In this document: piece after piece, positions 1-64,000 of the stretch
Layout of the letters: every line of letters starts with the position of its first letter
Numbering within the stretch: position 1 is the stretch's first letter
Assembly: GCF_000716605.1 (NCBI RefSeq)
Contig: NZ_JNXE01000014.1
Span: 215,180 to 279,179, forward strand
From: Streptomyces sp. NRRL F-525
Lineage (GTDB): Bacteria; Actinomycetota; Actinomycetes; Streptomycetales; Streptomycetaceae
Length of the DNA: 64,000 nucleotides
Direction of reading: 5' to 3'
The notes under the pieces: model-generated
Told to the model about the DNA's origin: nothing
The model's database searches: none
The model's input: only the letters and a program-made list of their open reading frames with translations
Position numbers and translations under genes: made by a program

Positions 1-536
1 ACTCCGTCGTCCGCGAGGTCACCCTGGAGAAGGCGTCCGACGGCACCTACTACCTCGCCTCCCAGCCCGTCGCCGGCCTCGACGCGCATGTCTCCCGCAC
101 GGTGAACCTGGGCGACGTGACCGTGGACGGTACGAAGGTGCTCGACTACACCGGCATCTCCTACGAGGTCACGACCGAACTCAGCTGGTCCCAACTCACC
201 GGCGCGGGCCTTCAGTTGAGGCGCTCACCCAGCGGAGGCCGGCACATCGACGCCGGCATCTACACCGACTACGCCTTCCTCAACCGACGCAACACGGTGA
301 ACGCCGACACCTCCGGCAACTACCAGGAGAGCCACACCCCGTTCGACCCGTCCGCCGGCACGGTGAAGCTCCGCATCCTGGTGGATCGCACATCGGTGGA
401 GATGTTCGTCGACGACGGCCGCTATGTGCACACCAGCCAGGTGTTCCCGTACCTGCTGGACACGGGGCTCGCGCTGTTCACGATCGGCGGTAGTGCGGTG
501 TTCCGGAACACGGTGATACGGGAGTTCACGGTGTGA
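1..536 (+). CDS. GH32 fructan/levan hydrolase, C-terminal part (5' end outside window)
   Basis: The reading frame is open from the left edge to a TGA at 534-536, so only the last 178 or so residues are present. The residues VDRTSVEMFVDDG are the signature of the C-terminal beta-sandwich of glycoside hydrolase family 32 (levanase, inulinase, sucrose hydrolases). The N-terminal five-bladed propeller with the catalytic Asp/Glu lies outside the window, so substrate and export cannot be judged here. In this family the sandwich stabilises the propeller. A strong hairpin follows the stop at 575-601. The family call is firm; levanase versus inulinase is open. Confidence 0.85.
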   Translation, partial: SVVREVTLEKASDGTYYLASQPVAGLDAHVSRTVNLGDVTVDGTKVLDYTGISYEVTTELSWSQLTGAGLQLRRSPSGGRHIDAGIYTDYAFLNRRNTVNADTSGNYQESHTPFDPSAGTVKLRILVDRTSVEMFVDDGRYVHTSQVFPYLLDTGLALFTIGGSAVFRNTVIREFTV

Positions 537-574
537 GACGTACCGGGGCCGACATCGCCTGACAGACACCGGTT

Positions 575-601
575 CCCCGCGCCCACCCAAGGGGCGCGGG
601 G
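575..601. terminator. GC hairpin between GH32 gene and convergent AAA gene
   Basis: A 10-bp perfect stem (575-584 with 592-601) and a 7-nt loop lie between two convergent genes. There is no T-tract, as is usual in Streptomyces. The hairpin is also one end of the dispersed repeat described at 575-642. Confidence 0.55.
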
Positions 602-642
602 CTGTGTCGATGTGCGGCTCCGCCGCGCGGGCGCGACCAGCC
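575..642 (-). repeat. Dispersed intergenic repeat, copy 1
   Basis: Read on the minus strand, this segment nearly matches 35076-35137 read on the plus strand. Both start GGCTGGTCGCGCCC, continue through CGCGGCGGAGCCGCA and ACAGCCCCGCGCCCCT, and end in a GC hairpin. Thirty-four kb apart and in different gene contexts, the two are copies of one short non-coding repeat family. Similar GC-hairpin elements are common in Streptomyces intergenic DNA, but I cannot name a family. Confidence 0.6.
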
Positions 643-696
643 CCCACGGCGCCGCAGCCGCGACACCACGGATCCGACCGAGCTCCCGCGTCCCCC

Positions 697-2562
697 TCAC
701 ATCCCGGCAGGACCAGGCCCCCGCCCCGACAACACCTCTCCATACGCCTGCATCAGATCCGGCAGCCGCAGAGTCGACAGGTCGTCCCGCGACAACATCC
801 CGGGATACACCGACAACCGCAGATCCCGGTACGCACAGCTCTTCTCGTACAGCGTGCGCAGGAACCGCCCGTTCCCCAGCTCGTCGATCCACCCCTGGTC
901 GACCACATGCCCGGCGATCGACCGCAGCTCGTCCAACGCCTCCTCGTCCCACACGTCACCGTTCTCGGCAGCCAACACCTCGCCGATGGAGGTGAGTTCG
1001 AGCGGCCGGTACGAGGGAAAGTCGACGCGCGTCGTGAAACGGGACGACAACCCGGGGTTCGCGGCCAGCAACCGGTCCATCCCCTCGGGATAGCCCGCCA
1101 GGATCACCACGAGGTGGTCGCGATTGTCCTCGGCCCGCTTCAACAGCACCTGCAAGGCCTCGTCGCCGTACGCGTCGCCCTTGCCGTAACCGGAGTTGGA
1201 GAGCGAGTACGCCTCATCGACGAAGAGGACGCCACCGATCGCGGAATCGATCAACTCGTTGGCCTTCACGGCCGTTTGACCCAGGTACTCACCGACCAGG
1301 TCGGCCCGCTGCGCCTCGACGAGATGGTCCCCGCCGAGCAGCCCGAGGGCGTAGAAGACCCGTCCGAGGATGCGGGCCACGGTGGTCTTGCCGGTACCCG
1401 AGGGCCCGGAGAAGACGAAGTGCCGTTTCGGCGGCTGGACCGGCAGCCCCTGCCCCGCCCGCAGCCGCGCCATGTTCAACTGGGCGGACAGCGCCTTGAC
1501 TTGGCGCTTGACCGGCTCCAGCCCCACCATGCGCTCCAGTTCGTTGAGCGCCTCCTCCAGTAAGACGGGGTCGGTGGGACCCGTGGGCAGCGGCAGCACC
1601 GGATTCGCGGTCTTCTCCCGCACCGAGTCACCCGCGGCGGGCAACGGCCCGGTCGGCGGCAGACCGGGCTCCGACAGCTTCAGATCCCGCCCCTCCGCGC
1701 CGAACAGCGGATCGAGCCCGTCCGGCCCCTCCAGCGCGTCCTGCCCGCCGGAGAGCGTGATCGCCGCGAGGTCGGTCACGTCCTCGGAGCCGTCGTACCC
1801 GTCGGAGTCGGTGATCGCCGCGAGCCGCGCCGAGGTGTCCATGAACGCGGGGTCGACGCGGTGCACCGCCCGGTACAGGGGGAGCGCGGCGGCACTGCGC
1901 CCGGTGCCCTCGTGGGCCCGCGCGAGCCAGTACCGCAATTCCTTGCGCTGGGGCTGTTCGCTGCGGCAGCGCATCAGCGCGGAGGAGAGGAGCGGTTCGG
2001 CCTGGCCGTACATCTCCAGCCGGACCCGGGCCATCCCGCCGAACAACCCGGCCTCTATGCCCAGGAGTTGGTCGTTGATCAGCGGATCCGTGTGCCGGAC
2101 CAGCTGCTCCCAGTCCTTGACCAGATAGGCGCGGCACGCGTGCAGGAAGCGGACCTGGTGGTCGGTGTCCACGGGCGGCAGCCCCGCCAACGCCCGGTCC
2201 AGTTCCGGCACATGACGGCCGTCCAGCCAGTGCGAGGCGTGCGCGAGCAGCAGATCACGCGGGCTCTCCAGCACGGGCTGCACCCACCAGCCCAGCCAGT
2301 ACCAGGAGTTGAGCGTACGGCGGTGCCTGGTGCGCTGTTCCCCGAAGCGTTCCCGGTGCCGATACATCCGCAGCAGCGCGGTCGTCGTGTCGACGCGCAG
2401 CGCGTGCAGTCCGAGCCAGCCGTCGGCCATTCCGGGATCCATCCGTACCGCGGTGCGGAACTCCTCCTCCGCCTGCGGATAAGCGCCCATCGTGTAGGCG
2501 TCCACGCCTCGCAGCCACGCGAGGTCGGCCGGGGCCTCGGGGCCCTGCGTGCCGAAGTCCAT
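697..2562 (-). CDS. AAA+ ATPase with N-terminal TPR-like region (EccA/CbbX-like), TTA codon
   Basis: The predicted protein has 621 residues. The first 300 or so are helical and TPR-like. The C-terminal half is a AAA+ module of the CbbX/SpoVK/EccA type: Walker A GPSGTGKT near residue 386, Walker B GVLFVDEAYSL near 443, and a sensor-1 strand VVILAGYPEGM near 485. In mycobacteria EccA proteins have this same TPR plus AAA+ layout and assist type VII secretion, but no other type VII genes are nearby, so that role is unproven. The ATG at 2562 is chosen because a GGGGGGA ribosome site lies 5 nt upstream; longer frames add a non-conserved extension. Codon 334 (1561-1563) is TTA, the leucine codon read by the bldA tRNA. 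It is the only TTA I found in any gene of the window, so translation may be tied to development. Confidence 0.88.
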   Translation of the reverse strand: MDFGTQGPEAPADLAWLRGVDAYTMGAYPQAEEEFRTAVRMDPGMADGWLGLHALRVDTTTALLRMYRHRERFGEQRTRHRRTLNSWYWLGWWVQPVLESPRDLLLAHASHWLDGRHVPELDRALAGLPPVDTDHQVRFLHACRAYLVKDWEQLVRHTDPLINDQLLGIEAGLFGGMARVRLEMYGQAEPLLSSALMRCRSEQPQRKELRYWLARAHEGTGRSAAALPLYRAVHRVDPAFMDTSARLAAITDSDGYDGSEDVTDLAAITLSGGQDALEGPDGLDPLFGAEGRDLKLSEPGLPPTGPLPAAGDSVREKTANPVLPLPTGPTDPVLLEEALNELERMVGLEPVKRQVKALSAQLNMARLRAGQGLPVQPPKRHFVFSGPSGTGKTTVARILGRVFYALGLLGGDHLVEAQRADLVGEYLGQTAVKANELIDSAIGGVLFVDEAYSLSNSGYGKGDAYGDEALQVLLKRAEDNRDHLVVILAGYPEGMDRLLAANPGLSSRFTTRVDFPSYRPLELTSIGEVLAAENGDVWDEEALDELRSIAGHVVDQGWIDELGNGRFLRTLYEKSCAYRDLRLSVYPGMLSRDDLSTLRLPDLMQAYGEVLSGRGPGPAGM

Positions 2563-2996
2563 CACGTCCCCCCACAAACCGTGCCCCCGTTGATTCACCG
2601 CCGGGCCGGCGCCCGTCGGCAGTCTGGGTCGAACCGCTGTGCCGCGGACGGGAGTTGCCGTGGTGCGCGAAGCAGCCGTCCGTCGGTCGCACCCTGGGCA
2701 TCGTACCTGCGGGGCAGTCGCCCATCGAAGGGTGCCGCACAGGCCGTTTGACGAGGTGGGAGCAGATGGGGCGCACTCAGGACGGTGACCCAGGGTGAGC
2801 AAATCACGGCTCGTAACGGCCGGAAAACGTGCTGGGAGCAGAACGAAGCCCCCGATCACGGGGGAACAACCGGGGGCTTCGCGACTCTGGGCGGCTTCGA
2901 ACCGGCCGCACATTCAGAACGTAAGACCTGTACGGCCCCTGGGTCAAGCCGAGTTGAGGCACTCAAGCAAGTTCGGGCGGAAGGGTCTTCACAAGT
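2563..2996. other. 434-bp intergenic region upstream of the AAA gene
   Basis: No convincing gene. It holds a candidate minus-strand promoter for the AAA gene (TTCGAT at 2724-2729, 18-bp spacer, TACGAT at 2700-2705) and a hairpin at 2845-2880. A short TTCGAA-containing segment near 2897 resembles a tRNA T-loop, but no cloverleaf can be completed around it. Confidence 0.5.
2845..2880 (-). terminator. Hairpin downstream of the kinase-like gene
   Basis: GAAGCCCCCG (2845-2854) pairs perfectly with CGGGGGCTTC (2871-2880). The inner CCCG/CGGG pairing at 2851-2864 could form an alternative fold. It lies about 117 nt past the minus-strand stop at 2997, so it may end that transcript. Confidence 0.4.
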
Positions 2997-3617
2997 TCAG
3001 CACACTGCGGGCGGTCCATCACCGTGGGTGACCTCATGGTCCGGTCCAATCGTCCCTGAGGGCCCCGTGAGCACCTCGTACCCCTTCCCCAACTGCCGTA
3101 CCAGGAAGTCCGCGTGGGGGCGCGAAGGGTCTTTGGCGAAGTGTTCGTGTTCCGCCTCGACCCATCCGTCCCAGAAGTCCCGCTGCTCCGTTCCGTCCCG
3201 CTGCCGGCCCTGTGCCCAGGACTCCTCCCGGGGCAGTTCCATCCACAGCAGTCCCGCGAGGAACGGGCGCACCGCCCGGCGTCCGGCGCCGACGCCCTCG
3301 ACGAGGACCACGGGCGCGGGCGGCAGCGCGCGGGGCGCGGTGAAGCGGCGGGCGTGCCAGTCGTAGGGGGCGTAGTGGGCGGTCTCGCCGCGGCCGAGGG
3401 GTTCGATCACCTGGCTCAGCAGCCGGCCGGTCCAGCCGAACAGTTCGTCGTGGGTGGCGAGGTCGTCCAGATGCAGGACGGGGGCGCCGCCCAGGGCCCC
3501 GGCCAGCCGTCCGGCGAACGTGGACTTCCCGGATCCGGCGTGCCCGTCGACACCGACGAGCCGGACCGGGCCGCAGGACGGGGGCAGCCGGCTCAGGCGG
3601 TGGGCGAGGTCGTGCAT
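2997..3617 (-). CDS. Uridine-kinase-like P-loop NTPase
   Basis: A 206-residue protein with a P-loop VDGHAGSGKS near residues 22-31, followed by an LDDLATHDELFGW segment and VLVEGVGAG, which resemble the substrate and lid regions of nucleoside kinases of the Udk/PRK fold. It probably phosphorylates a nucleoside or similar small hydroxyl substrate in the cytosol, but the exact substrate cannot be read from the sequence. The ATG at 3617 is chosen because the fold starts immediately after it; the longer frame to 3836 is not protein-like and overlaps the divergent regulatory region. A DasR-like site and a palindrome lie 90-110 bp upstream. Confidence 0.8.
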   Translation of the reverse strand: MHDLAHRLSRLPPSCGPVRLVGVDGHAGSGKSTFAGRLAGALGGAPVLHLDDLATHDELFGWTGRLLSQVIEPLGRGETAHYAPYDWHARRFTAPRALPPAPVVLVEGVGAGRRAVRPFLAGLLWMELPREESWAQGRQRDGTEQRDFWDGWVEAEHEHFAKDPSRPHADFLVRQLGKGYEVLTGPSGTIGPDHEVTHGDGPPAVC

Positions 3618-3704
3618 GGCTGGTCCCGGGAGGTCGTGGGGCGGGTGATGCCGCAGGTCACCGGGACAGTGTAGGGAGCGGTGTCTCCGGCCCCAGCTCA
3701 TACC

Positions 3705-3720
3705 ACTGGTCGATACCAAT
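3705..3720. promoter_or_regulatory. DasR-like (dre) operator candidate
   Basis: ACTGGTCGATACCAAT matches 13 of 16 positions of the DasR box ACTGGTCTAGACCACT, with intact TGGT and ACCA arms. It sits between the divergent kinase-like and C39 peptidase genes. DasR is the GntR-family repressor of the N-acetylglucosamine regulon; any control here is inference. Confidence 0.4.
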
Positions 3721-3726
3721 ATTGGT
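3715..3726. promoter_or_regulatory. Perfect 12-bp palindrome
   Basis: ACCAATATTGGT is a perfect palindrome overlapping the right half of the dre-like site. It could be a second operator or part of one composite site between the divergent genes. Confidence 0.4.
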
Positions 3727-3797
3727 GGGTGTGGCGAGGTTCGAAGTGCTGGCAGCGGAGTGCCGTGTGTGTTCATAGTGGGCGCACAGTCGTCCAT

Positions 3798-3827
3798 TGG
3801 ATCTGTCCCGACTGGATCTGTCCCGAC
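3798..3827. repeat. Exact 15-bp tandem duplication upstream of the C39 peptidase
   Basis: TGGATCTGTCCCGAC occurs twice head to tail (3798-3812 and 3813-3827), 26 bp before the ATG at 3854. It falls where the promoter or 5' leader of the peptidase gene should be. Confidence 0.85.
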
Positions 3828-3853
3828 ACGGAACACCCGGGGGTCTTCCGCCC

Positions 3854-5251
3854 ATGAGCAGAGCCGAACAGCCGTCCCGCAGAACCGTCCTGGCCGCCGC
3901 GGTCGCCGCCGCGGTGGTCGCCGGCACGGGCCCCGCGGCCGCCGACACCGCGACCGCCACCGACACCGCCGACTCCGACCGGGCGCCGACCCTCCTCGAC
4001 GCGCGGCCCCGCGAAGGCACCCCGACGGTCGACAACCACGCCTGGACCACCTACGCCGACTGGCGCCGCGGCGCCGCCCAGGGCACCCGTGCCGTCGCGG
4101 GCTCCCGCCCGGGCCTCGCGATCGGCGCCGCCGTCGGCCGCGTCGACTACACGGACCCGCACACCGGCAAGACCGCCAACTGGGAGTACGCGACCTGGAC
4201 GTCCCCCGTCCACAAGCTCTCGGTCCCCGCGACGGAGACCATCGCGTCCTGGAACGCGGACACCCCGGCCGGCACCTGGATCCAGATCGAGCTGCACGGC
4301 ACGTACTCCGACGGCACGGACACCCCCTGGTACGTGATGGGCCGCTGGGCGGCCGGCGACCAGGACATCAAGCGGACCTCCGTCGACGACCAGACGGACG
4401 GCAAGTCCACGATCTGGACGGACACCTTCGCGATCGACGACGCCACGACAGGCCTGCGCCTCGCGTCGTACCAACTCCGCCTGACCCTCTACCGCAAGCC
4501 CGGCACCAAGCTCACCCCCACCGTCTGGCGGCTCGGCGCGATGGGCTCCGACGTCCCGGACCGCTTCACCGTCCCGGCCTCAACTCCGGGACTGGCCCAG
4601 GAGTTGATCGTCCCGCGCTACTCGCAGGAGATCCACGTCGGCCAGTACCCCGAGTACGACAACGGCGGCGAGGCCTGGTGCAGTCCCACCTCCTCGCAGA
4701 TGATCATCGAGTACTGGGGCGGCCGCCTCACCCGGGAGCAGCTGGCCTGGGTCGACCCGACCTACGCCGACCCGCAGGTCGACAACGCGGCCCGCTTCAC
4801 CTACGACTACCAGTACCAGGGCTGCGGCAACTGGCCGTTCAACGCCGCCTACGCGGCCACGTACAAGGACCTCCAGGGCGTGGTCACCCGGCTCGGCTCG
4901 CTCGGCGACCTGGAGACGCTGATCGCGGCGGGCATCCCGGCCATAACGTCCCAGTCGTTCCTCAGCAGCGAACTGACCGGCGCGGGCTACGGCACCTCCG
5001 GCCACCTGATGACCGTGATCGGCTTCACCGCAGACGGCGACGTGATCGCCAACGACCCCAACTCGGCCAGCGATCCGGCCGTCCGCCGCGTCTACAACCG
5101 GCGCGAATGGGAGAACATCTGGCTGCGCACCAAGCGGTACAACGCCTCCGGCAAGCTCTCCTCCGGTACCGGCGGCGTCTGCTACCTCTACTTCCCCGCG
5201 CACCCGACCGCCCGCCAGCGCAAGGCCCTCGCGGCGGTGGGCGTGCACTGA
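3854..5251 (+). CDS. Tat-exported C39-like cysteine peptidase
   Basis: A 465-residue protein. The N-terminus, SRRTVLAAAVAAAVVAG, is a twin-arginine signal with an Ala-rich core ending near AAA, so the enzyme should be exported folded. A beta-rich region covers residues 50-240. The peptidase_C39_2 domain follows: Cys276 in GGEAWCSPTSSQ, His384 in GHLMTVIGF and an Asn/Asp near 400 in VIANDP form the papain-like catalytic set. The ATG at 3854 places the RR motif near the start as expected; an upstream ATG at 3797 would put 19 unrelated residues in front and overlap the tandem repeat. Streptomyces homologues are secreted hydrolases of unknown substrate. Confidence 0.88.
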   Translation: MSRAEQPSRRTVLAAAVAAAVVAGTGPAAADTATATDTADSDRAPTLLDARPREGTPTVDNHAWTTYADWRRGAAQGTRAVAGSRPGLAIGAAVGRVDYTDPHTGKTANWEYATWTSPVHKLSVPATETIASWNADTPAGTWIQIELHGTYSDGTDTPWYVMGRWAAGDQDIKRTSVDDQTDGKSTIWTDTFAIDDATTGLRLASYQLRLTLYRKPGTKLTPTVWRLGAMGSDVPDRFTVPASTPGLAQELIVPRYSQEIHVGQYPEYDNGGEAWCSPTSSQMIIEYWGGRLTREQLAWVDPTYADPQVDNAARFTYDYQYQGCGNWPFNAAYAATYKDLQGVVTRLGSLGDLETLIAAGIPAITSQSFLSSELTGAGYGTSGHLMTVIGFTADGDVIANDPNSASDPAVRRVYNRREWENIWLRTKRYNASGKLSSGTGGVCYLYFPAHPTARQRKALAAVGVH

Positions 5252-5257
5252 CCCCGT

Positions 5258-5294
5258 GCCGGAGACCGAGATCCCTGTGACCAAGGTCTCCGGC
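5258..5294 (+). terminator. Hairpin after the C39 peptidase
   Basis: A 10-bp perfect stem (5258-5267 with 5285-5294) with a 17-nt loop begins 7 nt past the stop codon and is followed by GCAAAA. Confidence 0.55.
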
Positions 5295-5367
5295 GCAAAA
5301 CCCGACAGGGATGGCAAGGTGGACGAAACGGGGGAGTCCATCGCACATCCGACCTCTGCGAGCCACC

Positions 5368-5514
5368 ATGACCGCACACTCAGCCAGCGCCGCCCGCACC
5401 CGTACCCGCACCGGCGGCCCCAAGGCCGACGGTCCGAAGATCGTCGAGCACATCGTGGGCTGGACCCTTGTCGTGGTGATCGCGATGCTTGTGACCCAAA
5501 TCGGCCTGCTGTGA
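5368..5514 (+). CDS. 48-residue single-pass membrane peptide
   Basis: A short Streptomyces-type protein with a Ser/Arg/Thr-rich, positively charged N-terminus of about 25 residues and one hydrophobic helix, IVGWTLVVVIAMLVTQIGLL, ending at the C-terminus. The charge pattern suggests the N-terminus stays in the cytoplasm. No strong ribosome site precedes ATG 5368, and an in-frame ATG at 5311 would add 19 residues, so the start is uncertain. It precedes the tetR gene by 65 bp. No function is known to me. Confidence 0.6.
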   Translation: MTAHSASAARTRTRTGGPKADGPKIVEHIVGWTLVVVIAMLVTQIGLL

Positions 5515-5579
5515 CCTGACACATACGCGACCTGCCATACTGCGGTTGACCCAGCCCAGTTGGAGAGCCAGAGTCGAAA

Positions 5580-6239
5580 TTGGAAATCAGTCAGCAGCGT
5601 GACGTCCCACGTCCCAGGGCCCGCGGTACCGAGCGTTCCTTGGCGCGCCGCGCCGAACTCATCACCATCGGCCGGAAGTTGTTCGCCGACACGTCCTACG
5701 ACGCGCTGTCCATGGACGACATCGCGCGGCAGGCGCATGTCGCCAAGGGGCTGATCTACTACTACTTCCAGTCCAAGCGCGGCTACTACCTGGCGATCAT
5801 CAACGACTCCGTCGCCGACCTGGTGACCTTCGCGGCGAGCGGTCTCGAACTGCCCCAACTGGACCGCGTACAGCGGACGATGGACAGCTATCTGCGCTGG
5901 GCCGAGCACAACCAGGCCGCGTACCGCACGATCGTGAGCGGCGGCGTCGGCTTCGACACCGAGGTGCACGCCATCCGCGACGGGGTGCGCGCGGCGATCG
6001 TCGCGACCATCGCCGACGGAGCGTACGGCCGTACGGACATCTCCCGGATCGCCCGCATGGGCCTGTTCGGCTGGGTGTGCAGCGTCGAGGGCGCGACCCT
6101 GGAGTGGATCAGCACCTCCGACCTTTCCCGCGAGACGATGCGCGAAATCCTCGTGAAGACCCTCGGCGGCACCCTCCGCGCCATCGAGGAGCTGGACCCC
6201 GCCCACCCGGCGCCGCCGCCCGCCCGCAGGGACGTCTGA
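5580..6239 (+). CDS. TetR-family transcriptional regulator
   Basis: A 219-residue protein. The N-terminal helix-turn-helix (about residues 25-72, with TSYDALSMDDIARQAHVAKGL then YYYFQSKRGYY) is typical of TetR repressors. The C-terminal helices would bind a ligand and form the dimer. The start is taken as TTG at 5580, with GGAG about 14 nt upstream; no ATG or GTG gives a complete HTH. The gene lies directly before an acyl-CoA dehydrogenase in the same orientation, so an acyl-CoA or fatty acid ligand is plausible but not shown. Confidence 0.88.
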   Translation: MEISQQRDVPRPRARGTERSLARRAELITIGRKLFADTSYDALSMDDIARQAHVAKGLIYYYFQSKRGYYLAIINDSVADLVTFAASGLELPQLDRVQRTMDSYLRWAEHNQAAYRTIVSGGVGFDTEVHAIRDGVRAAIVATIADGAYGRTDISRIARMGLFGWVCSVEGATLEWISTSDLSRETMREILVKTLGGTLRAIEELDPAHPAPPPARRDV

Positions 6240-6469
6240 ATTCACGGTTTCGCCCTGTTCCGGACGACCGGGCTATTCTTGAAGTAAGCGGTCGTTAACT
6301 GGTGACGCGAGACCTCCGATCGGGCATACTCACAGCGCAGAGCCGCTGGTCAACCGCTTCCGAGACCCGGGAGTAGGAGCAGCGGCCGCATCCGTGCGGT
6401 ACCCGGCCACGTCGCCTCGACCCCAGGCGTACGCCCGCCGATGTGCCCGACAGGGAGGAGAGCGTCGCC

Positions 6470-7651
6470 ATGCCCGACCGAGCCCCGCAGCCGGTGGACC
6501 GGCAACTGCCCACGGACGAGGCCCGGGATCTGATCTCGCTGGCCCGTGACATCGCGCAGCGAGAGATCGCCCCGAGGGCGGCCGAGGAAGAGGACGCCGG
6601 ACACTTCCCGCGCGAGATCTTCACCCTCCTGTCCCGCTCGGGACTGCTCGGCCTCCCGTACGACTCCGAGTACGGCGGCGGCGACCAGCCGTACGAGGTC
6701 TACCTCCAGGTCCTCGAAGAGCTCGCGGCGGCCCGCCTCACGGTCGGCCTCGGCGTCAGCGTCCACTCCCTCTCCTGCCACGCGCTGGCCAACTACGGCA
6801 CCAAGCAGCAGCAGGTCGAGCACCTCCCCGCGATGCTCGGCGGCGGCCTGCTCGGCGCCTACTGCCTCTCCGAACCCTCCTCCGGCTCCGACGCGGCCTC
6901 CCTGCGCACGAAAGCGGTGCGCGACGGCGAGGACTGGGTGATCGACGGCACCAAGGCCTGGATCACCCACGGCGGCATCGCCGACTTCTACACGGTCATG
7001 GCCCGCACCGGCGAGGAGGGCGCGCGCGGGATCAGCGCCTTCCTGGTGCCCGGCGACGCGGCCGGCCTCAGCGGCGCGGTACCGGAGAAGAAGATGGGCA
7101 TGAAGGGCTCGCCCACCGCCCAGGTCCACTTCGACGGCGTCCGCGTCCCCGACGAGCGCCGCCTCGGCGAGGAGGGCCAGGGCTTCGCGATCGCCCTGTC
7201 CGCGCTGGACTCCGGCCGCCTCGGCATCGCGGCCTGCGCGATCGGCCTGGCCCAGGCGGCACTCGACGAGGCGGTGGCCTACGCGAGCGGCCGGCAGCAG
7301 TTCGGGCGCCCGATCTCCGACTTCCAGGGCCTGCGCTTCATGCTCGCCGACATGGCCACCCAGATCGAGGCGGGCCGCGCCCTCTACCTCGCGGCGGCCC
7401 GGCTGCGCGACGCGGGCCGCCCGTTCGCCAAACAGGCGGCCATGGCCAAACTCCACTGCACCGACACCGCGATGAAGGCCACCATCGACGCCGTCCAGAT
7501 CCTCGGCGGCTACGGCTACACCGCGGACTTCCCGGTCGAGCGCTACATGCGCGAGGCCAAGGTCCTGCAGATCGTCGAGGGCACGAACCAGATCCAACGG
7601 ATGGTCATCGCCCGCCACTTGGCCGGTCCGGAAGCCCACCGGACCGGCTGA
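6470..7651 (+). CDS. Acyl-CoA dehydrogenase
   Basis: A 393-residue FAD enzyme of standard family length that makes the alpha,beta double bond in acyl-CoA in the cytosol. It shows the FAD/substrate loop AYCLSEPSSGSDAASL, the LGGYGYTADFPVERYMR motif and the catalytic-base region IVEGTNQIQRM, with Glu370 in the position of the MCAD base. The ATG at 6470 has an excellent GGGAGGAG ribosome site 9 nt upstream, so I prefer it to GTG 6443. The tetR gene upstream and the phosphotransferase and lipocalin-like genes downstream suggest a small acyl-CoA catabolic group. Chain length or branched specificity cannot be read. Confidence 0.93.
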   Translation: MPDRAPQPVDRQLPTDEARDLISLARDIAQREIAPRAAEEEDAGHFPREIFTLLSRSGLLGLPYDSEYGGGDQPYEVYLQVLEELAAARLTVGLGVSVHSLSCHALANYGTKQQQVEHLPAMLGGGLLGAYCLSEPSSGSDAASLRTKAVRDGEDWVIDGTKAWITHGGIADFYTVMARTGEEGARGISAFLVPGDAAGLSGAVPEKKMGMKGSPTAQVHFDGVRVPDERRLGEEGQGFAIALSALDSGRLGIAACAIGLAQAALDEAVAYASGRQQFGRPISDFQGLRFMLADMATQIEAGRALYLAAARLRDAGRPFAKQAAMAKLHCTDTAMKATIDAVQILGGYGYTADFPVERYMREAKVLQIVEGTNQIQRMVIARHLAGPEAHRTG

Positions 7652-8034
7652 CGCCGGGGGTCTGTTCGGGGTCCTGGAGCCGCCGACGCGGGGCCCCGCT
7701 GCCGCGTCTTGGCCGCGCCCCCCTTCGGTCTGTGCGGCCCGGGGGCCAACGGCGCGGGGAGCGCGGCAGGCGTGTGCGGTCCCGGGCTGTCGGCGTTCCT
7801 GGCCCTGGCAGCCTCGTGCGGAAGGACCCCATCGCCGATCAGACGCCGGGGGTCTGTTCGGGGTACTTGAGCCGCCGCGCGGGGTCCCGCGGCCGCGCCC
7901 TGGCCGCGCCCCTCTTCCGCCTGCGCGGCCCGGTGGCCAACGGCGCGGGGGAGTGCGGCAGGCGTGTTGCGGTCCCGAGCTGTCGGCGTCCCTGACCCTG
8001 GCAGCCTCGTGCGGAAGGACCTCATCGCCGATCA
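7650..8034. repeat. Tandem duplication of a ~192-bp non-coding unit
   Basis: Two head-to-tail imperfect copies: unit 1 from 7650, unit 2 from 7842, each beginning GACGCCGGGGGTCTGTTCGG and ending near ATCGCCGATCA. A third start (GACGCC at 8035) follows. The units keep blocks such as CAGCCTCGTGCGGAAGGAC but differ by scattered substitutions and small indels. The duplication begins at the stop codon of the acyl-CoA dehydrogenase and ends at the stop codon of the minus-strand gene at 8032. No coding pattern is convincing inside it. Confidence 0.85.
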
Positions 8035-8274
8035 GACGCCGTCGATCCCCTCCGACCTGATCCACCGGGCAGACCTGAGCGGCGGCGCCGCCAGCCGCGC
8101 CCACTCCGGGTCGTGACGCCCCGGCAGGGTGCGGCCCCGGTCGGCCCAACTCCGCATCAGATCACGGTAGATGGGCGGATCCTGGGGCTGCGGCGGCGCC
8201 GGCGGAACCGATTCTGCCGGTACGGGAACGAAGATCCGGCGCTGACGCCCGGTCGGCGCATAAGTGGGGGTCAT
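8032..8274 (-). CDS. Small Pro-rich hypothetical protein (possible)
   Basis: An 80-residue frame with a proline-rich middle (PAESVPPAPPQPQDPP) and a C-terminal part containing GRHDPEWARLAAPP. Composition and codon bias look protein-like for Streptomyces, but no ribosome site precedes ATG 8274 (or 8295), and the stop lies at the edge of the 192-bp repeats. I do not recognise a family. It could be a spurious frame or a remnant. Confidence 0.4.
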   Translation of the reverse strand: MTPTYAPTGRQRRIFVPVPAESVPPAPPQPQDPPIYRDLMRSWADRGRTLPGRHDPEWARLAAPPLRSARWIRSEGIDGV

Positions 8275-8374
8275 ACCAAGGCAACGGAAGGGCATGTCGA
8301 CAAGTCACCGGCGCGAATAATCGAGCGTGAGTTCACCGGCGTACAGGTCACGGCTCTGGCGACCGCACGCGACC

Positions 8375-8387
8375 TGACGTACCGTCA
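8375..8387. promoter_or_regulatory. 13-bp palindrome upstream of the lipocalin-like gene
   Basis: TGACGTACCGTCA has perfect 5-bp arms (TGACG/CGTCA) and lies 28 bp before the ATG at 8416. It is suited to a dimeric repressor; the TetR protein encoded at 5580 is one candidate, by proximity only. Confidence 0.35.
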
Positions 8388-8415
8388 CCTCCACTGTCCC
8401 CAGGGGAGGTTAGCC

Positions 8416-9516
8416 ATGGCAGACGACCGTCCCGTGCCCCTCGACGAGTACCCCGTGCACCAGGTCCCCCTGTCGATGAAGCACGTCGCGACCGGCGACC
8501 GGAACGCCTACGACCGCTGCATCTTCCACGTGTTCGACCACGAGGGCCGCGCCCTGCTCATCCTCGGCCTCGGCGTCTACCCCAACGTCGGGGTGATCGA
8601 CGCCTACGCGACCCTCCGCACCGGAGACCAACTCCACGCGGTCCGCGCCTCGGACGCCCTCGGCGACGACCGCATGCACCTCGCCGTGGGCCCCCTGCGC
8701 ATCGAGGTCGAGGAACCCCTGCACCGCCTCCGCCTCCGCTGCGAGGACAACTCCCTGTCGTACGACCTCACTTGGACGGCCGAGTTCCCCGCCCTCTGGG
8801 AACCCCACCACGTCCAGTACCGCGGCGACCGGCTCACCCTCGAAGGGCGCCGCTTCGTCCAGGCGGGCGGTGTGGAGGGGGTGATCCACGCCGGTGACGA
8901 GGAGTTCCGGGTCTCCGCGGGCGGCTGGACCGGTACCCGTGACCGGAGTTGGGGCGTGCGGCCCATCCCGGGCGAGGAGGGCGGCCGGCTCGCCGAGGAC
9001 CACCCCACCGAGGGCTTCCACTGGATCTGGTGCCCGGTCCGCTTCGAGGACCGCTTCCTGATGGTCATCGTCCAGGAGGACGCCGACGGCTACCGCACCC
9101 TGAACGAGGCGACCGTCGTCCGCCCCGGCCACCGAGACCGCCAACTCGGCTGGCCCCGGCCCGAGATCACCTACCGCCCCGGCACCCGCCACCCCGAGCG
9201 CGCCCTGATCCACCTCGGCGACACCCGCAAACCCCAGGAACTCGACGTCGAGATCCTGACCTCCTCACCTCTGGCGATCGGCGCCGGCTACCCACCCGCC
9301 GACGACTGGCAACACGGCACGTGGCGCGGCCGGTCCTGGACCGACAGCCGCACCTACGACCTCACGCAGCCCACCCCACTGGTCGCCTACGGCGTCACCG
9401 ACCACGCGGCCCGCTTCCGCCTCGACGGCCGGCTGGGCCACGGCATCTTCGAACACGGCTCCTTCGGCCGCCACGACCCGAGCGGCTTCACGGGCTTCGA
9501 CTCGGTTGCGTCGTAG
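8416..9516 (+). CDS. Conserved lipocalin-like (DUF7064/7065-type) protein
   Basis: A 366-residue beta-rich protein with no signal peptide or membrane helix. It shows many Trp/His-containing strands, for example EGFHWIWCPVRFEDRF and GTRDRSWGVRPIPGEEGG, reminiscent of the CrtC/hydroxyneurosporene-synthase-like lipocalin fold used by DUF7064/DUF7065 proteins. Such proteins often sit next to an APH-fold phosphotransferase and acyl-CoA genes, as here. The ATG at 8416 has a clear GGGGAGG ribosome site. The biochemical role is unknown; binding or modifying a hydrophobic substrate is inference. Confidence 0.75.
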   Translation: MADDRPVPLDEYPVHQVPLSMKHVATGDRNAYDRCIFHVFDHEGRALLILGLGVYPNVGVIDAYATLRTGDQLHAVRASDALGDDRMHLAVGPLRIEVEEPLHRLRLRCEDNSLSYDLTWTAEFPALWEPHHVQYRGDRLTLEGRRFVQAGGVEGVIHAGDEEFRVSAGGWTGTRDRSWGVRPIPGEEGGRLAEDHPTEGFHWIWCPVRFEDRFLMVIVQEDADGYRTLNEATVVRPGHRDRQLGWPRPEITYRPGTRHPERALIHLGDTRKPQELDVEILTSSPLAIGAGYPPADDWQHGTWRGRSWTDSRTYDLTQPTPLVAYGVTDHAARFRLDGRLGHGIFEHGSFGRHDPSGFTGFDSVAS

Positions 9517-9593
9517 GGCAGTTGAGGTGACGTCTCGGTGGAGCCGAAGGGGGCCGAGGTGACATTTCGATCGCACCGCAAGGGAGTTGAGAC

Positions 9594-10688
9594 ATGGCGA
9601 CAGCACCCCGCCCCCGCACCACCACCCGCGACCCCGAGGAGCTCGCCCAGCGACTCACCGCCTGGCTCGGCACCCGGCTGCCCGGTGCCAAGGCTGTCGA
9701 TGTCAGGGTCCCCGGGTCGAACGGTATGTCCAGCGAGACCCTGCTCTTCGACATCGAACACCCCGAACCACCGCTCCGGGCCTGCGCGTTGAGGCTCGCG
9801 GCGGACCCGGCGGCGTACACCGTCTTCCCGGTCTACGACATGCCGCGGCAGTTCCGCACGATGCGGCTGGTCGCCGAGCGGAGCGATCTGCCGATACCCA
9901 AGGTGCGCTGGCTGGAGGAGGACCCAGGCCCGCTCGGCGCGCCGTTCTTCGTCATGGAGCGTGCCGAGGGGCGGGTGCCGCCAGACGTCATGCCCTATAC
10001 GTACGAGGGCAATTGGCTGCACGCGGCGACCGACGCGGAGCGTGCACACCTGGAGGCCGCCTCGGTCGGACTCATCGCCCGCCTGCACGACCAAGTCCCG
10101 GTGTCCGAGGCCGAGTTCCTCACTCTTCCGGGGGACGGTGACGCCCTGACCCGGCACGTCGCATCCCAACGGGCGTACTACGAGTGGGTGGTTGACGGTG
10201 TCGCCCGCTCACCCCTCATCGAGAGCGCCTTCGACCGGCTCACGGAACTCTGGCCGGTCGACCCGGGCGAACCCGTCCTCAACTGGGGCGACGCGCGCAT
10301 CGGGAACGTCGTCTACGACGGGTTCGACCCCGTCGCCGTCCTCGACTGGGAGATGGCGGCCCCGGCCCCGCGCGAGGTGGACCTCGGCTGGACCGTCTAT
10401 CTGCACCGCTTCTTCCAGGACTTGACGGTCGCCTTCGGTCAGCAGGGCCTGCCGGAGTTCTTCCGCCGGGACCGAGTGGAGGCGCGGTACGCCGAACTCA
10501 CCGGTCACACCCCGCGCGACATGGACTTCTACACCCTGTACGCGGCCTTGCGGCACGCGATCGTGATGCTCCGTATCGCCTACCGGCAGGTGCACTTCGG
10601 CGAGGTGGCCGTCCCGGCGGACCCGGACACACTGATCCTGCACCACGGCAGCCTGCGGGCCATGGTGCAGGGCAGCTACTGGGGTTGA
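9594..10688 (+). CDS. APH-fold phosphotransferase (ACAD10-like)
   Basis: A 364-residue kinase-like protein. The nucleotide-binding N-lobe contains FVMERAEGRVPPDV. The catalytic (Brenner) motif and Mg site appear as NWGDARIGNVVYDG then VAVLDWEMA, matching the aminoglycoside-phosphotransferase fold. Homologues next to acyl-CoA dehydrogenases (as in human ACAD10/11) phosphorylate 4-hydroxyacyl-CoA so it can be degraded. Neighbouring acyl-CoA genes favour that role over antibiotic resistance. The ATG has GGGAG 9 nt upstream. In the 77-bp gap before it, GAGGTGAC occurs twice (9524 and 9556). Confidence 0.85.
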   Translation: MATAPRPRTTTRDPEELAQRLTAWLGTRLPGAKAVDVRVPGSNGMSSETLLFDIEHPEPPLRACALRLAADPAAYTVFPVYDMPRQFRTMRLVAERSDLPIPKVRWLEEDPGPLGAPFFVMERAEGRVPPDVMPYTYEGNWLHAATDAERAHLEAASVGLIARLHDQVPVSEAEFLTLPGDGDALTRHVASQRAYYEWVVDGVARSPLIESAFDRLTELWPVDPGEPVLNWGDARIGNVVYDGFDPVAVLDWEMAAPAPREVDLGWTVYLHRFFQDLTVAFGQQGLPEFFRRDRVEARYAELTGHTPRDMDFYTLYAALRHAIVMLRIAYRQVHFGEVAVPADPDTLILHHGSLRAMVQGSYWG

Positions 10689-10698
10689 GCGGGAGCGC

Positions 10699-11133
10699 TC
10701 AGGCGGCGCGGCGCATGACGGGCACCCGCATCGGGCGCGAGCTCGGACCGCCGACGTGCGAGAACGGCTGCGTCCGCCAGTCGAGGCCCTGAGGGAGCGT
10801 CAACAGCAGCGCGGTGTCCTGCTCCTGGAGCTCCGCGGACTCGTCGGCGGACCGGGCGTCGGCCGCCTCACGGCCCGTACCGGCGCAGACCGTCAGCCCG
10901 AACGGGTTCCACGGCGAGGCGCACAGCGCGTGCTCCGGCAGGACCTCCTCGTCCTCGAGGAGCGCGATGGGCTGCACGCAGTCCGGGCAGATCACCCGGT
11001 ACATCTCGAAGGTGTCGTACGCGTCGAGTTCGTCGGCGTCGAAATCCTCGGATTCGACGCCCTCCGGCTCGGGCTCGACGCCGAGCTGCGGCCGCTTGGG
11101 CGCGGTGCGTCCAGGGCGCTTAAGACTCTGCAT
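10699..11133 (-). CDS. Conserved acidic Streptomyces protein with CxxC
   Basis: A 144-residue soluble protein. The N-terminus is Pro/Arg-rich, followed by an acidic stretch (EPEPEGVESEDFDADELDAY), then VICPDCVQPIAL with a CxxC pair and a later cysteine in CASPWNPFG. I do not recognise a named family. The ATG at 11133 is preceded by GGGGGAG 7 nt upstream; the longer frame to 11220 lacks one. It is convergent with the phosphotransferase gene, separated by 10 bp. Confidence 0.75.
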   Translation of the reverse strand: MQSLKRPGRTAPKRPQLGVEPEPEGVESEDFDADELDAYDTFEMYRVICPDCVQPIALLEDEEVLPEHALCASPWNPFGLTVCAGTGREAADARSADESAELQEQDTALLLTLPQGLDWRTQPFSHVGGPSSRPMRVPVMRRAA

Positions 11134-11401
11134 GGGTTCTCCCCCTACTGGGCTGGGCCGTGAAGGCGCTGCGGCCTCGACCACAGCAAGCACTTCCCGT
11201 CCCGTCTCCGCGGTAATCACGAGACCATCACGGAGACCGTCCGGGGCCTGTGGTGTTCGTCACATGCCGCTCGCAGATGCCCGAGGCGGTGGATTTGTCC
11301 CCGGCCGCCACACGGGTCGCTCTCCGCCACATCACGAACCGGGTATGACCTGCGCCGCCGAGGTATCGGAGGAGATCAGACGCACTGTAGGTTCTTGCGT
11401 C

Positions 11402-11842
11402 ATGGAGGAGCTGGACCGACAAATCGTGCAGCTGCTCGTCAAGGACGGGCGGATGAGCTACACAGACCTGGGCAAGGCCACGGGCCTGTCCACGTCGGCC
11501 GTGCACCAGCGGGTGCGCCGACTGGAGCAGCGGGGCGTCATCCGCGGGTATGCCGCGGTCGTCGACCCGGAGGCGGTGGGCCTGCCCATGACCGCCTTCA
11601 TCTCGGTGAAACCGTTCGACCCCAGCGCCCCCGACGACATCGCGGACCGCCTCTCCGACGTCCCCGAGATCGAGGCCTGCCACAGCGTCGCGGGCGACGA
11701 GAACTACATCCTCAAGGTGCGGGTCTCCACCCCGCACGAACTGGAGGAGCTGCTGGCCCGGCTGCGTGGCCTGGCCGGTGTCTCGACGCGGACCACGGTG
11801 GTGCTCTCGACGCCGTACGAGGCCCGCCCGCCCCGCATCTGA
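11402..11842 (+). CDS. Lrp/AsnC-family regulator
   Basis: A 146-residue protein with the N-terminal HTH of Lrp/AsnC (LDRQIVQLLVKDGRMSYTDL then LSTSAVHQRVRRLEQRGVI) and a C-terminal RAM ligand-binding domain (residues about 65-140). It probably responds to an amino acid and binds DNA as an oligomer. The start ATG has no ribosome site, but TAGGTT at 11387-11392 ends 9 nt before it, a spacing that suggests a leaderless mRNA. The next gene, an amidohydrolase, follows by 47 bp and may be co-expressed. Confidence 0.9.
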   Translation: MEELDRQIVQLLVKDGRMSYTDLGKATGLSTSAVHQRVRRLEQRGVIRGYAAVVDPEAVGLPMTAFISVKPFDPSAPDDIADRLSDVPEIEACHSVAGDENYILKVRVSTPHELEELLARLRGLAGVSTRTTVVLSTPYEARPPRI

Positions 11843-11889
11843 CGGACCTGCGTGCGGGGCGGCGCCGGTGAGGCGCGAGACTGTTCCCC

Positions 11890-13491
11890 ATGAGTGAGCG
11901 CACCCCCGAGCCGTCGACCGTCCTGCTCCGCCGCGGCGAAGTCCACAGTCCCGCCGACCCCTTCGCGACCGCGATGGTCGTGGAGCGCGGCCAGGTCGCC
12001 TGGGTCGGCTCCGAGGGCGCCGCCGACGCCTTCGCGGACGGCGTCGACGAGGTGGTCGACCTGGACGGCGCGCTGGTCACCCCGGCGTTCACCGACGCAC
12101 ACGTCCACACCACGGCCACCGGCCTCGCGCTCACCGGGCTCGACCTGTCCGACGCTCCCTCCCTGGAGGCGGCCCTGTCCCTCGTCCGGGACTTCGCCGC
12201 CGCCCGCCCGGCCGACCGCGTCCTGCTCGGCCACGGCTGGGACGCCGCCCGCTGGCCCGGGGGCCGTCCGCCGACCCGCGCCGAACTCGACACCGCGACC
12301 GGTGGACGCCCGCTCTACCTCTCCCGCATCGACGTCCACTCCGCGGTCGTCAGCACCGCCCTGCTCGACCTCGTCCCCGGCCTCGCCGCGTCCGACGGCC
12401 CCCTCACGGCCGACGCCCACCACGCCGTGCGCGCCACCGCGCTCGCCGCCATCACGCCGGAGCAGCGCGTCGAGGCCCAGCGGACCGCCCTCGCTCATGC
12501 GGCCTCTCTGGGTGTCGGTTCGGTCCACGAGTGCGCCGGACCCGAGATCTCCTCCGAGGACGACTTCACGGGCCTGCTGCGGCTGGCCGCCGAGGAGCTC
12601 GGGCCGCGCGTCGTCGGCTACTGGGCCGAGCAGGACGTCGAGAAGGCGCGTGAGCTGGGCGCCGTAGGGGCGGCGGGGGACCTCTTCGTGGACGGCGCTC
12701 TCGGGTCGCACACCGCGTGTCTGCACGAGCCGTACGCCGACGCCGGGCACACCGGTCTCGCGTACCTCGACGTGGACGCCGTCGCCGCCCATGTCGCCGC
12801 CTGCACCGAGGCGGGCCTCCAGGCGGGCTTCCACGCCATCGGGGACGCTGCGGTGACCGCCGTGGTCGACGGCGTCCGGAAGGCCGCGGAGAAGGTCGGC
12901 CTGGGTCGCGTCCGTGCCGCCCGTCACCGGGTCGAGCACGCCGAGATGCTCACCCCGGAGACCATCGCGGCCTTCGCCGAGCTGGGTCTGACCGCCTCCG
13001 TGCAGCCTGCCTTCGACGCGCTGTGGGGCGGCGAGGAGGGCATGTACGCCCAGCGGCTCGGCGTGGAGCGGGCACGTGCCCTGAACCCCTTCGCGGCCCT
13101 GCTGCGGGCCGGGGTGCCGCTCGCCTTCGGCTCCGACAGCCCGGTCACGCCGGTCGACCCGTGGGGGACGGTCCGCGCCGCCGCGTTCCACCGGACGGCT
13201 GAACATCGCGTCTCGGTGCGGGCCGCGTTCACCGCGCATACGCGGGGCGGCTGGCGGGCCGTAGGACGGGACGACGCGGGTGTTCTGGTGCCGGGCGCGC
13301 CCGCCGACTACGCCGTCTGGCGGACCGACGCCCTGGTGGTGCAGGCGCCCGACGACCGGGTCGCGCGCTGGTCGACCGACCCGCGCTCCGGCACACCCGG
13401 ACTGCCCGACCTGACACCGGGCGGCGACCTTCCCGTCTGTCTGCGCACCGTCGTGGGCGGACGGACGGTGTTCGTACGGCCGGGCGAGTGA
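11890..13491 (+). CDS. Amidohydrolase family 3 (YtcJ-like)
   Basis: A 533-residue metal-dependent hydrolase. The HxH metal pair is in TDAHVHTTATGL, further His ligands lie in GFHAIGDAAV and ARHRVEHAEML, and the Asp ligand is in FGSDSPVTPVDPWG, all in the order expected for the YtcJ/exoenzyme-regulatory-protein branch of the amidohydrolase superfamily. These cytosolic enzymes hydrolyse amides, formamides or related bonds; the substrate cannot be inferred. It may be transcribed with the Lrp regulator upstream. The start is ATG 11890. Confidence 0.88.
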   Translation: MSERTPEPSTVLLRRGEVHSPADPFATAMVVERGQVAWVGSEGAADAFADGVDEVVDLDGALVTPAFTDAHVHTTATGLALTGLDLSDAPSLEAALSLVRDFAAARPADRVLLGHGWDAARWPGGRPPTRAELDTATGGRPLYLSRIDVHSAVVSTALLDLVPGLAASDGPLTADAHHAVRATALAAITPEQRVEAQRTALAHAASLGVGSVHECAGPEISSEDDFTGLLRLAAEELGPRVVGYWAEQDVEKARELGAVGAAGDLFVDGALGSHTACLHEPYADAGHTGLAYLDVDAVAAHVAACTEAGLQAGFHAIGDAAVTAVVDGVRKAAEKVGLGRVRAARHRVEHAEMLTPETIAAFAELGLTASVQPAFDALWGGEEGMYAQRLGVERARALNPFAALLRAGVPLAFGSDSPVTPVDPWGTVRAAAFHRTAEHRVSVRAAFTAHTRGGWRAVGRDDAGVLVPGAPADYAVWRTDALVVQAPDDRVARWSTDPRSGTPGLPDLTPGGDLPVCLRTVVGGRTVFVRPGE

Positions 13492-14021
13492 TCTCCCGGG
13501 GTGGCGCGCCCCCGATCCACGGCCGCCGCGCCGTCGCGCGACCTGCGCATCCTCTGCCCTGACCAGCCGGTTGTGGGAGAAAGGCCAGGTCAAACGGCTG
13601 TTGACAGGCGGGCGCAGGGGGCCGGTAGGTTCGTCCGAGTCCACCACCGGACGCCCGACCGGGGAACCTCCGAGCACTCGTCGAAGCGCCGCTGGGTCAG
13701 GGTCGGTGCCGCACCGGGCACCGTCACTGGGAGCCAGGCTCAGCGCCCGCGCCACGGCGAGGGAACGTTCCGGCCGGTCGGCTGGTGTGACCCGGGTGGG
13801 GCCCGGACGTCCAGTAGACAACGGCCTTGGTCGACCCGCAGCCGGCGGGTCCCAGGTCGGCCCGAAGGGCGCCGGGCCCCCATCCGCAGTAGGTGGGTGC
13901 CAAAACGGGCATCCTTACCCCGTTCTTGTCGAATCGACACCACCGTACGAACGGCGTGGCACGTCATCCCAGGCCGCGGCCACTATGGTGGACGCCTGCG
14001 TACGGACATGAAGGGGCAGCA
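13492..14021 (+). other. 530-bp gene-free region with a candidate structured leader of ppm
   Basis: A promoter-like TTGACA (13601-13606) and TAGGTT (13626-13631) with a 19-bp spacer are followed by about 390 nt before the GTG of ppm. Three hairpins occur in a row: 13833-13851 (7-bp stem, 5-nt loop), 13859-13878 (6 bp, 8 nt) and 13895-13914 (7 bp with one G-U, 6 nt), the last followed by TTACCCCGTTCTTG. A second possible -10, TATGGT at 13985, lies about 30 bp before the start codon. Open frames crossing the region have poor codon bias and weak starts. It could be a regulatory leader or a separate small RNA. Confidence 0.5.
13601..13631 (+). promoter_or_regulatory. Candidate sigma-70-type promoter
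   Basis: A perfect -35 TTGACA and a GGTAGGTT -10 region, with a 19-bp spacer that is slightly long. It would drive the leader/RNA and ppm. Confidence 0.5.
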
Positions 14022-14834
14022 GTGAACGACGGCGACGGAGCCCTCGCGGCACAGGCCCAGGGGCGGAAGTTCGGCCCGCTCGGCACGGCCTTGGTGATCA
14101 TCCCGACCTACAACGAGGCGGAGAACATCAAGTCCATCGTCGGTCGGGTGCGGCAGTCGGTCCCCGAGGCACATGTCCTCGTGGCCGACGACAACAGCCC
14201 CGACGGCACCGGCAAGCTGGCCGACGAGCTGGCGGCCGAGGACGAACAGGTCCAGGTGCTGCACCGCAAGGGCAAGGAAGGCCTCGGCGCCGCCTACCTG
14301 GCGGGCTTCCACTGGGGCATGGACAACGGCTACGGCGTCCTCATCGAGATGGACGCCGACGGCTCCCACCAGCCCGAGGAGCTGCCCCGGCTGCTCACCG
14401 CGCTCAAGGGCGCGGACCTGGTGCTCGGCTCCCGCTGGGTGCCCGGCGGCCGGGTGGTGAACTGGCCGAAGTCCCGCGAGTTCATCTCGCGCGGCGGCAG
14501 CCTCTACTCGCGCGTGGCCCTCGACCTGCCGCTGCGCGACATCACCGGCGGGTACCGCGCCTTCCGCCGCGAGACCCTCGAAGGCCTCGGATTGGACGAC
14601 GTGGCCTCCCAGGGCTACTGCTTCCAGGTCGACCTGGCCCGCCGCGCCGTCCGGGCCGGCTACCACGTCGTCGAGGTCCCCATCACCTTCGTGGAGCGCG
14701 AACTCGGCGACTCCAAGATGAGCCGCGACATCCTCGTCGAGGCCCTGTGGCGGGTCACCACCTGGGGCGTGGGTGAGCGCGTCGGCAAGCTCCGCGGCCG
14801 CGCGAACCCCGGGAGAAAGCCTTCACAGCCGTAG
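14022..14834 (+). CDS. ppm: Polyprenol-monophosphomannose synthase
   Basis: A 270-residue GT2 glycosyltransferase of the Dpm1 class. It joins mannose from GDP-mannose to polyprenyl phosphate on the inner face of the membrane, supplying the donor for protein O-mannosylation by Pmt. Visible motifs: VIIPTYNEAENI at the start of the fold, ADDNSPDGTG, the DxD-type EMDADGSHQPEELP, GSRWVPGG, and the C-terminal VPITFVERELGDSKMS typical of Dpm1. No membrane domain and no Lnt fusion is present, unlike the mycobacterial fused forms. The GTG at 14022 has AAGGGG 5 nt upstream. From memory this matches S. coelicolor SCO1423 (ppm). Confidence 0.92.
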   Translation: MNDGDGALAAQAQGRKFGPLGTALVIIPTYNEAENIKSIVGRVRQSVPEAHVLVADDNSPDGTGKLADELAAEDEQVQVLHRKGKEGLGAAYLAGFHWGMDNGYGVLIEMDADGSHQPEELPRLLTALKGADLVLGSRWVPGGRVVNWPKSREFISRGGSLYSRVALDLPLRDITGGYRAFRRETLEGLGLDDVASQGYCFQVDLARRAVRAGYHVVEVPITFVERELGDSKMSRDILVEALWRVTTWGVGERVGKLRGRANPGRKPSQP

Positions 14835-14906
14835 CCCCGCGACTTCACAGGCCTCGTTGATCGTCCGCTTATCCCGCACTGAGCCGGGCCCAGGCACACT
14901 GGACGT

Positions 14907-15464
14907 ATGACGACTGGCGCACCCACCCCTTCCTCCGCCGCCCGGCCTCCGCGTTCCCGGCTGCGTACGTTCCTGCCGTTGGGCATCGCCGTTTGGCTGG
15001 TGCTGGAGATCTGGCTGCTGACGGTGGTCGCGGGCGCGTCGAGCGGTCTTACGGTCTTCCTGCTGCTGCTCGCCGGGTTCGTGCTCGGCGCCGTGGTGAT
15101 CAAGCGGGCGGGCCGCAGGGCCTTCCAGAACCTGAGCCAGGCCGTGCAGCAGGGCACCGCCCCGGCCAGCGGCGGTGGCAGCGGCCTGATGATGCTGGGC
15201 GGCCTGCTGCTGATGATCCCCGGGCTGATCTCGGACGCCCTGGGCCTGCTCCTGCTGATCCCGCCGGTCCAGAAGGCCCTGGCGCGCTACGCGGAGCGCG
15301 TGGTCGAGCGGAAGCTCGGCAAGGCCGCCCCCGGCACCCTCGGAGACGCCTTCCAGCAGGCCCGTATGCACCGCCCGGACGGCAAGGTCGTCCAGGGCGA
15401 GGTCATCCGGGACGAGCCCGGCAGCGAGGCCCCGCAGGGCCCGCGTCCGCCGCTCACCCGCTGA
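14907..15464 (+). CDS. fxsA: FxsA-family membrane protein
   Basis: A 185-residue protein with an Arg-rich N-terminus and three or four hydrophobic segments (LGIAVWLVLEIWLLTVVAG; TVFLLLLAGFVLGAVVI; LMMLGGLLLMIPGLISDALG; LLLIPPVQ). The LLMIPGLISDALGL block is the FxsA family signature. FxsA is a cytoplasmic-membrane protein first known for relieving phage T7 exclusion in E. coli; its role in actinomycetes is unknown. The gene sits 72 bp after ppm and ends at a strong bidirectional terminator. Confidence 0.9.
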   Translation: MTTGAPTPSSAARPPRSRLRTFLPLGIAVWLVLEIWLLTVVAGASSGLTVFLLLLAGFVLGAVVIKRAGRRAFQNLSQAVQQGTAPASGGGSGLMMLGGLLLMIPGLISDALGLLLLIPPVQKALARYAERVVERKLGKAAPGTLGDAFQQARMHRPDGKVVQGEVIRDEPGSEAPQGPRPPLTR

Positions 15465-15483
15465 CCCGGTCGCGGACAGGCAA

Positions 15484-15523
15484 AAGCGCGGGCGCCGTAC
15501 AGATTCGTACGGCGCCCGCGCTT
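15484..15523. terminator. Bidirectional terminator between fxsA and rbpA
   Basis: A perfect 17-bp stem (15484-15500 with 15507-15523) with a 6-nt loop, AGATTC, has A/T-containing flanks on both sides and separates two convergent genes. Confidence 0.9.
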
Positions 15524-15568
15524 ACTTGCTTTGTGCTTGTGCGGTAGAACCGCTCCGCACCTTCAGGA

Positions 15569-15943
15569 CTAGGCCGACTTGCGGCTGTCCCTCGGGTGAA
15601 CCGCGATATTCATCGCGCCGGAACGGAGAACGGCAAGACGCTCCTCGAGGACCTCTTCGAGTTCCTCGCGGGTGCGCCGCTCCATCAGCATGTCCCAGTG
15701 GGTACGCGCGGGCTTGGCCTTCTTTTCCTCAGGGCCGTCGCCGTCGACCAGGAGTGCCTGGGCCCCGCAGACCTTGCACTCCCACTCCGGCGGGATCTCC
15801 GCCTCGACCGAGAAGGGCATCTCAAAGCGATGTCCCTTCTCGCATGCGTACTCCACGGCCTGGCGTGGTGCCAGGTCGATACCGCGGTCCGTCTCGTAGC
15901 TGGTCACCACGAGGCGCGTGCCGCGAAGAGCTCGCTCACTCAT
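15569..15943 (-). CDS. rbpA: RNA polymerase-binding protein RbpA
   Basis: A 124-residue actinomycete transcription factor that binds RNA polymerase and the principal sigma factor (HrdB) and stabilises the open complex. The core contains YACEKGHRFEMPF and WECKVCGAQA, giving the zinc set Cys34, His38, Cys56, Cys59. The C-terminal sigma-interacting region includes THWDMLMERRTREELEEVLEERL. The start has GGGAGG 7-8 nt upstream. From memory it is SCO1421 in S. coelicolor, where one promoter depends on the thiol-stress sigma factor SigR; a matching promoter lies at 16005-16030. Confidence 0.97.
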   Translation of the reverse strand: MSERALRGTRLVVTSYETDRGIDLAPRQAVEYACEKGHRFEMPFSVEAEIPPEWECKVCGAQALLVDGDGPEEKKAKPARTHWDMLMERRTREELEEVLEERLAVLRSGAMNIAVHPRDSRKSA

Positions 15944-16004
15944 GAATCGTGCCTCCCGGGCTTGTCGCCCACAGGACAGGTGTCGCTGTCGTCGTCATCC
16001 GGTC

Positions 16005-16030
16005 AACGTCCGGTCGGCGGTAAAGATTCC
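16005..16030 (-). promoter_or_regulatory. SigR-type promoter of rbpA
   Basis: On the minus strand GGAAT (16026-16030) and GTT (16005-16007) are separated by exactly 18 bp, the SigR consensus. It lies 61 bp upstream of the rbpA start codon. This fits the reported thiol-oxidative-stress control of rbpA. Confidence 0.85.
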
Positions 16031-16094
16031 CGTACGGGGTCATGCGTCGCCGTCGTAGCCGCCCCTTGTTGTACCCACCAGCGCCCGGTTTGTC

Positions 16095-16112
16095 ACATCT
16101 ACTAGCAGATGT
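16095..16112. repeat. Inverted repeat upstream of rbpA
   Basis: ACATCT (16095-16100) and AGATGT (16107-16112) flank ACTAGC; the outer TGTC is also repeated directly after the right arm. It could be an operator, or a weak terminator for the transporter gene, which ends at 16199. Confidence 0.35.
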
Positions 16113-16198
16113 CACCTAGCGATTCGTCATCTTTGACGCGCAGTAACGGTACGCCAGGCAGGCCAAACGCGTACACTACCGCCCTTTCGCCTCCAGCG

Positions 16199-17548
16199 CT
16201 AAATCCTCTCGGGAAGAGGATTCCCCGCGTCGCTGATCGCCCGCGCCACCGGGACCCGCGCGAGCAGCACGAATCCCACCACGAAGAAGACCACCAGGGA
16301 GATGATCGCGTCCCGATAACTTCCGGTCAGCTGGTAGGTCACCCCGAACAGAAGGGGTCCCAGCCAGCTCATGCCCCGATCGCTCATCTCGTACGCGGAG
16401 AAGTACTCGGCCTCTTTCCCCGGCGGCACCAGATGCGAGAACAGGGACCGGGACAGCGCCTGGCTGCCGCCCAGGACGAGGCCGATCCCGGCGGCCAGCA
16501 CGAAGAACCAGACGGGCGCGTCGGCGGGCAGGAAGTACCCGGCGGCCAGGGTCACCGTCCATGCGATCAGCGAGCCGAGAATCGTCCGCTTGGCCCCGTA
16601 CGTCCGGGCGAGTCGCCCCATGCCGAGCGCGCCCGCCACCGCGAGCACCTGGACCATCAGGACGGCGGTGATGAGCGTGGACTGGCTCAGGCCCAGCTCC
16701 TCGGAGCCGTACACGGATGCCTGGGAGATCACCGTCTGGATGCCGTCGTTGTAGATCAGATAGGCGAACAGGAAGGACAGGGTGAGCGGTTTGCCGCGCA
16801 TGTCCCGGACGGTCGCCGCGAGCTGCCGCCAGCCCTGCGCCGTCGGCGCCTCGGACGTCGTACGGCCGCGGTCGCGCAGCCGTTTCAGCGGTACGAGGGT
16901 GAAGGCGCCCCACCAGATCCCGGCCGAGGCGAGACAGATGCGGACGGCCATCGACTCGGAGAGGCCGAACGAGTCGTGGGCGGTGAACAGGATCAGGTTC
17001 AGGACGAGGACCAGGGAGCCCGCCGCGTAGCCGAAGGCCCAGCCGCGGGAGGAGACCGCGTCGCGCTCCTCCGGAGGGGCGATCTGCGGAAGGTAGGAGT
17101 TGTACACGACCATGGAGACGGCCACGGAGGAGTTGGCGACGATCAGTAGGAAGCCGCCCAGGAGATAGCGATCGCCGTCCAGGAAGAACAGGCCCGTGGT
17201 GGCGGTCGCGCCGACATAGGCGGCGAGCGCCAGGAGGGGCTTCTTGCGGCCCGTGCGGTCGGCCGCCGCGCCCGCCAGGGGCATGACGAGGATCGACACG
17301 ATCACGGACGCGGAGACGGTGTAGGCGAAGAAGGACCCCGCCCGGACCGGTATCCCCAGGGGATGCACGAACCCGTCAGGGTCCGCCGCCGACTTCGCGA
17401 CCGAGGTCAGATACGGGCCCAGGAACACGGTGAGCACGCTCGTCGAGTAGACGGAGCAGGCCCAGTCGTAGAAGTACCAGCCGCGCTGCTCGCGCCGCCG
17501 CTCGGCGGCCTCGTCGGCCGGTTGTGACCGCAGGGTGTCGGTACCCAC
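16199..17548 (-). CDS. UMF1/Atg22-family MFS transporter
   Basis: A 449-residue integral membrane protein with about 12 hydrophobic segments. The N-terminal RGWYFYDWACSVYSTSVLTV is the hallmark of the UMF1 branch of the major facilitator superfamily, related to the yeast vacuolar effluxer Atg22. The loop MPLAGAAADRTGRKKP is the MFS A-like motif. Substrate unknown; amino acid export is a guess from Atg22. The GTG at 17548 has GAGGG 6 nt upstream and removes a non-conserved 54-residue extension. It follows the GDPD gene by 41 bp on the same strand, so the two may be co-transcribed. Confidence 0.87.
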   Translation of the reverse strand: MGTDTLRSQPADEAAERRREQRGWYFYDWACSVYSTSVLTVFLGPYLTSVAKSAADPDGFVHPLGIPVRAGSFFAYTVSASVIVSILVMPLAGAAADRTGRKKPLLALAAYVGATATTGLFFLDGDRYLLGGFLLIVANSSVAVSMVVYNSYLPQIAPPEERDAVSSRGWAFGYAAGSLVLVLNLILFTAHDSFGLSESMAVRICLASAGIWWGAFTLVPLKRLRDRGRTTSEAPTAQGWRQLAATVRDMRGKPLTLSFLFAYLIYNDGIQTVISQASVYGSEELGLSQSTLITAVLMVQVLAVAGALGMGRLARTYGAKRTILGSLIAWTVTLAAGYFLPADAPVWFFVLAAGIGLVLGGSQALSRSLFSHLVPPGKEAEYFSAYEMSDRGMSWLGPLLFGVTYQLTGSYRDAIISLVVFFVVGFVLLARVPVARAISDAGNPLPERI

Positions 17549-17589
17549 CCGTGCCCTCGCTTCCCCGTGAACGCGTCGCCCCGGGGGGC

Positions 17590-18357
17590 TCAGGCCCAGA
17601 CGCCCCGCTCCACCATGACCTCGCGCAGTGTGTCGATGTGATCGGTCATGATGCCATCGACTCCCAGGTCCAGGAGCCGGTGCATGCGATCGGCCTCGTT
17701 GATGGTCCACACATGGACCTGCACTCCACGCGCGTGTGCGGCCTGCACGAAGCGCCGGTCAACCACAGGGACGCCCGACTGCTCCTCGGGCACCTGTGCG
17801 GCGACCGCCGAGCGGCGCACCGGGAGCGGCGCTCCCCAGGACCGCAGCCGCAGATTCAGCACCCCGCGCGTGCCGAACGACGTGGCCAGGCGCGGCCCTG
17901 CCAGGTGCTGGGCGCGGACCACGCGTTTCTCGGAGAAGGAGCCGACGAGGACGCGGTTCCAGGAGCCGGTGCGCTCCAGGAGGTCCAGGAGCGGGCGCAG
18001 CGCCGGCTCCGCCTTGATGTCGACGTTCCAGCGCACCTCGGGGAAGGTCTCCAGCAACTCCTCGAAGAGGGGCACCGGTTCCTTGCCCGCCACGCGCGCG
18101 TGGCTCACGTCCGACCAGAACAGGTCCGCGATCCGCCCGGCGCCGTCGGTCACCCGGTCCAGGGTCCCGTCGTGGAAGGCGACGAGCTTCCCGTCCGCCG
18201 TGGCGTGGACGTCGGTCTCGATGTACCGGTAGCCCAGCTCGACCGCGCGGCGGAACTGGAACACGGTGTTCTCCAGGCCGTCCGCCGCGCCGCCCCGGTG
18301 GGCGAAGGGGATCGGGCCGGGGTGGTCGAGGTACGGATGACGTATGAGCGTGGTCAC
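17590..18357 (-). CDS. Glycerophosphodiester phosphodiesterase
   Basis: A 255-residue GDPD TIM barrel that cleaves glycerophosphodiesters to sn-glycerol 3-phosphate and an alcohol. Catalytic features: AHRGGAADGLENT (HRG with the Glu-Asn pair), IETDVHAT metal ligands, FHDGTLDR second His, and VNVDIK-like WNVDIKAE. There is no signal peptide, so it acts in the cytosol. The GTG start shares the GTGA sequence with the stop of the yczE gene upstream, pointing to translational coupling. Confidence 0.92.
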   Translation of the reverse strand: MTTLIRHPYLDHPGPIPFAHRGGAADGLENTVFQFRRAVELGYRYIETDVHATADGKLVAFHDGTLDRVTDGAGRIADLFWSDVSHARVAGKEPVPLFEELLETFPEVRWNVDIKAEPALRPLLDLLERTGSWNRVLVGSFSEKRVVRAQHLAGPRLATSFGTRGVLNLRLRSWGAPLPVRRSAVAAQVPEEQSGVPVVDRRFVQAAHARGVQVHVWTINEADRMHRLLDLGVDGIMTDHIDTLREVMVERGVWA

Positions 18358-19043
18358 CGGGGCAGTATGGCCCGTTCCGGTGACCCGGTGGCTACGACCG
18401 TGCTGCCGCCGGATGCCGGCGGGGCGGCGAACACGCGCAGGAACAGCTGGGCGAGCGGGCCGATCGCCAGGGCGTACAGGAGGGTGCCGATGCCGACGGT
18501 GCCGCCGAGCGCGAATCCCGTGGCCACGACCGCGACCTCGATCGCCGTCCGCATCAGCCGGATCGACCGGCCCGTGAGCCGGTGCAGCCCGGTCATCAGC
18601 CCGTCGCGCGGTCCCGGTCCGAAGTTCGCGGAGATGTAGAGCCCGGTGGCGGCCCCGTTCAGCAGGATGCCCACGAGGAGCAGCGGAATCCGTACGGCCA
18701 GGCCGTGCGCGTCCGGCACCAGCGCGAGCGTGCCGTCCATGGCCAGGCCGACCACGAACACGTTGGAGACCGTGCCGAGGCCCGGGCGCTGGCGCAGCGG
18801 GATCCACAGGAGCAGCACCGCCGCGCCGACGATGATCGAGACGACGCCGATCGTCAGGCCGGTGAGTTCGGCGATGCCCTGGTGCAGCACGTTCCAGGGC
18901 TCCAGGCCCAGGCCCGAGACCACCAGGAGCGCCGAACTGGCGCCGTAGAGCGCGAGTCCGACGTAGAGCTGGACCAACCGTCGCCCGAGACGGTTCCGCG
19001 TGGACAAAGGGTGCCCCCTGGTGGTGGTAGTGGCCTGACGCAT
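18354..19043 (-). CDS. yczE: YczE/YitT-like membrane protein
   Basis: A 229-residue protein with about five membrane helices, beginning LGRRLVQLYVGLALYGASSA and including GLTIGVVSIIVGAAVLLLW and the conserved polar segment ISANFGPGPRDGLMTGLHR. This matches the YczE family, whose transport role is unresolved. The ATG at 19043 is chosen as the first start before the membrane region. It is divergent from a MocR regulator 64 bp away, the same arrangement as the YczR-YczE pair described in Bacillus, so that regulator probably controls it. Confidence 0.85.
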   Translation of the reverse strand: MRQATTTTRGHPLSTRNRLGRRLVQLYVGLALYGASSALLVVSGLGLEPWNVLHQGIAELTGLTIGVVSIIVGAAVLLLWIPLRQRPGLGTVSNVFVVGLAMDGTLALVPDAHGLAVRIPLLLVGILLNGAATGLYISANFGPGPRDGLMTGLHRLTGRSIRLMRTAIEVAVVATGFALGGTVGIGTLLYALAIGPLAQLFLRVFAAPPASGGSTVVATGSPERAILPR

Positions 19044-19067
19044 GTCACTCTGTGGCTTGAGAACGCA

Positions 19068-19081
19068 GGCCATCCATGGCC
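19068..19081. promoter_or_regulatory. Operator candidate between yczE and its MocR regulator
   Basis: GGCCATCCATGGCC has perfect 6-bp arms in the 64-bp divergent gap. CCATGGC recurs at 19106-19112 across the start codon of the regulator, 32 bp away. MocR operators are often paired sites, so the two copies may be bound together. Confidence 0.45.
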
Positions 19082-19107
19082 AATTCCGGGAAGGTGGACT
19101 GGTTTCC

Positions 19108-20607
19108 ATGGCGCAGTGGACCTCGGCGATGGGCGCCGCGCAGCTGGCCCGGCTGCTCAACTCCCAGCAGGACCGGCCGGCCGGGCCCGGCACCCGCCGA
19201 CCGCCCGCCTATCGCGCGCTCGCGGACGGCATCCGGCTGCTCGTGCTGGAGGGGCGCGTCCCGGTGGCCGCGCGGCTGCCCGCCGAGCGGGAGTTGGCGC
19301 TCGCGCTGTCCGTGAGTCGCACCACCGTCGCCGCCGCCTACGAGGCGCTGCGCACCGAAGGGTTCCTGGAGTCCCGGCGCGGGGCGGGCAGTTGGACCGC
19401 TGTACCCGCCGGTAATCCACTCCCCGCGCGCGGGTTGGAACCGTTGCCCCCGGAGGCCCTCGGTTCGGTGATCGACCTGGGCTGTGCCTCGCTGCCCGCG
19501 CCCGAGCCGTGGCTCACGCGAGCCGTGCAGGGCGCCCTGGAGGAGCTGCCGCCGTACGCCCACACGCACGGCGACTACCCGGCCGGGCTGCCCGCGCTGC
19601 GCGCGATGATCGCCGAGCGGTACACCCTGCGCGGGATCCCGACCATGCCCGAGCAGATCATGGTGACGACCGGCGCGATGGGCGCCATCGACGCCATCTG
19701 CCATCTCTTCGCGGGGCGCGGCGAGCGGGTCGCCGTCGAGTCGCCCTCCTACGCCAACATCCTCCAGCTGATGCGCGAGGCGGGCGCGCGGCTGGTGCCC
19801 GTGGCGATGGCCGACGGGCTCTCCGGCTGGGACCTGGACCGCTGGCGGCAGGTGCTGCGGGACGCGGCGCCCCGGCTCGCGTACGTCGTCGCCGACTTCC
19901 ACAACCCGACGGGTGCCCTGGCCGGCGACGACCAGCGGCGCCAACTCGTCGACGCGGCCCGCTCGGCGGGCACCGTGCTCGTCGCCGACGAGACGATGAC
20001 CGAACTGTGGCTGGACGACGACGTCGACATGCCGCGTCCCGTCTGCGGCTTCGACCCGGCCGGCTCGACGGTGATCACGGTCGGCTCCGCCAGCAAGGCC
20101 TTCTGGGCGGGCATGCGCATCGGCTGGGTCCGCGCGGCCCCCGACATCATCCGCAGCCTGGTCGCCGCCCGCGCCTACGCCGACCTCGGCACCCCCGTGC
20201 TGGAGCAGCTCGCCGTCAACTGGCTGTTCAGCACCGGCGGTTGGGAACAGGCCGTGGACATCCGGCGCTCTCAGGCCCGCGAGAACCGGGACGCGCTGGT
20301 GGCGGCGGTACGACGGGAGCTGCCCGACTGGGAGTTCGAGGTGCCCAAGGGCGGCCTCACGCTGTGGGTGCGCACCGGCGGACTGTCCGGCTCACGGCTC
20401 GCCGAGATGGGGGAGCGGGTGGGCCTGCGGGTCCCGTCCGGGCCGCGCTTCGGCGTCGACGGTGCCTTCGAGGGCTATGTGCGCCTGCCGTTCACCGTCG
20501 GGGGCGCGGTGGCCGAGGAGGCTGCGGTACGGCTGGCCGCGGCGGCCCGGCTGGTGGAGAACGGGGTCACCGGGGGCGGCGATTCGCCGCGCACGTTCGT
20601 GGCGTAG
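19108..20607 (+). CDS. MocR-type GntR regulator with aminotransferase domain (YczR-like)
   Basis: A 499-residue fusion of an N-terminal GntR winged helix (about residues 30-95: LPAERELALALSVSRTTVAAAYEALRTEGFL) and a class I aminotransferase-like domain that binds PLP (lysine in TVGSASKAFWAGMRIGW). Such MocR proteins sense a PLP-linked ligand and regulate an adjacent gene. Here the divergent partner is yczE, as in the Bacillus YczR-YczE pair. The ATG at 19108 keeps a short helical N-terminus before the HTH. Confidence 0.9.
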   Translation: MAQWTSAMGAAQLARLLNSQQDRPAGPGTRRPPAYRALADGIRLLVLEGRVPVAARLPAERELALALSVSRTTVAAAYEALRTEGFLESRRGAGSWTAVPAGNPLPARGLEPLPPEALGSVIDLGCASLPAPEPWLTRAVQGALEELPPYAHTHGDYPAGLPALRAMIAERYTLRGIPTMPEQIMVTTGAMGAIDAICHLFAGRGERVAVESPSYANILQLMREAGARLVPVAMADGLSGWDLDRWRQVLRDAAPRLAYVVADFHNPTGALAGDDQRRQLVDAARSAGTVLVADETMTELWLDDDVDMPRPVCGFDPAGSTVITVGSASKAFWAGMRIGWVRAAPDIIRSLVAARAYADLGTPVLEQLAVNWLFSTGGWEQAVDIRRSQARENRDALVAAVRRELPDWEFEVPKGGLTLWVRTGGLSGSRLAEMGERVGLRVPSGPRFGVDGAFEGYVRLPFTVGGAVAEEAAVRLAAAARLVENGVTGGGDSPRTFVA

Positions 20608-20621
20608 CGAGGCGTCAGGGG

Positions 20622-20654
20622 CCGGTGCGGGCGACTCCCGGCCGCCCGCACCGG
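20622..20654. terminator. Terminator between convergent mocR and sffA
   Basis: An 11-bp perfect stem, CCGGTGCGGGC (20622-20632) with 20644-20654, and an 11-nt loop, lies in the 57-bp gap between convergent genes. Confidence 0.75.
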
Positions 20655-20664
20655 AACCGGGCTT

Positions 20665-22242
20665 CTACGAAGTCTCCGCCACCGCGGCCTCGACCACCGC
20701 TTCTGTCGCCACCGTCTCCTCCGCGTCCGCCGGTGTCGTGCGCGGCGGCAGCAGGGCCAGGACAGCCTGGCGGTGGGCGTCGTTCGTCGCGTCGTCGTAC
20801 GGGTCCGGGGTCGCCGGGACCTGGAGGCGGTGGACCGGGCCGCTGCCCAGGCGGGCGTAGCCGCGGCCCGGGGGGATCTGGGCGATCGGCGTGGTGTGCG
20901 GGGGAGCGCCCAGGACCGCCTCCAGCTGGGCGGCGGTGGCGGGGCCGAGGACGACACGCGCGCGTGTGTGCTGTCGTACGGCGTCGCTCAGGGTGTCCGC
21001 GCTGTCGAACTGCTCGGCCACCACCACCGTCACGTTGGCCGCGCGGCCGTGCCGGAGGGGGACCTGGAGCAGGGACTGCGGGTCCTTGTAGCCGTCGGCC
21101 GTGGCCACGTGGGCGAAGGCGCTCGGGCGGTCCAGGATGATCCACAGGGGGCGCCTGGTGTCGTCCGGTGCCGGGTCGCCCGACTGACGGGCGCGGTTGG
21201 CCGCGATCAGCCGGCGTTCCGTCTCGTGGGCGGCCCATTCCAGGCTGGCCAGCGCGCCGGCCAGCCCGCACTCGACCGCGAGGACGCCGTCCCGGCCGGT
21301 GAGGCACGCGTACTCGCCGGTGCCGCCGCCCTCGACGATCAGGACGTCGCCGTACTGGAGGGCCTGCAGGGCGATCGAGCGCAGCAGGGTGGAGGTGCCG
21401 CTGCCGGGCTGGCCCATGACCAGGAGGTTCGGCTCGGTGGAGCGGATGCCGGTGCGCCAGACGACCGGTGGGACGTCGCGCTGTTCCTCGCCGTGGGTGA
21501 GGGGGAGCGTGCGGTGGACCTGGGTCGGGTCGGTGAAGCCCAGGACGGTCTCGCCGGGGGCGGTCACGAAGCGCTGGGCGGCGATGTCGGTGGGGAGCGG
21601 GGCGAGCACACCGATCGTGAGCTGGTTGCCCTCCTCGTCCCACGCGAAGTGGTACTCACGGCCGCGGCCGGACTTCGCGGTGAGCAGCTGCTCGATCCGC
21701 GCGCGGGAGTCGGCCTCGCCGTCGGTGAAGTACGCCGGATAGCGGACGACCAGATGGGAGATCCGGCCCGCGCCGTCGAACTCGTAGGCGGGGAAGGCCT
21801 TCTCCCAGTCTCCGCCGTGGGCGAACAGGGGCGCCGGGTCCTCGGCGGCCGAGAAGTAGGGCACGAGCGCCTCGTAGAGGGACTGGAGGCGCTGGGTCTG
21901 GGACTCGTCGGGCCCTTCGGGCGCCGGCGGGGTGCGGTCCCGGCCCTGCCATGCCGCCGCCGCCATCAGGGTGATGGCGGCGAGCAGCGGGCCGTACGGG
22001 ACCAGGGCCACGACCAGGACCACCGAGGCCACCAGGAAAAGCAGCGGCCCGCGCTTGTCCTTGGGGGTCTCGGCCCATCTGCGCCGGCCGGCGGATGCCA
22101 GCCGGCGCAGACCCTTGGTGATCGTGATCACTGGGTGGAGGACATCGGTGGCGCTGTCGGCCGCCGTCCGGGCCAGCTCCCGGCTCCGGGCGATCTGGGC
22201 GGTGCCGTTGCTCAGGATGCGGGGGAGGGGGCGCCGGGCCAC
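20665..22242 (-). CDS. sffA: SffA, FtsK/SpoIIIE-like sporulation septum ATPase homologue
   Basis: A 525-residue protein with two adjacent membrane helices near residues 68-105 (PLLFLVASVVLVVALVPYGP region) and a C-terminal FtsK/TraB-like domain. In S. coelicolor SmeA (SCO1416) and SffA (SCO1415) form a sporulation operon, and SmeA targets SffA to sporulation septa. Gene order, size and partner here match. The P-loop position reads GQPGSGTS (about residues 276-283): the normal Walker A lysine is Thr. The Walker B strand LWIILD is present. ATP hydrolysis may therefore be reduced or lost. The GTG at 22242 has AGGAG 8 nt upstream. It lies 34 bp after smeA. Confidence 0.88.
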   Translation of the reverse strand: MARRPLPRILSNGTAQIARSRELARTAADSATDVLHPVITITKGLRRLASAGRRRWAETPKDKRGPLLFLVASVVLVVALVPYGPLLAAITLMAAAAWQGRDRTPPAPEGPDESQTQRLQSLYEALVPYFSAAEDPAPLFAHGGDWEKAFPAYEFDGAGRISHLVVRYPAYFTDGEADSRARIEQLLTAKSGRGREYHFAWDEEGNQLTIGVLAPLPTDIAAQRFVTAPGETVLGFTDPTQVHRTLPLTHGEEQRDVPPVVWRTGIRSTEPNLLVMGQPGSGTSTLLRSIALQALQYGDVLIVEGGGTGEYACLTGRDGVLAVECGLAGALASLEWAAHETERRLIAANRARQSGDPAPDDTRRPLWIILDRPSAFAHVATADGYKDPQSLLQVPLRHGRAANVTVVVAEQFDSADTLSDAVRQHTRARVVLGPATAAQLEAVLGAPPHTTPIAQIPPGRGYARLGSGPVHRLQVPATPDPYDDATNDAHRQAVLALLPPRTTPADAEETVATEAVVEAAVAETS

Positions 22243-22276
22243 TGCTGTCTCCTGAAGGTCCGTACGGGTGGTTGCG

Positions 22277-22471
22277 TCAGAACTTGATGCCGCCGAGGAG
22301 GCTCGCCAGGCTCTCGCCGCCGGCCTTGATGCTCGGCGCGATGGCCGTGCTGGCCATGTAGAAGCCGAAGAGTGCGGCCACCAGCGCGTGGGAGGCCTTG
22401 AGTCCGTCCTTCTTGAAGAAGAGGAAGACGATGATGCCGAGAAGGACGACGCCTGACATGGACAGGATCAT
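22277..22471 (-). CDS. smeA: SmeA, small sporulation membrane protein
   Basis: A 64-residue protein with a hydrophobic helix at its N-terminus (ILSMSGVVLLGIIVFLFF), a KKDGLKASH turn and a second weaker hydrophobic segment (ALVAALFGFYMASTAIA). This is SmeA of streptomycetes, needed for proper spore septation and chromosome segregation and for placing SffA at septa. The ATG has AGGAG 8 nt upstream. It is the first gene of the smeA-sffA operon, which is expressed in sporulating aerial hyphae and depends on whi genes. Confidence 0.92.
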   Translation of the reverse strand: MILSMSGVVLLGIIVFLFFKKDGLKASHALVAALFGFYMASTAIAPSIKAGGESLASLLGGIKF

Positions 22472-22727
22472 TTGAGCTCTCCTGGTTCGTGGGGACAGTC
22501 ACCATGAGTTGTTCCAGGATCACAGAATGTATCCATACGATAAAAGGTGCAAGTGGGTGAATTTCGGCGAATTTCCCTCGGATGGCGGAGCGCATTCGGG
22601 CCGTCTGAGCAGGGGTTTCACCTGTGTCGGGCCCAGTGGTGATCTTTGCCTCGGAGGGGGCCGGTCATGTGTCTGTGGAGCCAGTACGCTGGCGATTCAC
22701 CCGTACTAGTGAGAGGCGGTCAGGCCG

Positions 22728-23120
22728 ATGAGTGAAGCCCCCGACCCCGAGGTCGTGGAGTTCGCGACCAAGATCTTCGATCTGGCCCGCCAGGGCGGGA
22801 CCGAGGCGCTGGTCGCCTACGTGGACGCGGGCGTCCCGGCCAACCTCACCAATGACCGCGGCGACTCCCTGGTGATGCTCGCCGCCTACCACGGGCACGC
22901 CGACGCCGTACGGGCCCTGCTGGCGCGCGGCGCCGAGGCCGACCGGATCAACGACCGGGGCCAGACCCCGCTCGCCGGAGCCGTCTTCAAGGGCGAGCAA
23001 GAGGTGATCGAGGTCCTCCTGGAAGCCGGTGCCGATCCGGCCGCGGGCACCCCGTCGGCGGTCGACACGGCCCGGATGTTCGCCAAGGCCGAGCTGCTGG
23101 AGCTGTTCGGCGCGCACTGA
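22728..23120 (+). CDS. Ankyrin-repeat protein
   Basis: A 130-residue soluble protein made of about three ankyrin repeats, recognised by AGVPANLTNDRGDSLVMLAAYHGHADAVRALLARG, then ADRINDRGQTPLAGAVFKGEQEVIEVLLEAGADP. It is a likely protein-binding scaffold; its partner is unknown. The ATG is preceded by GAGAGGCGGTC. It is divergent from smeA across a 256-bp gap with two GTGTC pentamers (22624-22628, 22669-22673), which are GACAC, the WhiA motif, on the other strand. Confidence 0.88.
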   Translation: MSEAPDPEVVEFATKIFDLARQGGTEALVAYVDAGVPANLTNDRGDSLVMLAAYHGHADAVRALLARGAEADRINDRGQTPLAGAVFKGEQEVIEVLLEAGADPAAGTPSAVDTARMFAKAELLELFGAH

Positions 23121-23350
23121 CACCCGGTCCGTCGGCAGCGAAGACGGGCCCGCTGACCAGGTACGACAAGGAAAACGGGGGAAAACGGGGGAAGGCAGCA
23201 CGGCGCCGCCCGAAATTTCGGTCGCGGCATCGAGAACTGCCGGGTCATCATGACGTCGTGATTTACGGACGCGATGGCTGGGCAGGTGTTGCCGCACCGC
23301 GCGGGCCGTAGTTGCGGCCCGCATGGGCCACCTACGAGAGGCAGAGGAAA

Positions 23351-23410
23351 ATGGTCTACAGCAAGCAGGAAACGGCGGGCGCCCCGACGTGTTGTCACGC
23401 GGCCAGGTAG
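23351..23410 (+). CDS. 19-residue CCH-containing peptide (possible leader)
   Basis: A short frame MVYSKQETAGAPTCCHAAR ends at TAG 23408-23410. It follows a strong AGAGGAAA ribosome site directly before the ATG. It lies 46 bp upstream of the HEAT-repeat gene. Adjacent cysteines near the end of a very short peptide recall actinobacterial cysteine-sensing leader peptides, but the downstream gene is not a cysteine gene, so that role is speculative. It may simply be a small protein or a chance frame. Confidence 0.4.
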   Translation: MVYSKQETAGAPTCCHAAR

Positions 23411-23456
23411 TGCACGTTCCCCGGTTGCGTCGACGCTTGATGTGAGGCTGTTTCCC

Positions 23457-24875
23457 ATGTTCGATCCGGTCATAGCGCCCAGCGGTACGCTGCTCGGCCT
23501 GCTTCAGCGGGGCCGCGGCGACGGCACACTGCACGCGCTCACCGCACCCCGTGCCGAGGCACTCGCGGCACTGAACCACTGTGTGCTGCGCGACCCCCGC
23601 CACGACTGGCAGGTGGAGAACCGCTCCCTGTACTACGCCCGTCTGTACCTCGATCTGGGCGGCGACCTGGACGCCGTGGAGGCGCATCTCTTCGACTCCG
23701 AGGACGTCCTCGACACCGAGGAGTCCCGCACGGGCCTCGCGCTCGCCGTGCTCGGGCACCTCGCCTCCTACGGCAGGCGGGACGCGCTCGTGCTGCTGCG
23801 CCGGTACGCGGCCTCCGGAACCAATTGGGCCTGGGCGCTCGACGAACTGGCGCTCAGGGACGACGACGCGGGCCTGCGTGCCCTCGCCGCCCCGGTGCTG
23901 GCGCGTTTCCCGGCCGACCCCGAGGGTGAGGCCGAACTGGCCACCGCCGTGCGCGACGCCTTCGAACCCCGGCCCTGGCGGCTGTGGGCCGAGGACTCAC
24001 GCGAATCGATCGCCACGCGCGTGCGTGCCGCCCAGGAGGCCGGCTGCTTCGACCTCTGGCAACGCCAGATGCGACCAACCGGGCCCCGTCCGGGGTGGAG
24101 CGTGCAAGCGGTGTTCGAGTGGGCCCAACAGGGCCTCGAACGCGGCGCCGCGCTGCACGTCCCCGCCGCCCGCTGCCTCACCGCCGTGGCAGGCCCCGAG
24201 GACCGGCCCGAGATCGTCGAGGCCGCCAAGGACGGCGGCGAGGGCGCCCGCTGCACCGCCCTGCGCTATCTCGCCGACAGCAACGATCCCGAGGCCCTCC
24301 CGCTCATCGAACGCGCGGTGGCCACCGGCCCGGCACCCGTAGTGGAAGCCGCCGTGGACGCCTTCGAACGGATGCGGTCCGTCGCCGCCGTCGACCGCGC
24401 CCGCGGCTGGGCCCGACGGCCCGACCCGCTCGGCGCCGCCGCCGGACGGATGCTCGCCTGCCGGGGCGGAGCCCAGGACAGCGACCTCGTCCTCGGCGCC
24501 CTCAGGGAGGCCGTCATGGGCGAAGGACCCGACGCCCCCACCCTGTGGACCCTCGTCGACGGCGCCGGACGCCTCGGCATCGCCTGCGCCGCCCCCGTCC
24601 TGCGCCATGTGTACCGCGAGACCGCCTCGTCCCATCTGCGCGGCCGGGCCGCCCGCGCCCTGGCCGCGACCGACCCCTCCTACCCCACCGGCTTCGCCGT
24701 CGAGTGCCTCTGGGACTGCGAGGAGACCACCCGCGAGATCGCCGCCCGGCACGCCGAGACCGCCGACGCCCGCGTCGTGGAGCAGCTCCGCAGGCTCGCC
24801 GCCGACCCGGCCGAGGAAGCGGAAGTACAGACAGCCGTACGGAGCCGGATCGGGCCCGACGCCCCCGCAGTGTGA
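23457..24875 (+). CDS. HEAT-repeat protein
   Basis: A 472-residue all-helical protein with repeated ALRYLADSNDPEALPLIERAV-type units, including regions around residues 60-170 and 260-440, consistent with HEAT/PBS lyase-like repeats. No catalytic motif, signal peptide or membrane helix is visible, so it is probably a scaffold or binding protein. The start is placed at ATG 23457, where the helical sequence begins; an in-frame extension to 23274 would run through the 19-residue peptide region. The 336 bp upstream hold an exact 10-bp tandem repeat (GAAAACGGGG at 23171 and 23181), a palindrome-like ATCATGACGTCGTGAT (23247-23262) and the small peptide. Confidence 0.82.
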   Translation: MFDPVIAPSGTLLGLLQRGRGDGTLHALTAPRAEALAALNHCVLRDPRHDWQVENRSLYYARLYLDLGGDLDAVEAHLFDSEDVLDTEESRTGLALAVLGHLASYGRRDALVLLRRYAASGTNWAWALDELALRDDDAGLRALAAPVLARFPADPEGEAELATAVRDAFEPRPWRLWAEDSRESIATRVRAAQEAGCFDLWQRQMRPTGPRPGWSVQAVFEWAQQGLERGAALHVPAARCLTAVAGPEDRPEIVEAAKDGGEGARCTALRYLADSNDPEALPLIERAVATGPAPVVEAAVDAFERMRSVAAVDRARGWARRPDPLGAAAGRMLACRGGAQDSDLVLGALREAVMGEGPDAPTLWTLVDGAGRLGIACAAPVLRHVYRETASSHLRGRAARALAATDPSYPTGFAVECLWDCEETTREIAARHAETADARVVEQLRRLAADPAEEAEVQTAVRSRIGPDAPAV

Positions 24876-24892
24876 ACGTGGGATGACCCGCG

Positions 24893-24921
24893 GGTCAGAC
24901 GCGCATGGACGCCGTCTGACC
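24893..24921 (+). terminator. Hairpin after the HEAT-repeat gene
   Basis: GGTCAGACG (24893-24901) pairs perfectly with CGTCTGACC (24913-24921) across an 11-nt loop, 17 bp past the stop codon. Confidence 0.65.
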
Positions 24922-25014
24922 TGCTCGGGTGTGCAGCGCAACGCTCATGGGACGTTCACCGTTCGCATAGATCGACGTTGACGCGGGCACGTCCAGCGCG
25001 GCGAGAACACGGGT

Positions 25015-26142
25015 ATGCGTGTCGTCATCGTGACCGAATCCTTTCCCCCCGATGTGAACGGCGTGGCCCACTGCGCGCTCCAGACCGCCCGGCACCTCGT
25101 GGATCGCGGTCATCATCCGCTCGTCGTCGCGCCGGCCACCTCGGCCGGTCCCGGGCCCGACGCAGAGTCGCCGTGCCCCGTCATCCGTGTCCCCTCCCTA
25201 CCGCTCCCCGGCTACCCCCAGGTCCGCGTCGCCCTCCCCAGCCGACGCGTCGCCGCGGCCATCACCGAACACCGCGCCGACATCGTGCACCTGGCCAGCC
25301 CCTTCATCCTCGGCGTCCGCGGCATGGCCGCCGCCGCGCGGCTCGGCATCCCCGCCGTCGCCGTCTACCAGACCGACCTGGCCGGATACGCCCGTACATA
25401 CGTCGGCGCGGGCGAGGCCACCGCCTGGCGGCGCATCCGCTCCGTGCACGCCGCCGCCGACCGCACCCTCGCGCCCTCCAGCGCGGCTCTGGGCGACCTG
25501 GAGGCACACGGCGTGCCCCGGGTCCGCCTCTGGCCCCGCGGCGTCGACACCGAGCGTTTCCGCCCCGAGTACCGGGACGAGGCGCTGCGCCGCGAACTCG
25601 CCCCGAACGGCGAACTGCTCGTCGGCTACGTCGGCCGGCTCGCCCCCGAGAAGCAGATCGAACTCCTCGCCGGAACCTGCGGCCTCCCGGGCGTCCGTGT
25701 CGTGGTCGTCGGCGACGGACCCAGCCGGCCGCACCTCGACGAGGCGCTGCCGGGCGCGGTCTTCCTCGGCCGGCGTACCGGTCACGAGCTCGCCCGTATC
25801 TTCGCCTCGTTGGACATATTCGTGCACACCGGACCTTTTGAGACCTTCTGTCAGACCGTCCAGGAAGCCATGGCCAGCGGCGTCCCCGTCGTCGCGCCCG
25901 CCGCCGGCGGCCCGCTCGACCTGGTCGCCCACGGCCGCACCGGGTTCCTCTTCCCGCCGCGCGACGAGGCCGCCGTCACGGACGCCGTGCGGACCCTGGC
26001 CGCCGACCCCGCACTGCGCGCCGAGTACGGCACCGCCGCGCGGGCCATGGTCGAGGGCCGCACCTGGGCAGCCATCGGCGACCAGCTGATCGCGCACTAC
26101 GGCGATGTCCTCGCCGCCCGCAAGGTGGTGGTCGCGGCATGA
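25015..26142 (+). CDS. GT4 glycosyltransferase (MgtA/PimB-like)
   Basis: A 375-residue GT-B enzyme of family GT4. The N-terminus MRVVIVTESFPPDVNGVA is typical of actinobacterial alpha-mannosyltransferases such as MgtA. The donor-binding half has VGYVGRLAPEKQIELL, VVVGDGPSRPHL and the EX7E region PFETFCQTVQEAMASGVPVVA. It probably adds mannose from GDP-mannose to a glycolipid at the inner membrane face. The stop overlaps the next start (ATGA at 26139), so the two GT4 genes are translationally coupled. Confidence 0.88.
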   Translation: MRVVIVTESFPPDVNGVAHCALQTARHLVDRGHHPLVVAPATSAGPGPDAESPCPVIRVPSLPLPGYPQVRVALPSRRVAAAITEHRADIVHLASPFILGVRGMAAAARLGIPAVAVYQTDLAGYARTYVGAGEATAWRRIRSVHAAADRTLAPSSAALGDLEAHGVPRVRLWPRGVDTERFRPEYRDEALRRELAPNGELLVGYVGRLAPEKQIELLAGTCGLPGVRVVVVGDGPSRPHLDEALPGAVFLGRRTGHELARIFASLDIFVHTGPFETFCQTVQEAMASGVPVVAPAAGGPLDLVAHGRTGFLFPPRDEAAVTDAVRTLAADPALRAEYGTAARAMVEGRTWAAIGDQLIAHYGDVLAARKVVVAA

Positions 26143-27302
26143 ACACCGCCGCGCTGCGGATCGTCCGCCTCGCCAACTTCGTGGCCCCCTCCTCCGGGGG
26201 GCTGCGCACCGCCCTGCGCGAGCTGGGCAAGGGCTTCAAGGAGGCCGGGCACGACCCGGTCCTCATCGTGCCCGGCGAGCGCCACACCGACCGTGAGACC
26301 GAGCAGGGCCGGGTCATCACCCTGCCCGGGCCGCTGCTTCCCGGCACCGGCGGCTACCGCGTCCTCGCCGACAAGCGGCGCGTGGCCACCCTCCTGGAAC
26401 AACTCGCCCCGGACCGCCTGGAGGTCTCCGACCGTACGACCCTGCGCTGGACCGGCAAATGGGCCAGGCGGGCCCGCGTCCCCGCCGTGATGGTGTCCCA
26501 CGAGACCGCCGACGGCGTCCTGCGCACCTGGGGCCTGTCGGAGAACATGTCCCGGCGCACCGCCGACGCCCTCAACGTCCGTACGGCGCACACCTACGCG
26601 CGCGTGGTGTGCACCACCGAGTTCGCCGAGCGGGAGTTCGTCCGCATCGGCGCCCGCAACGTCGTACGGGCTCCGCTGGGCGTCGACCTGGTGGGGCGCA
26701 GTCCGGCGCTGCGGGACCCGTTGGTGCGCGCGGAGTACGCGCGCGTGGACCAGGTTCTGCTGGTGACCTGCACCCGGCTCTCCGTGGAGAAGAAGCCCGG
26801 CACGGCGCTCGACGCCCTGGAGGCGCTGGTACGGCGCGGGCGGCGGGCGGTCCTCGTGGTCGCCGGGGACGGGCCGCTGCGGGCCCGGCTCGAACAGCGG
26901 GCGCGGGAGTGGGGGTTGCCGGTCACCTTCCTCGGGCACGTCTCCGACCGGCGGCTGCTCGGCGCCCTCCAGGCCTCCGCCGACGTGTGCCTGGCACCCG
27001 GGCCCGCCGAGACCTTCGGGCTCGCCGCGCTCGAGGCCATGGCCTGCGGGACGCCCGTGGTGGCCAGCGCCTCGTCCGCACTCCCCGAGGTGATCGGCTC
27101 CGCCGGAGCCACGGCCGCGGACAACGGGCGGGCCTTCGCGGACGCCGTGGACATGCTCCTCGAACGCCCCGAGATGGAGCGCCGCGAGATCGCACGCGCG
27201 CGTGCCGAGTGTTTCGGCTGGCACACGGCGGTCGACGCGTTCCTCGCGGCCCACGACGCGGATGTTCCGGTCCGGCGGTACGTGCCCGGAGGCGTGGCAT
27301 GA
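26139..27302 (+). CDS. GT4 glycosyltransferase, second of pair
   Basis: A 387-residue GT-B/GT4 enzyme. Features: NFVAPSSGGLRTALRELGKGF in the acceptor half; LLVTCTRLSVEKKPGTALDAL, VVAGDGPLRARLEQ and PAETFGLAALEAMACGTPVVA (EX7E) in the donor half. It overlaps the preceding and following genes by 4 bp each. The acceptor is unknown. A partner enzyme extending the product of the first transferase is the simplest reading. Confidence 0.88.
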   Translation: MNTAALRIVRLANFVAPSSGGLRTALRELGKGFKEAGHDPVLIVPGERHTDRETEQGRVITLPGPLLPGTGGYRVLADKRRVATLLEQLAPDRLEVSDRTTLRWTGKWARRARVPAVMVSHETADGVLRTWGLSENMSRRTADALNVRTAHTYARVVCTTEFAEREFVRIGARNVVRAPLGVDLVGRSPALRDPLVRAEYARVDQVLLVTCTRLSVEKKPGTALDALEALVRRGRRAVLVVAGDGPLRARLEQRAREWGLPVTFLGHVSDRRLLGALQASADVCLAPGPAETFGLAALEAMACGTPVVASASSALPEVIGSAGATAADNGRAFADAVDMLLERPEMERREIARARAECFGWHTAVDAFLAAHDADVPVRRYVPGGVA

Positions 27303-28159
27303 GAACGGTCCGTTTCGTCGCCCTCGGTGACTCGCTCACCGAGGGCGTGGGCGATCCCGTCGGCGAGGCATGGCGCGGCTGGGCCGCGCTGCTCGCCGGC
27401 GGGCTGGCCGAACAGCCCGAGGAATCCGTGGAGTTCACGAACCTCGCGGTCAGCGGGGCCCAGACGCGGGACGTGCTGGAACGGCAGACCCCGGCCGGGC
27501 TCGCCCTGAACCCGGACGTCGTGTCCGTGGTCATAGGGGTCAACGACACCCTGCGCTGCACCTTCGACATCCAGGCCGTGGCCGCCCGCCTCGACGAGGT
27601 CTACGCGGCTTTCACGGCGCGGGGCGCGACCCTCCTCACGGCCTGTCTGCCCGACCCGGGCGCGATGCTCGGCCTCCCGGGCGCGCTGGCCCGCCCGCTG
27701 GCCCGGCGCCAACGGGCCGTCAACACCGTGGTGCACGCGCTCTCCGAGCGCTACGGGGCGGTGCATCTGCACGCGGCCGAGGGCGAGTGGATCATGGGCC
27801 GCGAGATCTGGAGCGCGGACCGGCTGCACCCCAGCGAGCTGGGACACCGCCAACTGGCGCTGCGTTTTCACGCGTTGCTCACCGAGGAGGGCGTGGCCAC
27901 GGGGGTCGCACCCTCGCCCGAGCCCGAGTTCCCGGTGCCCACCAGGTCGGCCAGCCTGCTGTGGCTGGCGACCGCGGGCACCGGGTGGGTGGCCCGCCGC
28001 TGCACCGACCTGCTGCCGCAGCTCCTGAGGCTGGCCGCCGACGAGATGCGGCACCGCGCGCGGGGCACCAGCGCGCGCCTGGACCTGAGCGCGTCCCACG
28101 CCGTGTCGATGGCGCTGGCCTCGCTGTCGGTGCAGCAGGAGCAGCCGGACGCCGCTTAG
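27299..28159 (+). CDS. SGNH/GDSL hydrolase
   Basis: A 286-residue esterase-like protein with block I GDSLTEGVGD (nucleophile Ser), block III VVIGVNDTLR and block V DRLHPSELGH (catalytic Asp and His), the full SGNH set. No signal peptide, so it is cytosolic or membrane-associated. A C-terminal tail from residue 210 is Arg/Ala-rich and outside the family domain. Overlap with the second GT4 gene (ATGA at 27299) makes a three-gene operon, suggesting acylation or deacylation of the same glycolipid. Confidence 0.9.
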   Translation: MRTVRFVALGDSLTEGVGDPVGEAWRGWAALLAGGLAEQPEESVEFTNLAVSGAQTRDVLERQTPAGLALNPDVVSVVIGVNDTLRCTFDIQAVAARLDEVYAAFTARGATLLTACLPDPGAMLGLPGALARPLARRQRAVNTVVHALSERYGAVHLHAAEGEWIMGREIWSADRLHPSELGHRQLALRFHALLTEEGVATGVAPSPEPEFPVPTRSASLLWLATAGTGWVARRCTDLLPQLLRLAADEMRHRARGTSARLDLSASHAVSMALASLSVQQEQPDAA

Positions 28160-28165
28160 GGGGCT

Positions 28166-29035
28166 TCAGCGGCGCCGTACGGCCACGAAACGGACGGGGG
28201 TTCCGGGCACCGCCTGGGCGGCCGCCGGGAGGTCCGTGGGGCGGACGACGGCGATCACCGGATAGCCGCCGGTGGTCGGATGGTCGGCGAGGAACACCAC
28301 CGGGTGGCCGTCCGGGGGGACCTGGATCGCGCCGAGGACCATGCCCTCGCTGGGGAGTTCACCGGTCAGGGCCCGCTCCAGGGCGGGCCCCTCGGTGCGC
28401 AGCCCGATGCGGTTGCTCGCCGAGGACACTCGGTACGCGCGTGACGTGAACGTGCGGACGGCCTCCGGGGTGAACCAGTCCTCGCGGGGCCCCAGGGTCA
28501 CCCGCAGGACGAGTTCGGTCGGGGGAGCCGGCTGCGGGGCGACGTCCACGCACGCGTGGCGGCTCATCGGGGAACCCAGCGGCAGTATGGCGCCGTTCGT
28601 GAGCGGCGCCGGGCCGAGGCCGGACATCAGGTCCGTGGAACGGCTGCCGAGCACCGGCTCGACCCCGACACCGCCGGCGAAGGCGACGTAGGACCGCACT
28701 CCGGAGACGGCCGTTCCGATGTCGAGGAGCGCTCCGGCGGGCACGTGCACCGGGGCTCCCCAGGCGGCGGGCCGTCCGTCCACCGTGACCGGGCAGGGGG
28801 CGCCCCCGACTGCCACGAGGATCGTTGAACGAGGCCGTACGGCACAGCCGTTGAGGGTCGTCTCCAGGACGGCGGCTTCGGGTGGATTGCCGACCAGCCG
28901 GTTGACGAGCGCCGCCGCGGGCCAGTCGAGCGCTCCGGAACGCGGCACCCCCAGGTGCGCGTGTCCGGGCCGTCCCAGGTCCTGCACCGTGGTCAGCGCT
29001 CCGGCCCGTACGACGGCGACCGCACGGTCCGTCAT
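28166..29035 (-). CDS. pxpC: 5-oxoprolinase subunit C (biotin-dependent carboxyltransferase fold)
   Basis: A 289-residue protein of the AHS2/KipA family: VVRAGALTTVQDLGRPGHAHLGVPRSGALD at the N-terminus and VPPDGHPVVFLADHPTTGGYPVIAVV near the C-terminus are family hallmarks. With PxpA and PxpB it forms the ATP-dependent prokaryotic 5-oxoprolinase that opens 5-oxoproline to glutamate. ATG 29035 overlaps the stop of pxpB by 4 bp. It ends 6 bp from the convergent SGNH hydrolase gene, with no room for a terminator between. Confidence 0.92.
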   Translation of the reverse strand: MTDRAVAVVRAGALTTVQDLGRPGHAHLGVPRSGALDWPAAALVNRLVGNPPEAAVLETTLNGCAVRPRSTILVAVGGAPCPVTVDGRPAAWGAPVHVPAGALLDIGTAVSGVRSYVAFAGGVGVEPVLGSRSTDLMSGLGPAPLTNGAILPLGSPMSRHACVDVAPQPAPPTELVLRVTLGPREDWFTPEAVRTFTSRAYRVSSASNRIGLRTEGPALERALTGELPSEGMVLGAIQVPPDGHPVVFLADHPTTGGYPVIAVVRPTDLPAAAQAVPGTPVRFVAVRRR

Positions 29036-29649
29036 ACGTCCGCCATCGGGACGAAGCGCACGCGCGTGCCGGGCGACAGCAGTGCGGCCGGCTCGCGAGC
29101 GGTGTCCCACAGGACCGCGTCCGTCGTGCCGATCAGCTGCCATCCCCCGGGCGAGGCGCGTGGGTACACGCCGGTGTACGGGCCCGCCAGGCCCACGGCA
29201 CCGGCGTGGACGGCCGTGCGCGGGGTGGCCCGGCGCGGGACGTCGTAGCGGGCCGGGAGGCCGGTGAGGTAGCCGAAGCCGGGGGCGAAGCCGCAGAAGG
29301 CGACGCGGAACTCGGTGGCCGCGTGGATACGGGCCACCTCCCGCTCGGGGACGTTCCACAGGGCGGCGACATCGGCGAGGTCGGGGCCGTCGTAGCGCAC
29401 CGGGAGTTCGATCACCTCACGCGCGCGTGGGGGAGCGGGGGGTACGTCGGAGGTCGTGAGTTCGGAGGCCAGGCGGGCCGGGTCGTCGAGGCCGTCGAGG
29501 AGGACCGTGCGGGCGGCCGGGACGATCTCGCGGACCGTGAGCAGGCCCTCCGCGCGGCGCCGCAGCAGCTCCGCGTGGACGGCCTGGGCCTCCTCACCGG
29601 AGGCGACCTCGACGAGCAGCGCGCTGTCGCCGACGGGCAGCACCCTCAT
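29032..29649 (-). CDS. pxpB: 5-oxoprolinase subunit B
   Basis: A 205-residue AHS1/KipI family protein. The family block FCGFAPGFGYLTGLPARYDVPRRATPRTAV is followed by GAVGLAGPYTGVYPRASPGGWQLIGTT. It partners PxpC in the 5-oxoprolinase complex. Related B. subtilis KipI inhibits kinase KinA, but the complete pxpABC set here points to metabolism. It overlaps pxpA (29646-29649) and pxpC by 4 bp each. Confidence 0.93.
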   Translation of the reverse strand: MRVLPVGDSALLVEVASGEEAQAVHAELLRRRAEGLLTVREIVPAARTVLLDGLDDPARLASELTTSDVPPAPPRAREVIELPVRYDGPDLADVAALWNVPEREVARIHAATEFRVAFCGFAPGFGYLTGLPARYDVPRRATPRTAVHAGAVGLAGPYTGVYPRASPGGWQLIGTTDAVLWDTAREPAALLSPGTRVRFVPMADV

Positions 29650-30401
29650 GCGAACGCCTCCACCCGGACGCCCGACTCCAGGAGCCGCGCGCGGACCCTG
29701 CGGGCCAGGTCGACCGCGCCGGGCGTGTCCCCGTGCAGGCACAGGGAGCGGGCCTGTACCTCGATGCGGGCCCCGGAGAGCGCGTCGACGATCCCGGAGC
29801 GGGCCAGGCTCAGCGAGCGCTCCACGACGGCGTCGGGGTCGGTGACCACCGCGCCGTCCCGGCCGCGCGGCACGAGGGTGCCCTCGTCGGTGTAGGCGCG
29901 GTCCGCGAACGCCTCCGTGACGGCCGGCAGCCCGGCCTTCGCGGCCAGGTCGAGGACGACCGAGCCGGGCAGCCCGAGCACGGGCAGCGAGGCGTCGGCC
30001 AGGAGCACGCCCTCGATCACCGCGGCAGCCTGCTCCGGGTCGTGCACCACCCGGTTGTAGAGCGCGCCGTGCGGCTTGACGTAGGACACGCGCGTGCCCG
30101 CCGCGCGGGCGAAGACCTCCAAGGCGCCGATCTGGTACGCCACTTCGGCCGCCAGCTCGGCGGACGGCACGTCCATCGCGCGCCGCCCGAACCCCGCCAG
30201 GTCCCGGTAGGACACCTGCGCGCCGACCCGTACCCCGCGCTCGGCCGCCAGCTCGCACACCCGCCGCATGGTGACCGGGTCCCCGGCGTGGAAACCGCAG
30301 GCCACGTTGGCGCTGGTGACGACGGACAACAGCTGTTCGTCGTCGGTGAGATGCCAGCGGCCGAAGCCCTCGCCGAGGTCGGCGTTCAGATCGATCATCA
30401 T
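29646..30401 (-). CDS. pxpA: 5-oxoprolinase subunit A (LamB/YcsF)
   Basis: A 251-residue LamB/YcsF-family protein, recognised by IDLNADLGEGFGRW at the start, SANVACGFHAGDP, VGAQVSYRDLAGFGRR, and VKPHGALYN. It carries the 5-oxoproline-binding and hydrolytic subunit of the complex. The ATG pair at 30401/30398 follows AGGAGAG. Upstream, 9 bp away, is a DUF1445 hydro-lyase gene of the same operon. Confidence 0.94.
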   Translation of the reverse strand: MMIDLNADLGEGFGRWHLTDDEQLLSVVTSANVACGFHAGDPVTMRRVCELAAERGVRVGAQVSYRDLAGFGRRAMDVPSAELAAEVAYQIGALEVFARAAGTRVSYVKPHGALYNRVVHDPEQAAAVIEGVLLADASLPVLGLPGSVVLDLAAKAGLPAVTEAFADRAYTDEGTLVPRGRDGAVVTDPDAVVERSLSLARSGIVDALSGARIEVQARSLCLHGDTPGAVDLARRVRARLLESGVRVEAFA

Positions 30402-30410
30402 CTCTCCTGG

Positions 30411-31232
30411 TCAGGCGATGCGGTACTGCTCGTCGCGGGCATCGGTGACGAACATCTGGCCCGGCGCGTGGGTGATCGCGAACGGCGGGCGGGAGGCCAT
30501 CACCGCGGCCTGCGGGGTCACCCCGCAGGCCCAGAACACCGGGATGTCGTCCGGGTCGGCGTCCACCGGATCGCCGAAGTCCGGACGGCCGAGGTCCGCG
30601 ATGCCGAGCCCCGAGGGATCGCCGCAGTGTACGGGGCTGCCGTGCACCGCCGGGAGCAGCGCGGTCTCCCGGATCGCCGTCGCCAGATGCTCCGGCGGCA
30701 CCGGGCGCATCGACACCACCATCGGGCCGTGCAGCCGCCCCGCCGGGCGACACGGGCGTCCGGTCACGTACATCGGGACGTTGCGGCCCTGCTCGATGTG
30801 CCGGATCGGGACGCCCGCCTCGCTCAGCGACCACTCGAAGGTGAAGCTGCACCCGATCAGGAACGACACCAGGTCGTCGCGCCAGTAGGCCCGTACGTCC
30901 GTCGGCTCGTCCGTCAGCTCGCCGTCCCGCCACACCCGGTAGCGCGGCAGATCGGTGCGCAGGTCGGCGCCGTCCGCGAGCACCGTCTCCCAGGAGCCCG
31001 CGTCCGTGACGTCGAGCACCGGACAGGGCTTCGGGTTGCGCTGGCAGAACAGCAGCATGTCGTAGGCCCAGTCGGCGGGCACCGAGATCAGGTTGACCTG
31101 GGTGTGGCCCGCCGCGACCCCGGCCGTGGGACCCGTCAGCCCGGCCCGGAAGCGGGCCCGGGCGGAACGCGGGCTCCACGCGTGCGCGTGCTCGTCGACG
31201 AGGGTCAGGGGGCGGTCCTCCGTGCGGTTCAC
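30411..31232 (-). CDS. DUF1445 hydro-lyase (D-glutamate cyclase-like)
   Basis: A 273-residue protein of the putative hydro-lyase family PF07286: [48 protein letters not shown] and [23 protein letters not shown] are family blocks. The mammalian relative, D-glutamate cyclase, converts D-glutamate to 5-oxoproline, which feeds PxpABC, so the context makes metabolic sense. The GTG at 31232 overlaps the stop of the MFS gene (GTGA). Confidence 0.88.
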
Positions 31233-32548
31233 GCCAGTTCCTTTCCACGCGTCTCCGGCAGCCCCAGGAGCGCCAGTGCCGCGATGCCGTAACCGATGGC
31301 CCCGAAGACGAGCGCTCCTCCCACACCCCAACTGTCGGCCAGGAAGCCCACCAGGGTCGGGAAGACGGCGCCCACCGCGCGGCCGGTGTTGTACGTGAAG
31401 CCCTGTCCCGTGCCGCGCACCGCCGTCGGATACAGCTCGCTCAGGTACGAGCCGAAGCCGCTGAAGATCGCCGACATGCAGAACCCGAGCGGGAAACCGA
31501 GCACCAGGAGAAGGGTGTTGGCGCCGCTGGGGATGTGCGTGTACACCAGGATGCAGACCGCCGAGAGCAGCGCGAAGAGCCAGATGTTGCGTTTGCGGCC
31601 GAGCACGTCGGTGAGGTAGCCGCCGGTCAGATAGCCCAGGAACGCACCGGAGATCAGGAAGGTCAGATAGCCGCCGGTGCCGACGACCGACAGCCCGCGC
31701 TCCGTCTTGAGGTACGTCGGCACCCAGGTGGCGAGGGTGTAGTAGCCGCCCTGGACGCCGGTCGAGAGCAGGCCCGCGAAGACCGTCGTACGCAGCAGAC
31801 CCGGGGACTCGGCCGTACCGGGCTTGAAGATCGCCGCGAACGAGCCCTTCTGGGGGTTCTGCTCGCGGGCGGCCGTCGCCTCCGGAGCGTCGTGCACCCG
31901 GCGCCGTACCCAGAGCACCAGCAGCGCGGGGAGCGCGCCGGTCCAGAACATCACCCGCCAGGCCAGGTCGTCGCCGAGGAACGAGAAGACCAGCGTGTAG
32001 ACCACCGCGGCCAGCGCCCAGCCGACCGCCCAGGAGCTCTGGACCGCGCCGAGCGTACGGCCTCGGTGCTTGGCGCTCGCGTACTCGGCGACCAGGATCG
32101 CGCCGACCGCCCACTCGCCGCCGAAACCGAGCCCCTGGAGGGCGCGGAACACCAGCAGGGTCTCGTAGTTGGGCGCGAAGCCGCAGGCCACGGTGAAGAC
32201 GGCGTAGGTGATCACCGTGATCATCAGGGCCTTGACGCGGCCCACCCGGTCGGCGAAGACGCCCGCCACGGCACCGCCGACCGCGGAGACGACCAGCGTG
32301 ACCGTGGTGAACAGGCCGGTCTGGCCGCTGTCCAGGCCGAAGTACGCGGCCAGCGCGACCATGCTCAGCGGCAGCGTGAAGTAGTCGTAGGAGTCCAGGG
32401 CGTAGCCGCCGAACGCGCCGGCGAAGGCGCGCCGGCCGTTCGGACCGAGCGCGCGCAGCCAGGCCAACGCGCCGTCGTCGGCGGTCAGTTCGTCCGCGCC
32501 GGGCTGTGTTCCGGTGTTCAGGGCCTGAGGTGGAGGGGTCGTGCTCAT
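31229..32548 (-). CDS. MFS sugar/acid:H+ symporter of the pxp operon
   Basis: A 439-residue 12-helix major facilitator. MFS motifs: [12 protein letters not shown] (loop 2-3), [19 protein letters not shown] (motif typical of the metabolite:H+ symporter/aromatic acid group), [13 protein letters not shown] (loop 8-9). As first gene of a tightly overlapping operon with oxoprolinase genes, it probably imports 5-oxoproline or a related acid. ATG 32548 has GAGGTG 6 nt upstream; the longer frame is not conserved. It is divergent from a GntR regulator. Confidence 0.9.
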
Positions 32549-32651
32549 GGGCACCTCGCAGAGGGAGGACGGAGGGTGCTGGGAGTGAGCAGTGCCGTGC
32601 GGAAGCCGTCGGCGCCGGGGTGAGCGGTGGCGCCTTTCCGAGAAAGGTAGA

Positions 32652-32668
32652 GGATCGTTGAACGATCC
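32652..32668. promoter_or_regulatory. Perfect 17-bp palindrome, GntR operator candidate
   Basis: GGATCGTTGAACGATCC is perfectly symmetric about the central G and lies in the 169-bp divergent gap between the pxp operon and its gntR gene. The TCGTTGAACGA core resembles FadR/FCD-type GntR operators. It sits about 50 bp from the gntR start and 104 bp from the MFS start, so it could control both directions. Confidence 0.75.
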
Positions 32669-32717
32669 CTCAATACCCATGTTGTTTCGTTCTTGTATCT
32701 GCGGTTGAATTCCGGGC

Positions 32718-33425
32718 ATGGCAGAGCAGCTGACGGGACTGGCAGACGACCGCGCCCTCCTGGGCCGTACGAGCACCGCGGAACGTGTCTCGGACATCCT
32801 CAGGAGCCGGATCGCGGAGGGTTATTTCCCGCCGGGCACACGGCTCTCGGAGGACAGCATCGGCGGGGCGCTCGGTGTGTCGCGCAACACACTCCGCGAG
32901 GCGTTCCGGCTGCTTACCCATGAGCGGCTGCTCGTCCACGAGTTGAACCGGGGCGTCTTCGTCCGGGTCCTGAGCGTCGAGGACGTCGAGGACATCTACC
33001 TCACCCGCCGCCTCGTCGAGTGCGCCGTCGTGCGCGGACTGGGCGAGCCGCCGTACGCCCTCGAACAGCTCGCCTCGGCCGTCACCGAAGGGCAGTTGGC
33101 GTCCGTCGAAGATGACTGGAAAGGCGTGGGTACGGCCAATATCCACTTCCACCGGGAACTCGTCGCCCTCGCCGGCAGCGCCCGCACGGACGAGCTGATG
33201 CGCAGCGTCTTCGCCGAACTCCGGCTCGCCTTCCACCTCGTGGACGACCCGAAGGCGCTCCATGAGCCGTACCTCCAGCGCAACCGCCTGATCCTCCAGG
33301 CCCTCCAGGCGAACGACGCGGCCGAGGCCGAGAAACTGCTCGCGGTCTACCTCGACGACTCGCTCGACCGGGTCGTCGACGCGTACCGGCAGCGGGTCGG
33401 CGAGGACGGCACGGTGGTCGACTGA
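32718..33425 (+). CDS. GntR-family regulator (FCD type)
   Basis: A 235-residue protein with an N-terminal winged helix (RVSDILRSRIAEGYFPPGTRLSEDSIGGALGVSRNTLREAFRLLTHE) and a C-terminal FCD helical domain with NIHFHRELVALAGSARTDELM, which usually binds a small carboxylate and a metal. Divergent from the 5-oxoproline operon with a perfect palindrome between them; 5-oxoproline or glutamate is the likely effector, by context. The start is ATG 32718. Confidence 0.92.
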   Translation: MAEQLTGLADDRALLGRTSTAERVSDILRSRIAEGYFPPGTRLSEDSIGGALGVSRNTLREAFRLLTHERLLVHELNRGVFVRVLSVEDVEDIYLTRRLVECAVVRGLGEPPYALEQLASAVTEGQLASVEDDWKGVGTANIHFHRELVALAGSARTDELMRSVFAELRLAFHLVDDPKALHEPYLQRNRLILQALQANDAAEAEKLLAVYLDDSLDRVVDAYRQRVGEDGTVVD

Positions 33426-33514
33426 CCCGCACATGACCGACACACGTGGTTGAGGCGGTAGTCGCTTCTGCGTCGTTTGGGTCGTTGTCAGACCGAGGAC
33501 CTAGTCTGTGCACC

Positions 33515-35041
33515 GTGACTTCGCCTGCATCGACGGACAGCGTTCCGCCCCAGTTCAGCGCGGGGCCGCGCCCCGCCCCGGGCCCGGCCGCCGACGAGGG
33601 ACTGGCGCGGCGACTGCGCGCGCTCGCCTGCACCGCGCCGCTGCACGACCTCGACGCACGCAAGGCCAATCTCGCTGGCGAGTACTCGGTCTACGGCATG
33701 GCCGAGGTGGCCCTCGCCGCCATCGACCTGGTCACCCTGAACATGGACTTCGACACGGGTGCCGACCACGACCAGATAGTGGCCAGGCTCATCCCGCGCA
33801 TCGCCGCACAGGCCCCGCAGCGCCCCGTCGCCGAGCACGAGCGCGTGGCCCGCTGGGTCCTGGAGAACCTGATCAACGTCGGCAGCGTCGACCGCGGCTT
33901 CCGCACGGTCTACGGCACGTTCGCGCAGGACGGCACGTATGTGCGCCGGGACTACGACTTCAAGCTGATCGAGGAGGTTCCCGGTTACGGGGGCAGCGTG
34001 TACCTCCGTACGACCGACGAGGCCGTCAACGTCCTCGTGGGCGCCCTCGACACCGACGTCACCAGTGCGCAGATCGCCGCCGAGGTGAAGCTGGAGGTGC
34101 TGATCAGCCGGGGGCGGCTCGCCGACGCGCAGCTCGCCGCGGAGCAGGCCCGGTACCGGACCGTGCAGTACTCGGAGACGCTCCGGCGCGCGCTGGACGC
34201 GACGCGGCGCAACGTCCGCGCGGTGGACTGGCTCAGTGCTGTGCCGGACATGATCGCCGAGGCTCTCGATCACGTTGCTGATCGGTATCGCCACGAGAAC
34301 GCGATCCTGACCAATATCCGCAAGGCCCGTGACGAGTCCGAGGACGCCGAACAGAAGCGGCGGGCGGCCGAGTTGGTCGACATCGTCAAGGACTGCATCC
34401 GGCGGCACACGCAGCTTCAGTCGCGTCTTCTGGAGGCGGGGCCGCTGTTCCGTGCGGAGCAGGATCGGCAGGCCTTCGCCACGCCGATGACGACCTCGGG
34501 GATCGACCTCTACGGGCATCTCGTTTCGCCTGTGCTGCCGTTGCCGCTGGAGTCGGCGATCCGGGTCACTGACGCGTTCTTCGCTCGGGGGACCGGGTTG
34601 CGTACGCCGGTGTCCGTTCGGGTGGGGGATCTTGTCGACATACTGCTGACGCCGCCTGCTGAGCGGGAGCATCTTGGGGCGGAGATGCCTGAGCCGGATC
34701 TCATCGCCACGCCGGACGACAGTCGGTTCAGCGAGGAGCAGCTGGCTGCGGCCATGGAGTTGCTTGATCTGCCTGCGGATGCGCCTCGGCGGTTGTCGGG
34801 GTTGCTGGCTGACGCGCGGCGTCAGGACGCGGAACTTCCTTATCTGGTTGCCCTGTTGGCCGTGCATGCGGCGAGTCCGCCTGTTGGTACCGCCTACCGG
34901 CAGGGAGAGCCGAAGTTGTTGTTCGCCGTGGATGACGGGACCGAACTGGATGATCACGAGTTCGGTGGGGCTGATCTCATCGTCGGGGTGGCCTTGTTGG
35001 ATGCGGCGGGGATGGCTGCTGGTCGGAGTGATGCGGCGTGA
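33515..35041 (+). CDS. MksF/JetA-like kleisin candidate
   Basis: A 508-residue soluble, mostly helical protein. A winged-helix-like N-terminal part ends around ARWVLENLINVG. It is followed by YLRTTDEAVNVLVGALDTD and a long helical section (residues about 190-330). This layout, with a small MksE-like gene and a giant SMC-like gene next, is that of MksF/JetA kleisins. Identification rests on operon structure and helical layout rather than a sequence signature. GTG 33515 has no ribosome site; TAGTCT at 33502-33507 ends 7 nt before it, suggesting a leaderless transcript. From about 34,250 codon use turns T- and G-richer than the neighbours (many TTG, CTT, GTT). Confidence 0.65.
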   Translation: MTSPASTDSVPPQFSAGPRPAPGPAADEGLARRLRALACTAPLHDLDARKANLAGEYSVYGMAEVALAAIDLVTLNMDFDTGADHDQIVARLIPRIAAQAPQRPVAEHERVARWVLENLINVGSVDRGFRTVYGTFAQDGTYVRRDYDFKLIEEVPGYGGSVYLRTTDEAVNVLVGALDTDVTSAQIAAEVKLEVLISRGRLADAQLAAEQARYRTVQYSETLRRALDATRRNVRAVDWLSAVPDMIAEALDHVADRYRHENAILTNIRKARDESEDAEQKRRAAELVDIVKDCIRRHTQLQSRLLEAGPLFRAEQDRQAFATPMTTSGIDLYGHLVSPVLPLPLESAIRVTDAFFARGTGLRTPVSVRVGDLVDILLTPPAEREHLGAEMPEPDLIATPDDSRFSEEQLAAAMELLDLPADAPRRLSGLLADARRQDAELPYLVALLAVHAASPPVGTAYRQGEPKLLFAVDDGTELDDHEFGGADLIVGVALLDAAGMAAGRSDAA

Positions 35042-35075
35042 TGGGTCGGTCGTCTTTCGGGTGCGGGCTCGCTGT

Positions 35076-35137
35076 GGCTGGTCGCGCCCACGCGGCGGAG
35101 CCGCAAATGTCACAGCCCCGCGCCCCTGAAGGGGCGC
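35076..35137 (+). repeat. Dispersed intergenic repeat, copy 2
   Basis: This copy matches 575-642 (minus strand). It ends in a hairpin GCGCCCC-TGAA-GGGGCGC (35120-35137). It lies inside the condensin-like operon, between the first and second gene, and could reduce read-through. Confidence 0.6.
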
Positions 35138-35177
35138 CTGTCCTCGACCTCGTATGGAAGACCAAGGAGTTGCAGTC

Positions 35178-36056
35178 GTGAGTGAGCAGGGCGAATGGAG
35201 TGAACCGGAGGTTGCCGCCCCCGCGGTGAGTGCTGCTGTCACGCCCGCCGATGCTGCCGACGCGGCTCGTCTCGTCGCGTTTGGGTTGCAGCCGAAGTTG
35301 CAGCCCGCTCGGGATCAGGAGTACGCGGAGTTGCTCCGCCGATACCGCGAGGATTCGCCGTTCGCGCGGCTCGCCGACGCCGTTGCCGCCGGGCTTGGGC
35401 TGGTTGTGCTGGAGGTGTCCCCGCGCGCGGGGATGGCTGTGACTGCCGCTGAGGACTCGGTGTTCGCCGTGCGGATGGGGGACTACGCGCGTCGTACGGC
35501 TGCCGATTCCGGGGATCGGTTCCTGCATGGACTCGCGCATCTTGCCGTGGCCGCGATGGCGTTTCCGCGGCCCGAGGATCTTGCTGATGACGGGTACATC
35601 GGGCGGGTCACGGTCAACGGGGTCGACGCCTTTGTGCGGCAGGCCTGTCGGCGGCTGGAGGAGCGGGCCGACGAGCAGGGCATGAACACCGACCCGGCCA
35701 CCGACGCGCCCGGGCTGGAGGCCGCCTGGCGTATTTGGGTCAGACGCAGTGCCACCGGAGCCACCAAGGACGCCCGGAGACTGGCCGGTTCGACCACCGG
35801 GATCGTCGGCAAGGCCGCCGCCTTCCTCACCGACTCCGGGTTCCTGCAGCGCACCGGTGACGACAACGGCGGTACCTATCGCACGACCGCCCGTTATCAG
35901 CTCCAGGTGCGTGACATGGCCGGAAGCGCCGCCATGGCCGAGCTGCTGGAGCTGGGCGTTGTCCCGGTCACCGACGGCACCGCGAGCCTGATGCCCGCCG
36001 AGGACACCGAGGACTTGGAGCTGGTGGCCGACGCCGGGCTGCCGTTCCACTCCTGA
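35178..36056 (+). CDS. MksE/JetB-like condensin subunit candidate
   Basis: A 292-residue protein. A region around residues 40-130 is followed by a winged-helix-like block (KDARRLAGSTTGIVGKAAAFLTDSGFLQRTGDDNGGTYRTTARYQLQVRDMAG). The size and position between the kleisin-like and SMC-like genes fit MksE/JetB. GTG 35178 is chosen because AAGGAG lies 8 nt upstream; ATG 35154 is the alternative. It is followed 66 bp later by the SMC-like gene. The first half keeps the unusual T-rich codon use seen in the end of the previous gene. Confidence 0.65.
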   Translation: MSEQGEWSEPEVAAPAVSAAVTPADAADAARLVAFGLQPKLQPARDQEYAELLRRYREDSPFARLADAVAAGLGLVVLEVSPRAGMAVTAAEDSVFAVRMGDYARRTAADSGDRFLHGLAHLAVAAMAFPRPEDLADDGYIGRVTVNGVDAFVRQACRRLEERADEQGMNTDPATDAPGLEAAWRIWVRRSATGATKDARRLAGSTTGIVGKAAAFLTDSGFLQRTGDDNGGTYRTTARYQLQVRDMAGSAAMAELLELGVVPVTDGTASLMPAEDTEDLELVADAGLPFHS

Positions 36057-36122
36057 GATTCCTCAGCTCCTGAGGTTTCTCAACTCCCCCCACCTGCCGA
36101 AGACTTACGACGAGAGTCCGCC

Positions 36123-39100
36123 ATGTACGAGCTGTCCCGGGTCCGCCTCTACTCCATCGGGCCCGCCGGTGCGCGCTACGCCGACACCGTGCTTGACCTG
36201 CGGGGCGTGGGCCAGCCCGTGCCCGACCCCGCGCCCACCCAGGCGGAGTTCTTCGAGGACGAGCCCGTCGGGCCGCCGCGCCGCCCCGCGCCCGCCGGCG
36301 TGCTCTTCCTGGAGAACGGCGGCGGCAAGTCCGTCCTGCTCAAGCTGATCTTCTCCGTGATGCTGCCGGGACATCGCAACACCCTTGGCGGCGCGAGTTC
36401 CGGTGTGCTGCGCAAGTTCCTCCTCGCGGACGACTGCGGCCATGTCGCCCTGGAGTGGCAGCACACGCTGACCGGCGAGTGCGTGGTCGTCGGCAAGGTC
36501 AGCGAGTGGCGGGGGCGCCAAGTCTCCAACGACCCGCGGAAGTTCGCCGAGGCCTGGTACTCGTTCCGGCCCGGGCCGGGGCTCAGCCTGGACAACCTCC
36601 CCGTCGCCGAGGCCACTTCCGTACGGCCGCCCGTCGAGGGCGCGTCCGGCGCGCAGGGCCGTCGGCGCACCATGAAGGGCTTCCGGGACGCCATCACCGA
36701 GGCGGGCAAGGCGTATCCGCACCTCGAAGTGCACTGGGAGGAGATCCACGACCGCTGGATCGAGCACCTCGGCGACCTCGGCCTCGACCCCGAACTCTTC
36801 CGCTACCAGCGGGAGATGAACGCCGACGAGGGCGAGGCCGCTGGTCTCTTCGCCGTGAAGAAGGACTCCGACTTCACCGACCTGCTGCTCCGCGCGGTCA
36901 CCGACACCCGGGACACCGACGGCCTCGCCGACCTGGTCGGCGGCTTCGGCAACAAGCTGGGGCGACGGGCCGAGCTGATCGCCGAGCGGGACTTCACGGC
37001 CGGTTCCGTGGATCTGCTCGGCCGGATCGTCGAGGCCGCCGAGGCACGGGCACGCGCGCGTGACATCCACGCCGGCGCCGAGCGCCGTACGCGCACCCTG
37101 GCCCGGCGGCTGTCCGCGCGGGGCGCGCAGGAGCGGGTGCGGGCCGCCGACCTCGCCCAGCGGGTCACCGCCGCCGCGTCCGCCGTCACCCACGCCGAGG
37201 GGGCGCGGGAGCGCAGCGCGCTGATCGCCGCCGAACTCGCTTACCGGCACGCCTCGTTGGCACTCGCCACCATGGAGAAGTCCGCCGCCGCACAGAAGCG
37301 CGAGCTGGCCGACGCCCGCACCCTGCACGCCGCCTGGCAGGCCGCCGAGGCGGTCCTACGGCATCGCGCCGCCGCCGACCGCTCCGCGCGCGTGGCCGTC
37401 GCCATCCGCGAGGCCGAGCGGGACGCGGCACCGGCGCTCGCCGCCCGCGCCAAGGCCGCCGTCGATCTCGTACGGGCCCTGCACTCGGCCGCCGAGAGCG
37501 CCGAGAACCTCGCCAACGAGGGCGAGGAGCGTTCCGCCGAGCTCCAGGAGGTCGGCGAGACCTCGCACCGGGACGCGACCTCCGCCGCCACCGAGGCGCA
37601 GCGCGCCCGCAGCGAGGTCGGGCATCTGCGTCAGCGCCTGTCCGAGGTCGAGCAGGAGACCGCCGAGGCGGTGCGCGCCGGTTGGCTCGACGACAGCGCC
37701 CCCGACGCCGACCCGGCCCGCGCGGCCCTCGCCGCGAGCGACGCCGAGAAGACCGCCGTGGCCTCCTGGGACACCGCACGCGAGGCATCCCGCAAGGCCT
37801 CCGAGCACGCGCGCGAGGCCGCTTCCGCCGAGTCCCGCGCGGAGTTGACGGCGGCCCGCGCGTCCGACGCCGCCACCGCCGCCGAGCGGACCTACGACGC
37901 GGAGCGGCGCCTCGCCGAGGGGCTGGCGGGGGAGGAGCGCCTGGCTGAGCTGCTCAGCTTGCCTGCCGCTGGTGCCGTGGGCGGTGGTGTGCCGGTGCCG
38001 CGTGGTGCAGGTGGCGAGCGCGCGGGGGACGGGGCCGTAGGCCGTGCCGGTCACGGTACTGAGGGCGACGCCGGTGCCGGTGACGAGTCGGACGCACGAA
38101 CCGGTGTTTCGGCCAACGGCGTTGCAGGAAGCGGCCGTTCCGCCGCCTCGGCCGCCCGTCCCCTCGCCGACGGCCCTCTCACCCCCGAGGAACTCGACCG
38201 CTTCGCCGACGAGTGGCGCGAGCTGCTCGACGACGGGGTCTCCTCCGCCGAGCGGAACCTCTTCGACCTGCGTACCGCCGCAGCCGACGACTCCCGGATC
38301 CTCGGGGCGCTCGGTGACGGCGGGCTGCTGCCGCCAGGCCCGGACGTGCTGGCCACCGTGGAGTACCTCGGCGAGCACGGCATCCCCGCGCTGCCCGGCT
38401 GGCGTTACCTCGCCCAGGCCGTCGACCCCACCGACCACGCGCGCGTGCTCGCCGCCCGGCCCGAGCTGGTCGACGGCGTGATCATCACCGACCCGGACAC
38501 GCACGCGCGTGCCCGCGAGGCCCTCAACGACGCGGCCCTGCTGCCCCGTTCCGCCGTGGCGGTCGGTACGGCCGCCGCCCTGCTCGCTCCGACCCCGGCG
38601 CCCGACGCGCAGAGCAGCGACGTCTTTCTCGTACCGCCGAACCCGGCCATGCACGACGAGCACGCCGCCGACGAGGAGCGGCAGGCGCTGCGCGCGCGGG
38701 CGGGGCAGCGGGACGAGGAGATCCGTACGCTCGCCGCGCGGCTCGGCAAGGACCGGGAGCTGGCGGCGCGGCTCGCGTCCTGGCGCACCGGCTGCCCGAG
38801 CGGGCGGCTGGTCGAGCTGGCGCAGGCCGCGCGGGACACGCGCGCGTTCGCCGAGGAGGCCGAGGCCGAGCTCGCCGAGGCGCGGACCGTGCGGGCGGAG
38901 GCGGATGAGGTCGCCGCCGAGGCCGCCCAGGTGCGTGACGAGCGGCAGGAGGCCGCGCAGAAGGCCCGGCGCGCCGCCGACGCCCTCGCCGGACTCGCCT
39001 TCCGGCTGCGGGAACGCGCCGGCTGGCAGGTCAAACTCCGTGAACTGGCCGACGAGGCAGCTGAGTCGGAGGCCCGCGCCCAGTCCTGCCTGGAGCGCGC

Positions 39101-40895
39101 CCGCGCCGCCGACGAGGACCGCCGTGCCGCCCAGCGCGCCGCCGACGACGCCCGCCGCACGGCCCGTGCGCTGCGCGCCGAGCGCTCCGAGATCGCGGGC
39201 GCCCCCGACGACGTACCGGAAGACGACCCGGACGCCCCCAAGCCCGCGCTGGCCGCCCTCCGTGAGGCCTACCGGGCCGCCTCGCAGCTCTACGAGAAGG
39301 TCGGCGTCGGCGCCGATCTGCGGGCCGAGCAGGCGCGGGCGGAGAGCGACGAGAGCGCGGCGATCGCGGAGTTGGACCGGCTCAGCAACAAGGTCCGCAC
39401 GCGCGCGGCGCAGTTGCTGGAGTCACCCGACGGCTCCGACGGGCCGTCCCGGCAGGCCGCCGCGGCGCGTGCCGAGGAACTGGTGCAGTTGCTGGAGACC
39501 CGGGTCTCGACCGCGAGCGAGCAGCTCGGGCGGCTGCGCGGCGAGGCCGAGCGGCACGCGCCCGAGGACGGCGAGGCGCACACCGAGCTGGCCGAGGAAC
39601 TCGTCCCGCGCGACGCCGAGCACGCCCAGGCCCTGCTGCGCACCGCGACCGCCGAACTCGGCTCCCGCACCGACGCGTTGGGCCAGGCCCGCGAGGCGCA
39701 CGCCGAACTCCTCGACGCGCATCGCGCCGCCGAGGACGGGGCCGGCGGTTTCGACGAGACCGCCGCGATGCTCCGGGACCTGATGCGCGAGCACTCCTCG
39801 GACGAGGAGCAGGAGGAGCCCGAGCCGTACCCCGGCAGCGTGGAGGAGGCCCGGCACTCCGCCGCCGAGGCCCGCCGCTCGCTGCGCGGCTGCGCCGCCG
39901 ATCTGTCCGCCGCCGAGGCCGCCGTACGCGAGGCGAGCGATGTGCTCGTGCGGCACGCCAACTCCACGCGCTACGAGCAGGTACGGACCCCCGCGCGGCA
40001 GCAGATCCGCGAGCTGCCCGCGTCCGCGCTGCCCGAGCACGCGCAGAAGTGGGCCGACGCCTTCGCGCCCCGACTCCGGGTCCTCACCGACGAGTTGGCG
40101 CAATTGGAGCGCAACCGCGACTCGATCGTGGACCGGCTCCGCGGGCTCGTCGAGTCGGCGCTGGCGACCCTGCGGTCCGCGCAGCGGCTGTCCCGGCTGC
40201 CCGAGGGGCTCGGCGAGTGGTCCGGCCAGGAGTTCCTGCGGATCCGCTTCGAGGAGCCCGACCAGGCCACGCTCACCGAGCGGCTCGGTGTGGTCGTCGA
40301 CGAGGCGACCCGGGCCGCGGTGAAGAAGAACTCCGACATGCGGCGCGACGGAATGTCCCTGCTGCTGCGGGGAGTTGGGGCCGCCCTTGAACCCAAGGGT
40401 GTCGCCGTCGAGATCCTCAAGCCGGACGCCGTCCTGCGCGCCGAGCGGGTGCCCGTCGGGCAGATGGGCGACGTCTTCTCCGGCGGTCAGCTGCTCACCG
40501 CGGCCATCGCCCTGTACTGCACGATGGCCGCGCTGCGCTCGAACGACCGGGGCCGCGACAAGCACCGGCACGCCGGCACACTCTTCCTCGACAACCCCAT
40601 CGGGCGGGCCAACGCGACGTATCTGCTGGAGCTGCAGCGCGCCGTGTCCGACGCGCTCGGGGTCCAACTCCTGTACACCACCGGCCTGTTCGACACCACG
40701 GCACTGGCCGAGTTCCCGCTGGTCATCCGGCTGCGCAACGACGCCGACCTGAGGGCGGGCCTCAAGTACATCAGCGTGGAGGAGCACCTCCGGCCGGGGC
40801 TGCCGCAGCAGGCCCCCGCCGGAGAGGGTGAGTCGGTGCACAGCGAGATCACGGCGACCCGGATGTTCAAGCGCCCGGCGCCGATCGCTCCGTAG
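36123..40895 (+). CDS. Giant SMC-like ATPase (MksB/JetC-like), 1590 residues
   Basis: A protein with two half-ATPase sites at its ends and very long coiled coils between, the SMC/MukB plan. The N-terminal head has LFLENGGGKSVLLKL (Walker A about residues 62-75). The C-terminal head has VFSGGQLLTAAIALY (ABC signature about 1451) and GTLFLDNPIGRANATY (Walker B about 1487), then LLYTTGLFD, a D-loop/H-loop-like region. The middle (about 680-800) is the hinge-like part. A Gly/Ala/Val/Pro-rich stretch at about 612-682 interrupts the arm. Related MukB and Wadjet JetC proteins organise or detect DNA by loop extrusion. No JetD/MksG TOPRIM nuclease follows; the next gene is convergent. Confidence 0.8.
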   Translation: MYELSRVRLYSIGPAGARYADTVLDLRGVGQPVPDPAPTQAEFFEDEPVGPPRRPAPAGVLFLENGGGKSVLLKLIFSVMLPGHRNTLGGASSGVLRKFLLADDCGHVALEWQHTLTGECVVVGKVSEWRGRQVSNDPRKFAEAWYSFRPGPGLSLDNLPVAEATSVRPPVEGASGAQGRRRTMKGFRDAITEAGKAYPHLEVHWEEIHDRWIEHLGDLGLDPELFRYQREMNADEGEAAGLFAVKKDSDFTDLLLRAVTDTRDTDGLADLVGGFGNKLGRRAELIAERDFTAGSVDLLGRIVEAAEARARARDIHAGAERRTRTLARRLSARGAQERVRAADLAQRVTAAASAVTHAEGARERSALIAAELAYRHASLALATMEKSAAAQKRELADARTLHAAWQAAEAVLRHRAAADRSARVAVAIREAERDAAPALAARAKAAVDLVRALHSAAESAENLANEGEERSAELQEVGETSHRDATSAATEAQRARSEVGHLRQRLSEVEQETAEAVRAGWLDDSAPDADPARAALAASDAEKTAVASWDTAREASRKASEHAREAASAESRAELTAARASDAATAAERTYDAERRLAEGLAGEERLAELLSLPAAGAVGGGVPVPRGAGGERAGDGAVGRAGHGTEGDAGAGDESDARTGVSANGVAGSGRSAASAARPLADGPLTPEELDRFADEWRELLDDGVSSAERNLFDLRTAAADDSRILGALGDGGLLPPGPDVLATVEYLGEHGIPALPGWRYLAQAVDPTDHARVLAARPELVDGVIITDPDTHARAREALNDAALLPRSAVAVGTAAALLAPTPAPDAQSSDVFLVPPNPAMHDEHAADEERQALRARAGQRDEEIRTLAARLGKDRELAARLASWRTGCPSGRLVELAQAARDTRAFAEEAEAELAEARTVRAEADEVAAEAAQVRDERQEAAQKARRAADALAGLAFRLRERAGWQVKLRELADEAAESEARAQSCLERARAADEDRRAAQRAADDARRTARALRAERSEIAGAPDDVPEDDPDAPKPALAALREAYRAASQLYEKVGVGADLRAEQARAESDESAAIAELDRLSNKVRTRAAQLLESPDGSDGPSRQAAAARAEELVQLLETRVSTASEQLGRLRGEAERHAPEDGEAHTELAEELVPRDAEHAQALLRTATAELGSRTDALGQAREAHAELLDAHRAAEDGAGGFDETAAMLRDLMREHSSDEEQEEPEPYPGSVEEARHSAAEARRSLRGCAADLSAAEAAVREASDVLVRHANSTRYEQVRTPARQQIRELPASALPEHAQKWADAFAPRLRVLTDELAQLERNRDSIVDRLRGLVESALATLRSAQRLSRLPEGLGEWSGQEFLRIRFEEPDQATLTERLGVVVDEATRAAVKKNSDMRRDGMSLLLRGVGAALEPKGVAVEILKPDAVLRAERVPVGQMGDVFSGGQLLTAAIALYCTMAALRSNDRGRDKHRHAGTLFLDNPIGRANATYLLELQRAVSDALGVQLLYTTGLFDTTALAEFPLVIRLRNDADLRAGLKYISVEEHLRPGLPQQAPAGEGESVHSEITATRMFKRPAPIAP

Positions 40896-40916
40896 CGAAC
40901 TGCCCGCAGGCGAGCC

Positions 40917-41519
40917 TCAGGAGTGGGACAGCTGCCCGGCGCCGCTCTTGCGGGCTATCCGCTCCTGGGCACGCTCGCTGGACCGCGCCTGACGCTGGGC
41001 CCGACGCCGCTCGCGGCGGAGGGCCCTCGCGGTGCTGCTGGGCTCCGAGACCACGCCGTTGCGCTGGTTCCACATCTGGCGGGTCACCCACACGTCCAGG
41101 GCGCCCCAGGTGGCCACCACCGTGCTCACCACGCTGCTGATCACCATCGGGAACGCCAGCCAGGACCCGGCCATCGTGCACAGGAAGGCAACCGTCGCCT
41201 GGATCAGCGTCACCGCGATGATGATCACCGCCCGCACGGCCGCCGTACGCACCGGATCGGGCAGCCGGCGCCGACGCGCGGGCTCCTCGATCCACAACGG
41301 CCGGTAGTACTCCTGCTGTTGCCCTGTAGCGCGGGCCGAGCGCGGCTCGTCGAAATCCGCGCTCGTCCGCTCGTCCGCGTCCCTGTGGGCCGCGCCGCCG
41401 CCCGTCGTCGTGCCACCGTCTGCCGCCATGTCGCGATCCGGTGCCTCACGGCGCCGCTGCGCCGTCGACCGCGCCGCCACGCCGTCCTCAAGCGCCTCTT
41501 GCCGCTCCGCCGTGCCCAT
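40917..41519 (-). CDS. Membrane protein with two helices, conserved hypothetical
   Basis: A 200-residue protein: a charged, disordered N-terminal 100 residues ending YYRPLWIEEPARRRRLPDP, two hydrophobic helices (AVIIIAVTLIQATVAFLCTMAG and AFPMVISSVVSTVVATWGAL), and an Arg-rich C-terminal helix (RALRRERRRAQRQARSSERAQERIARK). No family recognised. ATG 41519 has GGAGG 8 nt upstream. It is convergent with the SMC-like gene (21-bp gap) and divergent from the conservon, so a link to either is only positional. Confidence 0.78.
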   Translation of the reverse strand: MGTAERQEALEDGVAARSTAQRRREAPDRDMAADGGTTTGGGAAHRDADERTSADFDEPRSARATGQQQEYYRPLWIEEPARRRRLPDPVRTAAVRAVIIIAVTLIQATVAFLCTMAGSWLAFPMVISSVVSTVVATWGALDVWVTRQMWNQRNGVVSEPSSTARALRRERRRAQRQARSSERAQERIARKSGAGQLSHS

Positions 41520-41937
41520 CAACGTGTCCTCCCCACCGCCGGTACACCACTCGCCCCGGAGTCCGAAGACTCCGTCTCCCCAGTGGGTGCCCGGCTTGCG
41601 CTGTTTTACGCCGCACGGTTGCGGATGCGGCTCGTGTGGCCGGTTCCGCCCCCATGTCCCGTAGAGAAAGACGAACAACATGCCACGAAGATTCCCAACG
41701 GACGAAAAATTCCGGCCAACTGGCCAAGTGGACCGATCGGACGGGGTGTGGTGATCCCGGGGATATCGGGGCGGCAATCTCCCGCAATGACCCGACAACT
41801 CCCCATGTCCGGTCACTGTTGCGGAAGTTCACGCTCCGGACAGCTCTTCGAGTTACCTCTGTGTCAGTAGTAGGCTCGCGCCGTTTGTTGACGTACATGT
41901 GTGCCCCCGGCCGGCGGGGGTCCAGCTGGGGGAGGCC
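41520..41937. other. 418-bp divergent region upstream of the conservon
   Basis: No gene seen. A weak plus-strand promoter candidate (TTCGAG at 41847-41852, 18-bp spacer, TAGGCT at 41871-41876) lies about 60 bp before cvnA. The region has lower GC than its flanks around 41,680-41,880. Confidence 0.4.
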
Positions 41938-44760
41938 ATGCGCTTTCGCGGGAAGTCCATCCGCCGGAAGATCGTGGCGCTCCTTCTCGTGCCGCTCGTG
42001 TCCCTGACCGCGATCTGGGCGTTCGCCACGGTCCTCACCGGCCGGGCGGCCGGGGACCTGTTCGACGTGTCGTCGGTCGTCGAGAAGATCGGCTATCCCA
42101 CCGAGGACACCGTCCGGGTCATCCAGCAGGAACGCCGGCAGTCGCTCGTCTATCTCGCCGACCCGCGCGCCGCCGACGGGCCCACCGATCTCAGGCGCAG
42201 CCGCGCCGCGACCGACGCGGCCGTCGCCAAGATCCGCAAGAACGCCGACAACCCGGACGTGCGCGACGCGATGGGGCAGGCCACCGACAGCCGTGTCGCC
42301 GCCGTCCTCGACGCGTTCGACGGGCTCCAGTCGCTGCGGCGCAGCGTCGACGACGGCACCGTCGACCGCGCCCAGGCCCTCGGTCTCTACAACCACCTCG
42401 TCGACCCGTGCTACGTGCTGCTGTCCAACCTCCATGTCGTCGACAACGTCGAGATGGACAAGCAGTACCGCGCCCTCGTGAACCTCGCCCGCGCGCGGGA
42501 GTTCCTCTCCCGTGAGGACGCCCTGCTCGGCTCCTCCCTGGTCGTCGGCAAGCTCACCCGGGACGAGACCCGCGACGTCTCCGACCTGGTCGCCCAGCGC
42601 ACCCTGATGTACGACGTCAACCTGCCGCTGCTGCCCGCCGCGGAGCGCGGCCACTTCGAACGCTTCTGGAGGAACGCGGCCAGCGCCCCGCTGCGCGTGG
42701 CCGAACAGGCCGCCGCCTCCACCACGTCCGGCATGCCCCGCAACGTCACCGCGCAGACCTGGAACACCGCGGCCGGCGCGGTGCTGGCCAAGCTCGGCAC
42801 CCTCGACGACCAGGCCAACGACCGCTACCAGGACCGTGTTCGCCCGGTCGCGATGAGGGTCATCCTCAAGGCGGCCGTCGCCGGTGTCCTGGGGCTGATC
42901 GCCCTCCTGTTCTCGCTCTTCCTGTCGGTGCGTATCGGCCGCGGCCTCATCCGCGACCTGCGCCAACTGCGCCTGGACGCCCACGAGGCTTCCGGCGTCA
43001 GGCTGCCCAGCGTGATGCGCCGCCTGTCCGTCGGCGAAGTGGTCGACGTGGAGACCGAGGTCCCGCGCCTGGAGTACGACCGCAACGAGATCGGCGACGT
43101 CGGCCAGGCCCTGAACACCTTGCAGCGCGCGGCGGTCGAGGCCGCCGTCAAGCAGGCCGAACTGCGCTCTGGTGTCTCCGAGGTCTTCGTCAACCTCGCC
43201 CGCCGCAGCCAGGTCCTGCTGCACAAGCAGCTCACCCTGCTCGACACCATGGAGCGCAGGACCGAGGACACCGACGAACTCGCCGACCTGTTCCGCCTCG
43301 ACCACCTGACGACCCGTATGCGCCGTCACGCCGAGGGCCTGGTGATCCTCTCCGGGGCTGCCCCGTCCCGGCAGTGGCGCAAACCGGTCCAGCTCATGGA
43401 CATCGTCCGCGCGGCCGTCGCCGAGGTCGAGGACTACGAGCGCATCGAGGTCCGCCGGCTGCCGCGCATCGCCGTCACCGGCCCCGCCGTGGCGGACCTC
43501 ACCCACCTCGTGGCCGAACTCCTGGAGAACGCCACGGTGTTCTCCCCGCCGCACACCGCGGTCCAGGTCCTGGGAGAGCGGGTCGCCAACGGCTTCACCC
43601 TGGAGATCAACGACCGCGGCCTCGGCATGGCGGCCGAGGCACTCCTGGACGCCAATCTGCGGCTCGCCGAGACACCGGAGTTCGAACTCTCCGACACCGA
43701 CCGCCTCGGCCTGTTCGTGGTCAGCCGGCTCGCCCAGCGGCAGAACGTCCGCGTCTCGCTCCAGCCCTCGCCGTACGGCGGCACCACCGCCGTCGTGTTC
43801 ATCCCGGACGCCCTGCTGAGCGACGAGGTCCCCGACACCAACGGCATCGGCTTCCGCCTCGACCGGCCCCGGCCGTCGAAGGAGGCCGAGCTGGAGGAGA
43901 GCCGCCGCTCCGCGCTCTCCCAGATGCCCGTGAAGCTGCCCGGCCTGCCGCCCGCCCTCCTGGACGGACCGGTCGAACTGGAAGCGCCCGTCGACCTGGA
44001 CGCCCTCGAAGGCTTCCCGAACGGGCTCGACGACGAGGACGGTGAGCGCGGCGGGATCTTCCGCCCCCGTCGGGCCTCCACCCACAGGGACGATCTCGCC
44101 CCCGTACGCCCCGTAGACGCGCATCAACAGGTCCCCGACGCCGACGCGGACGGTCACCGCGGCGAGCCGCTTCCGCTGCCCCGACGCCGTACGCCCAAGC
44201 TGGTCAGCTCCCATGGACGCCCGGTCGTCGAGCAGCGCTCCCGACGCGAGACGGGGGACTCCGTAGAGGCCGATTTCGACGGCCCCGCCACGGCACCGAC
44301 CCTGGGCGGACCGGAAGCGGACGGCCCCGCACCGCTCCCTGCCCGGCGTCGCGGTGACACGCCGCTACGGCGCCGTACCGACGTCCCTGGGGGGCGTGCC
44401 GACTCCGCGCAGCCCCCCGCCTCCCCGGGGCGCGGACTCGGCGAACCGCCCGAGACGCCCGCACTCCCCAGGCGCACCCGGCGGGCCGAACTCGCGGCCG
44501 GCGCACCGGACTCCGACACCCCGCCGAGCACCGGAGCGTTGCCCAGACGCGTACGTCAGGCCAATCTGGCCCCGCAGCTGAAACAGGACCCCGAGCGGCG
44601 CGCCGCGAGCCCGGCGGAGGTCGCCGAGCGCGACGCCGACGAGGTGCGCAGCCGTATGGCCTCGCTCCAGCGCGGCTGGCAGCGCGGCCGCGAGGAGAAC
44701 GCCGAGGGCGACGACGCCCGAGGCGGCACAGCACAAGGAACTAAGGGGGACGGTCGATGA
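41938..44760 (+). CDS. cvnA: Conservon sensor kinase-like protein CvnA
   Basis: A 940-residue membrane protein. One helix near residues 15-37 (IVALLLVPLVSLTAIWAF), an extracytoplasmic nitrate/nitrite-sensing-like domain to about 300, a second helix (VILKAAVAGVLGLIALLFSLFL), HAMP and coiled region, then a GHKL ATPase: N-box HLVAELLENATVFSPP and G-box NDRGLGMAAEALL. No clear phospho-accepting His precedes the ATPase, as usual for CvnA proteins. The last 270 or so residues are charged and disordered. ATG 41938 has GGGGGAGG. It overlaps cvnB by 4 bp (ATGA). Confidence 0.93.
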   Translation: MRFRGKSIRRKIVALLLVPLVSLTAIWAFATVLTGRAAGDLFDVSSVVEKIGYPTEDTVRVIQQERRQSLVYLADPRAADGPTDLRRSRAATDAAVAKIRKNADNPDVRDAMGQATDSRVAAVLDAFDGLQSLRRSVDDGTVDRAQALGLYNHLVDPCYVLLSNLHVVDNVEMDKQYRALVNLARAREFLSREDALLGSSLVVGKLTRDETRDVSDLVAQRTLMYDVNLPLLPAAERGHFERFWRNAASAPLRVAEQAAASTTSGMPRNVTAQTWNTAAGAVLAKLGTLDDQANDRYQDRVRPVAMRVILKAAVAGVLGLIALLFSLFLSVRIGRGLIRDLRQLRLDAHEASGVRLPSVMRRLSVGEVVDVETEVPRLEYDRNEIGDVGQALNTLQRAAVEAAVKQAELRSGVSEVFVNLARRSQVLLHKQLTLLDTMERRTEDTDELADLFRLDHLTTRMRRHAEGLVILSGAAPSRQWRKPVQLMDIVRAAVAEVEDYERIEVRRLPRIAVTGPAVADLTHLVAELLENATVFSPPHTAVQVLGERVANGFTLEINDRGLGMAAEALLDANLRLAETPEFELSDTDRLGLFVVSRLAQRQNVRVSLQPSPYGGTTAVVFIPDALLSDEVPDTNGIGFRLDRPRPSKEAELEESRRSALSQMPVKLPGLPPALLDGPVELEAPVDLDALEGFPNGLDDEDGERGGIFRPRRASTHRDDLAPVRPVDAHQQVPDADADGHRGEPLPLPRRRTPKLVSSHGRPVVEQRSRRETGDSVEADFDGPATAPTLGGPEADGPAPLPARRRGDTPLRRRTDVPGGRADSAQPPASPGRGLGEPPETPALPRRTRRAELAAGAPDSDTPPSTGALPRRVRQANLAPQLKQDPERRAASPAEVAERDADEVRSRMASLQRGWQRGREENAEGDDARGGTAQGTKGDGR

Positions 44761-45188
44761 CCGCACCGAAGGCGACCGGCCACAGCACCGACCAGCGCGG
44801 GCTGAACTGGCTCCTCGACGACCTCGTCGAGCGCGTCGCCAGCATCCGCAAGGCCATCGTGCTCTCCGGCGACGGCCTCGCCACCGGCGTGTCCCAGGAC
44901 CTGACCCGCGAGGACAGCGAACACCTGGCCGCCGTGGCCTCCGGCTTCCACAGCCTCGCCAAGGGCGTCGGCCGCCACTTCGAGGCGGGCAGCGTGCGGC
45001 AGACGGTCGTCGAACTCGACGAGGCCTTCCTGTTCGTGACGGCCGCGGGTGACGGCAGCTGCCTCGCCGTCCTCGCGGACGCCGACTCGGACGTCGGACA
45101 GGTCGCCTACGAGATGACCCTGCTCGTGAAGCGGGTCGGTGTGCATCTGGGGGCCGCTCCGCGCACCGACGTGTCCTCCGGCGGGTAG
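44757..45188 (+). CDS. cvnB: Conservon roadblock/LC7 protein CvnB
   Basis: A 143-residue roadblock/LC7 domain (GLNWLLDDLVERVASIRKAI then VLSGDGLATGVSQDL, and VVELDEAFLFVTAAGDGSCLAVLAD). In conservons CvnB binds the GTPase CvnD and is thought to work with CvnA like a G-protein-coupled module at the membrane. Its start overlaps cvnA, and cvnC follows after 9 bp, so the four genes are one operon. Confidence 0.93.
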   Translation: MTAPKATGHSTDQRGLNWLLDDLVERVASIRKAIVLSGDGLATGVSQDLTREDSEHLAAVASGFHSLAKGVGRHFEAGSVRQTVVELDEAFLFVTAAGDGSCLAVLADADSDVGQVAYEMTLLVKRVGVHLGAAPRTDVSSGG

Positions 45189-45197
45189 TGGAGTGAC

Positions 45198-45593
45198 ATG
45201 AGCGGAGACGGTCAGGGAAGAAGCCACTGGTTCGACGACGAGGCCGGACCGGTCGTCAGGCCGTACGCGATGACGCGCGGCCGCACCACCAGTGCGGCCC
45301 AGCACCGCCTCGACCTCATCGCGGTGGTGATCGCGGAGTCCCACGAGGACGACTCGGAAGCGGACCAGACGCTGTCCCCGGAGCACGTGGACATCGTCGG
45401 TCTCTGCCGTGACGCCCCGCAGTCGGTCGCCGAACTCGCCGCCGAACTCGACCTGCCCATCGGGGTGATACGGGTCCTCATCGGCGATCTCGTGGACGGC
45501 GAACTCGTCCATGTGTCACGTCCCGTACCCCCGGCCGAACTGGTGGACGAGAGTATTCTGCGCGACGTGATCTCCGGCCTCCGGGCCCTGTGA
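45198..45593 (+). CDS. cvnC: Conservon DUF742 protein CvnC
   Basis: A 131-residue DUF742 protein with the family core PYAMTRGRTT and a winged-helix-like C-terminal half (HVDIVGLCRDAPQSVAELAAELDLPIGVIRVLIGDLVDGEL). It binds the conservon complex; direct DNA binding is possible from the HTH-like region but not shown. The start codon is ATG 45198, 49 bp upstream of which lies no separate promoter. Confidence 0.92.
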   Translation: MSGDGQGRSHWFDDEAGPVVRPYAMTRGRTTSAAQHRLDLIAVVIAESHEDDSEADQTLSPEHVDIVGLCRDAPQSVAELAAELDLPIGVIRVLIGDLVDGELVHVSRPVPPAELVDESILRDVISGLRAL

Positions 45594-45642
45594 GCGGCGC
45601 GAGCCACCGCACCCCTACCTCATCAAGCAGGAGAAAAGACCG

Positions 45643-46248
45643 ATGATCTTCGGGCGTACTGAGCGAGGCAAGCCTCCGGTCGAGCCCGTCACGCTCAAGA
45701 TCCTGGTGGCCGGCGGCTTCGGCGTGGGCAAGACCACCCTCGTCGGCGCGGTCAGCGAGATCAGGCCGCTGCGCACGGAGGAGTTGCTCACCGAGGCGGG
45801 GCGTCCGGTCGACGACACCAGCGGGGTGGAGGGCAAGCACACCACCACCGTGGCCATGGACTTCGGCCGTATCACCCTGCGGGATGACCTGGTGCTGTAC
45901 CTCTTCGGTACGCCAGGCCAGGAGCGGTTCTGGTTCATGTGGGACGAGCTCTCCGAGGGCTCGCTCGGCGCCGTGGTGCTCGCCGACACCCGCCGCCTGG
46001 AGGACTGCTTCGCAGCCCTCGACTACTTCGAGCGGCGCTCCATACCCTTCGTCGTCGGCGTCAACTGCTTCGAGGGCGCGGACCGTTACCCCGTGGACGC
46101 CGTACGCCAGGCCCTGGACCTCGACGAGGACGTCCCCCTCATGCTCTGCGACGCGCGCGACCGCGCGTCGGTCAAGGAGGTCCTCATCGAGGTCGTCCAG
46201 CACGCGATGGCCTACGGCGCGAAGCGCCGCCAGAGCGTCACGAGTTGA
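45643..46248 (+). CDS. cvnD: Conservon Ras-like GTPase CvnD
   Basis: A 201-residue small GTPase. G1 GGFGVGKTTLVG, G3 FGTPGQERFWFMWDE and a VNCFEGAD segment where Ras proteins have NKxD mark the CvnD family. It is the GTP-switch of the conservon. In S. coelicolor conservons affect development and antibiotic production. AGGAG precedes ATG 45643. A terminator hairpin follows at 46262. Confidence 0.93.
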   Translation: MIFGRTERGKPPVEPVTLKILVAGGFGVGKTTLVGAVSEIRPLRTEELLTEAGRPVDDTSGVEGKHTTTVAMDFGRITLRDDLVLYLFGTPGQERFWFMWDELSEGSLGAVVLADTRRLEDCFAALDYFERRSIPFVVGVNCFEGADRYPVDAVRQALDLDEDVPLMLCDARDRASVKEVLIEVVQHAMAYGAKRRQSVTS

Positions 46249-46261
46249 GGCACGGGCGCGA

Positions 46262-46289
46262 CCCGTACCCCCGCCGACCGGGGTACGGG
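46262..46289. terminator. Terminator between cvnD and glpK
   Basis: CCCGTACCCC (46262-46271) pairs perfectly with GGGGTACGGG (46280-46289) across 8 nt, between convergent genes. Confidence 0.75.
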
Positions 46290-46301
46290 CCGCAGCTCGC
46301 G

Positions 46302-46352
46302 GAACGACACGCACGCGCGTGTGCCTCGTGAACGACCCACGCGCGTGTGCCT
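46302..46352. repeat. Imperfect 28-bp tandem repeat at the glpK 3' end
   Basis: GAACGAC followed by ACGCGCGTGTGCCT occurs twice (46302-46326, 46330-46352). The second copy runs into the last codon of glpK. Each holds the palindrome CACGCGCGTG. Confidence 0.75.
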
Positions 46353-47862
46353 AGTTGTCGCCGTCCTCCTCCCAGCCGAAGCTCTTCTCCACCGCCTTGC
46401 GCCAGTTGTGGTACTCGCGGTCCCGTACCGACGCCTCCATGGAGGGCGTCCACTCGACGTCCTTCTGCCAGTGCGCCTTGAGCTCGTCCAGGTCGTTCCA
46501 CACCCCGGTGGCGAGCCCGGCCGCGTAGGCGGCGCCCAGGCAGGTCGTCTCGGAGACCTTGGGCCGGATCACCGGTACGTCGAGGACGTCCGCCTGGTGC
46601 TGCATCAGGAGGTTGTTCTTGGTCATGCCGCCGTCCACCTTCAGGGTGGTGATCTGCACCCCGGAGTCCTGGAACATGGCGTCCACGACCTCGCGCGTCT
46701 GCCAGCTCGTCGCCTCCAGCACCGCCCGCGCGAGGTGCGCCTTCGTGACGTACCGGGTCAGCCCGGTGACGACTCCGCGCGCGTCGGAGCGCCAGTAGGG
46801 GGCGAACAGGCCGGAGAACGCGGGCACGATGTACGCGCCACCGTTGTCGTCCACGCTCGCGGCGAGGGTCTCGATCTCGTCGGCGTTGCGGATGATGCCG
46901 AGTTGGTCCCGGAACCACTGGACGAGCGCGCCCGTTATGGCAATTGAGCCCTCCAGGCAGTAGACCGGCGCCTCCCCGCCGATCTTGTAGCCCATGGTCG
47001 TCAGCAGCCCGTTCTTCGAAGGGACGGGCCGGTTCCCGGTGTTGAGCAGCAGGAAGCTGCCCGTGCCGTAGGTGTTCTTCGCGTTGCCCACGTCGTAGCA
47101 GGCCTGTCCGAACACGGCGGCCTGCTGGTCGCCGAGGGCCGACGCGATGGGCACGCCCGCGAGTTGGCCGACCGCGGTGCCGTAGACCTCGGCGGAGGAC
47201 TTGATCTCGGGGAGGATCGCCTCGGGGACGTTCATCGCGGAGAGGATGGACGGGTCCCACTGGAGGGTCTCCAGGTTCATCAGCATGGTGCGCCCGGCGT
47301 TGGTCACGTCGGTGACGTGTTTGCCGCCGTCGGTGCCGCCGGTGAGGTTCCAGATGAGCCAGGAGTCGATCGTTCCGAAGGCGATCTCGCCGCGCTCGGC
47401 GCGGTCCCTGAGGCCGGGCACGTTGTCGAGCAGCCAGGCCGCCTTGGGGCCGGAGAAGTAGCTGGCGAGCGGCAGTCCGGTCTGCTCGCGGAAGCGGTCC
47501 GGGCCGTCCGAACCGCCCAGTTGCTTGCAGAGGGCCGCGGTGCGGGTGTCCTGCCACACGATCGCGTTGTGCACGGGTTTGCCGGTGGCGCGGTCCCAAA
47601 GGACCGTCGTCTCACGCTGGTTGGTGATGCCGAGCGCGCTGAGCTGGTCGGCGCGCAGTCCCGCCTTGGCGATCGCCCCGGCGACCACCGCCTGCACCTT
47701 GGACCAGATCTCGGTGGCGTCGTGCTCCACCCAGCCCGGCTTGGGGAAGATCTGGCGGTGCTCACGCTGGTCGACGGCGACGATCGCGCCGTCCTGGTTG
47801 AAGACGATGCAGCGGCTTGAGGTGGTGCCCTGGTCGATTGCGGCGACGAACCTGTCCGTCAT
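46351..47862 (-). CDS. glpK: Glycerol kinase
   Basis: A 503-residue FGGY kinase, full family length. It phosphorylates glycerol to sn-glycerol 3-phosphate. The N-terminus [16 protein letters not shown] is the phosphate-1 motif; the substrate block is [18 protein letters not shown], with [21 protein letters not shown] is the adenosine motif. ATG 47862 has AAAGGGG. It follows glpF by 80 bp, so the two form an operon for glycerol uptake and trapping. No glpD is adjacent. Regulation by a GylR-like IclR protein is plausible from other streptomycetes. Confidence 0.96.
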
Positions 47863-47942
47863 GACGACCCCTTTGTCGTGTCCTTCGGATCCTCCGGGGG
47901 ACTGCTCCGGTCCTTCGGAGGGCTGCTTTCGGAAGACCGTTG

Positions 47943-48668
47943 TCAGAAGGCTGCGTTGAAGATGACTCCGGCGAGCGCCCCGCCGATCAGCGGTCCCACC
48001 ACCGGGATCCACGCGTAACCCCAGTCCGAGGTGCCCTTGTTCGGGATCGGGAGCAGCGCGTGGACGATGCGCGGGCCCAGGTCACGCGCAGGGTTGATGG
48101 CGTACCCGGTGGGACCGCCCAGCGACAGACCGATGCCGACCACCAGGAAGGACACGACCAGTACCGCCGTGCCGGACGTACCGAGTCCCTTGGTGAGCCC
48201 GAAGGCCAGGATCGGCAGCACCAGCGCGATCGTCGCGATGATCTCCGTCATCAGGTTCGCCACGACATTGCGGATCGTGGGCGTGGTGGAGAAGATCCCG
48301 AGCGTGGGCTGCGCCATCTCCTCCTCGGCGTTGGCCTGGAACTGCGCGTAGTAGACGAGCCAGCACAGCACCGCGCCGAGCATGGCGCCGACCATCTGCC
48401 CCGCGATGTAGAGCGGGACCTTGTCCCACTTCCCGGTGTCGATGGCGATGCCGATCGTGACCGCGGGGTTGAGCTGCCCGCCGGACAGCGGCGCCGCGGT
48501 GTACGCCCCGGCCATCACGCCGAAGCCCCAGCCGAACGCGATGACGATCCAGCCGGAGTTCTGTGCCTTGGAGTAGTTCAGTACGACGGCGGCGACCACG
48601 CCGGCGCCGAAGAGGATCAGGATCGCGGTGCCGATGACCTCACCGAGGAATATGTCTCCATTGCTCAT
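47943..48668 (-). CDS. glpF: Glycerol facilitator (MIP channel)
   Basis: A 241-residue aquaglyceroporin with six helices and two half-helices. The NPA boxes are GGQLNPAVT and [12 protein letters not shown]; the Asp after the second NPAR is typical of glycerol-conducting members. It is in the cytoplasmic membrane. ATG 48668 has AGGAG 8 nt upstream. It is the first gene of glpFK. Confidence 0.95.
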
Positions 48669-49002
48669 GGCGGCTCCTAGGCCCTCGCCCGGGACGGTCG
48701 GCCCCGGTCCTCCGTGCAGGGTGCGGTTCCCTTGGCGACTTCAGCCGAAGGCAGGGAGGGTCCCGAGCCCCGCCCGGCGTCCGTGACGAGCGTGCCGTCG
48801 CAGTCGAATCGCCCGTGGGAGTGGGCCTGAGCGCAGGCGGAGCCCGCGCGGCGCAGTGCCTGGTACGCCGAGAATGTACGGCGATGTCGACCGACACCGG
48901 GAAGTGTTCACCGGTGCCTGTGGAGCGTCAAGGTCGCGGACGCCAACGGTGACACCCGCCCTGACGGCCTCTCAAGCCCCGTAGGACGCCTCTGGGCCGC
49001 GG
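48669..49002 (-). other. 334-bp glpFK upstream region
   Basis: Gene-free. On the minus strand TACATT (48873-48878) could be a -10 element. The palindrome CACCGGTG at 48909-48916 and GTCGAC at 48886-48891 lie just upstream of it. I could not identify a clear IclR/GylR operator. Confidence 0.4.
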
Positions 49003-50655
49003 TCAGCGCCCGGGGGACTCCGCCGCCGTGCGGGAGGCCTGTGCGGGCGTCACATGCGATCCGCGCAGGATCTCGTACTCGCCCCGCTCCGCCCGGCCCA
49101 GCACCCAACTCGTGCCGTCCAGCGCCTTCGCGGCCTTCTTCAGCGGCGCCAGACACGCGGCCGCCTGCCGGTGGTCGGCCACACTGCCCGGCACGCACAG
49201 CACGGTGGCCAAGGACAGCGTCACGGCCCTGCCGCCCGCCTCCCAGGGCACGTCGAGCACGGCGGCGGCCAGCGGATGCAGCCCCTCCGGATCGGTGAGC
49301 ACCAGGAAGTCGTCCCCGCCGATGTGCCCCACGCGCGTGTGCGCGGTCGCCTCCTGCTGCAGCGCCCGCCCGACCGCGCGGATCAACTCGTCGCCCGCCG
49401 CGAACCCGGCTCCGTCGTTGACCTGCTTGAAGTGGTCGACATCCAGCCAACTCAGCGCGAACGTCCGCCCGTCCGCGATCCGCCGGTCCACCTCACCGGT
49501 GATCGCGTCCGAACCGGGCAGCCTGGTCAGCGGATTGAGCCCGGCCGCCTCCTCGACGCGCGTCTCGGCCAACGCCCGCACCAGATCCGCGAGTCGTACG
49601 ACGCCGACGCACCGCCCGTAGCGGTCGACCACCGCCACATCGTCCGACGTACGGTCCGCGTCGCCGACCGCGACGACGTCCAGGACCTCCCACGCGGTCG
49701 CGTCGACGCCGACCGTCCGCGGCACGTCGCCGAGCTTGGCGGCGGGCCGGTCGGCGTACAGGGCATGCCCGTAGCGCCCCGACATCGACAGCAGGAAGCG
49801 CGACCGGTGCACCGACCGGACCGGCACCCCGTCCCGGTCCACGAGCACCACCCCGGACACGTCCGGCGAGCCCGTCAGCAGCGCCCGCACCTGACCGGCG
49901 GACGCGGTGTCGGGCAGCAGCGCGGCCGGCCGGACGAACTCCCGCACCCAGGGCCCCGACGGCGGTGTCGTCGCGAGTCCGGGGGCGCGGGGCGGAACGT
50001 ATACGTCCGCCGCGGGGATCCGCGTCGGCGGCGCGAACAGCTCGCCCTGCGCCAACTGGGCTCCGGCCGCCCGCGCGGTCGCGCACTGCGTCTCGGTCTC
50101 GACGCCCTCCACGGACAGCAGGGCGCCCAACTGCTCGCACAGGGTCCGCATCGCCCGCACCGCGGCCGGCCGCTCCAGCAGCGACGCGTCGAGCTTCACC
50201 AGGTCGGGCGCGAGATCCGTGAGCAGCCGCAGGGGTACGTCACCGTCGCCGACGCCGTCCGCGCAGATCCGGAACCCCTGGCCGCGCAGCTCGGACACCG
50301 CCTCCAGGAGCGCCCGTTGGGGCACGTGCGTGTACGGCGGGACGATGTCGATCGTGACTTCCCACGGCAGCCGCCCCGCCTCGCGCACCGCGCTGTGCAG
50401 CGGGGTGAGCCCGCCGAGGTCCGCGAGGGTGCCGGCGAACACGTTGATGTGCAGCGGGAGCAGCGTCTCCTTGCGCGCGGCGGCGCGGACCGCCAACACG
50501 GCCAGCCTGCCGTCGAGTTCGGGGTCGCGGCGGGCCTCGGCCAGGATGTCCCCGGTCTCCGGCCGGAGGAGGATCTCCAGGCCCGCGACGCCACCGGTGG
50601 TCAGATTGACCACCGGCTGGAAGGCGAAGCGGAGGGTGTCCGTCGAGGAGCGCAC
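49003..50655 (-). CDS. EAL-CBS-GGDEF protein with degenerate catalytic motifs
   Basis: A 550-residue cytosolic protein: EAL-like domain (about 1-225), CBS-like pair (about 240-375), GGDEF-like domain (about 385-530). EAL key positions: LEILLR replaces the EAL motif core, the DDFG pair reads ADGVG (second Asp lost), but KLDASLL and VEGVETETQ are kept. GGDEF reads GGDDF. It therefore may bind cyclic di-GMP or GTP rather than make or break c-di-GMP, possibly tuned by a nucleotide on the CBS pair (like B. subtilis YkuI in layout of EAL with a sensor). GTG 50655 is the start; no transmembrane segment. Confidence 0.85.
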   Translation of the reverse strand: MRSSTDTLRFAFQPVVNLTTGGVAGLEILLRPETGDILAEARRDPELDGRLAVLAVRAAARKETLLPLHINVFAGTLADLGGLTPLHSAVREAGRLPWEVTIDIVPPYTHVPQRALLEAVSELRGQGFRICADGVGDGDVPLRLLTDLAPDLVKLDASLLERPAAVRAMRTLCEQLGALLSVEGVETETQCATARAAGAQLAQGELFAPPTRIPAADVYVPPRAPGLATTPPSGPWVREFVRPAALLPDTASAGQVRALLTGSPDVSGVVLVDRDGVPVRSVHRSRFLLSMSGRYGHALYADRPAAKLGDVPRTVGVDATAWEVLDVVAVGDADRTSDDVAVVDRYGRCVGVVRLADLVRALAETRVEEAAGLNPLTRLPGSDAITGEVDRRIADGRTFALSWLDVDHFKQVNDGAGFAAGDELIRAVGRALQQEATAHTRVGHIGGDDFLVLTDPEGLHPLAAAVLDVPWEAGGRAVTLSLATVLCVPGSVADHRQAAACLAPLKKAAKALDGTSWVLGRAERGEYEILRGSHVTPAQASRTAAESPGR

Positions 50656-50755
50656 GGCAGCATGATGACGCCACCGGCGTACGCCCAGGCCCAGTTCATA
50701 AGACGTTCACGCAGCCTTGCGGCCTGATCACACCGTGTGCGCGGTGCGCCGTCGG

Positions 50756-51946
50756 TCACCGCACGGCGAGCACCGCCGACCCGTGCCCGAACAGCCCCTG
50801 GTTCGCGGTGAGCCCCACCCGCGCCCCCGCGACCTGCCGGTCACCCGCGTCGCCTCGCAACTGCCATGTCAGCTCGCAGACCTGGGCGATCGCCTGCGCC
50901 GGAACCGCCTCCCCGAAGGAGGCCAGCCCGCCGCTCGCGTTCACCGGTATGCGCCCGCCCAGGGCCGTCGCACCTTCCCGGAGCAGCTTGGCGCCCTCGC
51001 CCTCGGCGCACAGCCCCAGATCCTCGTACCACTGCAACTCCAGGGCGGTGGACAGGTCGTACACCTCGGCCAGGGAGAGCTCTTCGGGGCCGACGCCCGC
51101 CTCCTCGTAGGCCGCGCGTGCGATCGACGCCCGGAACGTCTCGTCCGGGGGTGCCACCGCCGCCGCGGAGTCCGTGGCGATGTCCGGGAGGTCCAGCACC
51201 GTGTTGGGATAGCGCGGCGTCACCGTGGACACCGCCCGGATCCGCACCGGGTCCGCGGCTGCGTGCCGGCGCGCGAACTCCATGCTGGACAGGACCAGGG
51301 CGGCCCCGCCGTCCGAGGTGGCGCAGATGTCCAGCAGCCGCAGCGGATCGGAGACCACCGCGGAGGCGGCGACCTCCTCGGCGGAGACCCGCTTGCGGTA
51401 GCGCGCGTACGGATTCAGCGCCCCCAGGGCCGCGTTCTTCACCTTGACCTGGGCGAAGTCCTCCGGGGTGTCCCCGTAGAGGGCCATCCGCCTGCGCGCG
51501 TACAGCCCGAAGTACGTCGGGTTCGTCGCCCCGAGGACCCGGAAGCGCAGCCAGTCCGGATCGTCGTGCCGCTCGCCGCCGGCCGGCCGGAAGAACCCCT
51601 TGGGCGCGGCATCGGCGCCCACGACCAGGACCACGTCCGCGAGCCCCGAAAGGATCTGCGCCCGCGCCGCGTTGACGGCCTGCGCCCCGGACGCGCACGC
51701 CGCGTACACGCTCGCCACGCGGGCGCCCTGCCAGCCCAGCGCTTTCGCGAACGTCGCGCCGGCCACATACCCGGGATACCCGCCACGCACCGTGTCCGCG
51801 CCGACGATCGAGCCGACGTCCCGCCATTCCAGCCCGGCGTCGGCGAGCGCCGCCCGGGCCGCCGCCGTCCCGTACTCGACGAAGCCGCGCCCCCACTTCC
51901 CCCAGGGGTGCATGCCCGCGCCGAGCACCGCCACGTCCGCCGTCAT
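50756..51946 (-). CDS. Thiolase-like acetyl-CoA acetyltransferase (SCP-x type)
   Basis: A 396-residue thiolase-superfamily protein of the lipid-transfer/SCP-x class. The nucleophilic Cys is in VYAACASGAQAVNAA; VGADAAPKGFF and the C-terminal GLTANQGLFGHGSAVLAV fit the fold. It lies directly after a DUF35 OB-fold gene with a 4-bp overlap (ATGA at 51943). Such pairs act together in thiolytic cleavage of acyl- or steroid-CoA side chains. The start ATG 51946 is coupled to the DUF35 gene. Confidence 0.88.
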   Translation of the reverse strand: MTADVAVLGAGMHPWGKWGRGFVEYGTAAARAALADAGLEWRDVGSIVGADTVRGGYPGYVAGATFAKALGWQGARVASVYAACASGAQAVNAARAQILSGLADVVLVVGADAAPKGFFRPAGGERHDDPDWLRFRVLGATNPTYFGLYARRRMALYGDTPEDFAQVKVKNAALGALNPYARYRKRVSAEEVAASAVVSDPLRLLDICATSDGGAALVLSSMEFARRHAAADPVRIRAVSTVTPRYPNTVLDLPDIATDSAAAVAPPDETFRASIARAAYEEAGVGPEELSLAEVYDLSTALELQWYEDLGLCAEGEGAKLLREGATALGGRIPVNASGGLASFGEAVPAQAIAQVCELTWQLRGDAGDRQVAGARVGLTANQGLFGHGSAVLAVR

Positions 51947-52389
51947 TCCGCCACCCCCGTGGGCCGCCAGTGCCAGGTCGTCCAGGTCGTCTCCGCGTCC
52001 TCGCCGAGCACACCGGGGACGACCTCCACCTCCATGCCCACCGTCAGATCGGAGACGGTGATCCCGGGAACCGCCTGTCCCAGCACCACGATCCGCTCGG
52101 ACTCCAGCTCCACAGCGATCAACGCGTACGGTTCCCACGGAAGTTCCGGATCGCTCACATACGGTGACGGTGGCCGGTACCGGCTGTCCGTGTAGGACCA
52201 GACCCGGCCGCGCCGAGACAGCGGAACCTCGGCCAGCTCGCCGCCCCCGCAGGCCGGATTGCGGCAATGGCCGTCCTCACGCGGGAAGAAGACCGAGGCA
52301 CACGCGGAACAGCGCGTGCCGAGGAGCCGGAAGTCGTCCCCGTCCCCGGTGAACCAATCGGTGACCACAGGTGTGCGTGTCCGCGACAA
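51943..52389 (-). CDS. DUF35 Zn-ribbon/OB-fold partner of the thiolase
   Basis: A 148-residue protein. The Zn ribbon CSACASVFFPREDGHCRNPAC (CxxC and CxxxxC) is followed by an OB fold (SRRGRVWSYTDSRYRPPSPY, GMEVEVVPGVL). Members assist SCP-x-type thiolases and bind acyl-CoA. The start is probably TTG 52389, with GGAGG 4 nt upstream; GTG 52368 is the alternative and ATG 52482 the longest frame. It overlaps the thiolase start. Confidence 0.83.
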   Translation of the reverse strand: MSRTRTPVVTDWFTGDGDDFRLLGTRCSACASVFFPREDGHCRNPACGGGELAEVPLSRRGRVWSYTDSRYRPPSPYVSDPELPWEPYALIAVELESERIVVLGQAVPGITVSDLTVGMEVEVVPGVLGEDAETTWTTWHWRPTGVAE

Positions 52390-52603
52390 CGTCCCTCCAC
52401 AGCACTGGATCTGACGGAACGTCAGAAGTGTGCCACGGGCAACGGAAAATGAGCAGGGCGTTTCGGTGAACCATCGAGCCACTTACGGCGTCGTGATACC
52501 GGGAGGGACGGCCGGGGCCCACGGGGGTGGTTCCGGCCGTTTCCCGTTCACGCGCGCGGCCCCCGGAAAGACGCCCTCCGCTTGATCGGATACAGTCCGC
52601 CGG

Positions 52604-53140
52604 GTGTCCGAAACTCAAGCCTCCGTCCCCAACTCCGGGCCGAACAGCCACTGTTCGAGCTGCGGATCGCCCTACGGAGAGGGCGTCTCCGGCTGGCCCC
52701 GCACCTGCCCGGCCTGCGGCACCGTCGCGTACCGCAACCCGCTGCCCGTAGCCGTCGCACTCCAGCCCGTGTACGACACCAAGGGCACCGCCCTGGTCGT
52801 CATCACCCGAACCGTCGCCCCCGCGCGCGGAGGCGTCGCCCTGCCGGGCGGTTACGTCGACGACCGCGAGGACTGGCGGCAGGCCCTCGTCCGCGAACTC
52901 AGGGAGGAGACGGGCATCGACGCCGCCACGCGCGACGTACGGCTCGTCGACGCCATCAGCTCGCCCGACGGGCATCTCCTGCTCTTCGGGGTCCTCCCCG
53001 AGCGTCCGGTCGAGGGGCTGCCCAAGTCCGTCGCTACCGACGAGACGGAGGGCTGGCACCTGCTGCGCAGGCCGGAGGAGCTCGCCTTCCCGCTGCACTC
53101 CGTGGCCGTCAGGGCCTGGTTCGAGGGCCGGTACATCTGA
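52604..53140 (+). CDS. Nudix hydrolase with N-terminal Zn ribbon
   Basis: A 178-residue protein. CSSCGSPYGEGVSGWPRTCPACG (residues about 17-40) is a zinc ribbon of two CxxC pairs, as in NadH-type NAD pyrophosphatases. The Nudix box GGYVDDREDWRQALV-RELREETGI (residues about 81-104) has all catalytic Glu. It hydrolyses nucleoside diphosphate derivatives; the substrate is not determined. GTG 52604 has no ribosome site, but TACAGT at 52591-52596 ends 7 nt before it, so the mRNA may be leaderless. The stop lies 2 bp from the convergent GH31 gene. Confidence 0.9.
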   Translation: MSETQASVPNSGPNSHCSSCGSPYGEGVSGWPRTCPACGTVAYRNPLPVAVALQPVYDTKGTALVVITRTVAPARGGVALPGGYVDDREDWRQALVRELREETGIDAATRDVRLVDAISSPDGHLLLFGVLPERPVEGLPKSVATDETEGWHLLRRPEELAFPLHSVAVRAWFEGRYI

Positions 53141-53142
53141 GG

Positions 53143-55509
53143 TCAGCCCTCACCCAGCCCCCGCACCCGCACCGGGTAGGACGGCGCGCTCACGCCGTCC
53201 TCCGACTCCCGCTCCACGACCACCCGCCGGCCCTCCCAGCGGGCGACGTACCGTTCGATCTCCGGTTCGTCCCAGCCGTCGCCCGCGTCCGGCACCACCA
53301 GCCCGCCCCCGGTCCGACCCCGGGCGGGCGCCCACACCTCCAGTTCGAGGCCGCCGTCCGCGCCCCGCACCGGCAGCACGGCACCCGCGCGCGCGAGCAC
53401 CGGGATCCGCGACAACGGGGCGTCGACGAGAATCTGGGCCGGCCCCTCGTAGACCTGCTCCGTCTCCGTGTCGTACCAGCGCCCCCGCGGCAACTGCACC
53501 GCCCGCCGGTCCGACCCGGGATCGAGGACCGGCGCCACCAGGAGACAGTCACCGAGCAGGAAGGCGTCCTCGCAGTCCCGTAGCGCACGATCCTCCGGAG
53601 CGCCCCACCACAGGGGCCGCACATACGGCGCCCCGGTCCGCCGCGCGAGATGCGCCAGCGTCATGAAGTACGGCAGCAGCCGCCGCCGTTCGACGAGCGC
53701 CACGCGCGCGTGCTCCAGCACCTCGGCACCGAACTCCCAGGGCTCCCGACGCCCCGCTCGCAGGCTCGCGTGGGTGCGGAACAGCGGCAGATACGCGCCG
53801 AGTTGGAACCAGCGCAGATACAGCTCGGGCGACGGACTCCCGTCGAAGCCGCCCACGTCCGGACCCGAGTACGGCACCCCGCACAGCCCGAGCCCCATGA
53901 CCAGCGACAGCGAGGCCCGCAGCCCCGGCCAGCCGGTGGCCACGTCGCCGGACCAGGTGCCCCCGTAGGCCTGCATCCCGGCCCACCCGGAGCGCGAGAA
54001 GAGGAACGGCCGCTCCTGGGGGGCCAGTTCGCGCAGCGCCTCGTAGGCGGCCCTGGCCATGCACAGCGCGTACACGTTGTGCGCCTCGCGATGGTCACCG
54101 CCCCGCCCCTCCAGGTCGTGCCGGGCCGAACGGGGGAGGGTGGACTCCCCGAAGGCGGTGAACGACGTGGGCTCGTTCATGTCGTGCCAGAAGCCCGAGA
54201 ACCCCTGCGCGAGCCGCTCCTTGTAGAGCCCGCCCCACCACTCACGCACACGCGCGTGGGTGAAGTCCGGGAAAACGGCCTCCCCGGGCCATACGACTCC
54301 CCGCACCAGCCGTCCCGAGGCGTCCCGTACGAAGGCGTCCTCGGCCGTCCCGCTGTCGTAGACCGCGTTTCCCGGCTCGGCCTTCACCGCGGGGTCGACG
54401 ACCGACACCAGGCGGACGCCGTCGCGCCGCAACTCCTCGGCGAGCACCGGCAGTTCGGGGAAGCGCTCGTGGTCGACGGTGAACACCTGGTGCCGGTCGT
54501 AGTGGTCGATGTCCAGATGGACGGCGTCCAGCGGCAGACCGTGCTTCTGGTATCCGGCGACGATCCGCCGCACCTCCTGTTCGCTGCCGAAGCCCCACCG
54601 CGCGTGATGGTGCCCCAACGCCCACGCCGGAGGCAGCGCGGGAGCGCCGGTGAGCGAGGCCCAGGCGTGCAGCACGCGCGCGGGGGTGCCGACCATGACC
54701 CAGCAGCGCAGCGGACCGCCGTCCATCCGCAACTCGGACGCCCCGGCCCGGTCGTGCCCGGAACCGGCACCCTCCTCGCCCTCCCGCAGCGTCACCGTGC
54801 CGTCCCAGGAGGTGTCGTGGAACACCAGATGCGTGGCCGCGTCGGCGACCACCAACTGCACCGGCATGGTGATGTACAGCGGATCGTCACCCGGCGTGAA
54901 GGCATGCCCGGGGTCGGTGTTCCACATCCGGTACGTCCCGTCGCGCAACCGGGGGCCCGAAGCGCGCCCGCCGAGCCCGAAGAACCGGGCGTCCGCCGCC
55001 ACCTCCGAGCGCTGCATCCAGCGCGCCGTGCCGCCGCCCACCGGTTCCCACCAGCGCGGCGGCAGATCCCGACGTAGCGTCACACCTCCGGGCGTACGCA
55101 CCTCGACCGCGCCGTGCCGCGACACCGCGACCGTCACCCGCTCCGCCACGACCCGCCAGCCGCCGTCCTTGTCCGGCTCCAGGACCGCCCGGGGATCCGG
55201 TTCGGGACACCGCCCGCCGAGCGCGTACGACGGCTCCGGAGCGGCCCCGTCCCAGCCCCAGAAGACGGCCCCGTTCACGGCGACGGTGATACGCAGCTCC
55301 GAGCGGCTGAACCGGATGACCCCGCCGCCCGGCCCCGGCTCGGCCTCACGCACGGGGCCGGGTACCCGAGCCCGCTCAGCCCCCCGCGAGGGCAGCCCCG
55401 TGGCGTCGGCACGCCGCCTGCGCCACGCCGCCCGTACGGTACGCAAACCCTGCGCCGCCCCCGTCGAACCGACCACCTTCACCGAACGCACCAGGTCACG
55501 ACCGTCCAT
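53143..55509 (-). CDS. GH31 alpha-glucosidase-like enzyme
   Basis: A 788-residue family GH31 glycosidase. The nucleophile is in GFWHDMNEPTSF (about residue 443) and the acid/base Asp in TWSGDVATGW (about 521), with the family block GPDVGGF. A beta-sandwich N-terminal domain and a C-terminal sheet flank the barrel. No signal peptide, so it is cytosolic. ATG 55509 follows CAGGGTGA; GTG 55518 is an alternative. The substrate is probably an alpha-glucoside such as maltose or isomaltose. Confidence 0.9.
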   Translation of the reverse strand: MDGRDLVRSVKVVGSTGAAQGLRTVRAAWRRRRADATGLPSRGAERARVPGPVREAEPGPGGGVIRFSRSELRITVAVNGAVFWGWDGAAPEPSYALGGRCPEPDPRAVLEPDKDGGWRVVAERVTVAVSRHGAVEVRTPGGVTLRRDLPPRWWEPVGGGTARWMQRSEVAADARFFGLGGRASGPRLRDGTYRMWNTDPGHAFTPGDDPLYITMPVQLVVADAATHLVFHDTSWDGTVTLREGEEGAGSGHDRAGASELRMDGGPLRCWVMVGTPARVLHAWASLTGAPALPPAWALGHHHARWGFGSEQEVRRIVAGYQKHGLPLDAVHLDIDHYDRHQVFTVDHERFPELPVLAEELRRDGVRLVSVVDPAVKAEPGNAVYDSGTAEDAFVRDASGRLVRGVVWPGEAVFPDFTHARVREWWGGLYKERLAQGFSGFWHDMNEPTSFTAFGESTLPRSARHDLEGRGGDHREAHNVYALCMARAAYEALRELAPQERPFLFSRSGWAGMQAYGGTWSGDVATGWPGLRASLSLVMGLGLCGVPYSGPDVGGFDGSPSPELYLRWFQLGAYLPLFRTHASLRAGRREPWEFGAEVLEHARVALVERRRLLPYFMTLAHLARRTGAPYVRPLWWGAPEDRALRDCEDAFLLGDCLLVAPVLDPGSDRRAVQLPRGRWYDTETEQVYEGPAQILVDAPLSRIPVLARAGAVLPVRGADGGLELEVWAPARGRTGGGLVVPDAGDGWDEPEIERYVARWEGRRVVVERESEDGVSAPSYPVRVRGLGEG

Positions 55510-55568
55510 GCTGCTCACCCTGCCATTACAGGCCCCGGATAACCGTGTCGTTCAACTGCCGTTCACCC

Positions 55569-55581
55569 GTGGTGGGACCAC
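55569..55581. promoter_or_regulatory. 13-bp palindrome between GH31 and acetoacetyl-CoA synthetase genes
   Basis: GTGGTGGGACCAC has perfect 5-bp arms in the 215-bp divergent gap. It is a dimer-type operator candidate. It is not a good DasR box because the centre is 3 bp instead of 4. Confidence 0.4.
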
Positions 55582-55724
55582 ATCTTCACGACACGGACTA
55601 TGTGGAGCCCGCCCTGGTGCAGAAGTCGATCACATGGCATCGTCCGTGTCAGCCGCGTCACGCGCACACCCCCGCACGTGCGCGACCCGACGCACACGAC
55701 GCGCACAGTCCCGGGAGCCGCCCC

Positions 55725-57692
55725 ATGTCGACCGCGAACCCCCTGCCGCTCTGGCAGCCAGATCCGGAACGCATCGCCCAGGCACAGGTCACCAGGTTCC
55801 AGTCCTGGGCGGCCGAACACCACGGAGCGCCCGCCGAGGGCGGCTACGCGGCACTGCACCGCTGGTCCGTCGACGAGCTGGACACGTTCTGGCAGGCCGT
55901 CACCGAGTGGTTCGACGTCCGCTTCTCGACCCCCTACGCGCGCGTGCTCGGCGACCGCTCGATGCCCGGCGCCCACTGGTTCCCCGGAGCGACCCTCAAC
56001 TACGCCGAGCACGCCCTGCGCGCAGCGGCGACCCGCGCGGACGAACCGGCCCTCCTGTACGTCGACGAGACCCACGAGCCGAGCCCGGTCACCTGGGCGG
56101 AGCTGCGCCGCCAGGTCGGCTCCCTGGCCGCCGAGTTGCGCACCCTCGGCGTACGCCCCGGAGACCGCGTCAGCGGCTACCTCCCGAACATTCCCCAGGC
56201 CGTCGTCGCTCTGCTCGCCACAGCCGCCGTGGGCGCCGTCTGGACGTCCTGCGCGCCGGACTTCGGCGCACGCAGCGTCCTCGACCGCTTCCAACAGGTC
56301 GAACCGGTCGTCCTGTTCACCGTCGACGGCTACCGCTACGGCGGCAAGGAGCACGACCGCCGCGACACGGTCGCCGAACTCCGCCGCGAACTCCCCACCC
56401 TGCGCGCGGTCGTGCACATCCCCCTGCTCGGCACCGAAGCTCCCGAAGGCGCCCTGGAGTGGTCGTCCCTGACGTCGGCCGACGTGGAGCCCGTCTTCGA
56501 AGAGGTCCCCTTCGAGCACCCCCTGTGGGTCCTCTACTCCTCGGGCACGACCGGCCTCCCCAAGGCCATCGTCCAGTCCCAGGGCGGCATCCTCGTAGAA
56601 CACCTCAAACAACTGGGCCTGCACTGCGATCTGGGCCCCGAGGACCGCTTCTTCTGGTACACGTCCACCGGCTGGATGATGTGGAACTTCCTCGTCTCCG
56701 GCCTCCTGACCGGCACGACGATCGTCCTCTACGACGGCAGCCCCGGGTACCCCGACACAGCCGCCCAGTGGCGCATCGCCGAACGCACCGGAGCGACCCT
56801 CTACGGCACGTCAGCCGCCTACGTCATGGCCTGCCGCAAGGCCGACGTGCACCCGTCCCGCGACTTCGACCTCTCCAAGGTGAAGTGCGTAGCCACCACC
56901 GGATCACCGTTGCCGCCCGACGGTTTCCGCTGGCTGCACGACGAGGTCCGCGACGACCTGTGGATCGCCTCGGTCAGCGGCGGCACGGACGTCTGCTCCT
57001 GCTTCGCGGGCGCCGTACCGACCCTCCCGGTGTACATCGGCGAACTCCAGGCCCCCGGCCTCGGCACCGACCTCCAGTCCTGGGACCCGAACGGCGACCC
57101 CTTGGTCGACGAGGTCGGCGAACTCGTGGTCACCAACCCCATGCCGTCCATGCCGATCTACTTCTGGAACGACCCCGACGGCACCCGCTACCACGACAGC
57201 TACTTCGACACGTACCCCGGAGTGTGGCGCCACGGCGACTGGATCACCGTCACCTCCCGGGGCTCCGTCGTCATCCACGGCCGCTCCGACTCCACGCTCA
57301 ACAGGCAAGGCGTGCGCATGGGTTCGGCCGACATCTACGAAGCGGTCGAACGGCTCCCGGAGATCAAGGAGTCCCTCGTCATCGGCATCGAGCAGCCCGA
57401 CGGCGGCTACTGGATGCCCCTCTTCGTCCACCTCGCCCCGGGAGCCGTCCTCGACGACGCCCTCCTGGGCCGCATCAAGCAGACGATCCGCGAACAGCTC
57501 TCCCCACGCCACGTACCCGACGAGGTCATCGAAGTGCCCGGCGTCCCGCACACCCTCACCGGGAAGCGCATCGAGGTACCCGTCAAACGCCTCCTCCAGG
57601 GCACGCCGTTGGAGAAGGCGGTCAACCCGGGCTCCATCGACAACCTCGACCTGCTGAGCTTCTACGAGGACCTCGCCCGCAAGCGCTCCTGA
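55725..57692 (+). CDS. Acetoacetyl-CoA synthetase
   Basis: A 655-residue ANL-superfamily ligase that activates acetoacetate to acetoacetyl-CoA with ATP. The N-terminal ACAS_N region is followed by the P-loop LYSSGTTGLPK (about 270-280), FWYTSTGWMMWNFLV, the A5-type region VSGGTDVCSCF and the C-terminal hinge GRSDSTLNRQGVRMGSADIY, all typical of AacS rather than acetyl-CoA synthetase. ATG 55725 has GGGAG 8 nt upstream. The product can enter the mevalonate route, PHB or lipid metabolism. Confidence 0.93.
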   Translation: MSTANPLPLWQPDPERIAQAQVTRFQSWAAEHHGAPAEGGYAALHRWSVDELDTFWQAVTEWFDVRFSTPYARVLGDRSMPGAHWFPGATLNYAEHALRAAATRADEPALLYVDETHEPSPVTWAELRRQVGSLAAELRTLGVRPGDRVSGYLPNIPQAVVALLATAAVGAVWTSCAPDFGARSVLDRFQQVEPVVLFTVDGYRYGGKEHDRRDTVAELRRELPTLRAVVHIPLLGTEAPEGALEWSSLTSADVEPVFEEVPFEHPLWVLYSSGTTGLPKAIVQSQGGILVEHLKQLGLHCDLGPEDRFFWYTSTGWMMWNFLVSGLLTGTTIVLYDGSPGYPDTAAQWRIAERTGATLYGTSAAYVMACRKADVHPSRDFDLSKVKCVATTGSPLPPDGFRWLHDEVRDDLWIASVSGGTDVCSCFAGAVPTLPVYIGELQAPGLGTDLQSWDPNGDPLVDEVGELVVTNPMPSMPIYFWNDPDGTRYHDSYFDTYPGVWRHGDWITVTSRGSVVIHGRSDSTLNRQGVRMGSADIYEAVERLPEIKESLVIGIEQPDGGYWMPLFVHLAPGAVLDDALLGRIKQTIREQLSPRHVPDEVIEVPGVPHTLTGKRIEVPVKRLLQGTPLEKAVNPGSIDNLDLLSFYEDLARKRS

Positions 57693-57713
57693 TCGCCCTC
57701 CCGTCGAGGACGA

Positions 57714-59039
57714 TCACCCTCCATAGGTGGCCTCGGACTCGCCCTCGCCGAGCACAGCGGCGAAGTCCGAGGCCAGCCGTACCGCGTCGGTGCGTTCGAG
57801 GTCGGTGACGGAGATCCGTACGCCCGGCTCGGACGACAGCCGGAACCGCGCCCCCGCGGCGACCCACCAGCCGTACGACCGCAGCCCGTTGACCACGGCC
57901 GACTCGTCCCGCACGGGCACCCAGAGGTTCATCCCGCTCGCACCGTGCGCGGCGATCCCCCGCCCGCTCAACTCCTCGCGGAGGGTCTCCCGGCGCAGCA
58001 CGTATGCCTCCTGGGCGCGCGTGACCAACGCGCGCGTGCCGTCGTCCGTCATCAGCCCGTGGACGGTCTCCTGGAGGAGATGACTGACCCAGCCGGACGT
58101 CAGCAGCAGCCGCCCGTCGTGCCGTGCCAGCGTGACCGGATCGCAGGCGGCCGCGGCCCACCGCAGGTCGGTGCCGAGGAACTTGCTCACCGTCCGCACA
58201 TGCACCCAACGCGACAGCCCGCCGGAGGCCAGCGACCACAGAGGAGCGGCCGCCACGGAGGACGCGTGATCGTTCTCCACGACCAGCACCTCCGGCTCAT
58301 CCCGGAGCACCTCGACGAGCGCGTCCCGGCGCGCGGCAGAGAAGCAACCCCCGTACGGATTCTGCGCCCTGGGACTGCACACCACGGCGCGCACACCCAC
58401 CCGCAGCGCCGCGCGCAGGGCATCGGGACGCATGCCCTCGTCGTCCACGGCGACAGGCACCATCCGCAGTCCCAACGCCGTGACCAGATCCAGCAGATGG
58501 TGATAACCGGGGTCCTCCATGGCCACGGCATCCCCGGGCCGGAGCTCCACGGACAGCAGCCGCCCGACCAGGTCCAGCGCCCCGTGCGCGAAGGTCACGT
58601 GCTCCACGGGCACACCGTCGGGCAGGAGCCAGTCCCGTACGGTCTCCTCCAACCGCGCCAGTCGTGGCGTCGACCGGTGGGACCGCGCACCGGGGGAGAG
58701 CCGCGAAGGCGGCACCAGGGCCGGCAGGAACGCCGGATCGGGGTGCCCACCGGCCAAGTCCCGCAAGCCTTCCGGGACCCGGGGCGGCCGCCGCGACGCC
58801 ACCGCCGGAGCCTGCGCCACCACCGTTCCGCCCCGCCCGCGCGTGACGACGATGCCCCGCTGCCGCAACTCCTTGTACGCCGTGGCCACGGTCCCCGGAC
58901 TCACCCCGAGCCCGTCCGCGAGCCGCCGCACCGGAGGCAGCGCGGCACCCGGCCCCAACACCCCCTCGGCCACCCGTCGTTCGACGGACGCGGCAATCCC
59001 CTTGGCCGTCGTACCACTGATCCCATATTGTATTGCCAC
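57714..59039 (-). CDS. MocR-type GntR regulator with aminotransferase domain
   Basis: A 441-residue MocR protein. GntR winged helix: GIAASVERRVAEGVLGPGAALPPVRRLADGLGVSPGTVATAYKELRQRG. The PLP domain spans the rest, with VRTVSKFLGTDLRWA holding the lysine position. GTG 59039 is chosen because it begins at AIQYGISG, before the HTH; ATG 59063 would lie inside the operator and leave 21 bp to the divergent MFS gene. The divergent MFS exporter is the likely target. Confidence 0.85.
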   Translation of the reverse strand: MAIQYGISGTTAKGIAASVERRVAEGVLGPGAALPPVRRLADGLGVSPGTVATAYKELRQRGIVVTRGRGGTVVAQAPAVASRRPPRVPEGLRDLAGGHPDPAFLPALVPPSRLSPGARSHRSTPRLARLEETVRDWLLPDGVPVEHVTFAHGALDLVGRLLSVELRPGDAVAMEDPGYHHLLDLVTALGLRMVPVAVDDEGMRPDALRAALRVGVRAVVCSPRAQNPYGGCFSAARRDALVEVLRDEPEVLVVENDHASSVAAAPLWSLASGGLSRWVHVRTVSKFLGTDLRWAAAACDPVTLARHDGRLLLTSGWVSHLLQETVHGLMTDDGTRALVTRAQEAYVLRRETLREELSGRGIAAHGASGMNLWVPVRDESAVVNGLRSYGWWVAAGARFRLSSEPGVRISVTDLERTDAVRLASDFAAVLGEGESEATYGG

Positions 59040-59062
59040 GTCGATCACTATGTACCAATACA
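59030..59062. promoter_or_regulatory. Inverted repeat TGTATTG/CAATACA, MocR operator candidate
   Basis: TGTATTG (59030-59036) and CAATACA (59056-59062) are separated by 19 bp in the short divergent gap between the MocR gene and the MFS gene. ATGTACCAATACAT (59050-59063) adds a symmetric core. A TACATA on the minus strand could be the regulator's -10, so binding would give autoregulation. Confidence 0.6.
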
Positions 59063-59084
59063 TAATTCAACGCAAGGGGGAGCA

Positions 59085-60359
59085 GTGGTTACGACGCGCG
59101 GCGCAGCCCTACGGCCGAAACGCGTACCCGGAGGGCGCGACGGCCGCAGAATGCTCGCGATCGCCCTCGTCGACCGCACCGGCAGCGGCCTGTGGGCCTC
59201 CGTGTCCGTCCTGTACTTCACCTACGTCTCGCATCTCTCCATCGCCCAGGTGGGCACCCTCGCCGCGATCGCCGGAGCCATCGGCATCGCCGGCGCACCC
59301 CTGGGAGGGCGCCTGGCCGACCGGTTCCCGCTCACCCGCGTGCTCGTCGCCCTTCAACTGCTGCGCGCCCTGGCCTCGTTCGCCCTGCTCACCACGGACA
59401 ACTACGTCCTGCTGATCGTCTTCTCGGCCGCCGGCGGCTTCGGGGACCGCGCCGCCAACGTGCTCACCAAGCTCTACGCCACCCGCGTCGCAGGCCCGGA
59501 CCGCATCCGCTACCAGGCCATCAGCCGAACCGCGGCCAACGCGGGCTGGGCCCTGGGCGGTCTCACCGCCGCGGCCGCCCTCGCTCTCGGCACAGCCGCC
59601 GCCTACCACTGGCTCCTCCTCGGCGACGCCTTCTCCTTCGTCGCGGTCGCGACCCTCACCCTGCGCTGCGGTGAACCCCCGTCACCGACCCGCACCGTCG
59701 CGACGTCGAAGGACGCACCACCCGCGAGCAAGCCACCGAACCCCTGGCGCGACCGCACCTACCTCGCGTACGTCGCAACCGAGACCGTTCTCTTCCTCGA
59801 CGACGCAGTCTTCAAGGTCGGCTTGCCACTCTGGATCGCCCACGCCAGCGACGCACCGCACGGACTGGCACCCCTGCTGATGGTCCTCAACAACGTGATG
59901 GTGGTGGCGTTCATGGTCTCCCTGGCCCGCTTCGCCACCACGACGGCGGCCACCCGCAACCTGCTGATACCGCTCTCCATCGCCTTCGCCCTGGGCGGCG
60001 CCACCCTGGCGCTCTCGGCCACCGGCGAAGCCGTCACGGCGATCGTGTTCCTCACCGCCTCGGCAGTCGCCTTCACCATGGCGGAAATGCTGCACGCCAC
60101 CATCTCGTGGGAACTCTCCGTCGCCCTCGCGCCCGACACCGCACAGGGCAGCTACCTCGGCGTGCACGGACTCGCCCAGTCCACCCAGCGCAGCGTCGGC
60201 CCACTCGCGGTCACCGCGGCCATCGCCACCGGCCCCCTCGGCTGGACCGTCTTCGGCGCCGCCATCGCTCTGACCTGCATGATTCAGCACCGCCTGGTCC
60301 GTGAACCCCTTGCTCGGACGCCGTTGTCAGTGCCGCCGGTTACTGTGAGTGAGCATTGA
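59085..60359 (+). CDS. MFS transporter
   Basis: A 424-residue major facilitator with about 12 helices. The A-like motif is GGRLADRFPLTRVLVA after the second helix. The whole protein resembles the DHA1-type drug exporters. GTG 59085 follows AAGGGGGAGCA. It is divergent from a MocR regulator that probably controls it. The cargo is unknown. Confidence 0.87.
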   Translation: MVTTRGAALRPKRVPGGRDGRRMLAIALVDRTGSGLWASVSVLYFTYVSHLSIAQVGTLAAIAGAIGIAGAPLGGRLADRFPLTRVLVALQLLRALASFALLTTDNYVLLIVFSAAGGFGDRAANVLTKLYATRVAGPDRIRYQAISRTAANAGWALGGLTAAAALALGTAAAYHWLLLGDAFSFVAVATLTLRCGEPPSPTRTVATSKDAPPASKPPNPWRDRTYLAYVATETVLFLDDAVFKVGLPLWIAHASDAPHGLAPLLMVLNNVMVVAFMVSLARFATTTAATRNLLIPLSIAFALGGATLALSATGEAVTAIVFLTASAVAFTMAEMLHATISWELSVALAPDTAQGSYLGVHGLAQSTQRSVGPLAVTAAIATGPLGWTVFGAAIALTCMIQHRLVREPLARTPLSVPPVTVSEH

Positions 60360-60381
60360 TCAACAGCGCACAGGGGGAAAC

Positions 60382-61278
60382 ATGGCGCACACCGACCACC
60401 AGACCATGCGACGCGTTCTGCGCCGCGAAATCGCGGGAACCATCGGTCTGCTGACCGACGAGCAGGACTTCAGCATCATGCGGCGCTATCGCAGCTTCAC
60501 CTTCGACGACCACACCGCCTACCTCCAGCAGGTCGAGGCCCTCCTCAGGAGCCGCGCCCTCCAGGGCAGCCACACCAGCGTGGCCCTCTTCGACCCCCAG
60601 GAATACGCCGAGTTCTGCGACGACAGCGGCCTCGACCCCGACATCCCGTCGAGCCGCGCCCGCTTCACCGCCGAACTAGCCGCCACCGGCCCCACCCTGC
60701 TCTACGAAGGCCAGCCACTGGCCGACCTCCTCCCGGCCCTGGTCGACGAGGCCGTCCGCCAGGCGACCTGGGAGTACGCGACCACACTCCTCGCCCGCCT
60801 AGGTTCCTGCGCCTCCTGCGGCGAGGACATCGGCCGCGCCGCCTTCACCCGGGCCTCCGGCCTCCTCGTCCGCATCCTCGACACAGCCCGCCCCGGCAAC
60901 CGACACCTCGTCTGCAGCGTCTCGGGAGCACCGGAAACCATCGTCTCCGTCCTCCACGCCGACCAGCACGAGGACGGCACCACACACCTGGACGACGCCG
61001 AGGCCCTCGAATTCACCACGATCCTCGCCCTCGGCCTCGCCACCCGAAGCCCCGGCGGCCTCGTCATGCGCACCACCAGCCCCGACCTCCCCGACTGCAT
61101 CTACGGCTGGCGCCTGCGCGGCGACGGCCTCGAAGCCCTGACCGCCGGCGAGGTCTTCGACGCCTACTGCACCGACGTCGAATCAGGCGACCTCATCTCC
61201 CCGGAATCAGGCGTCGACTACTGCGTACCGCCCGACCTCGGAGACCTGGAGCAACCCCAGGGAGGACACCACCACTGA
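60382..61278 (+). CDS. Conserved Streptomyces hypothetical protein
   Basis: A 298-residue soluble protein with no recognised family: N-terminal MRRVLRREIAGTIGLLTDEQDF, a CASCGED pair of cysteines near residue 145, and a His-rich C-terminus (PQGGHHH). The ATG has AGGGGG 4 nt upstream. It follows the MFS gene by 22 bp, so both may share a transcript. A terminator follows. Confidence 0.75.
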   Translation: MAHTDHQTMRRVLRREIAGTIGLLTDEQDFSIMRRYRSFTFDDHTAYLQQVEALLRSRALQGSHTSVALFDPQEYAEFCDDSGLDPDIPSSRARFTAELAATGPTLLYEGQPLADLLPALVDEAVRQATWEYATTLLARLGSCASCGEDIGRAAFTRASGLLVRILDTARPGNRHLVCSVSGAPETIVSVLHADQHEDGTTHLDDAEALEFTTILALGLATRSPGGLVMRTTSPDLPDCIYGWRLRGDGLEALTAGEVFDAYCTDVESGDLISPESGVDYCVPPDLGDLEQPQGGHHH

Positions 61279-61284
61279 GCACGG

Positions 61285-61317
61285 CAGGGGCGCCCCACCA
61301 CTGGTGGGGCGCCCCTG
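61285..61317. terminator. Bidirectional terminator between the hypothetical and ptsI
   Basis: CAGGGGCGCCCCACCA (61285-61300) is complementary to 61302-61317; the fold gives a stem of about 14 bp with a short loop. It separates convergent genes. Confidence 0.85.
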
Positions 61318-61371
61318 AACCACAGCCGACGGACGGCTTCCCGCCCAACCATTTGCCTAGCTGCTCAATGC

Positions 61372-63042
61372 CTATTCGCCGGACAGCACGGCCTGAGCCG
61401 CCGCGCGCGCCTCCTCGGCACTGTCCGCGGCGCGCGCGGCCAGCGCGGCCCGCTCGCACTGCGCCAGCGTGTACTTCGCCAGCGTCGAACGCACATAAGG
61501 AATCGAAGCCGCCCCCATGGAAAGCGAGGTGACCCCCAGACCGGTCAGCACACAAGCCAGCAGCGGGTCGGACGCGGCCTCACCGCAGACACCACAGCTC
61601 TTGCCCTCGGCCTTCGCCCCCTCCGCGGACATCGCGACCAGGTCGAGCAGTGCCGGCTGCCACGGATCCTGCAGCCGGGACACCGCACCCACCTGACGGT
61701 CGGCGGCGAAGGTGTACTGCGCGAGGTCGTTGGTCCCCAGCGACAGGAACTCGACCTCCTGCAGAATCGAGCGCGCCCGCAGCGCGGCCGACGGAATCTC
61801 CACCATCGCACCGAACTTGGCCCGCAGCCCGGCCTCGCGGCACGCGTCGGCGAACGCCTTCGCGTCCGCACGGTCCGCGACCATCGGTGCCATGACCTCG
61901 AGGTAGACCGGCAGACCTTCGGCGGCCTTCGCGAGCGCCGTCAGCTGAGTGCGCAGCACATCGGGGTGGTCGAGCAGCGACCGCAGACCGCGCACACCCA
62001 GAGCCGGGTTCGGCTCGTCGGCCGGCGTCAGGAAGTCCAGCGGCTTGTCCGCGCCCGCGTCCAGCACCCGCACGACGACACGACCCTCGGGGAACGCCTC
62101 GAGCACCTGCCGGTAGGCCTCGACCTGCTTCTCCTCGGTCGGCGCGTTCTTGCTGTCGTCCAGAAAGAGGAACTCGGTACGGAAGAGCCCCACACCCTCG
62201 GCCCCCGCCTCCAGCGCGGCCGGTACATCAGCAGGTCCGCCGACGTTGGCCAGCAGCGGCACCTTGTGCCCGTCGGAGGTGGCACCAGGACCCGTAGAAG
62301 CGGAGAGAGCGGCCTTGCGCGCGGCGGCCGCGGACGCCAGCTGCTCCTTCTTCTCATCAGTGGGGTTCACGAAGATCTCACCGGTGCTGCCGTCCACCGC
62401 GACGACCGTGCCCTCGGCCAACTCCCCGGCCCCCGGCAGCGCCACCACGGCCGGCACACCGAGCGCCCGCGCCAGGATCGCGCTGTGACTCGTCGGCCCG
62501 CCCTCCTCGGTGACGAAACCGAGCACCAGCGTCGGGTCCAGCAGCGCCGTATCAGCAGGCGCGAGGTCACGGGCAATAAGGACATACGGCTCGTCGCTGT
62601 CCGGAACACCCGGCATCGGCACCCCGAGCAACCGGGCGACGATACGGTTCCGCACGTCATCGAGGTCGGCCACCCGGCCGGCGAGATACTCACCGGCACC
62701 GGCCAGCAGAGCACGGTAGGCGGCGAAGGCGTCGTAGACGGCCCGCTCAGCGGTACTGCCGACGGCGATACGACGTTCCACGTCCGCCATCAGCTCGGGG
62801 TCCTGGGCCATCATGGCCTGCGCCTCGAGCACCGCCTGGGCTTCGCCCCCCGCCAGATTGCCGCGCGCCATCAGGTCGGCCGCCACAGCGTCCACGGCTT
62901 GGCGGGCGCGCCCCTGTTCACGCTCCGCGTCCTCCACCGGAATCTGCTTGGCAGGCGGTTCCAGAACCGCCGTCCCCATGTGCCGAACCTCGCCGATCGC
63001 CACACCGTGGCTCACACCGACGCCTCGCAGCGTTGTCTCCAT
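61372..63042 (-). CDS. ptsI: PTS enzyme I (phosphoenolpyruvate-protein phosphotransferase)
   Basis: A 556-residue enzyme I that takes phosphate from PEP and passes it to HPr. The phospho-His is in TEEGGPTSHSAILARALGVP (about residue 185). The PEP-binding barrel shows GLFRTEFLFLDD, GAMVEIPSAALRA, SLGTNDLAQYTFAADR and the Cys of SCGVCGEAASD, all canonical. ATG 63042 is chosen as the first residue of METTLRGVGVSHGVAIG. It lies 77 bp after crr in the same operon. In S. coelicolor ptsI (SCO1391) is under DasR. Confidence 0.96.
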   Translation of the reverse strand: METTLRGVGVSHGVAIGEVRHMGTAVLEPPAKQIPVEDAEREQGRARQAVDAVAADLMARGNLAGGEAQAVLEAQAMMAQDPELMADVERRIAVGSTAERAVYDAFAAYRALLAGAGEYLAGRVADLDDVRNRIVARLLGVPMPGVPDSDEPYVLIARDLAPADTALLDPTLVLGFVTEEGGPTSHSAILARALGVPAVVALPGAGELAEGTVVAVDGSTGEIFVNPTDEKKEQLASAAAARKAALSASTGPGATSDGHKVPLLANVGGPADVPAALEAGAEGVGLFRTEFLFLDDSKNAPTEEKQVEAYRQVLEAFPEGRVVVRVLDAGADKPLDFLTPADEPNPALGVRGLRSLLDHPDVLRTQLTALAKAAEGLPVYLEVMAPMVADRADAKAFADACREAGLRAKFGAMVEIPSAALRARSILQEVEFLSLGTNDLAQYTFAADRQVGAVSRLQDPWQPALLDLVAMSAEGAKAEGKSCGVCGEAASDPLLACVLTGLGVTSLSMGAASIPYVRSTLAKYTLAQCERAALAARAADSAEEARAAAQAVLSGE

Positions 63043-63119
63043 CTCACCCGTCTCCGATAGTGCGGCGGGTCCCGCCGCCGCGGTGGTTGTCCTGCTCGCC
63101 GTCTTAAGACGGCACTGAC

Positions 63120-63569
63120 TCACGCCCAGGTGAAGAGACTGTCGCCGGCCTTCACATCGCCGTCCTCGCGGAGATCGGAGAGCGCATCGGCCGTCGCTTC
63201 GAGAGCCACGACAGGGCACACCGGGGACTTGCCGGCGGCCTCGACAGCGGCCGGGTTCCAGCGCACGACGCTCTGGCCCCGGGTCACGGTGTCGCCCTTG
63301 TTGACGAGCAGCTCGAAGCCCTCGCCATTGAGCTGGACGGTGTCGATCCCGAGGTGAGTGAGCACACCGTGTCCGTCGGAGTCCACGACGACGAAGGCGT
63401 GCGGGTGGAGGGAGACGATCACTCCGTCCACGGGAGAGACGGCCTCGGAAGGCTCACGTACGGGGTCGATGGCCATGCCGGGGCCGACCATGGCTCCGGC
63501 GAAGACCGGATCCGGCACCTCCGTCAGTCCGATGGCACGTCCTGCGAGAGGGGACGTCACGCTGGTCAT
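63120..63569 (-). CDS. crr: PTS EIIA-Glc-type (Crr) protein
   Basis: A 149-residue EIIA(Crr). SLHPHAFVVV and VLTHLGIDTVQL hold the two active-site histidines. It is the phosphocarrier used with N-acetylglucosamine EIIB/C in streptomycetes. ATG 63569 has GGGAGG 6 nt upstream. A near-perfect DasR box lies 116 bp upstream, so the crr-ptsI operon should be repressed by DasR and induced by glucosamine-6-phosphate, as known for S. coelicolor SCO1390-1391. Confidence 0.96.
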   Translation of the reverse strand: MTSVTSPLAGRAIGLTEVPDPVFAGAMVGPGMAIDPVREPSEAVSPVDGVIVSLHPHAFVVVDSDGHGVLTHLGIDTVQLNGEGFELLVNKGDTVTRGQSVVRWNPAAVEAAGKSPVCPVVALEATADALSDLREDGDVKAGDSLFTWA

Positions 63570-63684
63570 GGGAAGCCTCCCAGGGGTGGAAATGTGATGG
63601 GGCCGTCACTACCTGTCCCGGACGGCACACTGAGCAGCAGGGTATGTCATATGTAGTACCGGTTCCGCCTGAGAGGTCCGGATT

Positions 63685-63700
63685 AGTGGTCTAGACCACA
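63685..63700. promoter_or_regulatory. DasR operator (dre) for crr-ptsI
   Basis: AGTGGTCTAGACCACA matches 15 of 16 positions of the DasR box, with a perfect TGGTCTAGACCA core. It is upstream of crr, as in S. coelicolor, and also 12 bp from the -35 of the putative divergent rRNA promoter. Confidence 0.92.
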
Positions 63701-63712
63701 CCTCTAATCGAT

Positions 63713-63742
63713 TTGCACCTGCTCTACGGCCGCATGTACAGT
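63713..63742 (+). promoter_or_regulatory. Candidate rRNA operon promoter
   Basis: TTGCAC (63713-63718) and TACAGT (63737-63742) with an 18-bp spacer read toward the rRNA leader. A second -10-like TAGAGT lies at 63880-63885 nearer the leader. Streptomyces rrn operons have several promoters, so both may be used. Confidence 0.6.
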
Positions 63743-64000
63743 CGTACTCCTGCTTGAGGCCGAGCGACGCGACCAAGCGTCTTTGCTTGGCCTAGCAGCA
63801 CCCAACTTGTCAGATCCTATCCCGGGGTCGCCTTCTGCATGCCTGCAGGACGGTGGTCAGGGGGCCGGAAAAACACTGATAGAGTTTGGAACACCGAAGG
63901 GAAGCCCGGAGGAAAGCCCGAGAGGGTGAGTACAAAGGAAGCGTCCGTTCCTTGAGAACTCAACAGCGTGCCAAAAATCAACGCCAGATATGTTGATACC
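63743..64000 (+). promoter_or_regulatory. rRNA operon leader (5' external spacer); 16S starts outside window
   Basis: The last 50 bp, with CCTTGAGAACTCAACAGCG and CAACGCCAGATATGTTGATA, match from memory the leader of Streptomyces rrn operons just before the 16S gene. The TTGAGAACTCAA part is the conserved antitermination-type (boxA-like) region of actinobacterial rRNA leaders. The 16S gene itself starts beyond the right edge. Confidence 0.85.

Follow-up and report, generated by a model that had tools for sequence, protein, structure and literature searches.

The window analysed here is a 64,000-nt stretch of NZ_JNXE01000014.1 of Streptomyces sp. NRRL F-525, and at 33515..40895 it contains three collinear genes with intact reading frames. 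These follow a kleisin-KITE-SMC order with no nuclease gene, and the subunit names are given by homology to JetA, JetB and JetC. The features of the locus are:

32718..33425, + strand: upstream GntR/FCD regulator gene, ending 59 bp before the promoter motif
33485..33507, + strand: predicted promoter motif of the RecA-NDp type (PafBC, DNA damage), TTGTCAG-N10-TAGTCT, separated by 7 nt from the jetA GTG (leaderless)
33515..35041, + strand: jetA, GTG start, 508 aa, type III kleisin-like subunit
35178..36056, + strand: jetB, KITE-like subunit, 292 aa from GTG 35178 by homologue lengths
36012..36053, + strand: core-specific JetB C-terminal tail, DLELVADAGLPFHS
36123..40895, + strand: jetC, ATG start, 1590 aa, SMC-like ATPase
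36312..36332, + strand: JetC Walker A, ENGGGKS (residue 64)
38031..38189, + strand: JetC low-complexity variable insert, residues 637-689
40476..40490, + strand: JetC ABC signature, FSGGQ (residue 1452)
40581..40604, + strand: JetC Walker B, LFLDNPIG (residue 1487)
40917..41816, - strand: convergent gene adjoining jetC, with no Pfam match
41899..46248, + strand: downstream conservon-like group (NIT-sensor kinase, Robl_LC7, DUF742, ATP_bind_1/GTPase), a frequent syntenic neighbour

Gene content and family assignment

The collinear operon and its three ATPase motifs lie where a preliminary description of the window had placed them, and the motifs are identical in all 12 core JetC copies aligned (an alignment that excludes L034 and L078, in which jetC lies in two frames, and loci with no jetC match). 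SMC proteins usually have D-E at the Walker B position where core JetC has D-N; the D-N pair is also present in the JetC copies of loci that carry jetD. An alternative jetB start at ATG 35154 would give a 300-aa product, and most listed homologues are ~292 aa, fitting GTG 35178. The JetB tail ends in DAGLPFHS in 64 of 67 named Streptomycetaceae and is not seen in the aligned JetD-bearing or Frankiaceae copies, and the JetC insert is 90% gap in the six JetD-bearing copies compared (tail and insert comparisons: 9 core, 8 Frankiaceae and 6 JetD-bearing rows). The ends of the three JetB tails without the motif resemble another reading frame.

Core loci have neighbours in common, and the conservon-like group is frequent among them. 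The gene following jetC is convergent, as first described, and a related gene is convergent at this position in 46/60 Streptomycetaceae loci.

JetA and JetC match the PADLOC JetA3 and JetC3 profiles (PDLC00567, E 3.2e-185; PDLC00588, E 0). JetB has no PADLOC match, the JetB of control locus L174 itself scoring just 4e-4, and is 33-58% identical to JetB of nine JetD-bearing loci. By profile and size, jetABC belongs with the type III Wadjets (JetC ~1500 aa) and not with the shorter MksB; this corrects the original label, MksBEF/Wadjet-like, of which the Wadjet-type SMC operon stands. None of the three proteins matches a MukB, MukE or MukF model in Pfam or NCBIfam. JetC has no match in Pfam, NCBIfam or PDB sequences, and JetA (NCBIfam) and JetB (Pfam) have sub-threshold matches only.

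The predicted structures are of low confidence (mean pLDDT 56.5 for JetA and 56.2 for JetB). With the poor JetA model, the top five Foldseek rows are all Wadjet, MukE-MukF or MukBEF entries (E 0.05-0.36, TM-scores 0.12-0.16); VIA-align lists 50 JetA matches, mostly helical bundles and none of them Wadjet or Muk, which does not count against kinship. With the similarly poor JetB model no Foldseek row reaches E ≤0.001, the top rows are unrelated (a FIC-domain protein and interferons), and MukE-MukF chains appear at ranks 24 and 29.

Distribution, constraint and absence of jetD

Core-type jetA (best E ≤1e-176) is present in 191/194 good Streptomyces genomes and in 96/98 good genomes of the family sample, representing 16/17 genera; genomes G121 and G492 have a distant JetA only. 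At least two JetA matches occur in 18/199 Streptomyces genomes, eight of which carry JetD_C. The second match was fetched for one of the other ten (G056) and is a fragment. No match above 60% identity is present in 72,556 plasmid records, and none in 50,697 phage records. Values of dN/dS for five pairs of core copies (JetA 0.045-0.066; JetC 0.11-0.19) indicate that these are under purifying selection. The operon is beyond chance because its relatives are near-universal in the genus and constrained in this way.

The nuclease gene is consistently missing. No JetD is found beside core jetA in 80 named loci, 65 of which extend at least 1.2 kb past jetC, and the same JetD profile detects JetD in both plasmid control loci; the absence is no accident of one genome. 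The lack of an adjacent JetD noted from the sequence is therefore borne out, and inspection of the same operon in close relatives left that reading standing. A search for JetD elsewhere in the NRRL F-525 genome yields one, located within a separate, complete type II Wadjet (G000:C12), and no type III JetD (best E 2.45). Across the genus, DUF2399 is matched in 86/199 genomes and JetD_C in 24/199, and 101/199 have core jetA with a match to neither.

Divergent jetABC loci with jetD are present in the same genus, and differ from the near-universal core copy in being patchy, lower in GC (0.655-0.69 in nine loci vs 0.73-0.76 in five core copies) and less constrained (two pairs: JetA 0.13-0.17, JetC 0.27-0.30). 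Loci L034-L042 were picked via JetD_C, so their JetD holds by construction; L089 and L090, and the plasmid loci L174 and L175, were picked via JetA and are independent, and L088 breaks off within jetC and so is not informative on JetD. The nearest relatives of the core operon are Wadjets with JetD, one of them on a Rhodococcus plasmid with JetD annotated.

Frankiaceae copies, present in 17/27 good genomes of that family, likewise have no JetD. Two matches (L074, E 5e-8; L079, E 6e-7) were rejected because the seed frames carry some 300 residues ahead of JetD itself; the frame from L074 overlaps the jetC end, and a trimmed-JetD profile finds nothing in nine named Frankiaceae loci. The dN/dS values of two Frankiaceae pairs (JetA 0.13-0.18; JetC 0.28-0.37) are similar to those of JetD-bearing pairs, and the stronger constraint is therefore a Streptomycetaceae trait not tied to nuclease absence. 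The putative common origin of the copies without nuclease in Streptomycetaceae and Frankiaceae has support of 86/90 in the JetA tree and 48/53 in the JetC-head tree (excluding L034, L078, L084, L085, L087, L088 and loci without a jetC match). Since both trees are unrooted, we infer rather than observe that jetD was lost.

A putative DNA-damage promoter

The spacing between the motif and the jetA start codon suits a promoter, and we take the motif to be of the PafBC type from its agreement with the RecA-NDp consensus. Genome-wide there are 56 sites, vs one for a control pattern. Thirty of these were fetched, with downstream genes picked by script; of the 29 inspected besides the jetA site, nine head DNA-repair or helicase genes, uvrA, uvrB, ruvC and ligA among them. 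In named loci the motif precedes jetA in 37/70 (strict) or 63/70 (relaxed), shuffles give 0/3500, and there is only one site elsewhere within the same 1.25 Mb. One locus each from Streptomycetaceae and Frankiaceae was left out of these counts because its upstream sequence is too short; the upstream alignment comprises the window and 52 named loci whose match begins at residue 1. Frankiaceae loci have the motif in 0/8 (strict) or 1/8 (relaxed), and JetD-bearing loci in 3/12 or 5/12 (scanned from 400 nt before to 120 nt after the chosen start). Because it is also upstream of some JetD-bearing loci, the motif may stem from the ancestral defence system and not mark a new role.

The predicted promoter would put jetA under PafBC control, and PafBC is reported to be activated by single-stranded DNA (PMC11804915). 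Against such control stands a paper on the S. venezuelae LexA regulon, in which an initial search suggested that this species does not conserve the PafBC motif of M. smegmatis (PMC9380542).

Interpretation and relation to known systems

Of the three possibilities offered initially (a chromosomal complex, an orphan Wadjet, or a nuclease encoded elsewhere), the first is best supported, the operon being near-universal and constrained, with no JetD found in half of the genomes. We consider it somewhat more probable than an even chance that the nuclease-free type III JetABC is a domesticated, largely vertically inherited and damage-inducible core chromosomal SMC complex of the Streptomycetaceae; its near-universality, the missing nuclease and the putative damage promoter make a housekeeping role in genome maintenance probable. 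Wadjet and MukBEF load on DNA and extrude loops. Similarly, JetC ATPase dimers with JetA and JetB would assemble into a ring or a dimer-of-dimers with the same two activities, and without JetD, extrusion that is completed or stalled would leave the DNA compacted, bridged or held but uncut. Transcription of jetA would start at the RecA-NDp-type promoter, such that PafBC, activated by single-stranded DNA, raises the complex along with uvrA, uvrB, ruvC, ligA and others. In hyphae with many genomes the complex may then give order or cohesion to chromosomes that are damaged or stalled, in repair or segregation.

Smc5/6 captures, compacts or silences viral episomes without cleavage, and JetABC could act in this way on foreign circular DNA as a non-cutting plasmid or phage defence. 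The nearest relatives are JetD-bearing Wadjets, one of them plasmid-borne, and several such loci have the same promoter motif; conjugation, too, brings in single-stranded DNA, the reported PafBC trigger (PMC11804915). However, near-universality, shared surroundings and strong constraint contrast with the patchy JetD-bearing loci, and we regard this defence role as unlikely.

According to a review, JetD contacts the JetB N-terminus (PMC10586767), and the DAGLPFHS tail of core JetB could be a docking site for a replacement effector, an unlinked and unrelated nuclease or other enzyme. No candidate partner emerged, and the gene that often follows jetC is convergent and has no known domain, leaving this explanation quite improbable. 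A broader proposal, also decidedly doubtful, is that of a functional Smc5/6 counterpart: a former plasmid-cutting Wadjet that lost its nuclease, became fixed in the Streptomycetaceae ancestor, is switched on by PafBC and single-stranded DNA, combines linear-chromosome repair with non-cutting silencing and would have a new partner on the JetB tail. Borrowing by JetABC of a JetD from a second Wadjet (in this genome the type II one at G000:C12) has the presence of that complete system in its favour, but is very improbable given the 101/199 genomes with core jetA and neither JetD family, and the nuclease encoded elsewhere is disfavoured with it. A decaying orphan Wadjet is scarcely credible: jetD is gone while nuclease-bearing relatives exist, but frames and motifs are intact and dN/dS is low in an operon found in 16/17 genera.

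The core JetABC complex seems not to have been studied previously, and the available text of three Streptomyces SMC papers (PMC8410768, PMC12511625, PMC13121528) mentions no such Streptomyces complex. If the preferred reading of a domesticated chromosomal complex is right, a second SMC complex belongs to the core genome of Streptomyces, a genus that is both a main source of antibiotics and a model in which chromosome folding and sporulation are studied. The complex would clearly exemplify the conversion of an immune SMC to housekeeping, could be compared with JetD-bearing relatives within the genus, and would tie SMC motors to the DNA-damage response. There is also a warning for defence-gene annotation: core JetA and JetC match PADLOC profiles strongly and would therefore be counted towards defence in almost all Streptomyces.

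Core JetABC shares with MukBEF of E. coli a subunit plan without a nuclease, and chains of MukE-MukF or MukBEF entries rank high among its weak fold matches. It differs in matching no Muk model and in coexisting with ScpA, whereas SMC-ScpAB is said to have given way to MukBEF (PMC10586767). MksBEFG of Corynebacterium glutamicum is likewise an actinobacterial Muk-like SMC operon; it acts on plasmids, has a 1111-aa MksB (PMC10123090) and retains the MksG nuclease that core jetABC lacks. MksBEF of Pseudomonas aeruginosa likewise combines SMC, kleisin and KITE subunits without a nuclease, next to a canonical SMC-ScpAB (ScpA is present in the NRRL F-525 genome). The core complex probably belongs to another Wadjet lineage (type III-like, with a 1590-aa JetC), and has a predicted DNA-damage promoter and the status of a family-wide core gene. 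The type III Wadjet JetABCD has the same JetA3 and JetC3 profiles, A-B-C order, JetC size and ATPase motifs including the D-N Walker B; the core locus differs in its gene gaps (136 and 66 bp in the window), in having no JetD found, in being near-universal and not patchy, and in its extra JetB tail and JetC insert.

The jetABC operon and its neighbourhood

The three collinear genes of the preliminary description are all found where it placed them:

jetA, 33515–35041, kleisin-like protein of 508 aa
jetB, 35154 or 35178 to 36056, KITE-like protein of 300 or 292 aa
jetC, 36123–40895, SMC-like ATPase of 1590 aa

Most of the listed JetB homologues are ~292 aa long. None of the three products has a Pfam or NCBIfam match above cut-offs, and the public names of relatives are mostly 'hypothetical protein', with 'DUF3375 domain-containing' and 'membrane protein' as occasional alternatives. 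The PADLOC profiles match JetA as JetA3 (E 3.2e-185) and JetC as JetC3 (E 0), and these matches assign the operon to the type III Wadjet lineage. No PADLOC profile matches the window JetB, which is 33–58% identical to the JetB proteins of nine JetD-carrying loci.

A GntR/FCD regulator gene is located upstream of jetA on the same strand. Downstream of jetC is the convergent gene reported earlier, which has no known domain, followed by a conservon-like group and then glycerol-uptake genes. The stretch 41899–48668 comprises the conservon-like group (NIT kinase, Robl_LC7, DUF742 and ATP_bind_1/GTPase) and, immediately after it, glycerol kinase and MIP-channel genes in convergent orientation. Neighbours are commonly shared: among 60 Streptomycetaceae loci, the convergent gene is present in 46, the conservon kinase in 43 and the GntR gene in 43; the convergent gene and the kinase are both absent from the examined stretch in 14. 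At two loci (L034 and L078) jetC occupies two reading frames, reflecting either a true frameshift or an assembly error.

Distribution of the core genes and of JetD

In the genus sample a JetA match of any kind occurs in 193 of 199 genomes (192/194 good ones; 191/194 without G121, which has a distant copy only), at 86–100% identity among the matches listed. The family sample (101 genomes, 21 belonging to Streptomyces) has a match in 100 genomes (97/98 good ones); setting aside genome G492 (26% identity), core JetA is present in 96 of the 98 good genomes and 16 of 17 genera, at 73–100% identity. In the class sample JetA is found in 43/296 genomes and 5/114 genera, confined to Streptomyces and one other family, the Frankiaceae as judged by the names of the nearest proteins and loci. 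Frankiaceae JetA is present in 19 of 35 genomes (17/27 good ones), with main copies 60–63% identical; a convergent gene adjoins jetC, and no JetD lies beside these copies where the contig extends far enough. Plasmid records contain no copy above 60% identity, five of them having one below it, and phage records contain none at any identity.

The preliminary description had allowed for a JetD elsewhere in this genome (G000; 10.94 Mb, 241 contigs, stated completeness 100%). A JetD_C search of the genome gives no match, nor does one with nine aligned type III JetD sequences (best E 2.45). A type II JetD2, a DUF2399 protein (E 4.5e-53), is present but belongs to a separate and complete Wadjet system on another contig, of which PADLOC recognises 4/4 subunits:

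G000:C12:126000–145999 (L178:1051–9645), type II Wadjet (JetA2, B2, C2, D2)

A jetD within the operon of relatives, also considered earlier, was sought in 80 named loci (71 Streptomycetaceae and 9 Frankiaceae), 65 of which (60 and 5) cover at least 1.2 kb beyond jetC. The JetD profile matches none of the 80; it matches both plasmid control loci, one carrying a JetD annotation.

Across the genus sample JetD_C is found in 24 of 199 genomes, DUF2399 in 86, either in 95 and neither in 104. In the 16 JetD_C genomes with a listed core place (for the other eight none is listed), JetD_C and core jetA are on separate contigs in eight pairs and at least 0.3 Mb apart on the same contig in eight. Core jetA is present in 101 of the 104 (exceptions G152, G168 and G121), and thus the complex is maintained where neither JetD family is detected. 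In two genomes, JetD_C reading frames of 533 aa (G049:C1:34320 and 10642375; G129:C1:34292 and 8497867) lie ~34 kb from one end of the chromosome and close to the opposite end, possibly within terminal inverted repeats.

Divergent jetABC loci occur in Streptomyces as well. In these jetD abuts or overlaps jetC, and JetA is 32–49% identical to core in eight of them; they were selected through JetD, so its presence there is by construction. JetD is also present in loci selected by JetA (L089, 54%; L090, 30%; and the plasmid controls L174, 52%, and L175, 30%). The GC content of nine JetD-bearing loci is 0.655–0.69 versus 0.73–0.76 for five core copies. Values of dN/dS are 0.13–0.17 (JetA) and 0.27–0.30 (JetC) in two JetD-bearing pairs versus 0.045–0.066 and 0.11–0.19 in five core pairs, although two JetD-less Frankiaceae pairs (0.13–0.18 and 0.28–0.37) oppose an easy reading of this contrast in constraint.

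A predicted RecA-NDp-type promoter before jetA

Alignment of 53 upstream regions (the window and 52 loci with a match beginning at residue 1) reveals a conserved block ending in TANNNT, 5–9 nt before the jetA start, in 53/53 sequences versus 5% in shuffles. We take this block to be a RecA-NDp-type motif. Upstream of jetA in named Streptomycetaceae, the strict motif (TTGTCAG-N10-TAGTCT type; window 33485–33507) occurs in 37/70 and a relaxed form with the first base free in 63/70, with 0 in 3500 shuffles and one site elsewhere within the same 1.25 Mb. A second site in the window (60324–60346) is 35 nt upstream of a 298-aa reading frame without a Pfam match.

Genome-wide, the strict pattern has 56 sites in G000 versus one for a reversed control pattern. 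Downstream genes were examined at 29 other sites: nine precede repair or helicase genes (UvrD-type helicase, RuvC, RarA/MgsA, DNA ligase, methylguanine methyltransferase, UvrB, UvrA, uracil-DNA glycosylase and SNF2-type helicase), and the remaining 20 lie before genes of assorted kinds, several of which lack a Pfam match. Judged by sequence, the 56 sites, heading uvrA, uvrB, ruvC, ligA, rarA and others, argue for a PafBC-type regulon in this genome. They do so despite the doubt raised in a portion of an S. venezuelae LexA regulon study, where an initial search suggested that the M. smegmatis PafBC motif is unconserved in that species and the question was left open (PMC9380542). Passages of four papers confirm the name RecA-NDp and its use by PafBC, place it at S. 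coelicolor recA and at the UV-induced SCO6735, and describe activation of PafBC by single-stranded DNA (PMC5087735, PMC8223512, PMC6789036, PMC11804915).

Frankiaceae have the strict motif upstream of jetA in 0/8 and the relaxed in 1/8, and JetD-bearing loci in 3/12 and 5/12, suggesting that the promoter may be an old trait of type III loci in actinobacteria, retained by the core copy. The nuclease-bearing loci with the motif are L034, L035, L036, L040 and L174 (strict in L034, L035 and L174). Its presence there suggests that this type III Wadjet defence may be induced by single-stranded DNA.

A putative chromosomal role

The most parsimonious reading is that the JetABC of a Wadjet lost its JetD and became fixed in Streptomycetaceae, with part of the Frankiaceae also having the nuclease-free form via common descent or transfer; it would now serve the chromosome, with expression controlled by DNA damage. 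JetABC would presumably extrude loops and act in repair or segregation, with PafBC as the putative regulator of jetA. It may also still restrain plasmids in a non-cutting way.

Among the matches listed from open-licence literature on Streptomyces Wadjet/MksB, JetA/JetC and condensins, type III Wadjet phylogeny, JetD absence and PafBC, the complex is absent from titles and openings. Sections of an Actinobacteria defence survey report Wadjet in 42% of Actinobacteria and its enrichment towards Streptomyces chromosome ends, and the word JetD is absent from its main text (PMC10482375). A comparable nuclease-free SMC plan is that of MksBEF in Pseudomonas aeruginosa, as outlined in part of PMC10586767.
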